From: Isoetes taiwanensis
Taxonomy: Eukaryota > Streptophyta > Lycopodiopsida > Isoetales > Isoetaceae
Direction of reading: 5' to 3'
NCBI GenBank assembly: GCA_021234155.1
Contig: JAJEKV010000086.1
Coordinates: forward strand, 3,583,461 to 3,647,460
DNA length: 64,000 nucleotides
The position numbers were made by a program, and so were the translations under genes. Within the stretch, counting starts at the first letter, position 1. The number at the start of each line of letters is the position of its first letter. Positions 1 to 64,000 of the stretch are shown here, piece after piece. A model generated the notes under the pieces. That model saw only the letters and a program-made list of their open reading frames with translations, did not search any database and had not been told where the DNA came from.

Positions 1-1493
1 CCTGGATCATGAGGAGATTTTGACGGACTTCTGATTTGCCATGTTGAACCTATGAAGTACCTCATTAATATATACTTTGAGCAAGAAAGATACCATGAGA
101 TTGTTTGCCAAACTTCTAGTCCCGCACAATAATGCATGAGACCTAAACTTGTGATCTCAAAGCTGGTGCTAAGAGACTCCTTGGTACTTAATATAAGATC
201 AGATGCATCTCCTGTTAGTACCATATCATCAACATATAAGAGAAGAATAGAAATTCGAGAACCAATGGTCTTGTAATATAGATTACAATCGCCTGCAGTG
301 ACCTTTGGTAACCAAGACTTAAAAGACAAGAATTAATTTTCTGATGCCAACATCCTGGAGCCTGCTTAAGACCATATAAACTTCTTTTGAGTTTACAAAC
401 ATAATGAGGATATGTAGGATCTTGAAAACTGGTGGCTGCTGCATGTAAATATCCTCTTCTAAATCTCCATTAAGAAAAGCCGACTTGAAATCAAGGCGAT
501 AAAAGGCCAAAGTTTGGATCTTTTGCCAAGGCCGGGACAACATGCAAAGTATCCAAACGAACAACGGAGCAAAACTTCATTATAGTCAAACCCCTCCTGC
601 TGTGTAAAACCCTTGGCCACAAGACGAGCTTTGTATTTAGATAAGGAGCCATCAGAATGAAATTTGGTCTTGTGGACCCACTTTGCACCAATAATATTTG
701 TGTCAGATGGCCTAGGAACTAACTCCCATGCATTTTGCTTATGAAGCATACTAATTTCATCCTGCATAGCTTGGAGCCAATGAGAATCTTTGGCAGCTTG
801 AGAAAAAGTAGTAGGTTCCTTATATTCTTGTATTTTGGCCATCAAAGCAAAATTACAAGAAACTTCCAAGGGAGGATAACCTGCTAATCTGCGAGATCTT
901 CTTAGAGTTCCATCTGTCCCAGCATGATAACTCAAGAAATCTTCCTGATTTTGTGGAGAAACAGACAATGGAGTAGACAATGGAGTTGAAGATGGGGACG
1001 TTACAGGCTCAACATAATCCAAGGGTTCAAACAGAGCATATGGAGAAGGCTGCAAATCAGGTGAAGATGAAAGATTATGTGTATCAGATGGGATATCAAT
1101 AGTAGAAGCTGGAACATCTGGCTGTAATGAAAGAGGAGAAGAAGGAATACTGGACTGATGGGATGAAATAGGTAATGCAGATGGAATAGAAGAAACAAGA
1201 GGTAAGGAGGCTGATGGTGAGAAAGAAGCTGATGGTACAGAAAGGGATGAAACAGAGTCTTTCAAACAACTGGATTTATTGAAACCTCTTACCTCAAACA
1301 AAGTTTGAAGATTTTGGTCATAGTTGGCATTTGTCATATCATAAAAATCTGAAGAATATACGGCGTCTTCAACAAACTGCATACTTCGAGATGAGAAAAC
1401 CTGTTTAGTAAGGGGATTATAACGCCTCCACCCTTTCATATTATCCGGATAACCAACGAAAATAACCTTGACAACGCTGTCAGCTAGTTTACC
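1..1493 (-). pseudogene. copia integrase C terminus and reverse transcriptase, frameshifted
   Basis: The frame continues after the TAG at 1494 through the serine/proline-rich integrase C terminus (about 930-1260) into the start of the reverse transcriptase (GAKWVHKTKFHSDGSLSKYK, near 620-690). It then jumps frame near 590 and 530 (LDFKSAFLNGDLEEDIYMQQP continues in another frame near 440-490) and again near 390. The catalytic motif YVDD is encoded at 225-236. Around 60-110 a further frameshift disrupts the segment matching the region after YVDD. The window ends inside this domain. The multiple frameshifts show it is not translatable as one protein. Confidence 0.9.
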
Positions 1494-3629
1494 CTATTTT
1501 TGTAAGAGCTCTCTTGGAATTGTGGCATAAGCCAAACACCCAAATACTCGAAAATGGCTGACATCTGGTTTAACTCCATAAAGGGCCTCAAAAGGAGTCT
1601 TCAAATTTAAGGACTTAGTAGGTGCTCTATTAGAGACATAAACTGCTGTTTTAATGGCTTCAACCCAAAAATCAAGAGGTAATTGTTTATGCTTGATCAT
1701 ACTACGTGCCAAATCCATAAGTGTTCTGTTCTTGCGCTCAGCCACCCCATTTTGTGGATGAGCGTAAGGAACAATAAGTTGCCTATGAATACCTTTACTA
1801 TCAAGATATTGCTGAAACTGTCCCGAAAGAAATTCGCCAGCATTATCCGTACGAATAGCCTTAATAGGAGTAGAGAACTCTTTCTCAACTAAAGCACTGA
1901 AATTTTGAAATTTATGGAAGGCATCAGACTTGAGTTTAAGTGTATAAACCCAAATATACCTGCTGAAATCATCAACAAGGACTAAAAAATACCTGCTACC
2001 TCCTAAAGACTCAATAGGCATATAGCAAATGTCAGAATGAATAAGTTCCAAAGGTTTAGTAGCCCGAGATTCAGCTTGTGATGGATATGCAGCTTGGACT
2101 TGCTTTCCAAGTCTGCAAGCACAACAATCAAGCGAACTTCCGCTAAGCAATGGTAAGCCTTCAACCATTTTGAACTTAGAAGCAAACCCTAGAGCACCAA
2201 CAGAAATATGGGCATACCTGTCATGCCATAAAGTCTCCAAAGTCTTTGGAGTTGCTGCTACTAATGAGGACTCCACACTTAACGAATTGGTTTTGTTATT
2301 CAAAATATAAAGGCCTTCATCATTCAAATGTCCACGAGCTACTGGAGTGAGAGTTTGCAGATCTACAAACTTGAGAGGATTCTTTTGAGTAACATGAACT
2401 TCCCCATCTGTAAAAATAACTGAATAACCCATTCTTCGATCAAATTCCGAAACACTCAATAGATTTACTAAGAGGCCAGGCACCAAAATGATATCCTCAA
2501 TTTTCAGTGGAATACATTGATCTGTCTGAAACCTGACAGTACCTTTTCCTTTGGACTGAGCAAGATTACCATCCGCCATTTTCACAACTGTTTGATCATA
2601 GGGCTTTACATCTGAAAGAAAATTTGCTTTGCCTGCCAAATGCTTAGTAGCTCCAGAATCAACAAGCCAAGCATCTTCTGGTAAATTTTTTGCTGCTAGA
2701 TTAAGAAACTCAGTCTCAATTTCTTGAACAGACATACTAGAAACTTGAGCAGAAAGTGCTTGTGTGGGAAGTGATGAAGGAACTGGTGAAGAAATCGGTG
2801 ATGGAGTTGATACCGGATGTTTCGAGATCTGATCAGAAGATTTTTGTGCCTGATCTTTAAGATATTGAGCCAAATCTTTCTGCAATTGCCTACAATCGTT
2901 CCTATAATGACCTTTCTTGCCACAGTGCCAGCAAAGAAAGGGTTGAGAAACTGGAGCAGCCACAGATTTAGAAGAACTGGAACTTGTGGGAGGCAAAGAT
3001 GTAGATAAAGTTTTTGAAACACTAGGAAGAGATTGAACCTTTGAAAAATGAGCTGACTCAAGTTGATCATACCTTTTGTTTTCAAGTTTTGCATCAAGAA
3101 GCTGCTGCTGGAACTGACTAAAAGGAATCTTGATCTTGACCTTCATCTTATAATAATCAGAAATACTCTTGTAATCTCTAGTCAAACCTTGCAAAGCATA
3201 TATAATCAAAGTTGGATCATCAATAGTTCCACCAGCTCCATATACTCCTTTAGCGTCTAGCTGCTCTATATAATCCTTTATATTGGAACAGTCTTGCAAT
3301 CTAAGACTATTCATCTTACCCTTAATTGCTAACTGCTGACCAGCTCCTGCTTTTACACAAGTTTGCTTAAGAAAAAGAAGAACATCTTTAAAACTGAGAA
3401 TGCCTCTAAGATCTCTCTTAAATGCATCTGAAACAGTAGCCTTCAACATATATAATGCAAGATTATCCTTCTTTTGCTCTTCTGGAGTAAGAGGAGACCA
3501 TGTAGGCAGAAGCACATCTCCTAGATCATTCAACTGAAGATTGATTTCTAAATTATCTTTCCAAGGATAATAATTGTCTCCATCAAGCAAACTTGCTGCT
3601 ACAAACTTCCAAGAATGCATGGCAACCAT
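1494..3629 (-). pseudogene. copia gag-protease-integrase polyprotein, 5' part
   Basis: The first ATG in the open frame is at 3629 (minus strand); the frame is open upstream to 3704 but without another ATG. Visible domains in order: a gag region, a CCHC zinc knuckle (CWHCGKKGHYRNDC, near 2910-2950), an aspartic protease active site (DSGATKH, near 2650), a GAG-pre-integrase HHCC region (HDRYAH then CCACRLGK, near 2120-2230) and the integrase DDE core (HSDICYMP; RTDNAGEF; NGVAERKNRTL, about 1720-2040). A single TAG at 1494-1496 ends the frame, and the same frame continues beyond it into the integrase C terminus. The protein makes the capsid-like particle, cleaves itself and integrates the cDNA. 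Confidence 0.93.
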
Positions 3630-3972
3630 AATCAAATCGAATCTGAGATTGAAATGATCCCAACTAGACAGAGAACCAGGCCCAATGCATGACAAACATG
3701 TCAAGAAAGCTAAAGATCAAGGGATCGTAAAGCTTTTACTATGAATACGGCTAAATGACTGAGACGAACACCAAGAACGGCAAAATTTTGCCGGAATTTG
3801 GATATCTTTCAGAAAAAAGCCACGGTGACAGAAGTTTGCCTAAAAATAGCAAAAAATTCTCACGACTGGTCTAAAATTGGACGATAATTGATTTGCCGAA
3901 AAGGCAACACCAATCCGACTCCAACAAAAAAAACACCTAGATGCTATCGATGCTATCTTCCGACCATGCCCC

Positions 3973-3984
3973 GCTCTGATACCA
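3973..3984 (-). other. primer-binding site for initiator tRNA-Met
   Basis: On the minus strand these 12 bases read TGGTATCAGAGC, the standard complement of the 3' end of plant initiator tRNA-Met used by copia elements. It lies directly inside the LTR end and about 340 bp upstream of the gag ATG. Confidence 0.95.
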
Positions 3985-3988
3985 TAAA

Positions 3989-4160
3989 TGCTTTTGAATG
4001 TAATACATGGTTGAAGAAAGCAAAAGATAGATGGCTAAAACAACTAGCAACTAATAACTGCTTGACTGTGGCTTATATAAGAGTGCCACGTCAGCAACAG
4101 GCGTGCACTAACAGGTCAGCAGTGTGACGTCATCACTAACAAGCCAGCATGAGTCTAACA
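3989..4160 (-). repeat. 5' LTR of the copia element (short, outer edge uncertain)
   Basis: The LTR starts just outside the primer-binding site; on the plus strand the inner edge reads TGCTTTTGAATG. The outer edge should end in CA on the plus strand. Two positions fit, 4141 (CACTAACA) and 4160 (GTCTAACA), giving an LTR of about 150-170 bp, which is short for copia. The partner LTR is beyond the window, so the exact edge cannot be fixed here. Confidence 0.7.
4071..4132 (-). promoter_or_regulatory. LTR promoter: TATA box and palindromic bZIP site
   Basis: Inside the LTR, the plus strand reads CTTATATAAG at 4072-4081, which is a TATA box on either strand. About 45 bp upstream in the element's orientation is a perfect TGACGTCA palindrome at 4125-4132, the core bound by TGA/CREB-type bZIP factors. 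A second ACGT core (CCACGTCAGC) lies near 4086. This layout is typical of a stress-responsive LTR promoter; activity is inference. Confidence 0.55.
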
Positions 4161-5877
4161 ACCAGAACGCTGCAGCTTTTAGGTTGGTTACCAATAATTT
4201 GCCACGTAAGAAGTCTAGGAACATAGGGTAGACCTGCTGCCTAGACGTGCAAGTCAAGGCAAGTTGTTGATCTGATGCCTAATGGCCTGGTATTTTCATT
4301 AATCTAGGTTAGGTTATGAAGGACAAATAAAATATCATGAGAGCAATGATGAAAATACCATTCTAGATGTTTTCTAGATGTTCTTGCCAAAAAGACAGAT
4401 CTAATTTGCAAAAAAAAATAAAAATAAGGATATCATCTAATATTGATATCGGTAAATATCACATCTGGTGGACTTCTATGACATAAAAATATGGTGGACA
4501 ACATATGATGGCAATGGCAGAGAGTAGAATTAACTTTGTCCTGGTGTGGTTTGCCGCTGTATCGGGGCCACAACATGTATCATTAGCATTATCTGATGTG
4601 ATTTACTGCTGAACATGCATAATTAGCATTACCTGATGTGATTCACTGTTGAAGACATTCGGCAGGAGAAAACAAGAAGTCAAATCTGAGAGTGTGGTCC
4701 AATTTCAATGTATCCAGTCCTCCATTTATGTTTCTTAAAATATAAAGCTAATACTGAAACATGTATCTCCATTTCAAATGGAATAGTTTAGACAAGCAAC
4801 ATGGCAAGCAAATAATAACTTGAGGCTGCAGTATGTTGCAGCTTTTCATAAATTATGGTTCAAAGCACAAAGCAAGAGAAGGCCTACCGTGCATATGTGT
4901 AGTGTTTTCAGTTCATGTTTACCTCCTTGTGCACTTAATTTTAGAATGTGTATCCGTTCTTTTGTTCTTTCATTGGTTTGAGGTCGTGAGATCATATGTT
5001 TAATTTGAAAATTCATTTTAAAATGCTTTAACCTTTATGTTGAAAGGTATAACCACATAAGCTAGATCTGAAGATCAGATTGGAGCCTTAGAGACATCAA
5101 GATAATAGTTCTGAAGCCCCAAACAAGATCGGATTTCAAAATAGTTAGTTTTTTAATTTGAGCTTTAGAGATCTTCCAATATGTCCACTGCTTTGAGTCT
5201 TGCAAATACTTGCTTAATCCAGCTCACCATTGAGAGATTTGACTTCAAGTTGCACTTCCCATCATGAATTGATCATTTTTCAACGGTATTATACACAAAC
5301 CAGTATATGAGTTAAAATAGTTTCTGCAGATGTTTAAATAGGCAGCCCTTGATTTTTTCTGAATTTGGTAGTGCTTAAAGATATTCAAGCATATTAGTTT
5401 TTCCCATTCTTGAGGATCCACGCTACAAAGTAGAACATTCACATTGTCTTCGAAAACCATTTTTGAATTTTACAAACTGTGTTTGTAAAAATCATTTTTG
5501 CAGGTATAACTTGCTGTGCACATTAATTATAAGGCCGACTTGTGCTCTCTAGTGACACATGGATGAACCCGGATAATATACCTACTTATAGACTAGACCT
5601 AGTCTACTTATAGTTAGGTAAATAGGAACTCCCTCTAGTTGTCAATAGAGTGTAGGATTCCATCCTCATCATCAGAATGTAGGCTTCCTTTGTTACCAGA
5701 TTCATAGAGTGTAAGAATTGATTTACAGTTTGTCATGTTAGCATTGCTCTTTAACAAAGTTTGTGTCTATGTGGCACATCTCGTGAGATATCTGCTTTAG
5801 AAAATGAATTATTTGCCATCAAGAAGTTGCTTACCACTTAAGAAAACTTTATTTCTCATATAATAGATGTCCACTTA
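4161..5877. other. non-coding stretch
   Basis: AT-rich sequence flanking the copia LTR. The only open frames are short and lack recognisable domains. I see no RNA gene, terminal repeat or clear tandem array here, and nothing that supports a gene. Confidence 0.6.
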
Positions 5878-6220
5878 TTAGAAAGAAATGTCGAAGCAGC
5901 TCTGTGCTGCTTAGATGAAGGTAATGAACTTGTAATAGGAGAACTGTCGAGCAGAAACTGTTCTGATGTGGAAATTGCTACCTCTTTAGAAAATGCTCTT
6001 TTATAGCAGAGGATTTTACTTGCTGATCAGCTCACAGAAGCTGCAAAATAACATGTAGTCTGTGCTGAACACAGATCAGTTAGTTCTACTCTCAATGGAC
6101 CTAGTGCTGGTGTGGATGCATATAACCTGCCTATGAGCTCCCATTATGAGAGACATCAGAATCCTGCACTTTGAAAACTTCTCAAACCAAGTGTTGCATA
6201 GGCTTTAGCTACATATAAAT
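5878..6220 (+). pseudogene. decayed exon-like stretch, unidentified
   Basis: One plus-strand frame starting at 5878 reads for about 110 codons interrupted by stops at wide intervals (after ENALL, EAAK, NPAL and PSVA). Between the stops the translation has ordinary protein composition. The first, second and fourth stops (TAG, TAA, TAG) are one C-to-T change away from glutamine codons and the third (TGA) from arginine, as expected of methylation-driven decay of a former exon. I do not recognise the protein. It lies just upstream of the HSP70 fragments but in no proven relation to them. Confidence 0.4.
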
Positions 6221-6365
6221 GAGAGCCTCTGTGCTTTTATTGCAGCTAATGATTGGACACTTGACAATGCTCCCACATCTGCAGGCTTTGAAAGCCATGA
6301 ATTTAATATGTATATCAATGCAATTTAATATGTATAGCCTTATCTTCATTTGCAGACAAGTGCAA

Positions 6366-6684
6366 GTTGGGTTCCTTAGGTTAATGTCTGATGCCAACGG
6401 TATCCTTAATGTTTCTATTGAGGATAAGAACATTGGCCAAAAGAACAAGATGACTAATACTAATGATAAGGGCAGGCTTACCAAGCAAGAAATATAAGGC
6501 TGAGGATGAGGAGCACAAGAAAAAGATTGAATCCAAGAGCTCTCTTGAGAACTATGATTAACATAAGAAATACCATCAAGGATGACAAGATTGCGGGCAA
6601 GCTTGAGCCCACTGATAAGCAGAAAATTGAGGATTCTGCTAACCAGGCTAGCCAATGGCTTGACCACCAGTTGGAGAATCAACA
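6366..6684 (+). pseudogene. HSP70 pseudogene, C-terminal segment
   Basis: The translation follows the end of the HSP70 substrate-binding beta domain and the helical lid: a GVPQVNV-like start, then [62 protein letters not shown] and a [17 protein letters not shown] stretch. At least three frame changes and stops break it, so no chaperone is made. The segment belongs after the following one (6688-7005) in a normal HSP70 but precedes it here. No introns are seen in the matched part. Confidence 0.88.
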
Positions 6685-6687
6685 TGT

Positions 6688-7005
6688 ATTCCTAAGGTGC
6701 AACAACTGTTGCAAGATGTTTTCAATGGGAAGGAGCTCTGCTTTCAGGCTGCGATTTTGGATGAAGAAGGCAATAAGAAAGTTCAGGATCTACTGTTGCT
6801 TGATGTTACATCTCTGTCCCTTGGTCTTGAGATGGCTAGTGGTGTCGACTGTTTTGATCCCAAGAAATACTATGATTCTAACCAAGAAGAAACAGGTAAT
6901 CTCTATTTACTCAGATTACCAGCCTGCTGTGTTGATTCAAGTTTATGAAGGTGGGAGGCCTAAGACTAGAGATAACAATCTCTTGGCTAAATTTGAGCTT
7001 TCTAG
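6688..7005 (+). pseudogene. HSP70 pseudogene, segment that should precede the C terminus
   Basis: It starts at [18 protein letters not shown] (end of the HSP70 ATPase domain), skips about 15 residues, then runs [29 protein letters not shown] and, after a frame change, [26 protein letters not shown] and KFELS (substrate-binding beta domain). It ends almost exactly where the previous segment (6366-6684) begins in a normal protein. The two pieces together cover one continuous C-terminal half but in swapped order. Confidence 0.88.
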
Positions 7006-7761
7006 TGTTTTGCTTTGTAGGTGTCACCCTTTGCTTATAGATTATCTGCATTGTTTAAGAGAAAGACATTCTCTAAAATTCAACTTAGCATACTCAAATT
7101 GTTCATTGAATATGCCAGTGATGCTGCCAAAGATTATGCAGTTGTTCTTTGCCTATGATACAGTTGTATTTGGGCAGCACTGATCAAGATTTAACGCAAT
7201 ATAGTCGAAAAGATAAGTTCAAGTCAGAATGCAAGCCTTTGAATTACGATCAGACCATAGTCTGGGTCTTGGCAAGGGATTTAGCGAGAAAGTTTTTCTT
7301 GTTGTGCAACCTACAGGCATTGTTGTGCCCTATCAGGGATGTCTTTTCCAGCTTTTCCCTTGGATGAGTGGCGTGTCTATTCTATTCTACTCTATATTTC
7401 ACATTAAACATTGTTAAGGATTTTCTTGTTCTGCACAATAATGGTAATAGTTTGTAGTTGTAGCAGTACATTGAACTTTTGCTATGGCAGAAATAGTTGA
7501 TCACAGTTAAAGTTGGATGTTGACAGACTCTTGAGTTAGTTATTACTTTTGGACATGAACAAGAGGATATGATAGCTACTAATTCTGAATTGAAAGTAAC
7601 TTCCCATTATGTTGTGATGCATAGTTGGAAAAATGGTACTGCAAAGATGGTATGCCACCATTAATTATGGTGGTCTCTTAACTCAGTTGTAGATAGCTTT
7701 GGATCAGCAAATGAAAATGTTCTAATCCATTATTATTCCAGGGTTGTGATTTTCTCTGCAG
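7006..7761. other. non-coding stretch with short open frames
   Basis: Between the HSP70 and EDR1 fragments there are only short open frames (for example 7149-7367 and 7229-7417) with no domain I recognise. The end of the stretch is a pyrimidine-rich segment leading to the splice acceptor at 7761. Confidence 0.5.
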
Positions 7762-8206
7762 GCAAACATATAATGTCCTTACTTATGAGAACAGAGTTGC
7801 TGACAGGTTGTATGATGTATATGGTGTTTTTTCTGATCCAAATATTTCTAAGAAAATGCCTTCTCTGATGCACTTTCAAGGAACTCCTCTTTCAGATTCT
7901 ATTACATGTGAAGTTATCCTTGACAAGAGAATTATAGATCATGATCTTGTAGCTCTTAATTGAAAGCAAGATGTCTAGCGGTTGCATGTCAGACAAAGAT
8001 TTCAAGTCTATTCAAGAGTGGCTTGGTACAAGAAATTGTTGAGTTAGTTGCTCATCATATGAGTTGCCTGTTATTAGCAATGTTGAAATGCTGGCTGCAT
8101 GGAGAACAAGTTGTTGTTAACTGAAAGCGAGCCTTCAACACATTGTGTTATACCCCATGGGACTTTAGAGATTAAGTTGCCTCGTTATCGATCTCTACTT
8201 TTCAAG
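7762..8206 (+). pseudogene. EDR1-domain fragment of a Raf-like MAPKKK, decayed
   Basis: A splice acceptor (TCTCTGCAG, ending at 7761) precedes an open segment with YNVLTYENRVADRLYDVYG, KMPSLMHFQGTPLSD and EVILDKR, the pattern of the EDR1 domain found N-terminal to the kinase in plant Raf-like MAPKKKs. After stops near 7962-7975 a second matching block appears near 8140-8206 (PHGTLEIKLPRYRSLLFKVL, the counterpart of the PLGSL..RHRALLFKVL motif). The preserved acceptor shows it derives from genomic DNA rather than a processed transcript. The kinase domain is absent. Confidence 0.7.
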
Positions 8207-10142
8207 GTTCTTAATGTTTTTCTTATTTATTATCACATGATAATTGTTCGAATTGAATGGTGCTGGACATGAGATGGTAGTGTAATGGTATTAGATCCCA
8301 TGATTGCTTCCAAAGTTGCGTGCTATTCTAGGCATGCTGGACCATATAACTGTGCTTTTAGTGATACTTATAACTCCTTGCTATTAAACACATTATCTTT
8401 TCTTTTACAATAATAAACTAGGGATGGATGGAGCTCCTGGCTTGCAGCAGACTACAAACTAGGGGCCCTTCTTATTAGGTGCTTGCATGCCGAGGAAAGT
8501 GACAGCATTTAGGCATTTGGGCTGTTGCCAGCTTCATAATGCAATAAATTTAAAATATTGCAATGCACAAAGTTAGCAACTGGTGTGCTATTGCAAAGAA
8601 ATAAAAGCTTCAAGATTCCGTAGATTGATCATCCAATTAATTCAAGAGAATACGTCCCAAAAATCCAAAAGATGGTAGATACAACCTTTTCTAATAAAAG
8701 GAGGCTTCAGCAGAATTCTATGCTGGTCAAGATCTGGAAGTAGAATAAAAATTTAGGTGAATGAGGAACATTTCAAATGTTCCCCTACGTCTAAGACAAG
8801 GAACATTCTTATTGAAAAGCACAAATCAAAACTTCCACTAGTTCCTTTCGAGTAAGGTAGATGCATTCAATGTCCAGATCTAGCACCCAAGCAAACATAA
8901 AGATAAAACCTAATTCTCTACAAAGTTAACAATTCAGAACACACGATTATTTGAGAGTTTTTCAACACATCTTTTAAACTATTTGCTCTTTCAGTGTGCT
9001 TTAAAGTTATGATCTGCAAACTTGATAAGCTGATCTTTCATGTTCTTTAATAAAATAGATGCTTGCTGCCATGATTTGGCAGCATAGAAGAGCAAATGGC
9101 ATTTCACATTAATGGCTAATAACTTGTTGAGACATGTGCATGGACCAAGTCAACTCAAGAGCTCGAGCTAAAGAACCAAGCAAGGACTTTCATTTGAAGC
9201 ATCACAAGAAAGGATTCAAGGTGAAAAAGTCAGGGTCACACAAGAAGGAGGGCAAGGTCAACCTAAGGAAGCTTCATGGCAATATCAAGATGGGAAGACC
9301 CCTTTGAGAAGTAAGATGTTCACTCAAGTTCAAATTCTTGGTCATGATTGATACTTTGAGCACCCTTTGCCTCTATTTGCCTCACCTCACTTGCCTCTAC
9401 CCCTATGCACACCCCAATATAGTTCAAACTCTTTTCCTAGTCAAAAACTTCTCGCACATCCTTGAAATACCCTCCATTCACTTGAGACACGAAAAATCCG
9501 TACAAGGATTGACCTACCAATGGTCAAGATGACACATTCTCTCTCTAAGTCAAAAGGAGTGAGAAAGAATCCACATTTTCAATATCAAGTTGCTTGTACA
9601 AAAAATAAGCTCAAACATGGTCTAAACAATTGACCAAATTTGCATTTGATGGACTTGCTTTACAAAATATGCCATGTCATCATCCACCTCACCAAAGTTG
9701 GCCACCTCATCACACATCATATTCCTTTTTTTCTCACAAAGTTTTTGACTAGGGGAAAAGTTTTGCCAAGTCACCCCATGCCACGTCACCCTTGGATTGT
9801 CTACACATACCCTATACTTACCACATGTCCAAACTCCAAGATCACACCATTCCAAAAGAAAAAAATATGTGCGAACAAATCTTTTTTCCAAAGAAATTCT
9901 GCCATAGGATGGGGCATCAAAAAGATTCCATGTAGCACAAAACGATTCCAAAATAGACCATGACTTGACCCTATAATTTGGTTCCTAGGGAAGAGTGCCC
10001 TATGGTTGGAAGATTTTCCTATGCACCCCTTTGCCTAAGCATCATTTCGCCCAATCCCCATGTGCCACGTTACCCTGGTATTATTTTGCGAAGGAGGCCT
10101 GTGGGATATTGTTCTTCGATAAAAATTCTTTGACCTAAAAAG
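8207..10142. other. non-coding stretch
   Basis: No domain, RNA gene or clear terminal repeat was recognised. Open frames near 9338-9532 and 9622-9963 are short and overlap each other on opposite strands. They look like chance frames. Confidence 0.5.
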
Positions 10143-10183
10143 GTCAGGCCAAGATCCGACCTCTCCGGTGGATCTGGCCTGAC
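10143..10183. repeat. short hairpin
   Basis: GTCAGGCCAAGATCC and, after an 11-base loop, GGATCTGGCCTGAC form an almost perfect inverted repeat with about 14 paired bases and a single bulge. No element ends were recognised around it. It may be the core of a small foldback element or just a chance palindrome. Confidence 0.5.
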
Positions 10184-12835
10184 AATCATGAGCTTAAACA
10201 TCCCTTTTGTATCCTTGTGCCTCAAGAAACATCATAACACGCATAAGCCAAAACCAAACAAAACCAGATGCCAAGAATGTGTCGGAAATGAGAAAATAAA
10301 AACGGGAAACATTTTTGAAGCAAGGGCCGGCTTCTGTGCGAAAGATTTGATTTCTGTGATTATATCTGGAGCGGATTTGCGAAGCATGAGCTAAGAATGA
10401 CCTGCCTTGCATGAATTACCTGTTTATTCTATGCAAATTACTTGAATGTGTACCTTCATTTGATTATTTCCTATCCTGTGCCCAAGACTTCGAGCTTGGG
10501 AATTAAAGTACATGTACTGTGTGATGATTCAATGAAAGAAAATCCAAACTTGGTAAGCATTACTCTCATTTGATTACCTAAAAGCGTATTGCTAAAGCAA
10601 AGTTATCATTCTTAATTCAATTAGCAAGTCTAATTATAGGTGTTTGCTTCACAAACCCAATATTAGCAAAAGAAATCAATTAAGCATTGTAGTTTTCCAT
10701 TTATTCACTATAGGACCAAAGTTGCCACTTTTTATTCAAGATCTTCATAAAGAAAAAAAGGGGGGATCAGATTTCAAAAAGGGATTTCATGCACCTACTC
10801 TGCAGAGTCATCAGAAACCATTCCAAGTGACAAAACTCGAAAAGGCATCCTGTTCACACATTTGCAAAAAAGAGCTCTCGGGTTGCGCTATTGACCAAAA
10901 ATTGACCCAGTCAGTTTAATCAATTGCACATAGTTGCCCTAAGAGTTTTCAAACAGACCTTTGCAGGCAACTCAAGTGTCCTATCTAGTCTCCAACAAGA
11001 TTGATCTAATAGTAGAAAGATCAAGGAACCACACATGGGAGTTGCTTTGCTGTGATAGTCTTTAATCTGTTCAAGGAAACTAATTTATTGTGGCTATTTG
11101 AGCAGTTTTTTTGCAGTAATTCTCTCACAGAGTGGTTGCCTACAGCAACCTGGAGGTTCTACACCCTTGAGGTTGAAGGTTTGCCAGGAATACCTTCAAC
11201 AATGCTTTATCATTCTAATCAACTAATATAAGCTTTATGGATGTATCATTTTTGGAAGGCTCATTGACATATGCAGATATTACTAATCGACATACTGAAT
11301 GAATCTTCCATCTTCCGCTTTTGGACAGATTTCTATTTTCTTCATTCCACAATTGTCACATTCACCTTTGATACATTCTAGTTTATGGCATTCATCTATG
11401 GCAACAAATTGTTGACCTCCACAAGCTGCTGACAATTTGAAACGTCTTCTTATTTGCTTGACATACGCCATTGTTTTCCTAGGATGCATAAACACTGAAA
11501 CCGCAACTGCAATTAACATGTAGAGCCCTCCTCATATTATTGAAGGTTTTTTTGTACAAATTTGCTGGCTTATATTTGACACAACAATATGCGTTCCTCC
11601 CTTTCAATTTCCTTTATGCATTCAGGTTTCAAATACTCAAACTGTCAAAGGCAAATTTTGGTCTCAGAATTTTGATATACAAATGGTTGATAAAGCTCAG
11701 ACTGCAATAACACAAGCATTAGACCATGTTAGCAACCAAATGCATCCGATGTGCTAATAACATTATATATTTCATGTACATTAGATGTACAACATCCAAC
11801 TATTCCGCTGTTGTTTTTAGTTTACATATAATGTACATGTACATAAGTTTTATATCTATTGTGCTTATATAAAGTACATTTAAAAATAAACGGATGTTAA
11901 TCTACTATTTAAGTATATGTAAGTGCGGTTGGATGGACATGTAAATGTAAATGGATTTACATCTAAAAAGTACCTAATAGCACATGACTACAAGACTTTT
12001 GTTGCTATGTAAACAATGTAACAAACATTGCGATGCAATATATTTCATGAAAATTGGTGCATTCATTAATAAGTCACTGGAAAACTGCACTGGAATGTAC
12101 AAAAGAAAGACAAGAAAGATTTGAGAAGAAAATACTTGATCTCCAATGAGAATTGATTCAATTTGCAAGAGCTTACTGTGAGATGCCAAGACGTTGTATT
12201 GTTTGTCTCCTCTAAATCACATCTCCAACTTTTAATTAAAATTTGGTATTATCAAGCTAAAATTCATGTGCTGACACTTGATTGAATCTTTAATTCTATT
12301 TGATCTTGGCCTCCTCTCGGCTAAAGTCACATATTTGCTCCACTTAATGACATTATCTTCCTTCTTGTTGCAGCTTTGGATAAATTTCTTAATTGTACTT
12401 TTAGCAATTTGGAAGAAACAACCTTGTTTACGTTGTCCCTTTTTTTTTCCTCCCAGTAACCAACGATAATAGTGAATGTTTTGCGGCCAAGTTGTCTTTT
12501 TTGTTAGCAGATTTACATCCATCATTTAAGGTTTTGATCATTGATTCCATAACAATAACTTCAGAAGTCCAATCATGGGTTCAAGCAAAGTAAAAAAATC
12601 CTATCATCTTGCAACAAATAAGACTAAAAGCTAATCTTTGATCTGGACGAAGCATTTGCAAACAACTAAGAATGTAGTCCACCCCCATCAACAACACGCT
12701 TTTATTTGTTTTGTGGCATAACGTAGGTCCAATGTCGGAATACCTGCGTTGAGAAGCACCACTTCCAGTAGAGTCCTCGTCCTCCATATGAAGATTGAAC
12801 TTGATTTGTATTTCTTGTAAATTCAATTGATATGT
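10184..12835. other. mostly non-coding; one cysteine-rich ORF
   Basis: Apart from the cysteine-rich minus-strand frame at 11283-11519, described separately, I see only short open frames without domain features, plus AT-rich sequence with repeated TGTACAT/ATGTACA words near 11760-11960. Confidence 0.5.
11283..11519 (-). CDS. cysteine-rich ORF fragment, unidentified
   Basis: 78 codons beginning at an ATG on the minus strand. The middle contains a compact cysteine pattern, CHKLECIKGECDNCG followed by ICP, which resembles zinc-binding spacers seen in plant and animal transposon-encoded proteins. No other part of such a protein is seen next to it. It is probably a fragment of a mobile-element protein; function unknown and real translation doubtful. 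Confidence 0.3.
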   Translation of the reverse strand: MLIAVAVSVFMHPRKTMAYVKQIRRRFKLSAACGGQQFVAIDECHKLECIKGECDNCGMKKIEICPKAEDGRFIQYVD

Positions 12836-13040
12836 TTTTTTTTTTATGAACGTGGACCTTTATTACTCAAAAGAGTACAAAGAGTACATGGGGGACTCAA
12901 AACCAAGTGGAGAAGATGTCCACTAGAGCAGCACTACCCACCACATACATAACATAGAAAAGCAACCAAAGAATACTTATCACTACGAGCAAAGAATAGA
13001 ATCTGCAGATATCGCTCCATTCAAACCGAAGTTAGTATCT
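12836..13040 (-). mobile_element. 3' end of a LINE with poly(A) tail
   Basis: Read on the minus strand the segment ends ...TTTGAGTAATAAAGGTCCACG..., an AATAAA-type signal followed within about 15 bases by a run of A (T run at 12836-12844 on the plus strand). This is the look of a 5'-truncated L1-type LINE. No coding part remains, and the 5' limit is only estimated. Confidence 0.5.
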
Positions 13041-13849
13041 CGTAGGTACACCTAAAACTTACCCCGAAAATGCACAAGTTTGTCGTTCAATTTAGTAAGA
13101 TGTACATACATGCTTTCACGCTTTTACCCATGCATTTTATTTTTGGTACTTGTTCCCTTGCATGCAAGGCATATTATTCGATGAAAACCCAAAAACACCA
13201 AAGTGTACATTCATTTTGTTCTTACTTGTTATTACACAAGCTTAATCATTTTGATATGTTACAGTTTTGCTAGATTGTCAAGATTTAATTCGAACTTACC
13301 AACTTTAAATATTAGGTGTATAGATGTGCCCCCAATGCATATTACATGTTGGCGTTTCTTACACGTTGGCCTAAGTGGAAAGCTGTACTATAAGGAATTA
13401 TACCTTCGGTGCCTTGGATACATGATGTGGAAGTATTATTTTGGTATAAGCCTAAAGTTTACCATATGTTCCTATTTAACTCTAATTTGGACCTTAGAAT
13501 TGAACTTCTAGGCTTAAAGGGTTTTTATTTCTTGGAAAACCATTGGCTACTTTAGATGTATAAATGGCCTTAGAAATTATATATGCACTTAATTTACTAG
13601 TTTTGGTCCATAACAGATCCCAAATCTTAGATCATATTTATCCCAAAATGGCTTTGCATTTATGAAGGGAGGCTGATATCTTGGTCGGCACACAAGATAT
13701 GCTAACCTAAATGGCTTAGTCCAAGAATATCTTAGCGTGCCATCCAAAGAAAGATTTTATCTTTTTTCCTGGCAAAAATACCATGGTCTTAGTGTGATAG
13801 TTTCGTATTGTTGTATTTCCATATCCCATCTCTGATATTGAAGAATAGA

Positions 13850-13990
13850 ATAGAATAGAATAGAATAAATTTTTTAACGTCCACGGAGGTCATGGGACCC
13901 ATACAATGGGCTAGTACAATCATTACTACTAGGATTAAAAAACCCCTGCCTTGAAAGGTTTTCAAGGGAAAAACCTTTGCAGTAAGGGAA
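13850..13990 (-). mobile_element. short 5'-truncated LINE 3' end
   Basis: The segment matches the 3' end of the LINE at 58988-61257: both carry, on the plus strand, a TTTT(T/A)A(A/T)CGTCCAC..GAG start, then GGnTTAAAAAACCCC and a GGTTTTC(A/G)AGGGAAAAA block ending in GCAGTAA. Next to it lies an (AGAAT)n array at about 13842-13866, the probable target-site or tail repeat. Only about 130 bp of the element is present. Confidence 0.7.
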
Positions 13991-15345
13991 GAAATGCCTT
14001 AGGTTTATTAGCAAAAATCCATCAGTTATTTTTGTGTATGACGCAAATTCGGCCCTTCTTTTGGCTTGAACAGCATGACCAAATCTGGCCCTGCTTATGT
14101 TTGGTCATTTCTTCCAAAATAAGGATCTGAGTTTCTGGAATGGTTTCATAGAAAATCGGACTTATCCATTTGCATATATTCCGTTGCTTCAATATATGGA
14201 GCTGGCTTCAAGAAAATGTGGAGATACATGCAATCGCTCCCCAACCCTTTTCATGTGGAAATTCAAATGAGGCTGTGGTCATGGAAGCAGCAGAAATATC
14301 AAGGCCTATAGTGGAGTTCCAATTTCATCTTAAATTGAAGATGAGCTTGAGTCTAAAATCAAAGTAAACCAGACATGGCAGTAATCCTTTTTGATAAAGA
14401 AGAATAGTTTTTATTTGAGTTAAGAATCCGTCTGCATGTTCAAGACATAGATAAGCTAAGGTTTGCACAATTTTTCTGGTCTCAAACCTAAGGGTGTGAA
14501 GCAGTGTAATGCTTTCTAGGTTCACTTCCTTAATACAGTGGGAATATCTTAACTTATTATGCTAAGTATTTACTTATTTGCATTCTGCTCACTTATTTCA
14601 GAACCATGTTTTTTTCAAGGATTATTTGCATTATATTCACGGTCATCTATGCTAATAGGATGTGTTAGCTCTCTCCTTTTTGCATAAACTAGAGTGATTT
14701 CTTTCCATGCTCATTTGATCTTTTGGACAAAAGGTCTACATTACGTGATTGGTTGACAACCGAGAAGCCTAAGGTACCTTTTGGCCCGTGCAGCTTTACC
14801 CTTATCAGGTTAATGATGTATTGGTTGGCTGCAGGTACAAACTTTTCTTCTTAATGTATGCCTTTTGTTCAATAGGTTTTAGGTGAGCTGGAAATCTCGC
14901 ATTGGAAGATGATTTGATCACAGAATGACTTGAGGATGTTAAATCATCTACAAATACATGGACTTGCATGGCCCTTTTGGGAGACATATGCTTATTTACA
15001 AACCTTTTTATTTGCACTTTGAAATGATCCTAAGGTACTCTGTTGCTTATTCTAACTTTTACTGCTACAAGTGGGTCTTGGCTAGTATTTTCTAGAGAAT
15101 ATGTTCTATGTTCTTACATAAATTATTACCATTTTGAAGAACAATTCTTGTCTATGCATGTTAGCTATAACAGGCTGGTTCCCTTGGACAAAACGTTTTT
15201 GAAATATACCCTGGCTGTGCCAATCTTATGCTGGAGACTTATTAAACTTACAACTATTTTGATACAAATGGAAGCTTTACTATTAGATGCTCCTTGTTTT
15301 GTACTAAAGCACTACAATTCTATATGCTATATTTTGACTTCAATA
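13991..15345. other. non-coding stretch
   Basis: AT-rich DNA with only short open frames, none with a recognisable domain (14170-14367, 14325-14525, 14805-15017, 15043-15414). The last 70 bases before 15346 are the flank of Helitron A. Confidence 0.5.
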
Positions 15346-15410
15346 TCCTATATAATAATGTTATATTGTGTTGCATCTCGCCCTAGATCTGACGGTTCAC
15401 ATCGTTGGGC

Positions 15411-15558
15411 ATAGATCGGAGGGCCTGGGCTTTCACGGAAAGGTGGCCTGTTAGATCTTGGCTTGCAGACAGATATGGCCTCAAATAGATCGGAGGGCCT
15501 GGGCTTTCACGAAAAGGTGGTTTGTTAGATCTTGGCTTTCAGACAGATATGGCCTTTA
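15411..15558. repeat. 74-bp tandem duplication
   Basis: Two adjacent 74-bp copies start with ATAGATCGGAGGGCCTGGGC at 15411 and 15485 and differ at only a few bases. They lie near the 5' end of Helitron A. Confidence 0.85.
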
Positions 15559-15803
15559 TTCCTTACCCGATCTCTTCCTGCAGAAGAAGGGGAGAGAGCT
15601 TTGTTCCATTGTTCGCTATGAAGGAATGCATGGCTATCTCTCTTCCAAGGTTGCATGATCAAAAAATTGTGCATCCCCGTTGCTCATGTTGAGCCCATCA
15701 TTCAGAAGCTCTGGCCAGGGGGTCTTTTTAGATGAAAGCCCACAGATCCTCTTGCTCTGGATATAGGACTTAATTGGACGATGGAGATTTGAGACAAAAA
15801 GGG

Positions 15804-16006
15804 AAACGATTTTGGTAACAGATCAGAAGAACAGGTGACCGGGAGAAGGGGTGATAATTCTGCTGATGAATTTTGGCAGATGTCCATGGCGGCATATTCA
15901 ACGAAAACGATTTTGGTAACGGTCGATCAAGAAACAGTGACCGGAGAAGGGGTGATAATTCTGCTGATGAATTTTGGCAGATGTCCATGGCGGCATATTC
16001 AACGCA
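15804..16006. repeat. 101-bp tandem duplication
   Basis: Two adjacent copies begin AAACGATTTTGGTAAC at 15804 and 15905 and share the long block containing GGTGATAATTCTGCTGATGA. The copies differ by a few substitutions and indels, indicating a fairly recent internal duplication in Helitron A. Confidence 0.85.
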
Positions 16007-16117
16007 TGAGGGTGTAAGTCTTTCTCACAGATAGCACAGTGTTTCTCGATTCCTGATGCCTTGAATGCCCATAAGGTATGTCCAGTTCCTAATTCCACCC
16101 ATCTCCAATTCCTAATG

Positions 16118-16140
16118 TTTTTTTTTTTTTTTTTTTTTTT
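16118..16140. repeat. poly(T) run
   Basis: An uninterrupted run of 23 T inside Helitron A. It may be the tail of a minus-strand retroposed piece, but no body was recognised. Confidence 0.8.
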
Positions 16141-16494
16141 AGTTAGGCGTAGCCAAGCATATATAGGTCTCTAAGTTTAGGATAATTTTCAATGGAGCGA
16201 AAGTAATGAATCATGCATCCTAGATTGATGCTACATGCTATAGATTCTGGGTGCTGCAAAGGCATTCTTGGAAGCTGGCAGTAAACCCTTTTCCATTTTC
16301 AGTTGTTTAAGGCTACTCTTTCAAAATCAGGCTGGACTTGCTCTTTTTGCAGGCCTGTAAAATTCCTTATTATAATGCAGGATGTCTCTACTGGAGATAT
16401 TCAAGTGTCCAAGAGAGCTACCTTTTTGACCATTATAGATGGTTAACAGGCCATCATGACCTGCACTGTTGTCAAAGAGAGCAGAATTTGTATT

Positions 16495-17045
16495 GGAGGC
16501 TGTCATAAGAAAAGTGACCCACGAAAGTGAATTATTCAAGCAGTTCATGAAGTTCAAGCATTCCTTGGAGCCAGTTCTTGCAAAAAACCCATAGTAGGCA
16601 TGTGCATTTTGCTCTATACCTTGAAATGCATTTTCAATTGCATTTGGTATCTTTCATCATTAACTCCCTGATGATCTTTTGCACCACGTATGCTCATGTT
16701 TTGGAGCGTTTTCTAAAATTCAAAGTGCCCAGGATGGATGACAAAGGAGAAATGCAGGTCAATAAAATGTTCTGCGTGCAATTCGACCAAGCTCTTGGCC
16801 CCTACAAGGTAGGTCTTCGTTTCCATCCTTTTATTAATATGAGTGTCATACAATTTCTTGCATTTAAACAGGTAATTGCATTTTGCATTCTCAAAGGTAT
16901 TGTCAAATTCTCAATCTCAGTTGGTTTTTTGCTAGAAACTATTCAAGCCTTGAAGAATACTTTAACGTAACTTTGTTTAGGGGGTGCAAAAAAATGCAGC
17001 GACTCGATCCAAAGGGAAAAGGTGACAGTGAGGTAGCAATTCAGA
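16495..17045 (+). pseudogene. NADP-glutamate dehydrogenase gene fragment (three exon pieces)
   Basis: Three pieces match the NADP-specific (GdhA-like) glutamate dehydrogenase family. About 16500-16592 reads AVIRKV...FKHSLEPVLAKNP then a stop. About 16690-16870 reads VPRMDDKGEMQVNKMFCVQF then DQALGPYK, GLRFHP and SVIQFLAFKQ, followed by GTAATT, a possible donor. About 16981-17040 corresponds to the glycine-rich motif and DPKGKGDSEV (usual DPKGKSD.EV). The enzyme aminates 2-oxoglutarate. Introns are retained, the catalytic C-terminal half is missing and stops are present, so this is a captured genomic fragment. Confidence 0.8.
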
Positions 17046-17419
17046 ACATTGGAGCTGAATGGAAAAACGAAAATTAAAAATCTGGATTTGATCTCTACAC
17101 GTCCTACAACGAGTCACATCTTGGTAGAACCATATTTATAGAGTATGCGCAGTAAAAAGCAAACAGTTAAGCTTGGCAACTATATAATATAGCAATGGCA
17201 GTTTTCCTATTGATTGGACATTCTCATCTGCTCCTTCCTCTGTTGCATTGCTTAAACAGGTATGATATTTGAAATAGTGATATAAATTGGTATCCAATAC
17301 AACATAATGCACTATTGTAGGAGAACATTTTTCAACCAATTGGTCTGGAATTCTGTCTACTAAATATGTATTTGGTGCCATCATAGTTTTACTTCTCAGC
17401 ATATTTTCACTGCAGGCTT

Positions 17420-17662
17420 CCTAATGGCACGCATCATCTTGCCTATGCAGGAGCTCTATGATACCTTGAAGGAGGTAGTATATTTCTTACTTTGTCTTTC
17501 AACTTCAATCAGACCTTTTCTGATGCTATCCATACTAATACAGGAGATGGTCCACAACCTAAGAAGTTTGAAGGCAAGTGGAGCCAACATCCATTAATAC
17601 CATGGACTCTTATGAAAAGGAGTGCTGATTATGTGAGAGAAACCGAATCTTCTGTCGAAGAG
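17420..17662 (+). pseudogene. two exon-like segments, unidentified
   Basis: A first segment sits between an acceptor (TTTTCACTGCAG at about 17416) and a donor-like GTAGTA near 17476; one frame reads LPNGTHHLAYAGAL. A second segment follows an ACAG near 17544 and reads DGPQPKKFEGKWSQHPLIPW... for about 40 codons to a TAA near 17661. The composition looks like real protein, but I cannot name the family and it is not obviously glutamate dehydrogenase. They lie inside Helitron A and are probably further captured exons. Confidence 0.35.
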
Positions 17663-18898
17663 ATGGAATAAAGAAATAAAACTCTATTTCAACTGCCAGT
17701 AAGTGCATTCAAATTTGTCATATTAAATAACTTAGAATTATTCGACTTAACACGAAGCAGTTACCTCATCCAATAATGGCTGGGATGCTTTTAGGCTCAG
17801 CAATCATTCTTCCTCTTACCAAATTCTACCCTAGCCTAATATTATAATCCTAGAAAGGGCATGGATGATTGGGAGGATTCGTATGGTGTCACAGAGAGCA
17901 TTATTGCACTTGCCTTTCCAGCCATAGATGGAGACTGCACTTGCCTTTTCAGCCATAGGTGGAGAAGAAGGGGGAGACATCTTTGTCAATTCTACGGGCT
18001 CTCTCAGTGGTGAGTGTGTTTTTGCATACGTGCCATTTCTGAATATTGGATTCAATCATGCAAACATTGAAAATCGATCGTCAAAAGTCTTATATTGCTG
18101 TTTGAATTTAACTTCGATCTATTTTGATGCAGGGGACTATGCACGTTGAAAACCTATGCGCAGAAAGATCGTGCTACAAACTGTGCTACTGTTGTTCTAG
18201 ACAGCACATTTTGTTGTCCTTGGCAAGTGCTTCCCTATTCAAAACCATTTGGGCAATCCTTCTTCATATCTACAATCTAATCCATAATACATTGTACATA
18301 TTTATCACAATGCAAACACTATCATGGCACCTTATCTCAGGGCATACGGCACTTTATCTCAGGGCATATGCTGAGGTTCTCACAATGCAGGCGCTGTCAT
18401 GCATACAGTTGCGCAAAGATAATAGAGTTCTTGATTTAAATGCATGCAGGTTCTCAGATTCAAGGCTGAATTTTTGTTGATTTTTCAAATGTTGTGGAAG
18501 GAACCTATATATCTACAACAGAATAAATTGTTGTATGCTAAATTGAAGATGTATAACAAGAGTCTTTTACATAAAACACAAAACTATGATGTTTTCTATA
18601 TGACAATGCGTTGTAACAATACACATGCAAACCCAATGGTTGCATACACATGGATTTAAAGCTTAATTTGCTTATTAATGTAAGCTTTAACCTGTACAAT
18701 CATGCACACACCATGACGCACGTATATCTAACTAGAGCATGTGCATGTATGCATAAACCTTTGCCAAATCTTTCAGAATCCAAAAAATTTAAGGGCAGAG
18801 TAAAATCTTACGAGACAATGTTTGAACTAAATCTTTAAGAATTCTACAAATTAAGAGATGGGTTACAAGATAACGTTTGAGTTGCAACTACTATCACG

Positions 18899-18992
18899 TC
18901 AACAAATTGCATAATGTTGATCAATCTTAAAAACACAAAAGCACCAACAAATTGCATAATGTTGATCATTCTTCAAAACACAAAAGCAACAG
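18899..18992. repeat. ~46-bp tandem duplication
   Basis: CAACAAATTGCATAATGTTG begins two adjacent copies at about 18899 and 18946. They are in the AT-rich 3' part of Helitron A, where loosely repeated CAACATATA and TTTACAGGT words also occur. Confidence 0.75.
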
Positions 18993-19270
18993 ACACGATG
19001 CATTGTGGCTTTTCTTTTACAGGTTTCAACATATATGAGTCCCCAATTTACAACATATATTAGTTCCCAAACCCAACCCAGTTGACCAATCTTACAACAT
19101 AAAAACATCACACACTATGCATTGCAGCTTCTGATTTATAGGTTTTCAACATATACAGTTTTTCAAATTATGTCCAGCTTTCATTTACAGGTATATAGGT
19201 TCCTAAACGATGCCTAAATTATGCCCATCTTTCGTTATAGGTTTTCAACATATACATGTTCCCAAATTAT

Positions 19271-19298
19271 GCCCAGCAACGCTGGGCACCGTAACTAG
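19271..19298 (+). other. Helitron 3' terminus: hairpin and CTAG
   Basis: GCCCAGC-AAC-GCTGGGC is a 7-bp-stem hairpin followed by ACCGTAACTAG and then T. Identical hairpin cores with nearly identical spacers occur at 27836-27861 and 32007-32034, marking one family of 3' ends. Confidence 0.88.
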
Positions 19299-21094
19299 TA
19301 CAGTAGTAATATTTTGGGTTTCAAATGCTCATATACGAAAAGCTTAGATACACGCATAATGTTTTTGAAATGGCTACTTTTCTCTAGTCTTGCATGGCTT
19401 TAATTTGCTAAATTGTTCACTTTAAATATGATGCTTTCTTCGAAAGTAAAATTATGAAATATGGTGACCATTTATGTTTTGAGGCTAATTTGATATCCAG
19501 GCTAATAAGTAAGGTGTTGTAATAATGTATGAGATTATGTAACTGTATACCAAGGAAGAGCGATACCATCTTGGACTTAATTGTTCTCGTATTGCCAGAT
19601 AAGACAGCAAAGGGATTGATCAATGCTGATGTTTGTGCTAGTTTTCACTAATTCAAGCCTTTTTTTTTTTTTTTTTGGGGATATTAGTTTCATGATTTTG
19701 CCATTTGAGTTACATCCCCTTGGTATACCGATTCAAAAAAATGGCCAGGCCAAACTACGCTATGCAATTTATCCAATATAAGTAGTGGCCAATATTTTAT
19801 GCCCAGTAAAATATGTGGGCAAATTAAAAAATACGATGTTTTCAACTGATCAAAATGAAGATGAAATTACGTATAGAACTTGCATATTGATGAGACTATA
19901 ATATTTCAAGCACATTTCTTTTCCATATCCTTGTAAATTATTAAATGCAAAATTTTTTGCAAATGATAAAAATCAAATCAAATCAATGTATTGTTTTATG
20001 TGGGTATCAGAATCCTATTCATATGGGCATAATAGAATTGCTCTTACAAAAAAAAAAAAAAAAAAAAAAAATCCTATTCTATTCTATTCTTACGTTGCAT
20101 ATCAATGACAATAGGTCTTTTTACTTTTCTTTGTCGAAGGATCACAATCCTAGTGGTACCATTAGAGGAAATTTGAGATCTCATTTCATCCCCATAAGAA
20201 TCCTCCAATGGAATGGCTACCCTCTATTAACTGCAATTAATGCAGCACCAACAACTTCATTGCTGTTGTTTTTCACCCATAACTTTTGATCCACTTGTCA
20301 AAATGTTGCGACGTTTGTTGCATTAGATGCGGAATGAAAAGATCTTTCCAATGATATTGGTTATGATGTATGTCAATATGGTCATATGCGTTAACCTTAA
20401 AAAAATATGATTTTTTGCTTATTTCTTATATATTTATATCGTAAAAGATGTATGAATGGGTTATCACTAGATAGATCTTGTGAAGGCGAACCCATTGCTA
20501 CAAAAAGTTTTTGAATCGGAGTTCTGGATCAAAAGTTATAATGAAAAAATGATACTACAGAAGTTAGTTGCAGCTGCATTAATTACAGGCTGCCACATAA
20601 TACTGGAATGAGATATACTGAAGCTCTTCTCTTATTGGACAGTTTAAAAAGCTGACATGGCATTTTAAGCATCCCTTAATGGGACAAAATGTGATCTCAT
20701 TTTTCCTCTAATGCAAAATTCACGTGGTGGAGATGACTATCACGACAATCCCATATATTGAAGGTTTTCAATTCAAATCCAAAAGAAATCAATTTGATAG
20801 TAGAATATCCCGTTGCAATGTCTAGAGAACATTACCAAAAAAAAAAGAAAAAATATATATATATATATATATCCGATGCAAAACAAGTTTTCGCATGCTC
20901 TAACCCACTTTTTTGGTGTACTTGAGACATGTATTCTCAAAGACCCTCAAATGTATTAGCCTTGCACAATGACCAACTATACCATAAACCAAAGTACAAT
21001 CATTTTTGTAAACAAATAGGCCAAGGTGTTGCCGTAGCAACTATAATAGTAGTAATTGTTGATTTATTTTTCACTAGCCCATAATTTTGAAATT
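19299..21094. other. non-coding stretch with homopolymers
   Basis: No gene seen. It contains a run of 24 A at 20048-20071 followed by (TATTC)n, suggesting a retroposon tail, and an (AT)n array at about 20852-20872. The segment 19889-19935 repeats the sequence found directly after the tRNA-like unit at 21095 (ATAATATTTCAAGCACATTT), so it is a second, truncated copy of that SINE. Confidence 0.55.
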
Positions 21095-21215
21095 GGTTTC
21101 ATGGCATAGTTGGTTATCACCTTAGTCTTACACACTAAGAGTTTCTAGTTCGAACTTGGATGAAACCATAATATTTCAAGCACATTTCTTTTTCCCATAC
21201 TTGTTAGTTATTTCC
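21095..21215 (+). mobile_element. tRNA-Val-derived SINE
   Basis: Bases 21095-21167 fold as a valine tRNA: acceptor stem GGTTTCA/TGAAACC is perfect, the anticodon loop is CTTACAC with anticodon TAC, and the T-arm carries TTCGAA with a fully pairable stem. The D-stem is broken. The 45 bases that follow (ATAATATTTCAAGCACATTT...) recur near 19889 next to a degraded head. A tRNA-like head plus a shared tail is the structure of a SINE rather than of a functional tRNA gene. Confidence 0.65.
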
Positions 21216-21535
21216 AGAATGCAAGCGACTTGCTAATGCCCGTCTGCCAGGTCAATTCAATGGTGGTCATTACAGTTGAAGAATTATTTCCAAAATGCAG
21301 GCGTTAGCAAGGTCTGGTAGGTCAATTCAATGGTGGTCACAACAGGTGAAAAAACTATTCCCAAAATGAAGGCGACCTGCTAATGCCCATCTGCAAGATT
21401 CACAATAGGTGAAAAACAAAGAATACATGAAGAGGAAAAAAAAACTATTAGTTCTATTCATAAAATGCAGACGACCTGCTAACGCTCGTCTATTGGGTCA
21501 ATTCAATAGTGGTCACAACAAGTGAAAAACTATAT
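21216..21535. repeat. four imperfect tandem repeats, 70-95 bp
   Basis: Copies begin near 21216, 21290, 21360 and 21463 with (C)AAAATGCAGGCGACCTGCT-like sequence and share GGTCAATTCAATGGTGGTCA. They lie in the 3' flank of the kinase exon. Confidence 0.75.
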
Positions 21536-21754
21536 ACAATATATCTAATATAGTTCAAACTATATTATACCTTGAATGACCTACATATGACCTAGAAACC
21601 AAGGAAATATGCTCATCCCTACCATCACACAAGGGTATCCAAAAAGCCTTACAAATATACAGTGTATAGAAACCAAAGTGGGCATAGATTAAAGATTAAA
21701 TTATCAAAAGAACCTTTTCTTTATTCTATGTATCCAAACATTTATAATAAAGAA

Positions 21755-22225
21755 TCATAGAAGTTCTATATTGCCTTCAAGCATTTGCACTACAATGCTC
21801 ATGGTTGGTCTTGCTTTAGGATCCTCTTCGATGCACGAAAGTGCCACTGTTATAGCTCTTCTAGCTTCGTCCTCTTGGAATGCCTCATCTAGTCGAGGAT
21901 CCACAATTTCCATCATTGACAGAACCTCCAATTTACGGCCAACCCAAATAGGAAGATAAATATCACTATCTTCAGAGGGTAGAGTGACACTTTTGCGTCC
22001 AGTCACTATCTCAAGAAGTAAAACTCCATAGCTGTATATATCTGTCTTACTAGTGATGCTACCGTACAGCCATTCTGGTGCCAAATAGCCAGGTGTGCCT
22101 CGCATTTGTGTCATAGTTTGTGTGCGGTCACGACGCATCAGCTTAGAGATTCCAAAGTCGGAAACTTTAGCCTCAAACTCAGCATCTAACAAGATGTTTT
22201 GGGGCTTGATGTCAAGATGAATTAT
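21755..22225 (-). pseudogene. receptor-like kinase, C-terminal part of kinase domain
   Basis: The minus strand encodes IIHLDIKPQNILLD (catalytic loop, HLDIKPQN) at about 22185-22225, then VSDFG (DFG), RGTPGYLAPEWLYG (activation and APE segment), TDIYSYGVLLLEIVTGRKS and RPTMSIVVQMLEG (subdomain XI) and ends at a natural stop at 21755. It fits an S-domain (SD2-type) serine/threonine receptor kinase. The HxD is HLD instead of the commoner HCD/HRD, with the essential D kept. It is separated from the N-lobe (27862-28259) by two insertions, so no intact kinase can be made without their removal. Confidence 0.9.
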
Positions 22226-22889
22226 GTATTAGATAATTTTGGGGTGCAGGGGCATTATGCCCCGTAAAAATTTGAGGCGGCGCCGCGAGGGCGGCACCGA
22301 GAATTTTTAAGGGGCATTAATGCCCCATGCGCCCCAAAATTATCGGACGTAATGCCCGGTTGCTTTAAATTTCCAAGCCAAACGTTTCTGCGGCCATGGA
22401 CGAGGACTGCCTGCCGATCAGAGGCTCTGTTTTTGCAGCGAATCAGACCGTTTTTGCCACAAAAATTCTCTGCTTAAGCAAAAGAAACAAATCCATAGCT
22501 ACAGAAAAATGTTTTTCTGTTGCAAAATCTGGAGAATCTTATTGATCCAAGCATTGGGTATCAGATCCATGAACAGACTTCCCATTCCGGTGAAGATAAT
22601 CGAAATAAGCAACATTTTCTTTCCATTCATTCCATCTGCAGGGTGGCCCTTTCGAAATATAAATTGGGTTGCCAAGAACAGCACCGCTTAAATCCCCTTT
22701 TGTGGCAACATAAATCATCTTCTTCAACTCCGCCGGGCTTCTTCAACTCCGGCGTCCCTGGCAAGCCCTTATTACCAAAGAAGAACTTGCGTTAATGAGA
22801 AGCGGCGCCGCTCCGCATAATGCGGAGCACCATTCTGCCTTATAATTACAGGGTAATAATGTCGTAATTTAAAGCAACCGGGCATTACG
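22226..22889. mobile_element. ~660-bp insertion with 24-bp inverted repeats and an end palindrome
   Basis: This DNA interrupts the kinase codons between CEQT (22890-22900) and IIHLD. It holds a perfect 24-bp inverted repeat, 22348-22371 and 22866-22889 (core TAATGCCCGGTTGC). At the left is an extra palindrome, 22233-22263 against 22311-22343, with arms ATAATTTTGGGG.. and ..CCCCAAAATTAT. GCGGCGCCGC occurs near both sides. The interior (22372-22865) has no recognised coding sequence. A near-match TAAT duplication may flank it. It looks like a non-autonomous foldback or TIR element, superfamily unknown; the exact edges are uncertain. Confidence 0.7.
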
Positions 22890-22900
22890 GTTTGTTCACA
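22890..22900 (-). pseudogene. 11-bp kinase remnant between two insertions
   Basis: GGTTTGTTCAC(A) on the plus strand reads TGTGAACAAACC on the minus strand, coding CEQT, which fills the gap LAYLHEG-CEQT-IIHLDIKP between the two kinase parts. It proves that two separate insertions, not one, split the exon. Confidence 0.85.
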
Positions 22901-23203
22901 TCTTATATTATAATGTTTTAGTGCAAGTAATTGACCACGCCCTAAATCTAAAGGCCTGGATTTATCAATTGTAACAATGGTGGAGATGATGCCACGTCCT
23001 CAATTTTTCCCTTAGCCTCACGGGTTAAGGTTTTGTGTTGCGGCTCAGGCATGGGTACTCCGGCGTTGAAGTATGTGAGCTTTCTTTTATGGAAAACAAA
23101 AAACTTAGGGCTTTTACCATTGCTCAGGTGAGAAGGACCGACCGATCAGAGAAAACAGGTTTAGCTTTCTTGCAAACTCTGAGGCTTTCGCTCAAGGGCA
23201 ACC

Positions 23204-23283
23204 ATGGCTTCTGCTAGCATTGCCTCCCCGGCTACCACAGTCAGAGCTGCTCCATTGTCTTCCCAAACCGTTTTCTACTGAAA
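23204..23283 (+). pseudogene. short transit-peptide-like ORF start in Helitron B
   Basis: An ATG in good plant context (AACCATGGCT) opens MASASIASPATTVRAAPLSS..., serine/alanine-rich with the look of a plastid transit peptide, and stops after about 26 codons. Downstream GA/GCT-rich sequence (about 23320-23380) encodes a glycine/alanine run in another frame. It may be the first exon of a captured plastid-protein gene. I cannot name the gene. Confidence 0.3.
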
Positions 23284-25115
23284 AAAAATGCAAGGATGTT
23301 TTCTGCAATGTCAACACAAAGGCGTAGGAGCTGGAGCTGGAGGCGTAGTAGCTGGAGCTGGAGCTGGTGCTGGTTGTGCGGTTATGCAGTCAAACATTTC
23401 CTGACTTATTTGAGGCACAACCCGATTTGTGCCTATAATCCGGATAAGAGAGAAACGAATTGGGGAAACAGCAGCAGAATGCATATCGGCAGCAGAGGTT
23501 TGTCCAAGAGGTTACCATCCAATACAATCTATGCAATGAGCCTTGGTAACTTTTTAAATATTCTGGATTTATCATAATTGCATTTTACATTTTGTCTTGC
23601 CCTGTTCAAATGCTCTGTTGAATACTTGGTCAAGGAGCAATTAGACGTTCAGTTTTGTAATATGTTTAGCAAAGTCCGAAGAGAAAGTTCAATGTCTCTT
23701 AAATTCAAATTTTCTGCTATCTTACTATCAAGTTAAAATACAGTATGAGCATAGTTGCAGATAGGAGATTGAAGAAATCACAGTACACTTCGGCACGTCT
23801 GAAGAAGGGAGAGGTTCTCTATGTTGAAACACATACATAAAGGTTCAATAGTCATTTTATAAATCACTTTTACATATTCAAGTAACGTCCCTATGATGTG
23901 TAGGATACTGTTTAATACGCTTGATGCATATATTCGGACGCTGAGGCAACTGCATTTATTATGCAGGTTTGAACTTTCTTCTGATAATGAAAAGACATCA
24001 TGTAATGGTACTGCAGCTGCAAATACTGCGACTTCTTTTCCTCAAATTGCTGCTGCCTTTGAGAAAGGGAAAGATAAGTCTGTGGGCAGCCATGCTTCGC
24101 ATGGTCACAATGGGCATGGCATAAATGGAGACAAAAACCATGGCAATGGTGGACAACATGCAACCGTAGAAGTTGTAAGAAACACACTTTACAATATGCC
24201 ATGTGTTCATCAAGATCTTCACGTCCTGGCTGCACTTTTGAGCTCCTGGAAATGGCGGCAGCGGCTACCGTTCATCCTTGAATTTTCCTTCCTTTTAAAA
24301 TTGCTTCATCCCTCTCAAATCAGGTGCATTCTAACTATAGATTTTTGTTTTCATTGTAGGCATAAGGCATGTGGAAAGCAAGATGTGTCTTGATGTTGAT
24401 CATCTCTGCCATCATGTTGTCTTCTTTCATGATGCGAATGTTGACTTTTAACATGATGTTGCTGGTTGTGAGACGTGTTCTCATGCAGATGACTTCTTCC
24501 GTGCTTAAATGTTGGTTCACAGTAATCTTGATTCTGTCTTGAATCAGAACTTTGACGCCTTTTGAAAGTTCTCACCAAATTTGCAAGAGCACCTGTAAAT
24601 ACACATTCCATCAAACGAAAGCTGATCTTCCAGATATTTGCAGACTTTTTCAAAACACAAAGCACTATAAGCACAAGCTTTGGGATATTTAACACCATTC
24701 ATATGGTCATGCTTGGTTGCTATCTCTTTATGGCAGCTAGCCCAGTCATCTTTTTTGCTCCAGATGTAACGTGGTGGCGCCTCACGATTTTCATTGTTTA
24801 TAATCTTCTCATTAACATCCAATGCATTAACATCCAATGAACCAGGAAGATAGAACACCTGTTGGAGATGTTAGAACTAATGTCTACATAACATGAACGA
24901 AAGAGAGATAGGGGCATAGTGGTCCCTTCAGCAGATTCGGCGATGCTTCATGGCAGCTGGGCTTAATTCGGCACATCAACAGAGTAAGATTTATTAGAGA
25001 ATTGTTGTTTCATTAACCCATAAGACTCAAACGAACAATTAGCAGAACAAAGAGCAAGAAGACAACGATGTTGTGTTATCCAGATTGTTTTGTGAGAAAA
25101 AAGGTTTGCTCTCTG

Positions 25116-25432
25116 AGTTCTTAATTGAAGAGATCAAGTGCTGGGCTCCTGGCAAGGAAGGCAACTTACATGCCCTTCTTTCTACTCCTTCTACACTCCA
25201 GTATGTACATCCTACAATTTTTTAGTCATAAGGATTCCATGGTTGAAATTTGCATATTGCAGGTGTTAATGGCCAGAGTTTGGTTGGCAAGACGAGAGCC
25301 ACTTTCCTTAATAGATCATATTACAGGAGCTTCTGTGAAGGAAGCATACAGGAAGGTAACACTTTGTGTTCACCCTGACAAAGTGTGACAAGGTGCAGCA
25401 GGAAGGTGCCATAGTCCAACAGAGTTATATTG
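25116..25432 (+). pseudogene. auxilin-like J-domain gene fragment captured in Helitron B
   Basis: About 25120-25204 encodes [19 protein letters not shown]...TLQY followed by GTACAT as donor. After an intron with acceptor CATATTGCAG (ending at 25262) comes a frame with [17 protein letters not shown] and [10 protein letters not shown]. This matches the conserved C terminus of plant auxilin-like proteins (W..GKEGNLRALLSTLQY and a J-domain with HPD), which recruit Hsc70 to uncoat clathrin vesicles. A 10-bp repeat of GACAA(A/G)GTG right after HPDKV adds a stop; beyond it the frame resumes as KVQQEGAIVQQSYI. HPD is intact but the gene is broken. Confidence 0.78.
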
Positions 25433-26401
25433 CTTTGTTGTTTCTTCTGTGTTTTTGGAAGATACATGACTTCCTCATCTTTTTTGCAGCTATGAAAGAA
25501 ACCGGACTTTACTAAACAGGACTCCACATATCTGATTGCATCATTATGAGCCGCATCATTATGAGCAATAAAGGTGCCTTTGGTTTCTAGGTCTGTGCAT
25601 TCTTGATTTGCAACAGCAAAACAGCATTGAGAAAGGTTACCAATGATATGTTGGGATCGTTATTTGGCCTTTGTCACAAAACCAATAAATTGTATTGCAG
25701 AACAGTCCCAACCAGTTGCTTTTGGCTTCTCAAACTAGAAGCACATTTAATGTCTTATTTCTCAATGAGGACTATTTAACCCAAGGACCATCATCTCGGC
25801 TTCAGAAAGCTTTGGGCCATGCCTTTGCTCACACAACAGACGTCTGTAGCTGCTTCATGATGGTTGCACAAATTATTACCATAGCATTTTCAGGATATAA
25901 TCTTCTTAAAAGATTGCTACTTGGAGCAGACCCCGCAGCAGATCAAGGATGACATGAAGAATTTGAGTATCTCTTGCTCATACATCCAGTTTCTCACACT
26001 TAATCTTCTCAATCTATATTTATTCTCTGCTACACAAGTTAATTTTTCCTTTTGATTATATGGATTAAACACACGTTGGGAGTTTTATCCCCTGAGCAGA
26101 ACAAAAAATATATTTATAAGAACTAGGCCTTGCATTTAATCTTCTCAATCTTACTTAGTTCTCTCTGATTTTATGGATTAGACACTTAAGAGTCCAAAAA
26201 TTGTTTTTCTGGTCTACGTTTACGTGTTCTTGATGGAATACTACTGTTTGTCTGCATCTAAGAATGATGACAACAAGTTTATTGATATGTAAATTTTGTA
26301 ACTTTTGAAATAGATTGTGCATAATCATACTCTAAGCATCAATGCCAAAAGTTACAAGAGACTTTGGCCAATAACTCCCAGTCCCTAGGTACAATAAGGG
26401 A

Positions 26402-26540
26402 GACATCCCATTAATCTAAAAAAAATTGAAGGTAAGAAGTTTGACATCCCATTAATCTTAATAAATTATAAAGGTGACATCCCATTAATCTTAAAGACTC
26501 CTAGATAAAATAAGGAAGACATCCCAATAATCTTCAAATA
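26402..26540. repeat. diverged short tandem array
   Basis: GACATCCCATTAATCTTA or close variants occur four times at intervals of about 35-50 bp. The array lies in the non-coding 3' part of Helitron B. Downstream (26620-27120) loosely repeated GCTAAACCATAGAAAGTTTTGG words suggest a second, older array. Confidence 0.7.
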
Positions 26541-27861
26541 ATTTTGAACCAATGCTCTCAGAACAACATGACTCTTGACAAGTAAACTCGACAATATACC
26601 ATAACCATGGAATAATTTAAGGGCTAAATTTAGCTATTTGGCGATTTTTTAGCACATTTTCAAAAAAAATTGGCTAAAGTAAATGGAAAAATTTGGGAAA
26701 AAAATAATAATTTTAGCTTAACTTTTTTCGGGACTGCATCGACCCTGGAGCTCTTTAGCCAAACACTAGAAAGTAAGAGAGTGAAAATTTGTATTGTTTA
26801 GCCAAACCATAGAAACTTTTAGAATGAATTTCGGGCTAGTTTAGCTAACATCATTCTAGTTTTGCTAATTAGCATTATTTTAGAATGTTTTCACAAAGAA
26901 AATGACTAAAGTAAGTGGAAACAATTGAAAAAAAGTATAGTAATTTGGCTTAATATTTTCAAATGGCCACACCATAGAAAATTTTGGGATGATGTTTGGG
27001 GTAGTTTAGCTAAATGCGAGAAAGTATGAGAGGAAAAATATGTAGAGTTTAGCTAAACCACAGAAAGTTTTGGGATTAATATCGAGCAAGTTTAGCTAAA
27101 GTCATTCTGGCTAAAAAGAAATATGCGATTAGTAATTTATTCTCTGACCATAACTATATACTAACAATCAATGCAGAATCAATAAAGTCTACCATGACAA
27201 CCAATTGCCAGAACATGTCCAGAAAACATCTATTACAAGTTGTTCATTCACAGGTAACTTTAACCTGTGAGATCGTTTTCAATACATTGTCTCCTTCCCA
27301 TGAAGGAGGCTATTTATGTCAAACATGTGCACAACATTTGGATTGGCTCTTGAACAACACGAGTTGTATAGTTCACGTGATATGATACGAAGAATTATGC
27401 TTAAAGCATAGCGGGATTGGTTAGGACTGTTCATAATAGATTAATTCAATGGCTTAAATGGACAAAATCCTTTTCTATGTCACGATAATACCAAACTTGG
27501 CTTTCAGTATCATCTCATTCAAACTTGGATCAGGGCCTATAGTGCAAAGCTACAATAAGGAAGCAAAAGGGCATACAAAATGAGTATCATAGACTACCCA
27601 ATTGTATATAATTCAAAGACACATTCAAGGGCTTAAATAGACAAAATCCTAAGACATTCTATTTACATAGCATCACAACATCATATAAACAAGGATGATG
27701 CTCCCTCCCATGAACCCATAATGGTGCCACCCCAAAACGGATAGTATAAAAATGTAATGTACATCAACATACATGTTCCCACCATTTGCAGGTATCCACA
27801 TGACGCCTAACATCATTTACAGGTCCCCACATGATCCCAGCAACGCTGGGCACCTAACTAG

Positions 27862-28259
27862 TCCTTCATGAAGATAAGCAAGACCACGTGCTGTACCTAG
27901 AGCAATTTTGTACCTTGTGGCCCAATCTAGAAGGGCTCCATCCTGGCCAAACAGCCAATGGTCCAAAGACCCATTTGGCATGAATTCATAAACAAGTAAG
28001 CGGTGCCTCTTTTCACAGCAGTACCCTATTAACTGGATTAGGTTAAAGTGGCGGATGCTCCCAATAACAGATACCTCTGTTCTGAATCCCTTTTCGCCTT
28101 GTTTCGAATCAGCAGTCTCCATCCTCTTTACTGCAACCTGGGTTTGATTTGATAAGCTTCCGAAAAACACAGATCCAAAGCAACCTTCTCCAAGCATTTT
28201 GCTGAAATTTCGTGTTGCAGTGCACAGCTCTTTGTATGTGAATGGAATCGGCATTACAA
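27862..28259 (-). pseudogene. receptor-like kinase, N-terminal part of kinase domain
   Basis: The exon starts after an acceptor (minus strand CTTTATAG, exon base 28259) and encodes VMPIPFTYKELCTATRNF, a glycine loop LGEGCFGSVFFG, AVKRM (invariant lysine), the RTEVSVIGSIRHFNLIQLIGY region, LLVYEFMPNGSLDHWLF and ALGTARGLAYLHEG, where Helitron B begins. The sequence fits SD2-type S-domain receptor kinases, membrane receptors that phosphorylate serine/threonine. The frame is open throughout this part. It continues at 22900 and 22225. Confidence 0.9.
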
Positions 28260-28299
28260 CTATAAAGCACAATTTCATTATAATGGGAAAAATTTTAGT

Positions 28300-28420
28300 A
28301 AACTGGAATTTTTTTGTTATGGGGGTTGTATAGACCTTATGCAGGGGTTGTATACACGTGTAAGACCACTGTATCATAGACCTTATGGGGGTTGTATACA
28401 CGCAGCACCGTGTATCATAC
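28300..28420. repeat. direct repeats upstream of kinase exon
   Basis: AGACCTTATG(C/G)(A/G)GGGTTGTATACACG occurs twice (about 28333 and 28377), with related GGGTTGTATAGACC at about 28322. They sit in the presumed intron just upstream of the kinase exon acceptor. Confidence 0.6.
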
Positions 28421-28604
28421 ATACATGAATATTTAGAGAACATAATAACACCTGTATCATATACCAACTTCCAAACACAATAGAGACCGAATTATGAACT
28501 ATGTATGTCCCTAGTAACCTTCCCCGTGTTCATAACCCCTTCCCTTCCCCTTTCCCTTCGCCGCTGAGGGTCTAACCCACGATCTGGGGTTAGGAGTCAA
28601 GAGC

Positions 28605-29191
28605 TCACGCTCCCAAACCTGATTCTTCCCACCATATGGGGTACCTAGTCATTAGAAAAAGTAATTCCACAGGATAATACTCACGGAAGAAGAGCGGACC
28701 CAACTCCACAAAACCGTTGTAAACGTGGTAGTACACCCTAATAAGGGCATACATCTGTCCCTTACAAATTTCATGAATGAACTCTGATATGTATGCATCC
28801 AGAGAGTGTGCTAAATATCCATCACGAAGAAGAGGCCTCAATTGCTATAGCATCTCGTCCAGATAAGGAGGGGGTTCAAGCATTCCCCTCATTGCAAGTC
28901 TCCTATAACATTCAGATGGATTAATTTCCATCAGTGGCTCATGACCACAATCAAATCGCTCGTAATGAAGTTGATCAACTCCATTGTAAGCTCCTTGGTG
29001 GGGCGGGCGCAACCTCCACTCAAGAAATGGTCCCATAGCTCATCCATTCCGGGCCGCCTGGAATGCCTGGGCATGCTTGCGTGCCTTCGAGTAGCCCAGG
29101 GAGGATTAGGTCCAATCATTTGCAAAAGCAAGCAAGGATCACCGACGGAGCAAGGAACACGGAGCAGAGCAAGTAGCAAGTTCAAGAGCAA
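28605..29191 (-). pseudogene. frameshifted ORF series, unidentified protein
   Basis: On the minus strand three overlapping frames follow one another: MDELWDHFLSGG (29000-29050), then GVDQLHYERFDCGHEPLMEI..LAMRGMLEPPPYLDEML (28845-29000), then LRPLLRDGYLAHSLDAYISEF..YYHVYNGFVELGPLFF..EYYPVELLF (28605-28840). They read as one protein of about 190 residues with frameshifts. The family is not recognised. It could be part of an unclassified mobile-element protein. Confidence 0.4.
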
Positions 29192-29690
29192 ACAACAAGA
29201 TCAAGTAGCAGGGAGCACGGGAATGAAGTAGCAAGGAACAAGGATCAAGATCAAGTAGCAAAATGCAATGAACAAGGAAGATCAAGTAGCAAGAAGATCA
29301 AGGAACAAGGAAGATCAAGGAGCAAGAAGCAAGGATCAAGATCAAGTAGCAAGGAACAAGATCAAGTAGCAAGGAACAAGGATCAAGATCAAGCAGCGTA
29401 ATGCAATGAACAAGGAAGATCAAGTAGCAAGAAGATCAAGGAACAAGGAAGATCAAGGAGCAAGAAGCAAGGATCAAGATCAAGTAGCAAGCAACAAGGT
29501 CAAGTAGCAAGGAGCACGGGAATGAAGTAGCAAGGAACAAGGATCAAGATCAAGTAGCAAGAAGCAATGAACAAGGAAGATCAAGTAGCCGTAAGATCAA
29601 GGAACAAGGAAGATCAAGTAGCCGAAGATCAAGGAACAAGGAAGATGAAGGAGCAAGAAGCAAGGATGAATAAGTGAGAAGTGAAAACAA
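29120..29690. repeat. minisatellite of AAGATCAAGTAGCAAGGA-type units
   Basis: The plus strand is built from permutations of AGCAAGGAACAAGGATCAAG and GATCAAGTAGCAAG. A longer period is visible: the block GCAATGAACAAGGAAGATC begins near 29268 and again near 29404 (about 136 bp apart), with a third variant near 29565. The strand is nearly free of T runs and purine-rich. Confidence 0.85.
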
Positions 29691-29829
29691 GGTAAAAGAA
29701 TTTATAGCTCTGAATCCAATAATGTTGAAGTATAATACCAATAATGTTGAAGTATAAAACCAATAATGCCGACGATAATAATACCAATAATGCCGACGAT
29801 AATACCAATAATCTTTGAAGTATTATACC

Positions 29830-30126
29830 AATAATTCTACAACGACTATAAAAGCAGCTCCATATGATTCGGTAAGTCATTCATCTCCCATGGCTTATAA
29901 TATTTATGAAGATCGGTTTGAGACCATTCTTTGCTCCATGAGCTACAATGATATTAATCACATACATAAAGGTGTTAAAAATTTGATCCTTACTTACAAT
30001 CCAAAGCAGAAAGTCGTGAGTGTGATTGCCCCGACCTTACGTGTTGTGATCCATCTTCTTTGGGTTCCTGAGTGCCATGCCTACGAGCTGAATGGGATTA
30101 CAATAGCAGGGATTGATGATGAGTGA
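29830..30126 (+). CDS. short ORF, unidentified
   Basis: About 95 codons ending in a TGA at 30126, with ordinary protein composition (IYEDRFETILCSMSYNDINH, LILTYNPKQKVVSVIAPTLR). No domain is recognised. It ends about 40 bp before Helitron C. It may be a gene fragment or chance. Confidence 0.3.
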   Translation, partial: NNSTTTIKAAPYDSVSHSSPMAYNIYEDRFETILCSMSYNDINHIHKGVKNLILTYNPKQKVVSVIAPTLRVVIHLLWVPECHAYELNGITIAGIDDE

Positions 30127-30162
30127 ATCATCGACTCTATAAAGCCATCAATAATATGTGCA

Positions 30163-32034
30163 TCTTATATTATAAAGTTTTAGCGTATGTCTTCAATCAA
30201 ACCCTAATTTAGATAGTTGAGATCGTCTGATTGCATTCGAAGGCCGAGATTTATCGCACAACTTCCCACCACCATGATTGGCCATGCTCTGATCTCTTAA
30301 GAGGAAAGGGAAAATGGCAGAGAAAAGGGCAAAGTGAGAGGCAAAAAGGCACGGGTAAAAGGAAAAGACGGAGAAGGGAAAAGGAAAGGGAAAAGAGCAG
30401 GAAAAAGGGAAAGAAAAAGAAATGGAGAAAAAGGAAGGAAAAAAGGACACTATGAAAAGGAAAAGGGGGAAAGGGTGAGGACGTAATAAGGGAAAAGAAA
30501 AGGGAAGGGAGGAAAAGGGAAGAAAAAATAGGGCAAACGGAAAAAAGGTGAAGACTTTAACTTGAGTGATTAAGGGAAAAAGGGAAGATAAGAATGATGG
30601 AGAGAAGGAAAAAAGGGCATGGAAAAATAGAAAGGGAAGGAAGAAGGAAAAAGGAGGCAAAAAAGGGAAAAGGGCATGAGGAAAAGGGAGAGGGAAATGA
30701 GAGAGGAAGGAGAAAGTGGCACGAGAAGAGGAAAAGGGTGAGGAAAGGAAAAAAAAAAAGAAAGGGAAAATAGATGGAAAAAGGGAAAAGGGAAAAGGGA
30801 AAAACGAAAAGCAAAAAGAGAACAGAAAACATGGAATAGGAAAAGAGGAAAAGGGAAAAGGGGAAGAGGGTGGGAAAAGGAGGAAAAAGGGCATGTGAAA
30901 AAGGTAAAAAAAAATGGAATGGAAAAAGGTGTGGGAAAATGGAAAGGAAAAGAGAGAAGGAAAAAAAAGGGTGGAAAGGAAAGAGGAAAAGGGCATGGAA
31001 AAAGAGAAAAGGATGAAAAAAAGAAGGAAGAGGAAAAAGGAAATGGGAGGCGAAAGGGGAAAGGGGAAAGAAAAACGAATACGAGGAATAAGGAGGGAAA
31101 ATGGAAAAGAAAAAGGGAAAAAGGGCACAAAAAAAACTAGAAGAGGGAAAGGGTGAGGAAAGGGTAAAAATAAAGGGAAAAAGAGCATAGGGAAAGGGAA
31201 AAAAAAAGAAAAAAGGGGAATAGGGACGGGGAAAAGGGGAAGAGGGTAGGGAAAGGCGGAAGAAAAGGCAAGTAAAAAAAAGTGGAAGGGAATGGAAAAA
31301 TACATGGGAAAAAGGGAAAAGGAAAAAGGAAAGGGAAAGGGAAAGAGAAAAGGAAGGGGGGAAGGAAAGAGGAAAAGGGCACGGGAAAAAGGGAAAGGGT
31401 GGGGAAATGATGAAAAAAGAAGGAAAGGGAAAAAGAAAAAGGGAGGCGGAAAGGGGGGAAGGAAAGGAAAAAAGGCATGAGAAAAAAGGAAGAAGAAAAT
31501 GGGAAAAAAGAGACATGAGATAAAGAAGAAGAGGGTGAGGAGAGGAAGAAAAACATAGAAAAAAAGGTGGGGAAAAGGGAATGCAAAAAGGGCATGAGAA
31601 AAGGGAAGGGAGAAGAGAAAAGCAAAAGAATGGGAAAAGGAAAGGGAAAAAAGAGCATGAGAAAAATGGGAAGGGTGGAGAAAGGTGAAAAGTGAAGGAA
31701 AAAAGCCGTCAAAAAAGGGAAAGGGAAAGGGAAAAATGAGAAGGAGAAAAGGAAGGAAAAGAGGAGGGAGAAGAGGGTAAAAAAGAAAAGAAAAGAAAAG
31801 AGAGAGAAGGAGAAAAGTAAATGTGCAGGAAAAATAAGAAAAGGGAAAAAAGAAAGTGTGTAAGAAAATGAGGAAAAAAGGATATGCAGGATAGAGCAAA
31901 GGGAAGGTTATCAAATGCACAAAAACCTCTTATAGCCTAGATATAATGGACTTGGTTAATGAGTCTGAGCTGAATAGGTTTCCATCCACAAATGTTCCCA
32001 ACATTTGCCCAGCAACGCTGGGCACCATTACTAG
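30163..32034 (+). mobile_element. Helitron C, non-autonomous, filled with polypurine DNA
   Basis: The 5' end is A|TCTTATATTATAAAGTTTTAG and the 3' end is the hairpin GCCCAGC-AAC-GCTGGGC (32007-32023), ACCATTA and CTAG|T. The ends match those of Helitrons A and B. The 1872-bp element has about 130 bp of normal sequence at the left, about 1.6 kb of AG-only-like DNA, and a normal right end. No captured gene was recognised. A 21-bp sequence (GCCATCAATAATATGTGCAT) lies both across the left junction (30144-30164) and at 32051-32071, so the target was a pre-existing direct repeat. Confidence 0.85.
30301..31905. repeat. 1.6-kb polypurine (GGGAAAA) tract
   Basis: The plus strand is almost exclusively A and G in GGAAAAGGG-type words, broken only at intervals by GCAT or GCAC (for example near 30617, 30672, 30892, 30993, 31187, 31476, 31591, 31658). 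This punctuation suggests a degenerate minisatellite with a unit of roughly 50-110 bp. The long frames seen on the minus strand (F/S/P/L only) are by-products of this composition, not genes. Confidence 0.92.
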
Positions 32035-32215
32035 TCTAAATTATATGTATGCCATCAATAATATGTGCATCAGATGTAATGATGTGTATTAAACACCTAT
32101 TATAAAAGATGTAAGGATGTTAGTATAAGCATAATGGAAGCTAATGGATGTATCGACAACGTATTAATTGTCCAAAATGCTTAAGTATTATAGCAAAAGA
32201 AATTACATACATGAT

Positions 32216-32865
32216 CAGGGATAGGTTCAATACGTTGTACGTTTTATACGTAATACGTATGAATTCAGCATTAAACATATTTGCTGGAGTAAAACGAAAA
32301 AATACTAAGAAAAATCGTATTGTTTGAAGATTTTCGCAGACGCTGAACAACGCGGAAAGCCGTGACGCCGCTGAAAATTTTTTCGCCAGACGCCGAAACA
32401 GTTGAAAAACCGCCAGACGCTGGAATGGATTCGCCGTGACGCTGAACCTTCCTCCGTGATCACAGACGCCGAAGTATTTTCACAGACGCGATATTGTAAG
32501 AATTCATGCACGCGAGTCTTTAAAAAAAAAAAATTTTTTTTTTACGGATTTAAAAAAAATCTTTTTTTTTTTTGAATTTGGCGACGCGAAAATATCGGTG
32601 GAGCCAGACGCCGAAAATTTTTTCACAGACGCAGATGGGTAAGGTTCACAGACGCCGATTTTTTTTTTCTTTTGCGTCACAGACGCTGGGTTGCGTTTCG
32701 GCAGACGCCGGAAAAATTTTCACAGACGTACATCGGTTACAGACGCCAATTTTTTTCCCACGGCGTAGGTTTTTAATATGTTAAATACGTATTTTATTAA
32801 AAATACGTGTTTTTTGACTTTATACGTCAGGAATTTTAATTTTGTACGTATAGAACCTATCCCTG
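32216..32865. mobile_element. hAT-type MITE, copy 1
   Basis: The ends are CAGGGATAGGTTCAATACG and CGTATAGAACCTATCCCTG, an inverted repeat with one mismatch in 19 bases. They are flanked by a perfect 8-bp duplication TACATGAT at 32208-32215 and 32866-32873. CAGGG..CCCTG ends and an 8-bp duplication identify the hAT superfamily. The interior is non-coding and rich in CAGACGC / GCGTCTG words and TACGTAT palindromes. It lies 180 bp beyond Helitron C. Two diverged copies are at 43907 and 48542. Confidence 0.9.
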
Positions 32866-32913
32866 TACATGATTATCGAGAACATGACTGAGATTGAGAG
32901 CTTTTAGCTAATG

Positions 32914-35011
32914 CTATGTCCCCCCACATGTCAACAATGTATTTTGAATGCGAGCAGGTCTTGGTCTTTTGCCATTTGCATCCCATGCATAATGTATGGC
33001 ATCTAACTTCTCATACCTTGATGGATCCGATGGATTGGGTCGCCAACGTTTAGTTAAGCAACCTGTATAGTCACGACCAACAGGCATCCACCATGATACA
33101 TAAATGTGACCATAATTGGTAGACTCGGATCTAGGATGGCATCTTCTTTCCAGAAAAGCCCAACCACGTTGGAGTTTCATCATCTCCGTGTCCGACTAAA
33201 ACAAACATACCTTTCGTAACATGTGCATGAGGATCGAAGTCATCCATAGGCAATACTTGGGCCGCCCATCTGGCGGCCCACAATATGTAGGCAAAGGTCT
33301 TACAAGCACAAATGCTTCATCGACCTCTGAGTAAATGCAAATTGTAGAGTTCTTGCCTTGTACGCAACCAAAAGTTATCATTTTGAGGTCGCCCCGGAGA
33401 TACATCTTCCAAACACAAAAGAATCTCGTTCCAAAGAATCCATAGTTGCTTTGTACCGTCGTGCAAACACACTATCTTCTTGATTTTTTGCGAAGGAATT
33501 CCATAATGCTATGTACTTGCGTCTTGTCAGTCGAACCGTGCCGGGAGATCTTTCAATGTCTTCCTTGGAGGGATATTTTTTAGGCACCCTGTTGGTAACG
33601 TTGGCTCACCATTTTCATCCTCCTTCCACATTCTTATTCCATTTTCTGGAATCCACTCTTTATGGGTTGGCCGCATCTTATATTGCATAATGGGTCATTT
33701 CCCATCCATTTTAAATCGAATAGCAATGGGTCGGTATGGCTGTTAGACGTTGGCCCTTATCGTGGATATATCCCTTGACAAAGCCTTTCCAATCTGGAAC
33801 TTCATCCACAAAATATGGAACAGAGACTTTGCATTGCACTTGCTAAACAAATAAAGCAACTCGTGCAAAGTTAGAGCATCCGATGAACTCATTAACGCGT
33901 CGAAAAGTTCCCAAACAATGCATCAATATCGTCATGAGTGTGCCCAACCATCATGAAACCAACCGAATCTCATCGAATACCTTAAGCCATGTCAAATAAG
34001 AGAGGTAGGAGAACACATATCTATTTTTATTTTGACCCGATGTATGCATTATCCAACCTGTAAGTAGAGATTTCGAGGAAGAGGATTGAAGCCTTCTAAG
34101 TTGGCACTAGAAGATGAAGGCATCTTCTCTTGTGTCCGCACTAGCTTATGCTTTGCAGGTGGTCGAGTATCTTTTAGGGCTTGCATCAATTTGCAATCAG
34201 AGTTCTCGCTTCCACACAAATCACCACACTTGTCTTCTTCCGGCAACTCAAGATAGTGTAGGATCCTAGAAAGTGATCCAACATGAAAGTTTGAGTCATC
34301 CTTCCAAAGATCAAGAGAGAAATGGCCATAAGCCCGTCCACCATGACCATGTGTCAATGCTCCCGTCAAAATTTTGCTCTTCAAGCGATCTCCTCTCCAA
34401 AAACGACTTTGCTTGAGATGGTGACTTCTTGGTGTGAGTGTTTTGACCTGATCCATCTTATCATGTATTATGCGAGGTGACTTTACGGGGCGAACGATGT
34501 GATAATGCACGCCAATGCCAATATTGACTCCCTACAGAACGTTGTTCCAACATATGTGCCCGCCGTTGAATTGAAAGGTTGCGCCTCTCCCTTGTATCTT
34601 TTGTTCTTTCCAATTTACGCTTGATGACTACACATATGTTACACTTGGAGAATCTTTGTATTTTTTGCTATCTTCGACGCCCTGAAACTCTTTCTTCCAA
34701 ATATTGTAAAAAGAGGGCAAGGTTACACTCTTTCCTCGTCAATTCTTCCACCACGGTAAAAAGCCCACCTCCTTATGTATGCTCTTCTTATTAAGGATGG
34801 AAGGAAGTTTGCGAACATTCTCCCTTATATCATCCTTTCCTTTTTTGCTTCTATGTGGAATGCTCTCTGCATTCTCACTAATGAAGGTATCAAGCACACT
34901 TTCTGTAGCTAGTGTCACAGATCTAGGCTTCTTAGAGCCTGTATTACCATGCTCCGCCCGTTTTCCACCTAACTCGAACCTCTTCCTCCAACTATAAAAC
35001 GTAGACTGAGC
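32914..35011 (-). pseudogene. DUF7869-type protein gene, 3' part, frameshifted
   Basis: On the minus strand, in changing frames: VAQSTFYSWRKRFELGGKRA, a helix-turn-helix-like start (about 34960-35005); ENAESIPHRSKKG; RIIHDKMDQVKTLTP, LTGALTHGHGG.AYGHFSLDLW and DDSNF (34300-34470), the DUF7869 core; NPLPRNLYLQV (34050); MMVGHTHDDIDALFG (33905-33950); and a C-terminal module with VSWWMPVG and KRWRPNPSDPSRYEKLD (32960-33110). DUF7869 proteins have DDE-nuclease-like features and are usually mobile-element-related. Stops and frameshifts throughout show decay. The gene continues upstream at 37274. Confidence 0.72.
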
Positions 35012-35611
35012 AACTAACAAAGTTTAAAATGAAACGCACTTATTTGCTGCAAACGCACTTCAAAAGGAATCTTTGAAAGATTCCCTAAAATTCCCTTAAA
35101 AAATGCCCTTTTCTTGGTATATTTGTGACAAGTGTGACAATTTGAATATTTTAGGCACCATTTTTGGAGGGGAATTTGAACTCAGCTTCCATTCAAAATT
35201 GTTTGGTACCATTTTTTGACCCCCTAGTTTGGTTTGAGAAATAGTAATATTTTTAAGGACAAAACAAAATAGACATTGAAAAAAAACAGCAAGCGCTAAG
35301 AGTGCCCAAAAACGTATTTAGTTCAAAGTTTATAAATTCACTACAAAATTATGAACAAAATTGCAAAAAATGCAACACATTTTGATATTGCCTCAATGAA
35401 GCAAATATTGTCACCTTAAAGTATGCCTCACACGCGAGGTGAAGTCGAAGATGCTTGCGCTTTGCTTTATACACTTGCTCTTATTTGCTCCTCCAGCTTG
35501 CTATAGACTTCTGTATCTGCATGATGGCGGCGTATGTATCCAATCTGACTTTTTTAAACTTTGTAATTTATTTGTTCTCTGTAGTCTTTAGTTTCTTCCA
35601 AATAAATTTCA

Positions 35612-35996
35612 AGATGGTATAAATTTATACCTTAATAGATAGTAATATGTGGACATAGTATGCTAGAGAGTTCGCACGGTATAAATTTATACCGCAAGAA
35701 GACTTGAGCGGTATAGATTTATACAACAAAAGAACTCGAGCGGTATAAATTTATACAGCAAAAGGACTCGAGCGGTATAAATTTATACCGCAAAAGGACC
35801 CAAGCGGTATAAATTTATACCGCAAGAGGACCCAAGCGGTATAAATTTATACCAAAGATATATATATATGTATATTATATAAATATATAATATATATATA
35901 ACATATATATTTACATATATATATCCGAAAAAAAGAGAAGTCTTGCGGTATAAATCTATACCGCGAGACTTCCTGCGGTATAAATTTATACCGTTT
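35612..35996. repeat. array of GGTATAAATTTATACC palindromes
   Basis: About nine copies of the perfect 16-bp palindrome GGTATAAATTTATACC, most extended to GCGGTATAAATTTATACCGC, spaced about 31 bp apart by GCAAAAGGACCCGAGC-like linkers at 35678-35860, with two more at 35945-35996. A tenth lies inside the ORF at 36751. (TATA)n microsatellites follow at 35860-36095. Confidence 0.9.
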
Positions 35997-36395
35997 TTTT
36001 TTTTATATATACAAATATGTGAACGTATATATATTGAATATATATATATATATTAACATGTATAAGATGTATATAGATATATATATACATAAAATATGTA
36101 GTCCAGGAGTATAAGTTTATATTGTGCAAAATCTTGTGGGGTCTTTCTTGCTCCCAAAGGTTTTTGCAACTTAATACTGTTGAAATAACACACTCAAGGG
36201 ATAATTTTATGCAGTTTTCTTAGTTTTTTAGTTCAAAAAGTTCTAAAATAGTTCTAAATTCTCTGACCTTGTAATGCAATGTTAGAGCATAAATTAGTCG
36301 AATCCCGTTGTTATTTTTACTTTTTTTTCTCTACACACATGCTAACTTCACTTTAGGCAGCTCAAAAACTGCTTCTAAAGGCAAAGGACCCCAAA

Positions 36396-36908
36396 ATGTT
36401 ATGGAGACACATGTGTTCAACGAGAAGGAAACTACGTAGTTTGTCCATAGGGGTGCGAGGAGTAGCAACCCCTCAAAAGTTTACCTATTTCTTTGCAAAC
36501 GGACAAAAAAAAAAGCAAGATAGACAAATACTTCTCTGGGAGAAATGTGCAAAGGCAGCCTTTTCGCTACATGATGATGGAATTGTGCTGAAGACTCTCA
36601 ACATTGACAAGGAGCTTGACTATCTTCTCAACATCACTACATTGTGGATTGGTATTGTGCAAGCCCAAAGACATGATGAATACATCTCCGAGAACAACAA
36701 AGAAGGCCATGTAATCACAGAGCTTCACTACTTCAACTTCTGTTTCCTCGGTATAAATTTATACTTTGATCGTCCGGTTGGAACTTCAACTAACCGCATG
36801 ATTTCGCGGGATGTATTATCATTTGTAATACCATATGATGCAAAAACAATAATTTTTCATTCAAGCAGTTTGTTCAACTGTCTCCCAATGTCTTTTAAGG
36901 TCAATTAG
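36396..36908 (+). CDS. ORF in TIR element, unidentified
   Basis: 170 codons from an ATG to a TAG. The stretch KCAKAAFSLHDDGIVLKTLN...ITELHYFNFCFLG looks like real protein; the first ~40 residues overlap another frame that also looks coding (THVFNEKE..VHRGARSSNP), suggesting a frameshift near 36480. It contains one copy of the GGTATAAATTTATA motif as codons for GINLYF. I do not recognise the family and cannot say whether it is a transposase remnant or captured sequence. Confidence 0.4.
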   Translation: MLWRHMCSTRRKLRSLSIGVRGVATPQKFTYFFANGQKKKQDRQILLWEKCAKAAFSLHDDGIVLKTLNIDKELDYLLNITTLWIGIVQAQRHDEYISENNKEGHVITELHYFNFCFLGINLYFDRPVGTSTNRMISRDVLSFVIPYDAKTIIFHSSSLFNCLPMSFKVN

Positions 36909-37273
36909 GATGTTTAGTCAAAATGGTTGTGAAATAACAAATTTTTTGTCTTCTATAACAGCCAATATAAACGTTCTAAGGGATAAGATACAAAAGCGTC
37001 TAATTTTTTCATATGAGTTTGCCCCATAATAAATCTTTGGCTTTCGTAGTGGTCCTTTTTCCCTCTAAAATGAGATATTTTTCTTTGTTGTTCTTCTCCT
37101 TAATGTTAAGTCTTCCTAAAATGTCTGTTTTCATGAGCAGTTTTATAAATCTTTAGACACAAGATAGTAAAAGAGTCCTTTTTAGGGGTATTTTAGAATT
37201 TTGTAAATTTTTAGAAGGAATCTTTCAAACGCACTTCTTAAATAAGTGCGTTTCATTTTAAACCTTGTTAACT

Positions 37274-38360
37274 CCTAAAGCCACGCCGCCATGCATGTGA
37301 GACAAAGACTCCACTCCCGCAGACCACTACTTTTCGCCTCCGGACCGCCTGTATAAGTTACACTCAACACATCAAAAACAAGCGTAATCCTGGCACTGCT
37401 TGATTGAGAATAAAATTCTTTTCTTAAGGCACATACTTGCTGTCGGCTCAGTTTTTTGACACATTCGTCCCTGCAGCATGTTGATTTTAGAGCACTCTTG
37501 ATTGCCTTGGAAGCGCACATCCTCTCCTCCTTGCCATCCCCCTTTGGTTCCCTCCTGACCCTCTTCATATATGTATATTTCCTTTTCCTCTTGAATTGCT
37601 TCTCAACATCAGCTTCCAAGCACTCAACTTCTAAATCATCATGTTCGAGAGCAGCAAGAGCTTGTAAATGTTGTGAAACTGTCCTACCATCATGAAGCAA
37701 AACAAAGATGGGTCTCCCAAGTTACTAGATCGTTAGCTATAGGCCTCTCGGCTGACAAGCATGACATGACACGATATTTTGGTTTCCCGTTGGATCTATT
37801 ATGTTACCCAATGAAAGCCCGACCTTTGATACACCCAAGAACTCATCGTCCTATAGCATCCCGAGGATCACTAAAGACTATATTAAGCCTCCAGAATATT
37901 TAGATCCGGTCTGCGGGAGTGAAGGATGTAGCATGGCAAACCTAGTAGATCTGCTTGCGAGTAGTAGATCGCCTCATCTTCTTCGTGGCTTAAACAACCC
38001 GAGACCAAGGCGGGCAGCTAGATTCTCATGACCTCCAATCTCCTCTACTATCTCGTCTTCTTCATTTGTTGCTATGTTGCTTGGTTCACCACAGTGAGCA
38101 GTGAAACTGATGTCCGGCGGGCTACTGACAGATGGTGGACTACTAGATGAATCCTCTTGTGAAGAGGGCAAATTGAGGGATCTCGAAGACGTATCTTCAC
38201 TTGAGGGCCACTCATTTGGTTTTACATCCCTCTTAAGGCCACTGAATGAATGTGCCTACTGCTTCACCAATGTTATCTGCCCCTCCACAGGGGACTGGAA
38301 GCTCTGTCGATGGGATCACGGACTCTGTGACCTCAATTGCTACATTTGAAGGATCTATTT
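37274..38360 (-). pseudogene. DUF7869-type protein gene, 5' part
   Basis: The minus strand reads, from about 38360 down, an acidic serine-rich N terminus (SQEDSSSSPPSVSSPPDIS.., NEEDEIVEEIGGHEN), an interrupted stretch, then LLHDGRTVSQHLQALAALEHD, a basic segment FKRKRKYTYMKRVRRE, and a cysteine module KSTCCRDECVKKLSRQQVCALRKEFYSQS typical of this class of proteins. It then joins, across the 2254-bp TIR element, to the helix-turn-helix part at 35005. The stretch 37700-37980 has several stops. The start codon is not certain. Confidence 0.6.
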
Positions 38361-38628
38361 CCTTCCCATAAAGAGTGGTTCTATTCAAAATATGTCCCCG
38401 GGCAACAATTGTCCTTAGGACCTAATAGGTTGTGCAGGGGAAAATTAAACCTGTTTCAATCAAGCAAGGCGATACTTTTCAGAACATATGAAATAGAGGA
38501 AAAATAAGCAAAAAATAAGAGAAAATGGCGCTATTTAGTACAAAAGTATAAATTTTGGTCCAAAGTTGGAGCTAAATGGCGCCATGGCGCTATTTGGTGT
38601 AACGGTGAACACTTGGATCAAATGGCCA

Positions 38629-38775
38629 TGGCTATTATTTGGTCGAAATGGTGTTTGGATCATGGCCATTTGATCCAAATTCACACCTATGAATGTGCCA
38701 TAGGTGTGAATTTGGATCAAATGGCTTCATGGCCATTTGATCCAAACACCATTTCGACCAAATGGCGCCATGGCG
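38629..38775. repeat. nested inverted repeat
   Basis: GGTCGAAATGGTGTTTGGATCA near 38640 is repeated in reverse as TGATCCAAACACCATTTCGACC near 38740, and between them TTTGATCCAAATTCACACCTATG pairs with CATAGGTGTGAATTTGGATCAAA. The fold is a ~60-bp-armed hairpin with ATGGCGCCAT-type palindromes next to it (38575-38600, 38763-38780). Confidence 0.85.
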
Positions 38776-39130
38776 CTATTTGATCCAACACCATTTCGAC
38801 CAAATGGCTTAGCTCCATCACAAAATCTACACGAGGTGCCTATGTTATGCATTCTTGCTCCCATTGCTGTATATGTGTCAATAAGAGCAGGCATGCATAA
38901 CATGGGCACCCCATGCCAACTTTGCAATTGAAACCAAGGTTCTTAGTATCCTAGCAGCATTAATGTCGGCATTTGAACACTCTATACACATGGCGGCAAA
39001 TAGAAACGTAATTTATACCAGAAACAATGGGACTTACTTGATATTAGATAGATCCATAGTGGTATGTCCCGAGCAAGGATAGAACAGGGAAAATCAAGCT
39101 GATCCCAAAGCAGGATATATTGGCGTAAGA

Positions 39131-39242
39131 ATGCGCCAAGAAGAGCGCCAAGAAGAAAGCGCCAAGAAAGATTCGAAAGAAGAAAGCGCCAAGGAGGATT
39201 CGCCAAGAAGAAAGCGCCAAGAAGAAAGCGCCAAGAATCACC
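39131..39242. repeat. GCGCCAAGAAGAAA minisatellite
   Basis: Eight or nine degenerate copies of a 14-15-bp unit GCGCCAAGAAGAAA. The minus-strand frames through it (repeated WRFLLGAFF) are repeat by-products. It lies in the upstream region of the ParB/methyltransferase-like gene. Confidence 0.85.
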
Positions 39243-40119
39243 GGGATTTCGTGGCCTAAGAAGAAAGCGCTGACAAAGACGCGATGCGCCTTTGCAAAGT
39301 TTCTGCCTAGGCCTGAGAAAAGAAGCGCCTTTTGGCGGCGGGCAAAATGAGACGAACATGCGGATTCGAAGCTGAACCGCACGAAAAAACGCCTGCGTCG
39401 TGGCATGGTCGTGATTAAGGGGGAGCACGGGCGGCAAAGAGGGAGCTTTAAAGGCAAAGTACAATTTTCAAAATGGACGATTCAAATTTGGACAGGTTGC
39501 TGTCAAATTTCAACATACCGCGGAATTTTGACTTTTATGTTAATTATGGGCGGAATTTTGAATTTTATGTTCAAATTTGGGCTGGCGTTTAGGCGGAAAT
39601 ATTCAATTTCAAAATTCGAATTGTGGCCGGGTGCATGGGCGCTGGACCGCCACCGCACCTCCGGGCGTGGCAGCGGGCATGGGGGCATGGACCGCCTGGA
39701 CCGCCACGGCACGGGCGGGCGTGGGCGGGGCATGGCATGGGCGCTCACCGCCACGGCATGGGCCGACAAATGATGGGCCCTAGTTGGCGCTGTTTTTCTG
39801 AAGCTTCTCATTAAGCTTTATTCGTTTTCGATTCCGGCTCCAAATAGCCTCGACCTTAGCCGCCGGCGCCCGGCGCCTAGCCCCAAATACTAAGCGCCAG
39901 CGCCCTAAAGCAACCCTTTTCATCCTTTTTTAGTGATTTCTCAAGCCATTTCCCATGATTCAACGCCTCAATACATCTAGATACACACCGGTTTTCGACC
40001 AAATTCAAAGCCTATGAAATGGAAATGGACAATTCTGGAGCTCCTCAAAATGTGGAGACAGAGGCTAGCTTACCTCAAGGTACATGTATGTCGTCTACTT
40101 GCATTGTTTGTTTGGGCTA

Positions 40120-40385
40120 AATGGCGCCACCGCGCTATTTAGATGCATGGTAACCACTTTAGGGTCTTATAGTTGACAAATGGCGCCATGGCGCCATTTG
40201 ATGTGTATTAGCATACATTTGGGACTTGTTGTTGGCAAATGGCGCCATAGCGCCATTTGATGTGTATTAGCTTACCATAGGGCCTTGTTGTTGGCAAATA
40301 GCGCCATGGCGCCATTTGATGTCTATTAGCATACATTTGGAACTTGTTGTTGGCAAATGGCGCCATGGTGCCATTTTTATCTGCG
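40120..40385. repeat. 62-bp tandem repeat with ATGGCGCCAT palindromes in intron 1
   Basis: Four copies of a ~62-bp unit (TTGTTGTTGGCAAATGGCGC.. then GATGTGTATTAGCATACATT). Each holds the nested palindrome ATGGCGCCATGGCGCCAT with at most one or two changes. They lie just after the exon 1 donor. Confidence 0.9.
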
Positions 40386-40439
40386 TCCAGTCCTTTAACA
40401 CTAATGGAGGCAGCGGCATATGTATTCTCCTACAAGTCG

Positions 40440-40775
40440 CAGGTGCCTCGACCCAGTCAGAGCCACTCTCCTTCCAACCATCTTCCGTGAATATTTGGAA
40501 GGGGAGGGGCTCGACTGGTCGAGGCACCTTTCAAACGCAGGAAATGCATTCGTCTTTGCTTCCATTTGCTTATGCCGAACTTCGGATGCAAATGGCCATG
40601 GCGCCATTTGCCTAGTCATCCTGCATGCGCTTGTTACGTTTCTCTCTCCCTCCTACGATGGCGGGTGCCTCCACCCAGTCAGATCCACTCTCCTTCGAAC
40701 CATCTTCCTCGAATATTGCGAAGGGAGTGGTTTGGACTTGGTGGAGGCCTCTTCACCAAACGCGGGGATAGGCAT
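40440..40775. repeat. two tandem hairpins in intron 1
   Basis: 40440-40530 forms a stem between AGGTGCCTCGACCCAGTC and GACTGGTCGAGGCACCTT; 40655-40770 is a second diverged copy (GGGTGCCTCCACCCAGTC against GACTTGGTGGAGGC). Loops share ACCATCTTCC.TGAATATT. Both are followed by ATGGCGCCAT-type sites (near 40592 and 40817). Confidence 0.8.
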
Positions 40776-43700
40776 ATGAAACCGCCTCCGTGCTTATGCA
40801 CTGGACTCACATACAAATGGCGCCACGGCGCCATTTGCCAACCACAACCGATTGTCTGCCTGCTTGTTCTAACCATTTACTGATGCCTCTTTGTTACTGA
40901 TGCCTCTTTGTTGCAGCTATCTTACGTGCGGAAACACAATTTCAATCCGACCAGACTATGATGCTGATAGACAGGCACTGGTGCATGGAAGTAATGCGGG
41001 TGAGCCCCTCTACTGCTACAGGCTCGAAAGGAGAGACTTAAGAGGCCTCGCACCTCCTTATAAGGGAGACAGAACCGCGAAACGGTAGGCATTTACCAGC
41101 CAGGTATCTTGGTCCAAATGAAGTTGGTTGCCAAGAGCGGTCGCGAGGATTGGATCCGGGTGGTCTGTGAGGATACTTTGAAGCAGAAAATAATTGTGTA
41201 CTATGTGGACTGGAAGTTTTATGATCCCACTGTAATGTCTGCTAGCATTGCAAATGTAGCTGGTTCGGCGAAGAAGCAAAATTTGAAGCGCCATCGCATA
41301 ACAAATTGAAGAAGCCGACATCAAAGGTCCACAAGAAATCTTGAGGGGCTTTATGATTCTTCGCGTCGGATGAACGCAGTCTAAAAACTCGCCTTCATTC
41401 GTTGTCAAGGCAATAGCCCAATAGAAACTACCCGCCATTGTGGACACGGCCCGGCTAAAATCAAAGTGGAGCAAGAAGAAGACAAGACAACCTAGGGATA
41501 CACCCGCAAATGACAAAGACTCCTCATCTTCTCGAGGATGTCCAGAACCCGGAGGAAGGGAAGGCTAAGGGCAAGAGGAAAGTTAAGAGAAAGGATCACA
41601 AAGATCCGTGATATGGAAAAGAAGGAAAAGAAGCAAGCTAAAGAAAACGAAGAGAAGGAAAAGGAAGAGAAGGAAGATAAAGAAAAGAGGGAAAAGAAGG
41701 AAAAGAAAAAGGAAAGGAAAGAAAAGGATAGGGAAGGCAAGGGGCAGAAGGAAGAAAAGGCGAGACAGGAAAAGGAGGGAAAGGAAGTGGAGACAGAGGA
41801 AACAGATGGGAAAAAGAAGAAGAAGCACGTGCCGGAGACCATTCGAAAGGAGAGGACACCTAAAAAAAAAGGAGAGCCTCTGACTCCAAGTCCTGGCTGA
41901 AGTCCTAGAAGTGGTGGTGAACCTCCCAGCCCAAGGCATAGCGAGGATCCCTTGGACACACCGGCCAAAAGGGTCCCTATTAAGAAGCCGTGAGCTAAAG
42001 AAGGTCACATTAAGAATAGCTCGGCCCTTGCTAGAGGTGCCCGCAAATCTTCGGGTAGAAAGGTCAAGAGGAAAAGAGGAGAAATACACCGAGAAAAATT
42101 CTTGCAAAAATTTCACGATCATCGGCATCTGTTTCCTCTCGGGGTCACATTCATTAAAAAAATAGACGTGTTCAAATTATATCAAGGGCCAGCAAATCTG
42201 ACATCTAGACCAAGGAATATGGAGCACGTCAAAACTTTGGTGGAGTCCTTTTCAGAGAGACCCACATCCGATCTTCACTCCGTGATGTGATTCCATTCAA
42301 TCCCCTCACAAACAAAGCGGTCCCTTGGAAAACCGAGGATGACCTCATGGGGATGCACTATTATATAGTGAATGGTAATCATTCGCTTATGGCTGCTCGG
42401 CTTGTATGTAGAAGACTTCGGCACACCAAAGTCCCAAGAGCAAATGTCAAAGATTTATCTTGAACGGAATTGCCGAAAGTGTTATCCGCACGATCCAATC
42501 GAAACAGGGAATGCTGCGGCTCGGTTGTGAAGTCAATGATATCATCTGCGAAGACTATTTTCAAAGAGCCATTCATTGATAACATAACCCACCAAGCGGC
42601 AGCAATATGCTCTATCGCGGGAAGCCCTGATCCATTGGGACGCCGGGCAATCTCGGGCCGAGAACCATACAAGGTACATGTTTTAATTTTTACAGAAGAT
42701 TATGAAATGGCGGCCGTGTGGCGCCATTTCCTCACCAAATGGCACCACGGCACCATTTGTTCACCAAATGGCGCCACGGGCCATTTGCTCGATAAATGTT
42801 AGCCTAACTTCTTGTTGTTTTCAGCGTTATCCGGCTTTGGCTGAAGTTACCATCGTGGTAAGCATCCTAAAGATTTCAATCGATGGGTCTTCATGCGAGA
42901 GGACATTTTTCGCTTATTCGTGTCCCTATGGAACTTGTGGAAATCTTGCAAGCTAAAAAGACAACAAGGGTCAAACTATTACACATGGCGGGCAAAAGAA
43001 TCGACTACTTCAAATGACCTACCTACGAGGTGCATGAGGGGTATGGACTACAAGACCGGGGTTACCTTCCGTGAAGTCTTTGGATGGGAAGACCTTCGTC
43101 CAAGGTCACCAAAGTGATTATCTGGTGTAAGCAATTCTTCAAAGGCAAGGGCAAAGACACTAAGATCCATATCTTTCTTGAAGAAGGAGATTTTTGCATA
43201 CGTGAAGGATAATTTTCCGAGGAAGTTCAAGTCCTTCATCGATCTCGATTGCAGGTCTTGCGGGCTTGAGGATACCGCCTGATTTCCATGGCCACCTTGC
43301 ATAGTAAGTGGGTTGAAACCGAGTGAGCAAGGAAGGCATTTTTCGGTAACGTGCCACCGCCTTGGCAAGATTCATACGCAATGTTGTCTTGAAGAGAGGG
43401 ATCTCAAGACTTCCGTTCTGCGAAGTTGAACTAACAGAACGACAAGGGACAAGTTGTTTGCACTCCCCGTGCGGTATCCTTGATTGCCCCGGACACTAGA
43501 GGCATATTTCCAATGTGGGACAAAACCACACTAACAAATTTCTTTAATACAAATTGTAAAGAACACCACGGTGATTCTTTTGGATAGTGGTCTTTGCAAG
43601 GCGGACACAACTTTTGATTTCATCTGTATTGGATGATCCGGATTCGGATCCGAGTTTATATTGGCATGTATGAGGGCCGAATACAAGAATCCGCCTCCCG

Positions 43701-43906
43701 GGGAGTTCGGGAGGCCCATTCACTAGTGTATGCCACAAAGATTCAGGCCACTGAAGGTCCTCCCCCCCGGCAATTGACCTCAAGTTCCCCTTCAACGATC
43801 ATCCTCAAGAACCGCCACCGGTTCACGTGCCCTAACGAAGAAGAAGGCGGGGAGACCGAGGCTATGGCCCGGTAAGCTCTGCAGCAATGGCGGTCAGGTA
43901 CAGACC

Positions 43907-44530
43907 CGGGGATAGGTTCAATACGGCAGACGTTTTATACGAATGCGATGAATTGTATGATACGGGCACAAATTTGCCGTATAAAACATAAAAAAAATAC
44001 TGAAAAAATAATTCCGGCGTCCCGGAAGATTTTCGCGTCTGTGAAAACAACTATATCTCAGCGTCTGAAAAATTTTCGCCAGCGTCTGTGAAACCTTCAG
44101 AGCACGTCTGCAAACCAAATTTTTTTGACGCTCGAAAACAAAAGCGCGCCACAGACGCGGACTTTTTGGCGTCGCATTTAGTTGTTTTGGCGTCAGCGCA
44201 AAAAATCTTCCGACGCCGGAATTGTTTTTTGCCGTATTTTTTTTTTGAACACCGTATTTGCTTTAAGCGTCTGCTGAAATGAATGGATAGCGTCTGCCAA
44301 ATAATTTTCGCGCACGCTATCCGCACTTTCGGCGTCTGCCGCGAATGTCGGGCCTGTCCTTTTCTTGCGATTCTTTCTATTTCGGCGTCGCGAAAAAATT
44401 TTCTGCGTCTGCCAAGATTTTTTTTCCTACGGCGAGGTATTTATCGTTAAATCGTATTTTTATTAAAAAATCGTATTTTTTAACTTTATCGTCGAAATTT
44501 TAATTTTGTGCATTATAGAACCTATCCACG
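43907..44530. mobile_element. hAT-type MITE, copy 2 (in unit 1)
   Basis: Ends CGGGGATAGGTTCAATACG and TATAGAACCTATCCACG match copy 1 at 32216. The interior is again rich in GCGTCTG(TGA) words. It sits at the same place in the methyltransferase-like gene as copy 3, so the insertion predates the duplication. No clean 8-bp duplication remains. Confidence 0.8.
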
Positions 44531-45423
44531 AGTACGGTGGCAAGGCTTGCCGGGGGACATAATTATGAGAAACCAGTGGGGGCTGCTACATGCTCGTGCC
44601 TCGTCGCGAGGAAAATAGTGCCGCCAGAACAGGGGTGTTTGATTACTTCTCCTCATGTGGTTCTTTTGGCCGGGCTTCATTCTTTGAATAAGAGATTTTG
44701 CATTGTATTCGAAAGTGACCCGTTAGCGGGGAGTGCCTAAGGGGGATTCTTGATAGGCTTGACCGCCCTCTTGAATCCTACCATCGCAGTGTTCTCGTGA
44801 TGAGAGAGACCACCTGGCCAGAGTTGAAGAAGCCGTAGATCCACCAAATCCGGATATGCCCGGCTCCACCCGATGTGGACTACGATGTGATCAAGAACAC
44901 ACCATTCGATCTGGACATTCTTAATGATCCCAATTTCACTGCCACAGCGTTCGAGAGCTTTCAGGGAGATCCTATGGTTGCTTCTTCTAGCCATGGCCCT
45001 GGCCATACGGAACCTGATCCTTTTGTGGAGCCTGTTCTCGATGAGGAACCCCGAATTTTGTATGAAAATAATGTAAATTGTACACTAATACTCTTGTAAA
45101 ACGGACTACCTCTTCCGGAGTCCTTGCTTGTTTTGGCAAATTTTTTAATATGCAAATCTATGAATTGAATTTTTAACTATTTTTGTGATGTTATATTTCT
45201 CCAGCTTCATTACATGCAATGCTAGAATTTTTAATGGCGCCAATAAATGGCACTTTAGATGCATATTTTTTCTAAATGGCGCCATAATTGCTCAAAAAAT
45301 TGGCATAAAGTTGACTAAGAAGGATTTTCATTCCTAATTGGAATCACGAAATTTCTCATTTTAATGAAATTGTGCTTTATATCAAAGGTAGCCTTTTCTG
45401 CGACTGGAGCTTTTAGCGGTCTT

Positions 45424-45611
45424 CTAAATTTTGTTAATGCCATACTGAGGAATACGTGCCTTTAGATGTCTTTTAATTCTTGTTAATGCGATAATGAGGA
45501 GAATGGCAACGAACAATGCACCTATAAGACCTGCTATAACACCTGCTTTAGATTTTCTCTTTGAAGTACGGGTTGGTGGAGAAGATGTTGGTGGAGATGC
45601 AATTGAGGATG
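45424..45611 (-). pseudogene. duplicated 3' end of lectin receptor exon
   Basis: The minus strand encodes SPPTSSPPTRTSKRKSKAGV, the membrane segment and RIKRHLKARIPQYGINKI, identical to the end of the exon at 50085-50272. It is present only because the 4.27-kb duplication started inside that exon. Upstream codons are unrelated. Confidence 0.92.
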
Positions 45612-46014
45612 CAATTGACGTGGTAGAACTTAAAAGCTTATACATGTCCTCCACTTTGGCTGCTCGTTGGCAGTGGGACAAAAACTAGCTAGTTTGTAAA
45701 AAGACTAGTCTAGACCAGTAAAAGTTGGTTTACAGATTACTGTGGTTGGTTTACTGGTTACTGTAAAAAGCCCTCTGGTCCTAGGATGCCCAAAAAGTCA
45801 TACGTGGCAGGCGGCACTAGGCTGGTGACGTTGGGTTCAACGATGCCCCTAGAGTTGCCCTTAGGATCCGAAAACTTCCTCAAGGTGGGATTGTATCCTG
45901 CCTACAAAGTGTGCATGTATGGCCAAAGTTTTGCCCAACGGATGTGTGGTGAGTTGGTATAGGCCTAGTAATGCCAAAAATAAGTGTTCATTTGGTCATG
46001 GGTTCAAACCTTCC
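45612..46014. other. 403-bp spacer between duplication units, with tRNA-like piece
   Basis: Unique sequence between the two units. At about 45942-46012 it has GTGGTGAGTTGGTATAGGCC (A-box-like) and 50 bases later GGGTTCAAACC (B-box-like), the internal promoter layout of a tRNA-derived SINE. The spacer ends directly at the start of unit 2. Confidence 0.45.
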
Positions 46015-47321
46015 AATCTTGAGGGGCTTTATGATTCTTCGCAATCGGATGAACGAGTCGAAAAACTCGCCTTCATTCGTTGTCAAGGCAATAGCCCAGC
46101 AGAAACTACCCGCCATTGTGGACACGGCCTGGCTAAAATCAGTGAGCAAGAAGAAGACAAGACAACCTAGGGATACACCTGCAGCCGACAAAGACTCCTC
46201 ATCTTCTACTGAGGATGTCCAGGAACCGGAGGAAGGGAAGGCGGCGGGCAAGAGGAAAGTTAAGAGAAAGGATCACAAAGATCCAGATATGGAAAAGAAG
46301 GAAAAGAAGCAAGCTAAAGAAAACCAAGAGAAGGAAAAGGAAGAGAAGGAAGATAAAGAAAAGAGGGAAAAGAAGGAAAAGAAAAAGGAAAGGAAAGAAA
46401 AGGATAGGGAAGGCAAGGGGCGGAAGAAGAAAAGGCGGGACAGAAAAGGAGGGAAAGGAAGTGGAGACAGAGAGAAACAGATGGGAAAAGAAGAAGAAGC
46501 ACAGTAGGAGACCATTCGAAGGAGAGGACACCTAAAAACAAAGGAGAGCCTCGGACTCCAAGTCCTCGAAGAAGTCCTAGAAGTGGTGGTGAACCTCCCG
46601 AGCCCAAGGCATAGCGAGGATCCTGCCAGGACACCGGCCAAAGGGTCCCTATTAAGAAGCCGAGCTAAAGAAGGTCACATTAAGAATAGCTCAAAGACTT
46701 GCTAGAGGTGCCCTGCAAATCTTCAATGGAAAGGTCAAGAGGAAAAGACTCAAGAGAATACACTTTGCAAAAAATTTTACGATCACCCATCTGTTTCCTC
46801 TCGGGTCACATTCATTAAAAAAATAGACGTGTTCAAATTATATCAAGGGCCAGCAAATCTGACATCTAGACCAAGGAATATGGAGCACGTCAAAACTTTG
46901 GTGGAGTCCTTTCAGAGAGACCCACATCCAGTCTTCACTCCCGCTGATGTGATTCCATTCAATCCCCTCACAAACAAACTGGTCCCTTGGAAAACCGAGG
47001 ATGACCTCATGGGGATGCACTATTATATAGTGAATGGTAATCATTCGATTATGGTCGCTTCGGCTTGTATGTAGAAGACTCGGCACACCAAAGTCCCAAG
47101 AGCAAATGTCAAAGATTTATCTTGAACGGAATTGCCGAGTGTTATCTGGCACAGTCAACGAACAGGAATGCCTGCAGCTCAGTTGTGAAGTCAATGATAT
47201 CACTGCGAAGACTATTTTCAAAGAGCCATTCATTGATAACATAACCCACCAAGGGCAATATGCTCTATCGCGAAGCTTCGATCCATTGGGACGCGGGCAA
47301 TCTCGCTCAGAACCATACAAG

Positions 47322-47470
47322 GTACATGTTTTAATTTTCTGCAAGATTATGAAATGGCGCCGTGTGGCACCATTTCCTCACCAAATGGCACCACGGCACC
47401 ATTTGTTCACCAAATGGCGCCACGGCGCCATTTGCTCATTAAATGTTCGTCTAACTTCTTGTTGTTTTCA
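47322..47470 (+). other. intron with ATGGCGCCAT-type palindromes
   Basis: ATACAAG|GTACAT ... TTGTTTTCAG|CGTTAT is a well-formed 149-bp intron, conserved in copy 1 (42674-42824). It holds three ATGGC(G/A)CCA(C/T)GGC(G/A)CCATTT-like palindromes in a row, leaving little other sequence. Confidence 0.8.
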
Positions 47471-48541
47471 GCGTTATCTGGCTTTGGCTGAAGTTACCAT
47501 GCGTGGTAAGCATCCTAAAGATTTCAATCAGTGGGTCTTCATGCCAGAGGACATTTTTCAGTTATTCGTGTCCCTATGGAACTTGTGGAAATCTTGCAAG
47601 CTAAAAGACAACAAGGGTCAAACTATTACACATGGCGGGCAAAAGAATCGACTACTTCAGTCGGTCGGACCTACGAGGTGCATGAGGGGTATGGACTACT
47701 TAAGACCGGGTTACGTTCGAGGGAAGTCTTTGGATGGGAAGACCTTCAAAGGTCACCGGTGATTATCTGGTAAGCAATTCTTCAAGGCAAGGGCAAAGAC
47801 ACTAAGATCCATATCTTTCTTGAAGAAGGAGATTTTTGCATACGTGAAGGATAATTTTCCGAGGAAGTTCAAGTCCTTCATGATCTCAAGATCTTTAAAG
47901 ATCTTGGGGCCGAGGATCTGGACGATTTCCATGGCCACCTTGCATAGTAAGTGGGTTGAAACCGGAGTGAGCAAGGAAGGCATTTTTGATAGCGTGCCAC
48001 CGCCTTGGCAAGATTCATACGCAATGTTGTCTTGAAGAGAGGATCTTGAAGACTTCCGTTGCGGTTGAACTAACAGACGACAAGGGACAAGTTGTTTGCA
48101 CTCTGTGCCCGGTATCCTTGATTGCCACGGACACTAGAGGCATATTTCCAATGTGGGACAAAACCACACTAACAAATTTCTTTAATACGGTTGTAAAAAG
48201 AACACCACAACTGATTCTTTTTGGATAGTGGTCTTTGCAAGGCGGAGCACAACTTTTTGATTTCATCGTATTGGATGATCCGGATTCCATCGAGTTTATA
48301 TTGGCATGTATGAGGGGCGAATACAAGAATCCGCCTCCCCGGGGAGTTCGGGGAGACCCATTCACTAGTGTATGCCACAAAGATTGAACCCGCTTGAAGG
48401 TCCTCTGCCGAAACAATTGACCTCAAGTTCCCCTTCAGCGATCATCCTCAAGAACTGCCACGGTTCACGTGCCTAACGAAGAAGACGAAGGCGGGAGGCC
48501 AGGGCTATGGCGGTAAGCTCTGCAGCGGCGGTCGGTGCAAC

Positions 48542-49190
48542 CGGGGATAGGTTCAATACGGTATGTTTTATCACGGAATACGTATGAATTGTATGATCTG
48601 ACACAAATTTGCCGTATAAAAGCAAAAATATCGGCAAAAACAATTCCGGCGTCGGAAGATTTTCGCGCGTCTGTAAAACAACTATATCAGCGTCTGTGAA
48701 AAATTTTTCAGCGTCTGTGAAAACCTTGAGAACAGCGTCTGTGAAACCAAAATTTTTCACAGTCGCAAAAACAACGCTCCACGGCGTCTGCGGACTTTTT
48801 CGTCTGCGATTTAGATGTTTTTCCGACGCGTCAAAATCTTCCGACGCGAATTGTTTTTTAGGTATTTTTTTGCCGTATTTTTTTTTTTTTGAACACGCTT
48901 TTGCGTCTGCGAAATGGCCGGATAAGCGTCTGCGAAAAAATTTTTTAATCGCGCTATCCGCGAAGCTTTCGCGTGCGCGCCGATGTCGCCCGTCCTTTTT
49001 GCGCCGCGATTCTTTCTATTTCGGCGTCGCGAAAAAATTTTCGTGCAAGCCATCCGCGAAGGTTTCCGCGTCGCGAAGATTTTTTCCTGGCGAGGTATTT
49101 ATACGTTAAATCATTATTTTATTAAAAAATACGTATTTTTAACTTTATCGTCCGAAATTTTAATTTTGTGCGTATAGAACCTATCCTCAG
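48542..49190. mobile_element. hAT-type MITE, copy 3 (in unit 2), at an intron end
   Basis: Ends CGGGGATAGGTTCAATACG and CGTATAGAACCTATCCTCAG. With donor GGCG|GTAAGC at 48513 the element makes up almost the whole intron, and its last bases CTCAG provide the acceptor, because the next exon starts exactly at 49191 and reads DAVARLAGG in frame. The interior is rich in GCGTCTG words as in copies 1 and 2. Confidence 0.8.
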
Positions 49191-49713
49191 ATGCGGTGGC
49201 AAGGCTTGCCGGGGGACATAATTATGAGAAACCAGTGGGGCTGCTACATGCTTTCGTTACCTCGTCGCGAGAAAATAGTGCCAGCCCGCCGGGAGAACGG
49301 GTGTTTGATTACTTCTCCGGTGGTTCTTTTGGCCGGGCTTCATTCTTTGAACAAGAGATTTTGCATTGTATTCGAAAGTGACCGGTTAAGCGGGGAGTGC
49401 CTAAGGGGATTCTTGATAGGCTTGACCGCCCTCTTGAATCCTACCATCGCAAATTCTGTGGCGGAGAGACCACTAACGTAGTTGAAGAAGTCAGAGATCC
49501 ACCAAATCCAGATATGCCCGAAGCTCCACCCGATGTGGACTACGATGTGATCAAGAACACACCATTCGATCTGGACATTCTTAATGATCCCAATTTCACT
49601 GCCACAGCGTTCGAGAGCTTTCAGGGAGATCCTATGGTTGCTTCTTCTAGCCATGGCCCTGGCCATACGGAACCTGATCCTTTTGTGGAGCCTGTTCCTG
49701 ATGAGGAACCCTG

Positions 49714-50116
49714 AATTTTGTATGAAAATAATGTAAATTGTACACTAATACTCTTGTAAACAGACTACCTCTTCCGAGTCCTTGCTTGTTTTGGCAAATT
49801 TTTTTAATATGCAAATCTATGAATTCGGAATTTTTAACTATTTTTGTGATGTTATATTTCTCCAGCTTCATTACATGCAATGCTAGAATTTTTAATGGCG
49901 CCAATAAATGGCACTTTAGATGCATATTTTTTTTAAATGGCGCCATAATTGCTCAAAAAATTGGCATAAAGTTGACTAAAAAGGATTTTCATTCCTAATT
50001 GGAATCACGAAATTTCTCATTTTAATGAAATTGTGCTTTATATCAAAGGTAGCCTTTTCTGCGACTGGAGCTTTTAGCGGTCTTCTAAATTTTGTTAATG
50101 CCATACTGAGGAATAC
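49714..50116. other. convergent 3' flanks
   Basis: Between the stop of the plus-strand methyltransferase-like copy 2 and the minus-strand lectin exon end. It contains two ATGGCGCCA sites (near 49894 and 49937). The same stretch is at 45053-45430 in unit 1. Confidence 0.6.
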
Positions 50117-51623
50117 GTGCCTTTAGATGTCTTTTAATTCTTGTTAATGCGATAATGAGGAGAATGGCAACGAACAATGCACCTATAAGACCTGCTATAA
50201 CACCTGCTTTAGATTTTCTCTTTGAAGTACGGGTTGGTGGAGAAGATGTTGGTGGAGATGCAATTGAGGATGAAGAACCTTGCATCCGAATTAAGGCAGT
50301 CGAATTGTAGGTATTTGAAGCCAACCTTTTAAGTGTGTAAACTTCTGTCAAAGTATAACAGGTTCTAGAAATGTTGGTTGTTTTAAAAAATGCAGCCTTG
50401 CATGAACAATTAGCTTTACACAGGTTCTGGCAATCATCTATAGAACTAGCATTGCTTCCATTCATGTAAGACAGAGGAGGATAATCATAATCTTCCATCT
50501 GAACAAAGTGTTGGTTGCTTGAAGGGTCACTGGAATTGCAGACAAGGGAAACATTGGTATTGCAGCCCAGGTTAGGTTCTGAGTATACTGAAGTGAACTT
50601 GTCAGACACAAGTGATCCATTTCCAGTTGAAATGTTTAAACAGCTGCATTGACCTGAAATGCACAGCCCATATGATCCACAAGTGCCAGGTAAACTGCAA
50701 TTGTCCACTCCACTTGGAAGATCAAAGATCATTTGCCAGTCAGTAGCATTATCCCAAGCATAAACCTCTACTTTACCCTTGGAGTTTATTTGTAGGTATT
50801 GTAAAGGCTTAGAAGATGGAATTGAAATTTTTATATCAGGCTTAGAATGACTTGTGAGAAAAAGATCCAGACTGCCTTTGTTGAACTGTGCATACGGATC
50901 ATTAAGAACATTAGAGGTATTTTGAGAGGTATTCCTCCAGTAAACCTGTGGATCTGGTGCCTGCGCATATAGAAAAAGCCCTGTCTTTTCAACTTGAAGG
51001 TAGTAAAGGCCCTCTGAATAATTTGAAGCAGAAGAACTGGCACGAAGCTTGTTACTTGCACTTAAAGTTTGTGTCAACAACAGTGCATCAGTAGGATGGT
51101 CAAAACTCTTCCATACAGTTTGACTCTCATTAGCAAGAAGTACCAGATTCCCATCTCTTTGCAAAGAAATCTTAGTAGCATTGCTAGTGCTGGTAGACCA
51201 AACAGCGGTATTATCATAATCCCTAAGCACCATATTTCCATCAGATTGGAGTTGCAAGATTGCATTTCCCCCAACAGCTTTGTCCCTATTGGCTGTCCAG
51301 ACTACACGAGGCTTGCTATTATCGTCATTATGAAATATTAAGACAGATAAAAAATGATTTGCAGTGTTGTTCCTAAAAAACCCAAAGGCATAATTTACCC
51401 CTCCACTGGAATTCGAGAGCACTACCCTCATAAGGCTCCCATCAGGGTAGTTACTCTGTTCTAAGCTGTGATCATTATACCATATATTCGAAGGAACACC
51501 ACCAGCTTGTGCTTGGGATGGCGAAGTCTGACAAGAAGCACCTGAAATAAGGAATGAAAATGCTAAGCAAATAGGAACATATACCCGAATGGAGCTAATA
51601 ATGGCTTTCCTCTTGGAGTTCAT
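50117..51623 (-). CDS. G-type lectin S-receptor-like kinase, ectodomain and membrane exon
   Basis: ATG at 51623. Residues 1-32 form a signal peptide (VYVPICLAFSFLISGASC); then a bulb-lectin domain (about 40-190; VVWTANRDKAVGGNA, LQSDGNMVLRD, DGNLVL, WKSFDHPTD), an S-locus glycoprotein region, a short cysteine cluster DNCSLPGTCGSYGLCISGQC (about 305), a PAN-like region with paired cysteines (about 370-450), and a membrane helix AGVIAGLIGALFVAILLIIA (about 476-495) followed by basic residues. The frame is intact and ends at a stop at 50085, but kinase sequence should follow; a donor GCAC|GTATTC at 50117/50116 would splice in phase to the kinase exon at 28259. Sugar-binding plasma-membrane receptor. 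Confidence 0.85.
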
Positions 51624-51717
51624 CGGCCTATTGCGCCCTGGGTCTTCTCAACGCCCTGGAAAAATCTTATGAAAGGTCTAAAAGGTCCGATTAAGAATGA
51701 GTAGTGGAAATCATGCA

Positions 51718-52116
51718 CAAATTGTAATTGATGACCAAATTGAAAGGATTTGTCTTCAATCTCTCATCATTTGAGTTCGTACAACTCATTTATTAGTGGT
51801 TGGTAGCGCTAGTGAGGAAGAAGAAAAGCAATTTCCACATTCATTAAAGACACTTCAATCAATGGCCCACTGTAAGCATAAAGGCACCTATATTAACCAT
51901 CCGGAATAAACCGTCGTTTAAAGCTCAAACAAATTGCAATTGATGACCAAATTGAAAGTATTTGTCTTCAATCTCTCATCATCGTACAATTCATTTATTA
52001 GTATTTGGTAGCGCTAGTGAGCAATTTTCACATTAAGACACTTCAATCAATGGCCCACTGTAAGCATAAAGGCATCTATATCAACCATCCGGAATGAACC
52101 CTCGTTTAAAGCTCAT
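51718..52116. repeat. ~210-bp tandem duplication upstream of lectin receptor
   Basis: Copies start with CAAATTG(T/C)AATTGATGACC at 51718 and 51930 and both end with CATCCGGAAT(A/G)AACC.TCGTTTAAAGCTC. The second lacks about 23 bp. The array begins ~95 bp upstream of the ATG and therefore probably lies in the promoter/5' leader. Confidence 0.88.
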
Positions 52117-53133
52117 ATGAGGTGGAATTTTGTCTAAGCTCATTTTCGATACTGCTTTGATACAAAGTTAGCAAATTTGATACGGAACAGAAATCAGTCA
52201 TATACCAGAATAGAGAGGATCTAATGCTGAAAATCCACTAGTCCGCTACAATTCTTTAACTATCTCGACCAAATTCGACTGCCTAGAAGCTTAATATGGG
52301 GATTTGGAGATTGTTTTTTGATCTGCGACAAGCTCTCGATAGCGGGAATCCATGGAAGAGAAAAAGTCGGCAGAACTGAATAATTTGGCATAATAGATCT
52401 TATTATTTGTAAATATATAAATTGAATTGAACGATTGTATCTGGTCACGGAGACCAATCGTACTGTTTCCTTGATCCTGGGCCCTTAGATATAGGCATAT
52501 TTTTTGTTGTGAGATCTGGGCCCCTCATGTAGGCTTTTGACGGAGTCAAATGCTTACATGGCTCTATAACCATCCAAATGAAATTGAATACACAGTATGC
52601 TGCTGCAAAGCAATACGTCTTCAAACTTGGCTTCTTAGTGAAGCCCACCTTCCTCCATCTCCCTGATCCAGCACACAAAAACCATAGCAACAAACAGGCC
52701 AGGGGAATCGAACCCCTTGCGCAGAGCGCAACCCAAAGGCCTGTCCTCCCCTAAAGGGGGTCGGGGGCTATTCCCATGCAGTATGCAGATGTAAGCCCAT
52801 GTAAGCATCCAAATGTCAAGCCGAATTACAAAAGTAAACCACACAAACTTTCCACACACAAACCAGACACTTTTTTTTAGCTTTTCGCTATGTCTTCACC
52901 CACAGGCACAATGCCAAGCCATGGGTAGCCATGGCGAGCCTGTGACCACAAGCACGATTATAAACATGCCCTCCTCAACCCGGCAACACAATCGCCCTTC
53001 CTTGCATGAACAGAACAAATCAAAGAGATAAGTTCCTCACCTGTACACAGCTAGCAGAGGATGGTCGGATTCAAAGCAGAGCACAAGATAGATCCTTAGA
53101 GTCGCCTCCTGCAGGTTCGAATGCGGCATAGAC
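52117..53133. other. non-coding; SINE-like B-box piece
   Basis: No gene is seen. On the minus strand at about 52695-52745 TGCGCTCTGCGCAAGGGGTTCGATTCCCC contains a perfect pol III B-box (GGTTCGATTCC), suggesting a tRNA-derived SINE head of which the A-box is unclear. GTCACGGAGACCAATCG at about 52445 resembles the 3' end of the LINE at 58988. Confidence 0.4.
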
Positions 53134-53640
53134 CACAAGGCCCCCAAAAAATAACTGTTATCAATTTTTTACAACAATTTTTGAATAAAATCACTATAAT
53201 AAAGCAATATTATTCTGTGGGCTAATATGTTGAATAACTATGGATGATTACATCACATGGCTCATTCTTATGATTTATTGTTTTAATTTTCTACCACAGT
53301 TTAGAATTATGGTATTTTTATGGTGGTTAAAATATTTAGTCTAATACTATGGTTTAAGTAGTGCTTTAGGAATACGTGTCATAAACTAGCAACGGTTTAT
53401 GTATTAGTTGTTGATGCAACTTCAAGTGGTTACCTAATAAAGTTGGTCATATTTTTTTATATGAACAAATATTGTTCCATACAATAAATTGTCAATGTTT
53501 TTTATCGAGAAAAATAGGCTAATTGCCAATAATTTCTTCATCAAAATAGGAATGGCTTGCATTTTTTATCAATGGTGTTTTGACAATGCAATTGGTATTA
53601 GTTTATTCGTATAAGTGATGGCGATGGCGATGAAGCGGCT

Positions 53641-53700
53641 AGAAGCGAATGCCTTGGCAAACTTTTAGCAAGAAGCGAATGCCTTGGCAAACTTTTAGCA
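53641..53700. repeat. perfect 30-bp tandem duplication in LINE leader
   Basis: AGAAGCGAATGCCTTGGCAA plus ACTTTTAGCA occurs twice without change, immediately upstream of the LINE ORF1. It may belong to the LINE 5' UTR. Confidence 0.9.
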
Positions 53701-53732
53701 GTCTGGAGATGCACATGTAAAGGTTTGGAAGT

Positions 53733-54410
53733 ATGACAGGAAGAAAACAAAAACAGAAAAACTATGAAGATCCGGCAGATGGAGATTTCATACTGACCCA
53801 AGGAGCATGGGAATTGTTGATGCAGAAGATCTCGGCACTGGATACAATACAGGAGGAAGTAAAACAAGTGAGAACTTTACTGGACAAGGTGGCTACTCTA
53901 CAGTCTCGTGTTGAAACCCTTGAAGGAAGAATTGAGCTCTTGGAAAGAAATAACCAACAGCCACAATCTGCAAACCCCCCAGACCTGAAGACTGAAGTAC
54001 AATCAGTGTTAGCTGAGGAAAGAGACAGACACAAAAGAGCCCTTAGGATACGAATTATTGGAGTACCCGAAATAGCAGAGGAAAAAACCAAAGACATGGC
54101 TGTTCAATTCTGCCAAAAACACTTGAAAATGGAAGATCCTGTTATCACAGATGCATGGAGGACTGGGAGAAAAATAGAAGATAAAGTCAGACATATTTTA
54201 GTTAAATGTAGAGATGAGGCATCTCGAACAGAGATCTTGAAACAAGGGTCAATGCTGAAAGGCACCACTTACCGAATATGCGAGGACCTGACATGGCAGC
54301 AGCTGCAATCCCGTCCAGAGGCCATTCGACAAGTGAAGAAAGCACGGGCATCTGGGAAATGGGCAGTGTACAGAAACGGGCAGGTAATTATCAAAGATCG
54401 AACAGAATAG
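53733..54410 (+). CDS. LINE ORF1 protein (coiled coil, RRM, C-terminal domain)
   Basis: 225 codons from ATG to TAG. Residues about 36-72 form a heptad-patterned coiled coil (VRTLLDKVATLQSRVETLEG). Then comes LRIRIIGVPEIAEEKTKDMA, an RRM start, RTGRKIEDKVRHILVKCRDE and KGTTYRICEDLTWQQ..RPEAIRQVKKARASGK, the pattern of the C-terminal domain of vertebrate-L1-type ORF1 proteins (Transposase_22). No CCHC knuckle is present, unlike usual plant L1 ORF1. It would trimerise and coat LINE RNA. ORF2 follows in the same frame after the TAG. Confidence 0.82.
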   Translation: MTGRKQKQKNYEDPADGDFILTQGAWELLMQKISALDTIQEEVKQVRTLLDKVATLQSRVETLEGRIELLERNNQQPQSANPPDLKTEVQSVLAEERDRHKRALRIRIIGVPEIAEEKTKDMAVQFCQKHLKMEDPVITDAWRTGRKIEDKVRHILVKCRDEASRTEILKQGSMLKGTTYRICEDLTWQQLQSRPEAIRQVKKARASGKWAVYRNGQVIIKDRTE

Positions 54411-57320
54411 GGATTTCTGGGCAGGCCTGCACACAAGCGTGCCGCGGTCTCTACGGGATGTTGGAATATCAAAGAACCAAAAGGCCTCAATAGCAGTTTT
54501 GAATTATTAGAGACTGAAGATTTGGACATTCTGTTCTTGTTAGAAACATGGGAACATCAATTTGGCAGGTTGCCGCTTACAAAGAACTATGATATGCATT
54601 CCTTGTGGACTGCTAAACCTCCCCGAGGTCGTCCTTACGGAGGGATAGCTTGTTATATCCATTCTAGAATAACAAGTTATATATCAATGACATATGTAGA
54701 TGAAGAAGATAAACAGATCCTGGCTCTTAAGATTAAAGCATCCTTACTACTGGCAGACCGAGACTTAATTCTCGTAGCTTGCTACATTTCCCCAGCAACG
54801 TATCAAGGGGCTGAAGGGTCGCTAGCTAGACTAGGCCTTAAAATTTCAGAATGGCAGCAAGCACACGATGTCCTTTTAGTTGGAGATTTAAATGAATGGA
54901 CAGGGGAACTTCAAGCTTCAAAAGTATATATGGATTCTCAACCCAGCTTGCTAAGCACGGATCCATGGGAAGCTTACGATCACAAAAGCTGTCACAAGGT
55001 GAGTAATGCAGCAGGCCATCAAATTCTGAACCTATGTTCATCACTAAATATGATTATTTTCAACGGACTGCACCTCAGATCTGATGGCTATACGTTTAGA
55101 AGCGAGAACACAGAGGAATTTACTTACTCCACCCTTGACTATCTGATAGGGGAACCCCATATGCTGACTATGATCCAAGATTTCAAGATCGGAAGATTTG
55201 CAAATGAAAACGATCATGCTCCATTATTAGTCAAGTTGGCAGCGCACACACCTCATGAACCAAAGCGGCATAAGTCTTGTGCCAGATATAGGGAATTCCA
55301 AAATCAAGATTTCCATCATGCGGTCCTTAAGGGACTACCGAGTATCAGAACCCTATGCAACATTCATGCCAAAGCTGCTGCCCTCAACACACTTCTAGTA
55401 AACAGTGCGAGACAAGTTCATGGTGAATATCCAAGGAAAAGAGGCACCCATCCCAGGAATTCATAGTATGACATGGAACTGAAACAGGCCAAAAAGCATA
55501 TCGACAGCCCATCCAAATTGCAAGCATATAAAAGGATGGTCAAAAAGAAGAAGCAGGCATGGGTACATGAGCAGCAAGAAAAACTTGATCGTAAAGCAAG
55601 ACACTCTGCAAAGTGGTTTTGGAAACAGTTAGCACCTCCAACTAAAGAGTTGGTTCTTACAGATCTCCAGGTATGGAAAGCATATGCTATACACTTGTAT
55701 TTTAAAGGGGAATCCAAGCTGCGCTTACCAGAGGAAGCCAAATCCAGTTTTAGTGTTACTTTTGATGATGTTAAAAGGGGAATTGAAGGGTTAGCAAAGG
55801 AAAGGACACAGGATATTGATGGATTATTGGCAAATCTTAAGGATGGTGGTGACGAGCTGGCTGGACTCATCTCTGAGTTATTCAACCAAGCTATTAGAGA
55901 TGGGTTTCCGGATGCCTGGACAACAAGTTTGATCTACCCCATACATAAACAAGGAGACGTCTTGCTGCCAACTAATTATAGAACAGTTATGATCAGCCCC
56001 ATACTTGCTAAGCTATTTGGTAAGATTTTTGATCTGAAACTTACAGCTTGGGCAGAGGAACATGGCATAAGGGCGAGAGGGCAAGCAGGCGTCAGACAAG
56101 GTTTTTCAACCATAGATCACTTGCTTACACTCCAAACTTTGATAGAGGAATCCAGATCACACGGAAAGCCATTGCTATGTTGTTTTGTCGATTTTGCTAA
56201 AGCATTCGACACGGTTCCTCGTCAAAAATTATTGCACCGTTTAATGCAACTTGGTGTTCCATGCGAGTGGGTCCGAGCTATAGGCAGACTGTATGAAACA
56301 GTACGTGGAAGTGTGGTTACACCAGCTGGCAGATCTGACATAATCATTAGCGATGTAGGAGTGAAACAAGGCTGCACGCTATCACCCACTTTGTTCAGGC
56401 TATACATAGATCAATTGGAGGAATTCCTTAAAGAATCTGGGTGCAACTTCCCACGCCTATTCCATGAATTGGTAATTCTCCTTTTATATGCTGACGATCT
56501 CCTTTTGTGTGCTCATACAGTGGAAGATTTGCAAGAGCAGCTAAATGTGTTAAATGAATTTTGCTTAAAATTTGATCTTGCTGTCAATTTGGGGAAAACC
56601 AAGGTCTTGGGCTTTGGGATACAACCCGCTGCTTTGTTTTATCAAGGAGAGCAAGTTGAACAGGCTCAGTCTTACAAATACTTGGGACATGAGGTATTTA
56701 CTGGAAGGAGACCTTGGACAAAAGGAGTAGATCTCAGAATTGCAGCAGCCCTGAAGGCTTTCTATGCAATGACAAACATATACCGCCATGTTCATGTTAC
56801 CAACTGGCCGCTCCGGAAGAAACTTTTCGAGACATTGGTCGTGCCAGTTATTTTGTATGCCAGTGAGGTTTGGGGACCATCACTATGCCGATCCAAATGG
56901 CACGAGATCGAAGCAATCCAGAAAACTTGGCTACACATGGCTCTGAAGGTAAAAAGAGCGGTCCCATATGAGGTATTGTTGTGTGACAGTGGTTCATACC
57001 CTTTGGAAATCCAATCTATGAGTAACACCTTGAGATACATTGCCCAAAAGAAAAAGGCAAATGAGAACTCCCTCATACGACTGGCCCTTAGTGCTGCTAC
57101 GCAGCTTGAAGCTGATGACAGAAACTGTTGGTATAAAGACGTGCAGACCACCACTAATGCTCATCACCGACCACCACTAATGGTTGGATGTAAAGAATAT
57201 TGTTTTTGTCCCATAGCCTACGGGCTCCCGCAAACATTAATAGACTTTATTATTATTATTATTAAACGTATAATAAGGTATATTCAACTTAGAAATTGTT
57301 ACCTTCCTTTGAGACAATGA
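54411..57320 (+). pseudogene. LINE ORF2: endonuclease and reverse transcriptase, one internal TAG
   Basis: The frame follows ORF1 directly. The APE-type endonuclease (about 54450-55260) keeps CWNIK, LLETW, GDLNEW, TLDYLIG and NDHAPL. One TAG at 55464-55466 interrupts; the frame then continues as the reverse transcriptase, with KQGDVLLPTNYRTVMISPIL, FVDFAKAFDTV, GVKQGCTLSPTLF and LLLYADDLLLC (YADD near 56490), a thumb region to about 57100, and (TTA)n repeats at 57247-57263 that mark the LINE 3' end. The C-terminal cysteine/histidine region present in the related LINE at 59076-59906 is missing. Apart from the TAG and this deletion the copy is intact. Confidence 0.88.
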
Positions 57321-57983
57321 TCGTTATAAGTTTCTTCATCTAATTCTTTATGTTTTTATTACGTGATTGGTATTAGTTTTTTCAAGAAATTAAACAATGT
57401 TAAAAGAGCCATTGTTGTTTTAGAGCATAACTGGTATCAATTTATCCAACAAATCAGTAAATGTTCATTACACATCCCATTGACATTTTAATGATGAGCT
57501 CTAGTTTGTCCTACTAAAATATCCTGTTGTAAAGCAATGACAATTGATATCCAATATGAGTAATTAAACCATATGAATGTGGTATTAGTGCATATAAAGA
57601 GTGCCCGAAGGATTTGAACCCCAGTATTTCCAATTGAAACACAACTTATATAACATCCTATAATTAAACTCTGGACGCTCATCCCTATATACAATTAAAG
57701 AGCATCACTATATTTACTAAAACATAAAACTATTCACAACTTGCTCTATATAATTATTAATCGTCAAGCCATAAATTAGATAGCAGCACAAAAGACCTTT
57801 TCTTATTAAAGCAAATACAAATAGAACCAAGAATAACAAAAATCTTTGCAATATGAATAAGAACAACAATTACAAAAGAAGAAGAGGAGTTCCAAAACAT
57901 ATAAAGCAAAAGACCTCATACATGCTGATAATGCAGATAATGTAAATCCAGTGCTCAACTCTTAAATTTTGATAAAACATAAA

Positions 57984-58022
<39 letters not shown>

Positions 58023-58689
58023 TTTTTTTATATATATGCATTTTTTTCAGTTCCTTACACCTTTTCATTTCTTTTCATTCCTTCCTCCAATTACTAAAGG
58101 TTGCTTTCTTTTCTTTATCTGTGATGACAGATTCTCATGCCTCATGACAGAGTCCATATCATTTGCATAGAGTGAAAGTCTTCCAGATGCTCAGGGAAAA
58201 GGGAGGCTTTAAGGCAAACAACAAATGCAAGGTAAATGATTATTGTTGCCTTTGGTTTAAGTGTAAGGTCAAGATCATGACTTTTGGCATACAAGGTCAA
58301 TTCAGAGAAAGGATGGTATAATAAAAACATGTCCCTTTATTTATTTCAAGTACGTGCCGCTATTTATTCTATGCAAAATCTAGTCACTTTCTTTGTTTTG
58401 CTGGCTAGTCAAGCAGTAAATAGTTTCTCTTATCTCTGCATTTGCAATTCAGTATGCAGATGATGCCAAAGATCTTCTTATTTAATTATGAGAATTGTCT
58501 CCTCTAGGCCAGTAAACACAAGAAAACTCTGGAATAGCTTATGTATGAGTGGTGGAACTAGAGAGGCTGAAGGTTGCTGAATCCCTTGAAAAATCCATAA
58601 ACGACGCTATTTCCAAATCAACCAAACCAACCATGCCTTACACAGATGGAAAGCCTGCTTCTTAGGAGAGGACCTGAAACACATGAAGA
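57321..58689. other. non-coding stretch with (GT)n microsatellite
   Basis: No gene is seen. A (GT)16-type repeat lies at 57987-58019, followed by a T run and (AT)n. It is AT-rich interior of the putative CACTA-like region. Confidence 0.7.
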
Positions 58690-58980
58690 AGTATCTTCTA
58701 GCTACACATACTGATCCGGAACAATGCTCTGACCCAATCCCATGCAGCTTGCAAATGTGGGCACAAGACTAGACAATGTTCAATGGACTCTCGATGAGAG
58801 GCACAGCAAGGGCAAAGAAAACTCACAGCTGGCTTAAATCTACGCACAAAAACATTTACCCTAATGCAGGGGTGCACCACTTGCCACAAGAGAACCCTAA
58901 CCTTTAGTGGGGGGAGAGAGTTCCAAGTCCATGTCCAGACGGAACGCCAACAGGAGCCCTAAAGCTTCAGTGCCCACTTG
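58690..58980 (-). pseudogene. L1-type LINE (outer), zinc-binding C-terminal domain
   Basis: The minus strand reads DKWALKL, W.WNSLPPLKVRVLLWQVVH, VNVFVRRF, FLCPCCASHRESIEHCLVLC and PHLQAAWDWV, the zf-RVT domain at the end of plant L1 ORF2. It continues the LINE at 61258-62450 after removal of the nested LINE (58988-61257). Confidence 0.85.
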
Positions 58981-58987
58981 TCAGAAG

Positions 58988-61257
58988 AATGAATAAGAAT
59001 GATTTTTTATCGTCCACTGAGACCAATCGGCCTATGGGACTCAGAAGGAGCGCAGCAAACTTATTACTGTCCGGGTTAAAAAACCCCCGCCCCGAAGGGT
59101 TTTCGAGGGAAAAATCGTGGCAGTAATAAGAATGCTGTCAAACTGTACAAGTATACATCATCATGAAATAAATGTATATATACATGTCGAGTGTGTGCCC
59201 GAGGACATAGCTGATCTCGCATGTCCATAACCTCCTGAAGGTATGATCCCAGCACCCGTACGGATGCTGTGCTCAATGTCACATATAGTGGCTGGCCAGG
59301 CCTGACCAACTCAGCATAGCACGTCCGGATTTGATCATATGCTGGGCTAACTTTAAATTCATCCTCAATGACTCCCATTTGGCAGCATTGACAGAGCCTG
59401 TCCTGGCGTGGCTCACCAATCCATCTGCCTGTCTCAATTCGAAGATGATGTGCCCCTGTGCGAATGGAGGCAATGAGTCTGCGCCTTTTTATGGGCAAGT
59501 GGGTACGCAGGTAGCATTGCGGGCCTCGTTCCAATGTGGAATTTATGTCGCGCTGGTAGTGTGCTGTCTTGACATGTTCAAGGGCATCAATGGCATCCCA
59601 AAGCTTGTTGAGGAAGCAAGCGTCAAGATATTGCCTCAAGCTATGACGATCTGCCTCTGTTTGCACATGTATACACCTATGGTCCTGCACATTCCATCTA
59701 GCCAGCCATTGAGCTCTCTTTTCCCCCCAGCAGGCCTTGAGGCACTGCAGCCCCATTGTCATGATATAAGCTAGTATAGGGAGACGAGCATCGTCCATAT
59801 TGACCACCTTCTGAAAATAGACAATGTGGCGATCAAGGGCCGCCCTCTGAAGAGGCAAGAATCCCGTCTCCTGCATTAGAATTTGATATGGGACTGTGGA
59901 CTTCACCCCTAGTGCTCGTACTAAGAAGGCTTTCTACACCTGCTCCAAGTCATTCCAAGTAGCGAGGGATATGCCTGGGTCCCATACTTCAACCCCGTAT
60001 AAAAGGACAGGCTCCACTAAGACCTTGAACAGGTGTGACTGATGGGCCCAATCATACAACTCTATGACTATTGTTTTGCATTGCATATAGTGCCATCCAG
60101 CCCGCCGTCACTCGTAGCCGTATGGATGTGTCCCAGTGCATAGTAGAAGGAACTCCACTCCCAAATATTTGTATGTGGATGCTACTTCCACATTCTGCCC
60201 TCGGTAACTGAAGGAGGGGATCCTCGGCTGACGTGAAGATGATATCAAAACCACCTTAGTCTTGGCCAGGTTAACACGCGCATATCAGTCGCTTGGCAGA
60301 ATATGTCCAGGGCATCGAGATGTCTTTGCATGTCTGTTGGTGTGTAAGCTAGGAGGTCCACATCATCAGCATATATTAACTGTCTGATGATCTGGTAGAG
60401 AAGGTGAGCTCCATCGTCCCCATTATCAGCAAGCCAGCTCTCCAATTGATCAATGTAAAGTCCAAACAATGTTGGGGAGAGAGGGCATTCCTGACGAACC
60501 CCGATACTACTATCAAATAGTTGGCTTGTCGGTTTTGCAACCGACCCGCATCTTTCATATAGCCTCGCATTTGCGTTCTCGCAAATCTCACAGAACCTCC
60601 AAATTATCGCAATCTTGCCCATATAGTTTTTCCAGGGCACAATGTCAAACGCCAAAAAATCCACAAAGCAACAATATAGATCCCGGCGGTTCTCAGCCGT
60701 CTTCAACCAGAGTTCACAATGTGAAGATGTGGTCAATGGTTGAGTGCCGGGGTCTGAATGCTGCTTGGGTGAGGGCCCGCACCTCTGCCTAGCCTGTCAA
60801 CTACTGCTCGAGAATCCCAACAAGTAGTTTTGCAAACACCGAACTGACCTTGATTGTTCGGTAATTGGCTGGGCAGTGTGGATCACCTGCCTTATAGATG
60901 GGAACAACTTTGTTATTGGTCCACTGCAGTGGGAAGCCTTCCTGTAATGCCTTGTTGAACAAGGCGGTCAGCACTGGTATTATGGACGGCCCTGCCCACT
61001 TAAGCAATTCTGCCTGTATACCATCCAGGTCTAGGGCTTTCCCATTGCAAGACGCTGTAAGCCTTATTCCACGTCCGAATCTGTGATTTTCAGCACTGGG
61101 CCTTCTTGCAAGGGGAATGCTGCATGTGCACCCTGAGGGTCGATAGTCGTTGCAAGAAGTATTGCCTCCACCGCCGGGAGTGATATTCCATGTGGGCCGT
61201 CTTCGCTTTCTAAGAACCTTTTTCGCCGTGAAGGTCCCGGGTGAACTTCCAGGACCT
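58988..61257 (-). mobile_element. 5'-truncated LINE nested in an L1-type LINE
   Basis: 2270 bp, flanked by TCAGAAG at 58981-58987 and 61258-61264 (7-bp target duplication). The minus strand gives reverse transcriptase pieces: GIQAELLKWAG, ALFNKALQEGFPLQWT, HCPANYRT (60830-61010); YCCFVDF, VRQECPLSPTLFGLYIDQLE and LIYADDVDLLAY (60250-60700); then the C-terminal region STVPYQILMQETGFLPLQRA to TGAHHLRIETGRW..RLCQCCQMG (59076-59906). It is related to the plus-strand LINE at 53733. It is frameshifted, has lost ORF1 and the endonuclease, and ends in an ATTCTT-type tail. Confidence 0.88.
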
Positions 61258-62450
61258 TCAGAAGGAGGTAAAGTATCATGAATAACCAACGTCCGGTAAC
61301 AAGAACGAACAAAACATGACTCATCGACCCTCGAATGAACCTTCCAAATCTGAAAGACCACCCTTCCCTGGAGGAGACAGGAATATGCAAGGAATACGAG
61401 GCCACTTGTCGCCGATAGCTTGATCACCGCTCTTAAGCCAAAAAGCTGGCCTGAAAAACTCCCAAGGAGCCAGGCTTGGCCATGCCAATACCAATCCTCT
61501 AAGGTGGAGATCAGAGCCTGAGTCCAATGGGCCTCAAGCGTCCCGAAGGTGTAAAGCCGGCAGCCAAAGGCAAGTATGTCTGAGGCGAGGAGGAACCCAC
61601 GTAAAAGGAGAAGTGTGATGAAATACTGATGCACGATCCTACTGAAAAGCACTGCGACATGCTCAAGCAGTTCCGCAGACACCCTTTAAGAAAAAGGTGA
61701 CGCTGTGGGGGACGGCCTCAAACCGTAAAAGCAAGGCCCAAGGCAACTTCATTGTGGATAGATGGCTTTGTGAAAAGCCACACAATTCTCGAGGGACCAG
61801 TAAAAGCAATGTCGCACTGAGAGAACACCTCTTCATGGAGAATACTCCAAACAAACTTGGAGATTAACATCTTAGAATGCAAAGCCAAATCTAGGATTGC
61901 CAAACTCCCATCCTCTCGAGGGCGGAGGCACTTCCACCGTGCTACTTTAACCATTGCTCCTTCGCATCCCTCCCCAAACAAAGTTTCCTGGATTCTATCC
62001 ATTCACGAACCTTGCATTCGGAGCTAACATAATGCACGCTATGTATACCTGGTTACTACAAAGCACTGACTTAGCTACAGTAATCATGCCTGCCATCGAT
62101 AACTTACTACCCTTCCACTAATTCAGGTGCTTCTGTAGTCCCTGCAAAATCTCATCCCAGACACCGCCCATAGAGATATCACCCCAAAAGGAATGTCCAA
62201 AAGTCTGGTATATGCATTCACTGGGAGCACCTTCCAAGGGAAGAGAAACAAACAAGGTGGAGGCGGCGTCTCCAAAGCCCACAGAGCCAAACACTTTCCC
62301 CAATTAAGAAGACAACCAGAAGCCAAGGAAAATGTATCCAGCAAACCCTTAACATTACGCAAATTGCTTTCTTCTACTGCCACAAAGAGGAAAGTGTCAT
62401 CTGCAAACTGATTACAAATCTGCTAACGGCCGTTCTACCATCATTTTCTG
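61258..62450 (-). pseudogene. L1-type LINE (outer), reverse transcriptase C-terminal part
   Basis: The minus strand shows QFADDTFLFV (the catalytic YADD-like motif) at about 62395, SLASGCLLNWGKC, a connection segment, then RWKCLRPREDGSLAILDLAL and SKMLISKFVW (61850-61960; the PR..GGLAI.dl.l.N.ALL.KW.W signature of plant L1), and the following helical region down to VIHDTLPPS, where the nested LINE begins. Several frameshifts. The part upstream of FADDT is only weakly recognisable, so it is 5'-truncated or decayed. Confidence 0.85.
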
Positions 62451-63590
62451 GCGATCAGGAAGTCTATGACTCAATAACATTTTCTTCTGAAGCTGCATCG
62501 TCTACAGAGCCAAACAACCCTGAGTATGACTAAATTGAGATGCAAATTTATAGGGCAGAGTTTTCACATGGCAAAGTTTCGTAGGACAGGGCAAAATCTT
62601 GCAGGGGACATAGATTTTTGCTGGTTCTGCTCAAAGAGACTCGGGTCTTCACCAATCTGTTCAAGAGCTTTATAGAAACTCTGAGATAATATAAGAAAAA
62701 TGTTTAACTATTTCTTGTAGGGGAATGGCATTTGTTCTGTCATTCCTTGTTTGCTGCCGGTCGTAGCAGCCACCGGATAAACAAGGAATGGCATCTCGTA
62801 GCTGCAAGGTTAAGATTTCTTGGCAGGCACATATTTTTCAAAATGTATATATTCCGTGTTAGCGCATTCTTTTTTGCATTTGAGTGCTTAGCTCTTTTCT
62901 CATGTACAAATGCTCAGTGGTCACACATCTTTGCTTGTGTTGTTGTTAAGCAAGTGGTTTTCTGCCCGGAATATAGTAATAATACCATCTATTCTGAATC
63001 TACATTTGTATTGCTTTATAGGATATATGTGAAGGAAAGAGAAGCCTCATTCAATAAAAAATCTTTCCATGAATTCTTCATCAAACAATCCAGAACTATT
63101 ACTCCAAATGATGTTTTATACAATCTTTTAAACTGGTTATACATCACTTCTCATTACGAAGGAGATTTGCAATTAGACAATTCATAAGCATAGCCTCTAT
63201 ATAATGCATTGGTTTCCCCCTTTTAGTCTTCAATTCTTCTTGTTCAATCTTTAGCTCATGTAGAGATGTTGACAACAAATATATAGCACAATTGATTGCT
63301 CTGCTTCTAATATATGGTTGCTCTAAAGAGGTGATAAATCTTTTATTGCGTGATCTCTCGTGTGGAAGAGGTTTTAATAGAGATTTCAATCACATGATTC
63401 TTATGACCTGACATATCCATGAACATGTCTTTTTTCAATCTTAAGGTATGTAACTATTTTAGATATACATTATACCCCAACTCGTAGGATACCCCACAAA
63501 AGAGGATTGCTATGTGTCGTTTGGATCTTGACATAACTGAAGATATGCCCATTCAATAGCTCTCGAGGTCTGAACATAATAAATTAGCCT
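62451..63590. other. mostly non-coding; hairpin and one ORF
   Basis: At 62741-62793 CATTCCTTGTTTGCTGCCGGT pairs with ACCGGATAAACAAGGAATG, a ~20-bp imperfect hairpin with a short loop. The plus-strand frame 62732-63187 (151 codons) passes through it; it has hydrophobic stretches but no recognised domain and I do not accept it as a gene with confidence. Nothing else is seen up to the subterminal repeats of the putative CACTA-like element. Confidence 0.4.
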
Positions 63591-63881
63591 CCAAAATCGT
63601 GTCACAATTCATGATGGTTTCAATAGACCATCAGTAATTTTAATGAACCATTATAGTATGCATGAAACGAGCTCTTAAACCACATTGGTCTTAACAAATC
63701 ATTATATCATTCATACCACTAGCAATAACCATGTCAAAAACCACTACCAGTTTTGACCAACCACTAAGGCATGTGGTTTTCTTCTTTCAAATAATTTCAT
63801 GCATAAAAAATCATATATACCATGGTTTTAAGATGATATAGTAGTGGTTAAATATACTAGTTCATTTTTGGGGGCCTTGTG

Positions 63882-64000
63882 TCGACTGTTCTGTTACAAG
63901 CACCAAACGCATTGGACGCAAGCAAGCTGGTGTCTGCCCTTATCTGCAGCATCCTGGGAGGGCAACTGCTCCTCCCCATCTGCCCTCAGCCACATCGGCC
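63882..64000 (+). other. open frame running off the window
   Basis: The last ~115 bases have a higher GC content than their surroundings, and one frame is open to the edge (ALDASKLVSALICSILGGQL). It could be an exon start, but too little is visible to judge. Confidence 0.2.

Follow-up and report, generated by a model that had tools for sequence, protein, structure and literature searches.

A putative ParB-methyltransferase-like accessory gene in a high-copy DNA transposon of Isoetes taiwanensis

We analysed a 64,000-nucleotide stretch of the Isoetes taiwanensis genome (the window) and propose that a gene within it is probably the accessory gene of a high-copy transposon with terminal inverted repeats (TIRs) and a DUF7869 transposase, whose product joins a ParB-like N-terminal part, predicted to bind palindromes, to an N4/N6 methyltransferase-like C-terminal part. 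The earlier note on this DNA had described a resident nuclear gene at 40019–49713. Instead, the gene is the cargo of a multicopy TIR transposon that occupies 28265–45377 (+ strand) within a receptor kinase gene, and a tandem duplicate carries it on to 50038.

The element was delimited by its TIRs and 4-bp duplications and is collinear with another genomic copy, L018. Comparison of the terminal repeats of the copies placed the 5′ TIR (AAGCACAATTTCATTATAATGGGAAA...) at 28265–28299 (+) and the 3′ TIR (...TTTTAATGAAATTGTGCTT) at 45341–45377 (+), bracketed by TATA duplications at 28261–28264 and 45378–45381. All six copies with both ends have TIRs and perfect 4-bp target duplications (taaa, actt, attg, agtc, tact and tata), and the window element is a class II TIR DNA transposon. 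It measures 17.1 kb against 11.5 kb in L018 because of nested inserts. The insertion split a lectin/S-locus receptor kinase gene (Pfam B_lectin, 7e-19; kinase, 8e-22): the extracellular and membrane part lies at 50085–51647 (− strand), the kinase part picks up again from 28260 downwards, and with the element removed the empty site restores an open frame that reads through into the kinase domain. The second accessory-gene copy arose by tandem duplication (46020–50290, +), which begins inside exon 2 of the accessory gene, runs on past the 3′ terminus of the element (50038) and takes in some 250 bp of the receptor kinase gene as well.

Using the frames of L012 and L018 as tblastn queries, we found a broken transposase gene on the − strand at 32903–38455, with its DUF7869 part at about 33082–34141, a helix-turn-helix (HTH) part at 34464–35023 and N-terminal parts at 37308–38455; an insert at 35016–37269 interrupts it. 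The L012 transposase frame matches Pfam DUF7869 (E 2.5e-36), and the adjoining frame gives weak HTH matches. The accessory gene lies on the strand opposite the transposase in the window (there the + strand), in L012 and in two copies of a sister lineage, L213 and L214. The remnant of another element gene, ORF A (28617–29240, −), was recovered by tblastn with the L018 ORF at 62% identity and had no match in a Pfam profile search. Sola1 transposons duplicate 4 bp of their target. The same length is given for Sola2 (PMC3627910), and from its 4-bp target duplications the window transposon is Sola-like, its Pfam match being to DUF7869 only.

In the first copy of the accessory gene (+ strand), a probable exon 1 was read directly at 40019–40079, from ATG to CAAG before GT. 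Exon 2 (40917–42673; tblastn with L017 exon 2, borders read directly) encodes the N-terminal part, a lysine-rich linker and the ParB-like domain (about 42080–42673), and exon 3 (42825 to approximately 45055; tblastn with L017 exon 3) a helical region and the methyltransferase-like domain. The introns with GT..AG ends in the earlier note fared unequally. Intron 2 (42674–42824, GT..AG), which contains a palindrome, is backed by open copies in which two exon frames flank it; the supposed intron 3 is a repeat insert with GGATAGGTTC inverted ends (43912–44530), seen as a gap against L018 and absent from L015 and L017, where the exon 3 frame is continuous across its position. A matching insert lies at about 48.55–49.18 kb in the second copy, which also holds an open ParB-like frame of 122 residues at 46706–47071 (+). 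When a largely open genomic copy was used as tblastn query, the ParB-like and C-terminal regions were both recovered in both window copies, each with several frame breaks. These breaks are concentrated at CAG/CTG sites, and many may be assembly errors; deamination as the only cause of the CAG/CTG changes does not fit and was rejected. Both exon frames are open in L015 and L026, with splicing inferred; L017 lacks the exon 2 start, and the exon 3 frame of L016 is broken.

The 122-residue frame matched at 150 of 150 scored places in the genome (61–100% identity), with a stop-free matched stretch in most of them. The scored copies thus number at least 150, and first-look candidates 3314. dN/dS of the accessory gene ranged from 0.07 to 0.51 and was at most 0.26 in all but two of 23 computable ratios, low values being favoured because open copies were picked for this sample. 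Judged by these ratios, the accessory gene of the window lineage is under purifying selection.

The elements of both lineages contain palindrome arrays, with a different palindrome in each lineage. That of the window lineage is AAATGGCG-N6-CGCCATTT, with two sites between transposase and accessory gene (38574–38781) and six in intron 1 (40119–40836), the first five at 59-bp spacing. The window holds 11 sites where 0.25 are expected, all of them within the element or its duplicate; window positions 1–28264 and 50301–64000 are free of them, as are six 3′ flanks. Elements carry 9–19 palindromes, in which half-sites and spacer are conserved and the sequence on either side is not. Exact copies number 957 and 1925 genome-wide, and reversed controls 0.

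What kind of protein does the gene encode? Of the strings quoted in the earlier note, EKPVG and VFDYFS were confirmed at about 44567–44675 in the first copy and 49217–49330 in the second, and the ParB-like ones at about 42160–42400 and 46822–47056. The note's reading of the C terminus as methyltransferase-like, with motif X followed by motif I, also held. The sole Pfam match of L026 is N6_N4_Mtase (E 0.0013, motif X-I part), five of six rows match a PHROG DNA methyltransferase family, and the top PDB chain is RsrI methylase (E 0.14); there was no match in NCBIfam. For comparison we used a Sphingomonas protein (L131) with ParB_N and N6_N4_Mtase by Pfam, together with 75 relatives from viral contigs. 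Against these 76 fusions none of 60 shuffles aligned as well by hhalign, whose own probability was 11.7, and the order of motifs X and I is found by Pfam, PHROG, hhalign and MAFFT. In a tblastn search of phages, the methyltransferase exon hit 37 records, 36 of them mycobacteriophages; all 15 of the matches listed, at E 4–10, fall in genes with a methylase or methyltransferase annotation. By these comparisons the C-terminal part is a distant relative of beta-class N4/N6 DNA methyltransferases, within reach of statistical tests.

The ParB assignment is the weaker of the two. The segment recurs beyond chance, as the 150 matched places attest, but its identity as ParB is weakly supported: nothing of the ParB kind was found in Pfam or PDB, ParB_N matched none of five rows, and a genome-wide search with the ParB_N profile (PF02195) gave 0 matches. 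ParB is defined by a G-x-x-R box. NGNH[ST] occurs in 12 of 12 copies, and the arginine of that box is absent from all 12. By hhalign the part forms a collinear 63-column alignment with bacterial ParB (probability 1.4), and 4 of 100 shuffles score as well. With the ParB part of the fusions the alignment was not significant (P 0.23 for the window lineage, 0.19 for the sister lineage), and the full fusions aligned with the ParB-like part solely over a segment of their methyltransferase half (P 0.12). Structure prediction of the window 122-residue frame alone gave pLDDT 39, too low for a confident fold. PHROG matches were to families of unknown function only (best 0.014), and phage tblastn hit 44 records, the matches listed being hypothetical proteins at E 8. 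Searching viral contigs with either profile yielded 297 and 50 pattern matches and 0 relatives.

The same genome holds a second lineage (L213, L214 and L215), which shares with the window lineage its architecture, the GNHS box, palindromes in corresponding places and, in L213 and L214 (the L215 sequence is short), the opposite-strand DUF7869 transposase (E 3.2e-51). Between the two lineages no shuffle of 100 aligned as well for either domain (hhalign probabilities 66 and 48). The ParB-like exon of the sister lineage has no ParB_N match, its sole Pfam match being DUF6551 (E 0.0078), and its methyltransferase aligns with the fusions at E 1.1e-14. Its palindrome, AGTGTATTCCGGAATACACT, differs from that of the window lineage. 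Unlike the window lineage, it has D[LI]PYG, a near form of [DNS]PP[YFW], in three of three copies, and LDAFSGSGTT (FSGSGT).

In the window lineage the catalytic motif is absent. None of 7 copies has motif IV ([DNS]PP[YFWH]), which 75 of the 76 fusion relatives keep, and motif I, [DE]x[FC]xG[ST]G in 74 of the 76, is replaced by D[YF][FY][ST]x[GA][SA]F. VLDDPDS, taken in the earlier note for the place of motif IV, is unlikely to be so: it varies among other copies (VLDDLDS, VLDNLDS or ALERLES), and the sister DLPYG aligns upstream of it, by eye at LDTRG/LDARQ and, some ten residues ahead of that, at LPAS by hhalign; MAFFT places the DPPY of the fusions at ARPE, also upstream. An enzyme still active on DNA or RNA through an unusual motif IV would fit the low dN/dS, the conserved motif I region and a D-x-R-x3-P-x-W motif in 6 of 7 copies, but the two replaced motifs make it quite unlikely. 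The missing catalytic motif also fits the earlier reading of a domesticated, catalytically dead reader, but such a resident gene is extremely improbable and is contradicted at the window locus by a multicopy, TIR-bounded unit with target duplications inside a receptor kinase gene. That the ParB-like resemblance is convergent and the fold another one is unlikely as well. The silence of Pfam, PDB and ParB_N and the unmatched ParB part of the fusions speak for convergence, whereas the 63-column collinear alignment speaks against it, as do the sister domain, whose score against bacterial ParB narrowly exceeds that of all 60 shuffles (21.5 versus 20.4), and an Ectocarpus protein of the same architecture described as ParB-like plus methyltransferase (PMC12477816).

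What, then, would bind the palindromes? The ParB-like part may bind those of its own element, much like parS. In the sister lineage the methyltransferase would then modify the element at N6-adenine or N4-cytosine; in the window lineage the protein may work without catalysis, as a binder marking or shielding the element or, alternatively, tuning the intergenic promoter region. Any of these roles could help the element to spread. The full form of this proposal, in which each lineage's protein recognises its own array between the opposite genes and in introns as in bacterial parS, and the noncatalytic lineage retains only binding or spreading, shielding the element from silencing or boosting transposase expression, is a tentative one that we regard as possible. 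Somewhat less plausible to us, and rather doubtful, is that the arrays are bound by the DUF7869 transposase or by a host factor while the ParB-methyltransferase protein acts elsewhere. Arrays between the two genes and the weak HTH matches of the transposase frame fit such binding, and the lineage-specific arrays do not point to the ParB part in particular, since the sister lineage has a transposase of its own as well. Against this, the arrays lie mid-element and in accessory-gene introns, away from the element ends to which a transposase must bind.

The element and its protein can be set beside known systems. KDZ transposons with TET/JBP genes link a DNA transposon to a DNA-modification enzyme, with transposase and enzyme both different from those of the Isoetes element. 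The Sphingomonas and viral fusions have the domain order of the plant protein and alignable methyltransferase motifs X and I; unlike it, they keep [DNS]PP[YFWH] (75 of 76) and, in the ParB region, G-x-x-R (64 or 74 of 76, depending on whether the pattern is strict or loose), and their linker is shorter. Nearest by description is Sola1-1_Ec32, a 21.5-kb transposon of the brown alga Ectocarpus, whose accessory protein is reported to combine ParB-like and N4/N6 methyltransferase domains, with N4-methylcytosine or N6-methyladenine as predicted product (PMC12477816). Compared on that description alone, it too is a large DNA transposon with an accessory gene opposite the transposase strand; the Isoetes element differs in its vascular-plant host, its 11.5-kb length, at least 150 copies, a lineage without the catalytic motif, and palindrome arrays. 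The main text of PMC12477816 has no word starting with "palindrom". Similar proteins are credited there, for green and red algal transposons, to Iyer 2011 and Petroll 2025 (PMC12477816). This kind of gene is thus already known, since such accessory genes have been published from transposons of brown, red and green algae, and the earlier statement that no such plant system was described gives way to these reports. New here is that a single genome holds two lineages, the sister lineage with D[LI]PY and FSGSGT and the window lineage lacking the catalytic motif but still under purifying selection, and that the palindrome arrays are lineage-specific and absent from the flanks tested.

A prokaryote-type ParB-methyltransferase protein that selection maintains in abundant vascular-plant transposons bears on how such elements escape host silencing. 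As the two lineages, with and without the catalytic motif, each have their own conserved palindrome, both the DNA that is recognised and the need for methylation become testable.

Comparison of loci showed that homology between copies of the accessory gene, which joins a ParB-like to an N4/N6 methyltransferase-like part, reaches well past the gene. Extending five loci 5.7 kb further upstream gave both ends, whose termini are inverted relative to each other (5′ AAGCACAATTTCATTATAATGGGAAA, 3′ TTTTAATGAAATTGTGCTT); a perfect 4-bp target duplication was present in all six copies with both ends (the five loci and the window). In the window, termini and target duplication delimit a transposon at 28265–45377. 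Relative to copy L018, whose element measures 11.5 kb, it carries further inserts at about 30175–32865 and 35016–37269, the former overlapping a stretch of very high purine skew (30001–32000; GC skew 0.67, AT skew 0.65). A closely similar 3′ terminus was found in three of four loci of the more distant subfamily 2 (41–45% identity in the methyltransferase region), and not for the fourth, L026. Because the flanks, joined across the element with one TATA, form an open frame into a receptor kinase domain, with Pfam matches to B_lectin on one side and kinase on the other, the element interrupts a receptor kinase gene. The two halves of this lectin/S-locus receptor kinase gene lie at 21758–28264 and 45378–51647, with one frame change between the membrane and kinase parts.

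The transposase lies on the − strand, upstream of the accessory gene; in L012 it matches Pfam DUF7869 (E 2.5e-36), and the frame next to it gives weak HTH matches. The window copy of the transposase is broken. DUF7869 has at least 150 matches in the genome (150 of 150 scored; 9908 candidates). A further − strand frame near the 5′ end (28617–29240), a second transposon gene, had no Pfam match. The accessory gene belongs to a large repeat family: in the searched assembly (1,658,258,908 bases, 1110 contigs), the ParB-like frame of copy 2 had at least 150 matches (150 of 150 scored; 3314 candidates before scoring) and the methyltransferase region at least 123 (119 of 3150 candidates scored). The strings quoted in the earlier note are present. 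The two window copies are tandem duplicates spaced about 4.66 kb apart, and part of the adjacent gene was duplicated along with them. The earlier view of a resident nuclear gene is contradicted by the terminal inverted repeats, the six of six duplications and the many copies: the gene is transposon cargo. Two shorter repeats were also seen. A 557-bp insert, 99.5% identical at two different places (L017, extended 4884–5440; L024 6975–7531), appears to be a young short element, and a 555-bp repeat (97% identical) occurs at window 20160–20713 and at L009 6024–6578, in the latter case inserted close to where the element ends on its 3′ side.

What does the cargo encode? Both exon frames are open in L015 and, in subfamily 2, L026; in L017 exon 2 is missing its start, and exon 3 of L016 has a break. 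A putative short exon 1 is followed by exon 2 (N part, lysine-rich linker, ParB-like part), intron 2 and exon 3 (helical-looking part, methyltransferase-like part). Among six rows of the methyltransferase part, one had a Pfam match to N6_N4_Mtase (the sole Pfam match of L026, E 0.0013, profile 160–212 of 221, under the curated cut-off) and five matched phrog_3008 DNA methyltransferase (best 3e-4); the best PDB chains were RsrI methylase (E 0.14), and NCBIfam gave no match. Our reference set (n = 76) combined L131, a Sphingomonas ParB_N and N6_N4_Mtase fusion protein, with 75 of 80 viral-contig relatives, five being excluded by length. Motifs X–I aligned to it in hhalign (Prob 11.7, E 0.0025), and none of 60 column shuffles scored as high. 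The ParB-like part had no Pfam or PDB match; it was collinear with 24 bacterial ParB domains over 63 columns (Prob 1.4, equalled by 4 of 100 shuffles), matched the full reference set only in a stretch of its methyltransferase half (P 0.12), and gave P 0.23 against the ParB part of that set. Of the two domain assignments proposed earlier, that of ParB is the weaker.

Selection was estimated by the Nei-Gojobori method from open copies compared in 51 pairs (36 ParB, 15 methyltransferase, the L026 methyltransferase exon being left out). dN/dS was computable for 23 pairs and ranged from 0.07 to 0.51, at or below 0.26 in all except two, the highest value coming from two nearly identical copies; selecting open copies skews these values towards constraint. 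The remaining 28 pairs were saturated at synonymous sites.

A genome search with N6_N4_Mtase gave at least 150 matches over the cut-off (150 of 150 scored; 1444 candidates), and a ParB_N profile search of the genome gave none. Among the matches listed, at least five N6_N4_Mtase matches lie about 5 kb from an opposite-strand DUF7869 match. In three such sister loci (L213–L215), a ParB-like exon with GGNHS precedes exons with ADLPYG, ADLPYG and ADIPYG, respectively, and with LDAFSGSGTT; L213 and L214 have an opposite-strand DUF7869 transposase (Pfam 6e-18 and 3.2e-51 in L214). The window lineage aligned to the sister lineage in hhalign in both the ParB part (33.4, Prob 48; best shuffle 24.8) and the methyltransferase part (42.1, Prob 66; best shuffle 31.8), with 0 of 100 shuffles as good in either. 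The sister methyltransferase matched the reference set (Prob 98.4, E 1.1e-14). Its ParB part scored 21.5 against bacterial ParB (best shuffle 20.4; 0 of 60 as good) and P 0.19 against its counterpart in the reference set, with DUF6551 as sole Pfam match (E 0.0078). The sister lineage, carried in DUF7869 transposons, is a second, more canonical ParB-methyltransferase lineage of the same genome.

Motif IV is absent from the window lineage under each of three registers. By eye, sister TLVVADLPYG...DFINGIKEVTTAKHWRLVVF lies opposite SLIALDTRGI...NFFDTAVKNTTADSFWIVVF, with D-x-R at the motif; hhalign places LPAS, about 10 residues earlier, opposite sister LPYG; and MAFFT places ARPE opposite reference DPPY. 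The motif pattern occurs in 0 of 7 window-lineage copies versus 75 of 76 references. The missing motif speaks for the "catalytically dead" half of the earlier proposal of a dead, domesticated reader; for this locus, the domesticated half is contradicted by the finding of transposon cargo. The G-x-x-R arginine is missing in 12 of 12 window-lineage copies, whereas 64 (strict pattern) or 74 (loose pattern) of 76 references have the box; sister GGNHS also lacks the arginine.

Are the broken frames of the window copies true mutations? Both window copies, including copy 1 with the "garbled" C terminus noted earlier, have several frame breaks, and differences concentrate at CAG/CTG. Over columns conserved in L015, L017 and L018, copy 1 differed at 92/215 CAG/CTG, 14/53 CCG/CGG, 13/45 other CG, 42/267 other GC-containing triplets and 92/961 positions elsewhere; copy 2 gave 75/215, 19/53, 7/45, 34/267 and 92/961, and L009 gave 43, 2, 1, 5 and 28 differences in the same order. 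CAG/CTG sites kept numbered 23 in copy 1, 34 in copy 2, 56 in L009 and 81–84 in L015, L017 and L018. The commonest changes in copy 1 were CAG to CGG (6) and CTG to CCG (5); gapped or mixed forms were also numerous, and there were four simple deamination products. The stretches that show this concentration of differences from open copies at CAG/CTG are window 42131–43900 and 46791–48530. This pattern suggests that unpolished repeats were miscalled at methylated CHG sites, and likewise that the window copies are CHG-methylated. Base-calling error accords with a nanopore assembly, described in the assembly account of PMC8566536 as 1658.30 Mb in 204 scaffolds and 909 contigs, for which v9.4.1 reads were processed using miniasm, racon and pilon. 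The breaks may thus be such errors, though they may also be true mutations, and we refrain from classing the window copies as dead.

The introns and the gap between transposase and accessory gene contain a 22-bp palindrome, AAATGGCG-N6-CGCCATTT. With up to 3 mismatches, the window has 11 (0.25 expected from shuffles), all within the element and its duplicate. When 2 mismatches at most are allowed, there are 9–19 in each of six subfamily-1 elements (the window's included) and 7–20 in each of four subfamily-2 loci, versus none in three sister loci, in window 1–28264 and 50301–64000, or in six 3′ flanks. Sister loci carry their own palindrome, AGTGTATTCCGGAATACACT, with 2–10 sites each in the equivalent gap and intron; none occurs in ten window-lineage sequences. 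Across 71 sites in five elements, conservation was 1.8 bits per base in half-sites, 1.55 in the spacer, which played no part in site selection, and 0.27–0.34 in 24-base flanks. Exact genome counts were 957 and 1925 for the window-lineage and sister palindromes, versus 0 and 0 for reversed controls. By eye, at least 17 of 50 distinct places listed for the former lie less than 5 kb from a listed gene copy, and at least 13 of 50 for the latter from a listed N6_N4_Mtase match, against an arithmetic chance estimate of about 0.05–0.1. The palindromes look like parS-like recognition sites, and the ParB-like protein would bind those of its own element; the main rival is that the transposase or a host factor binds them instead.

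Among the papers listed in literature searches for such a system in land plants, only PMC12477816, which concerns algal DNA transposons, pointed by its word counts to a system of this type. ParB-methyltransferase transposon cargo is therefore a kind already described, for brown, red and green algal transposons; the host group, the missing catalytic motif of the window lineage and the lineage-specific palindromes go further than the relevant passages of that paper.
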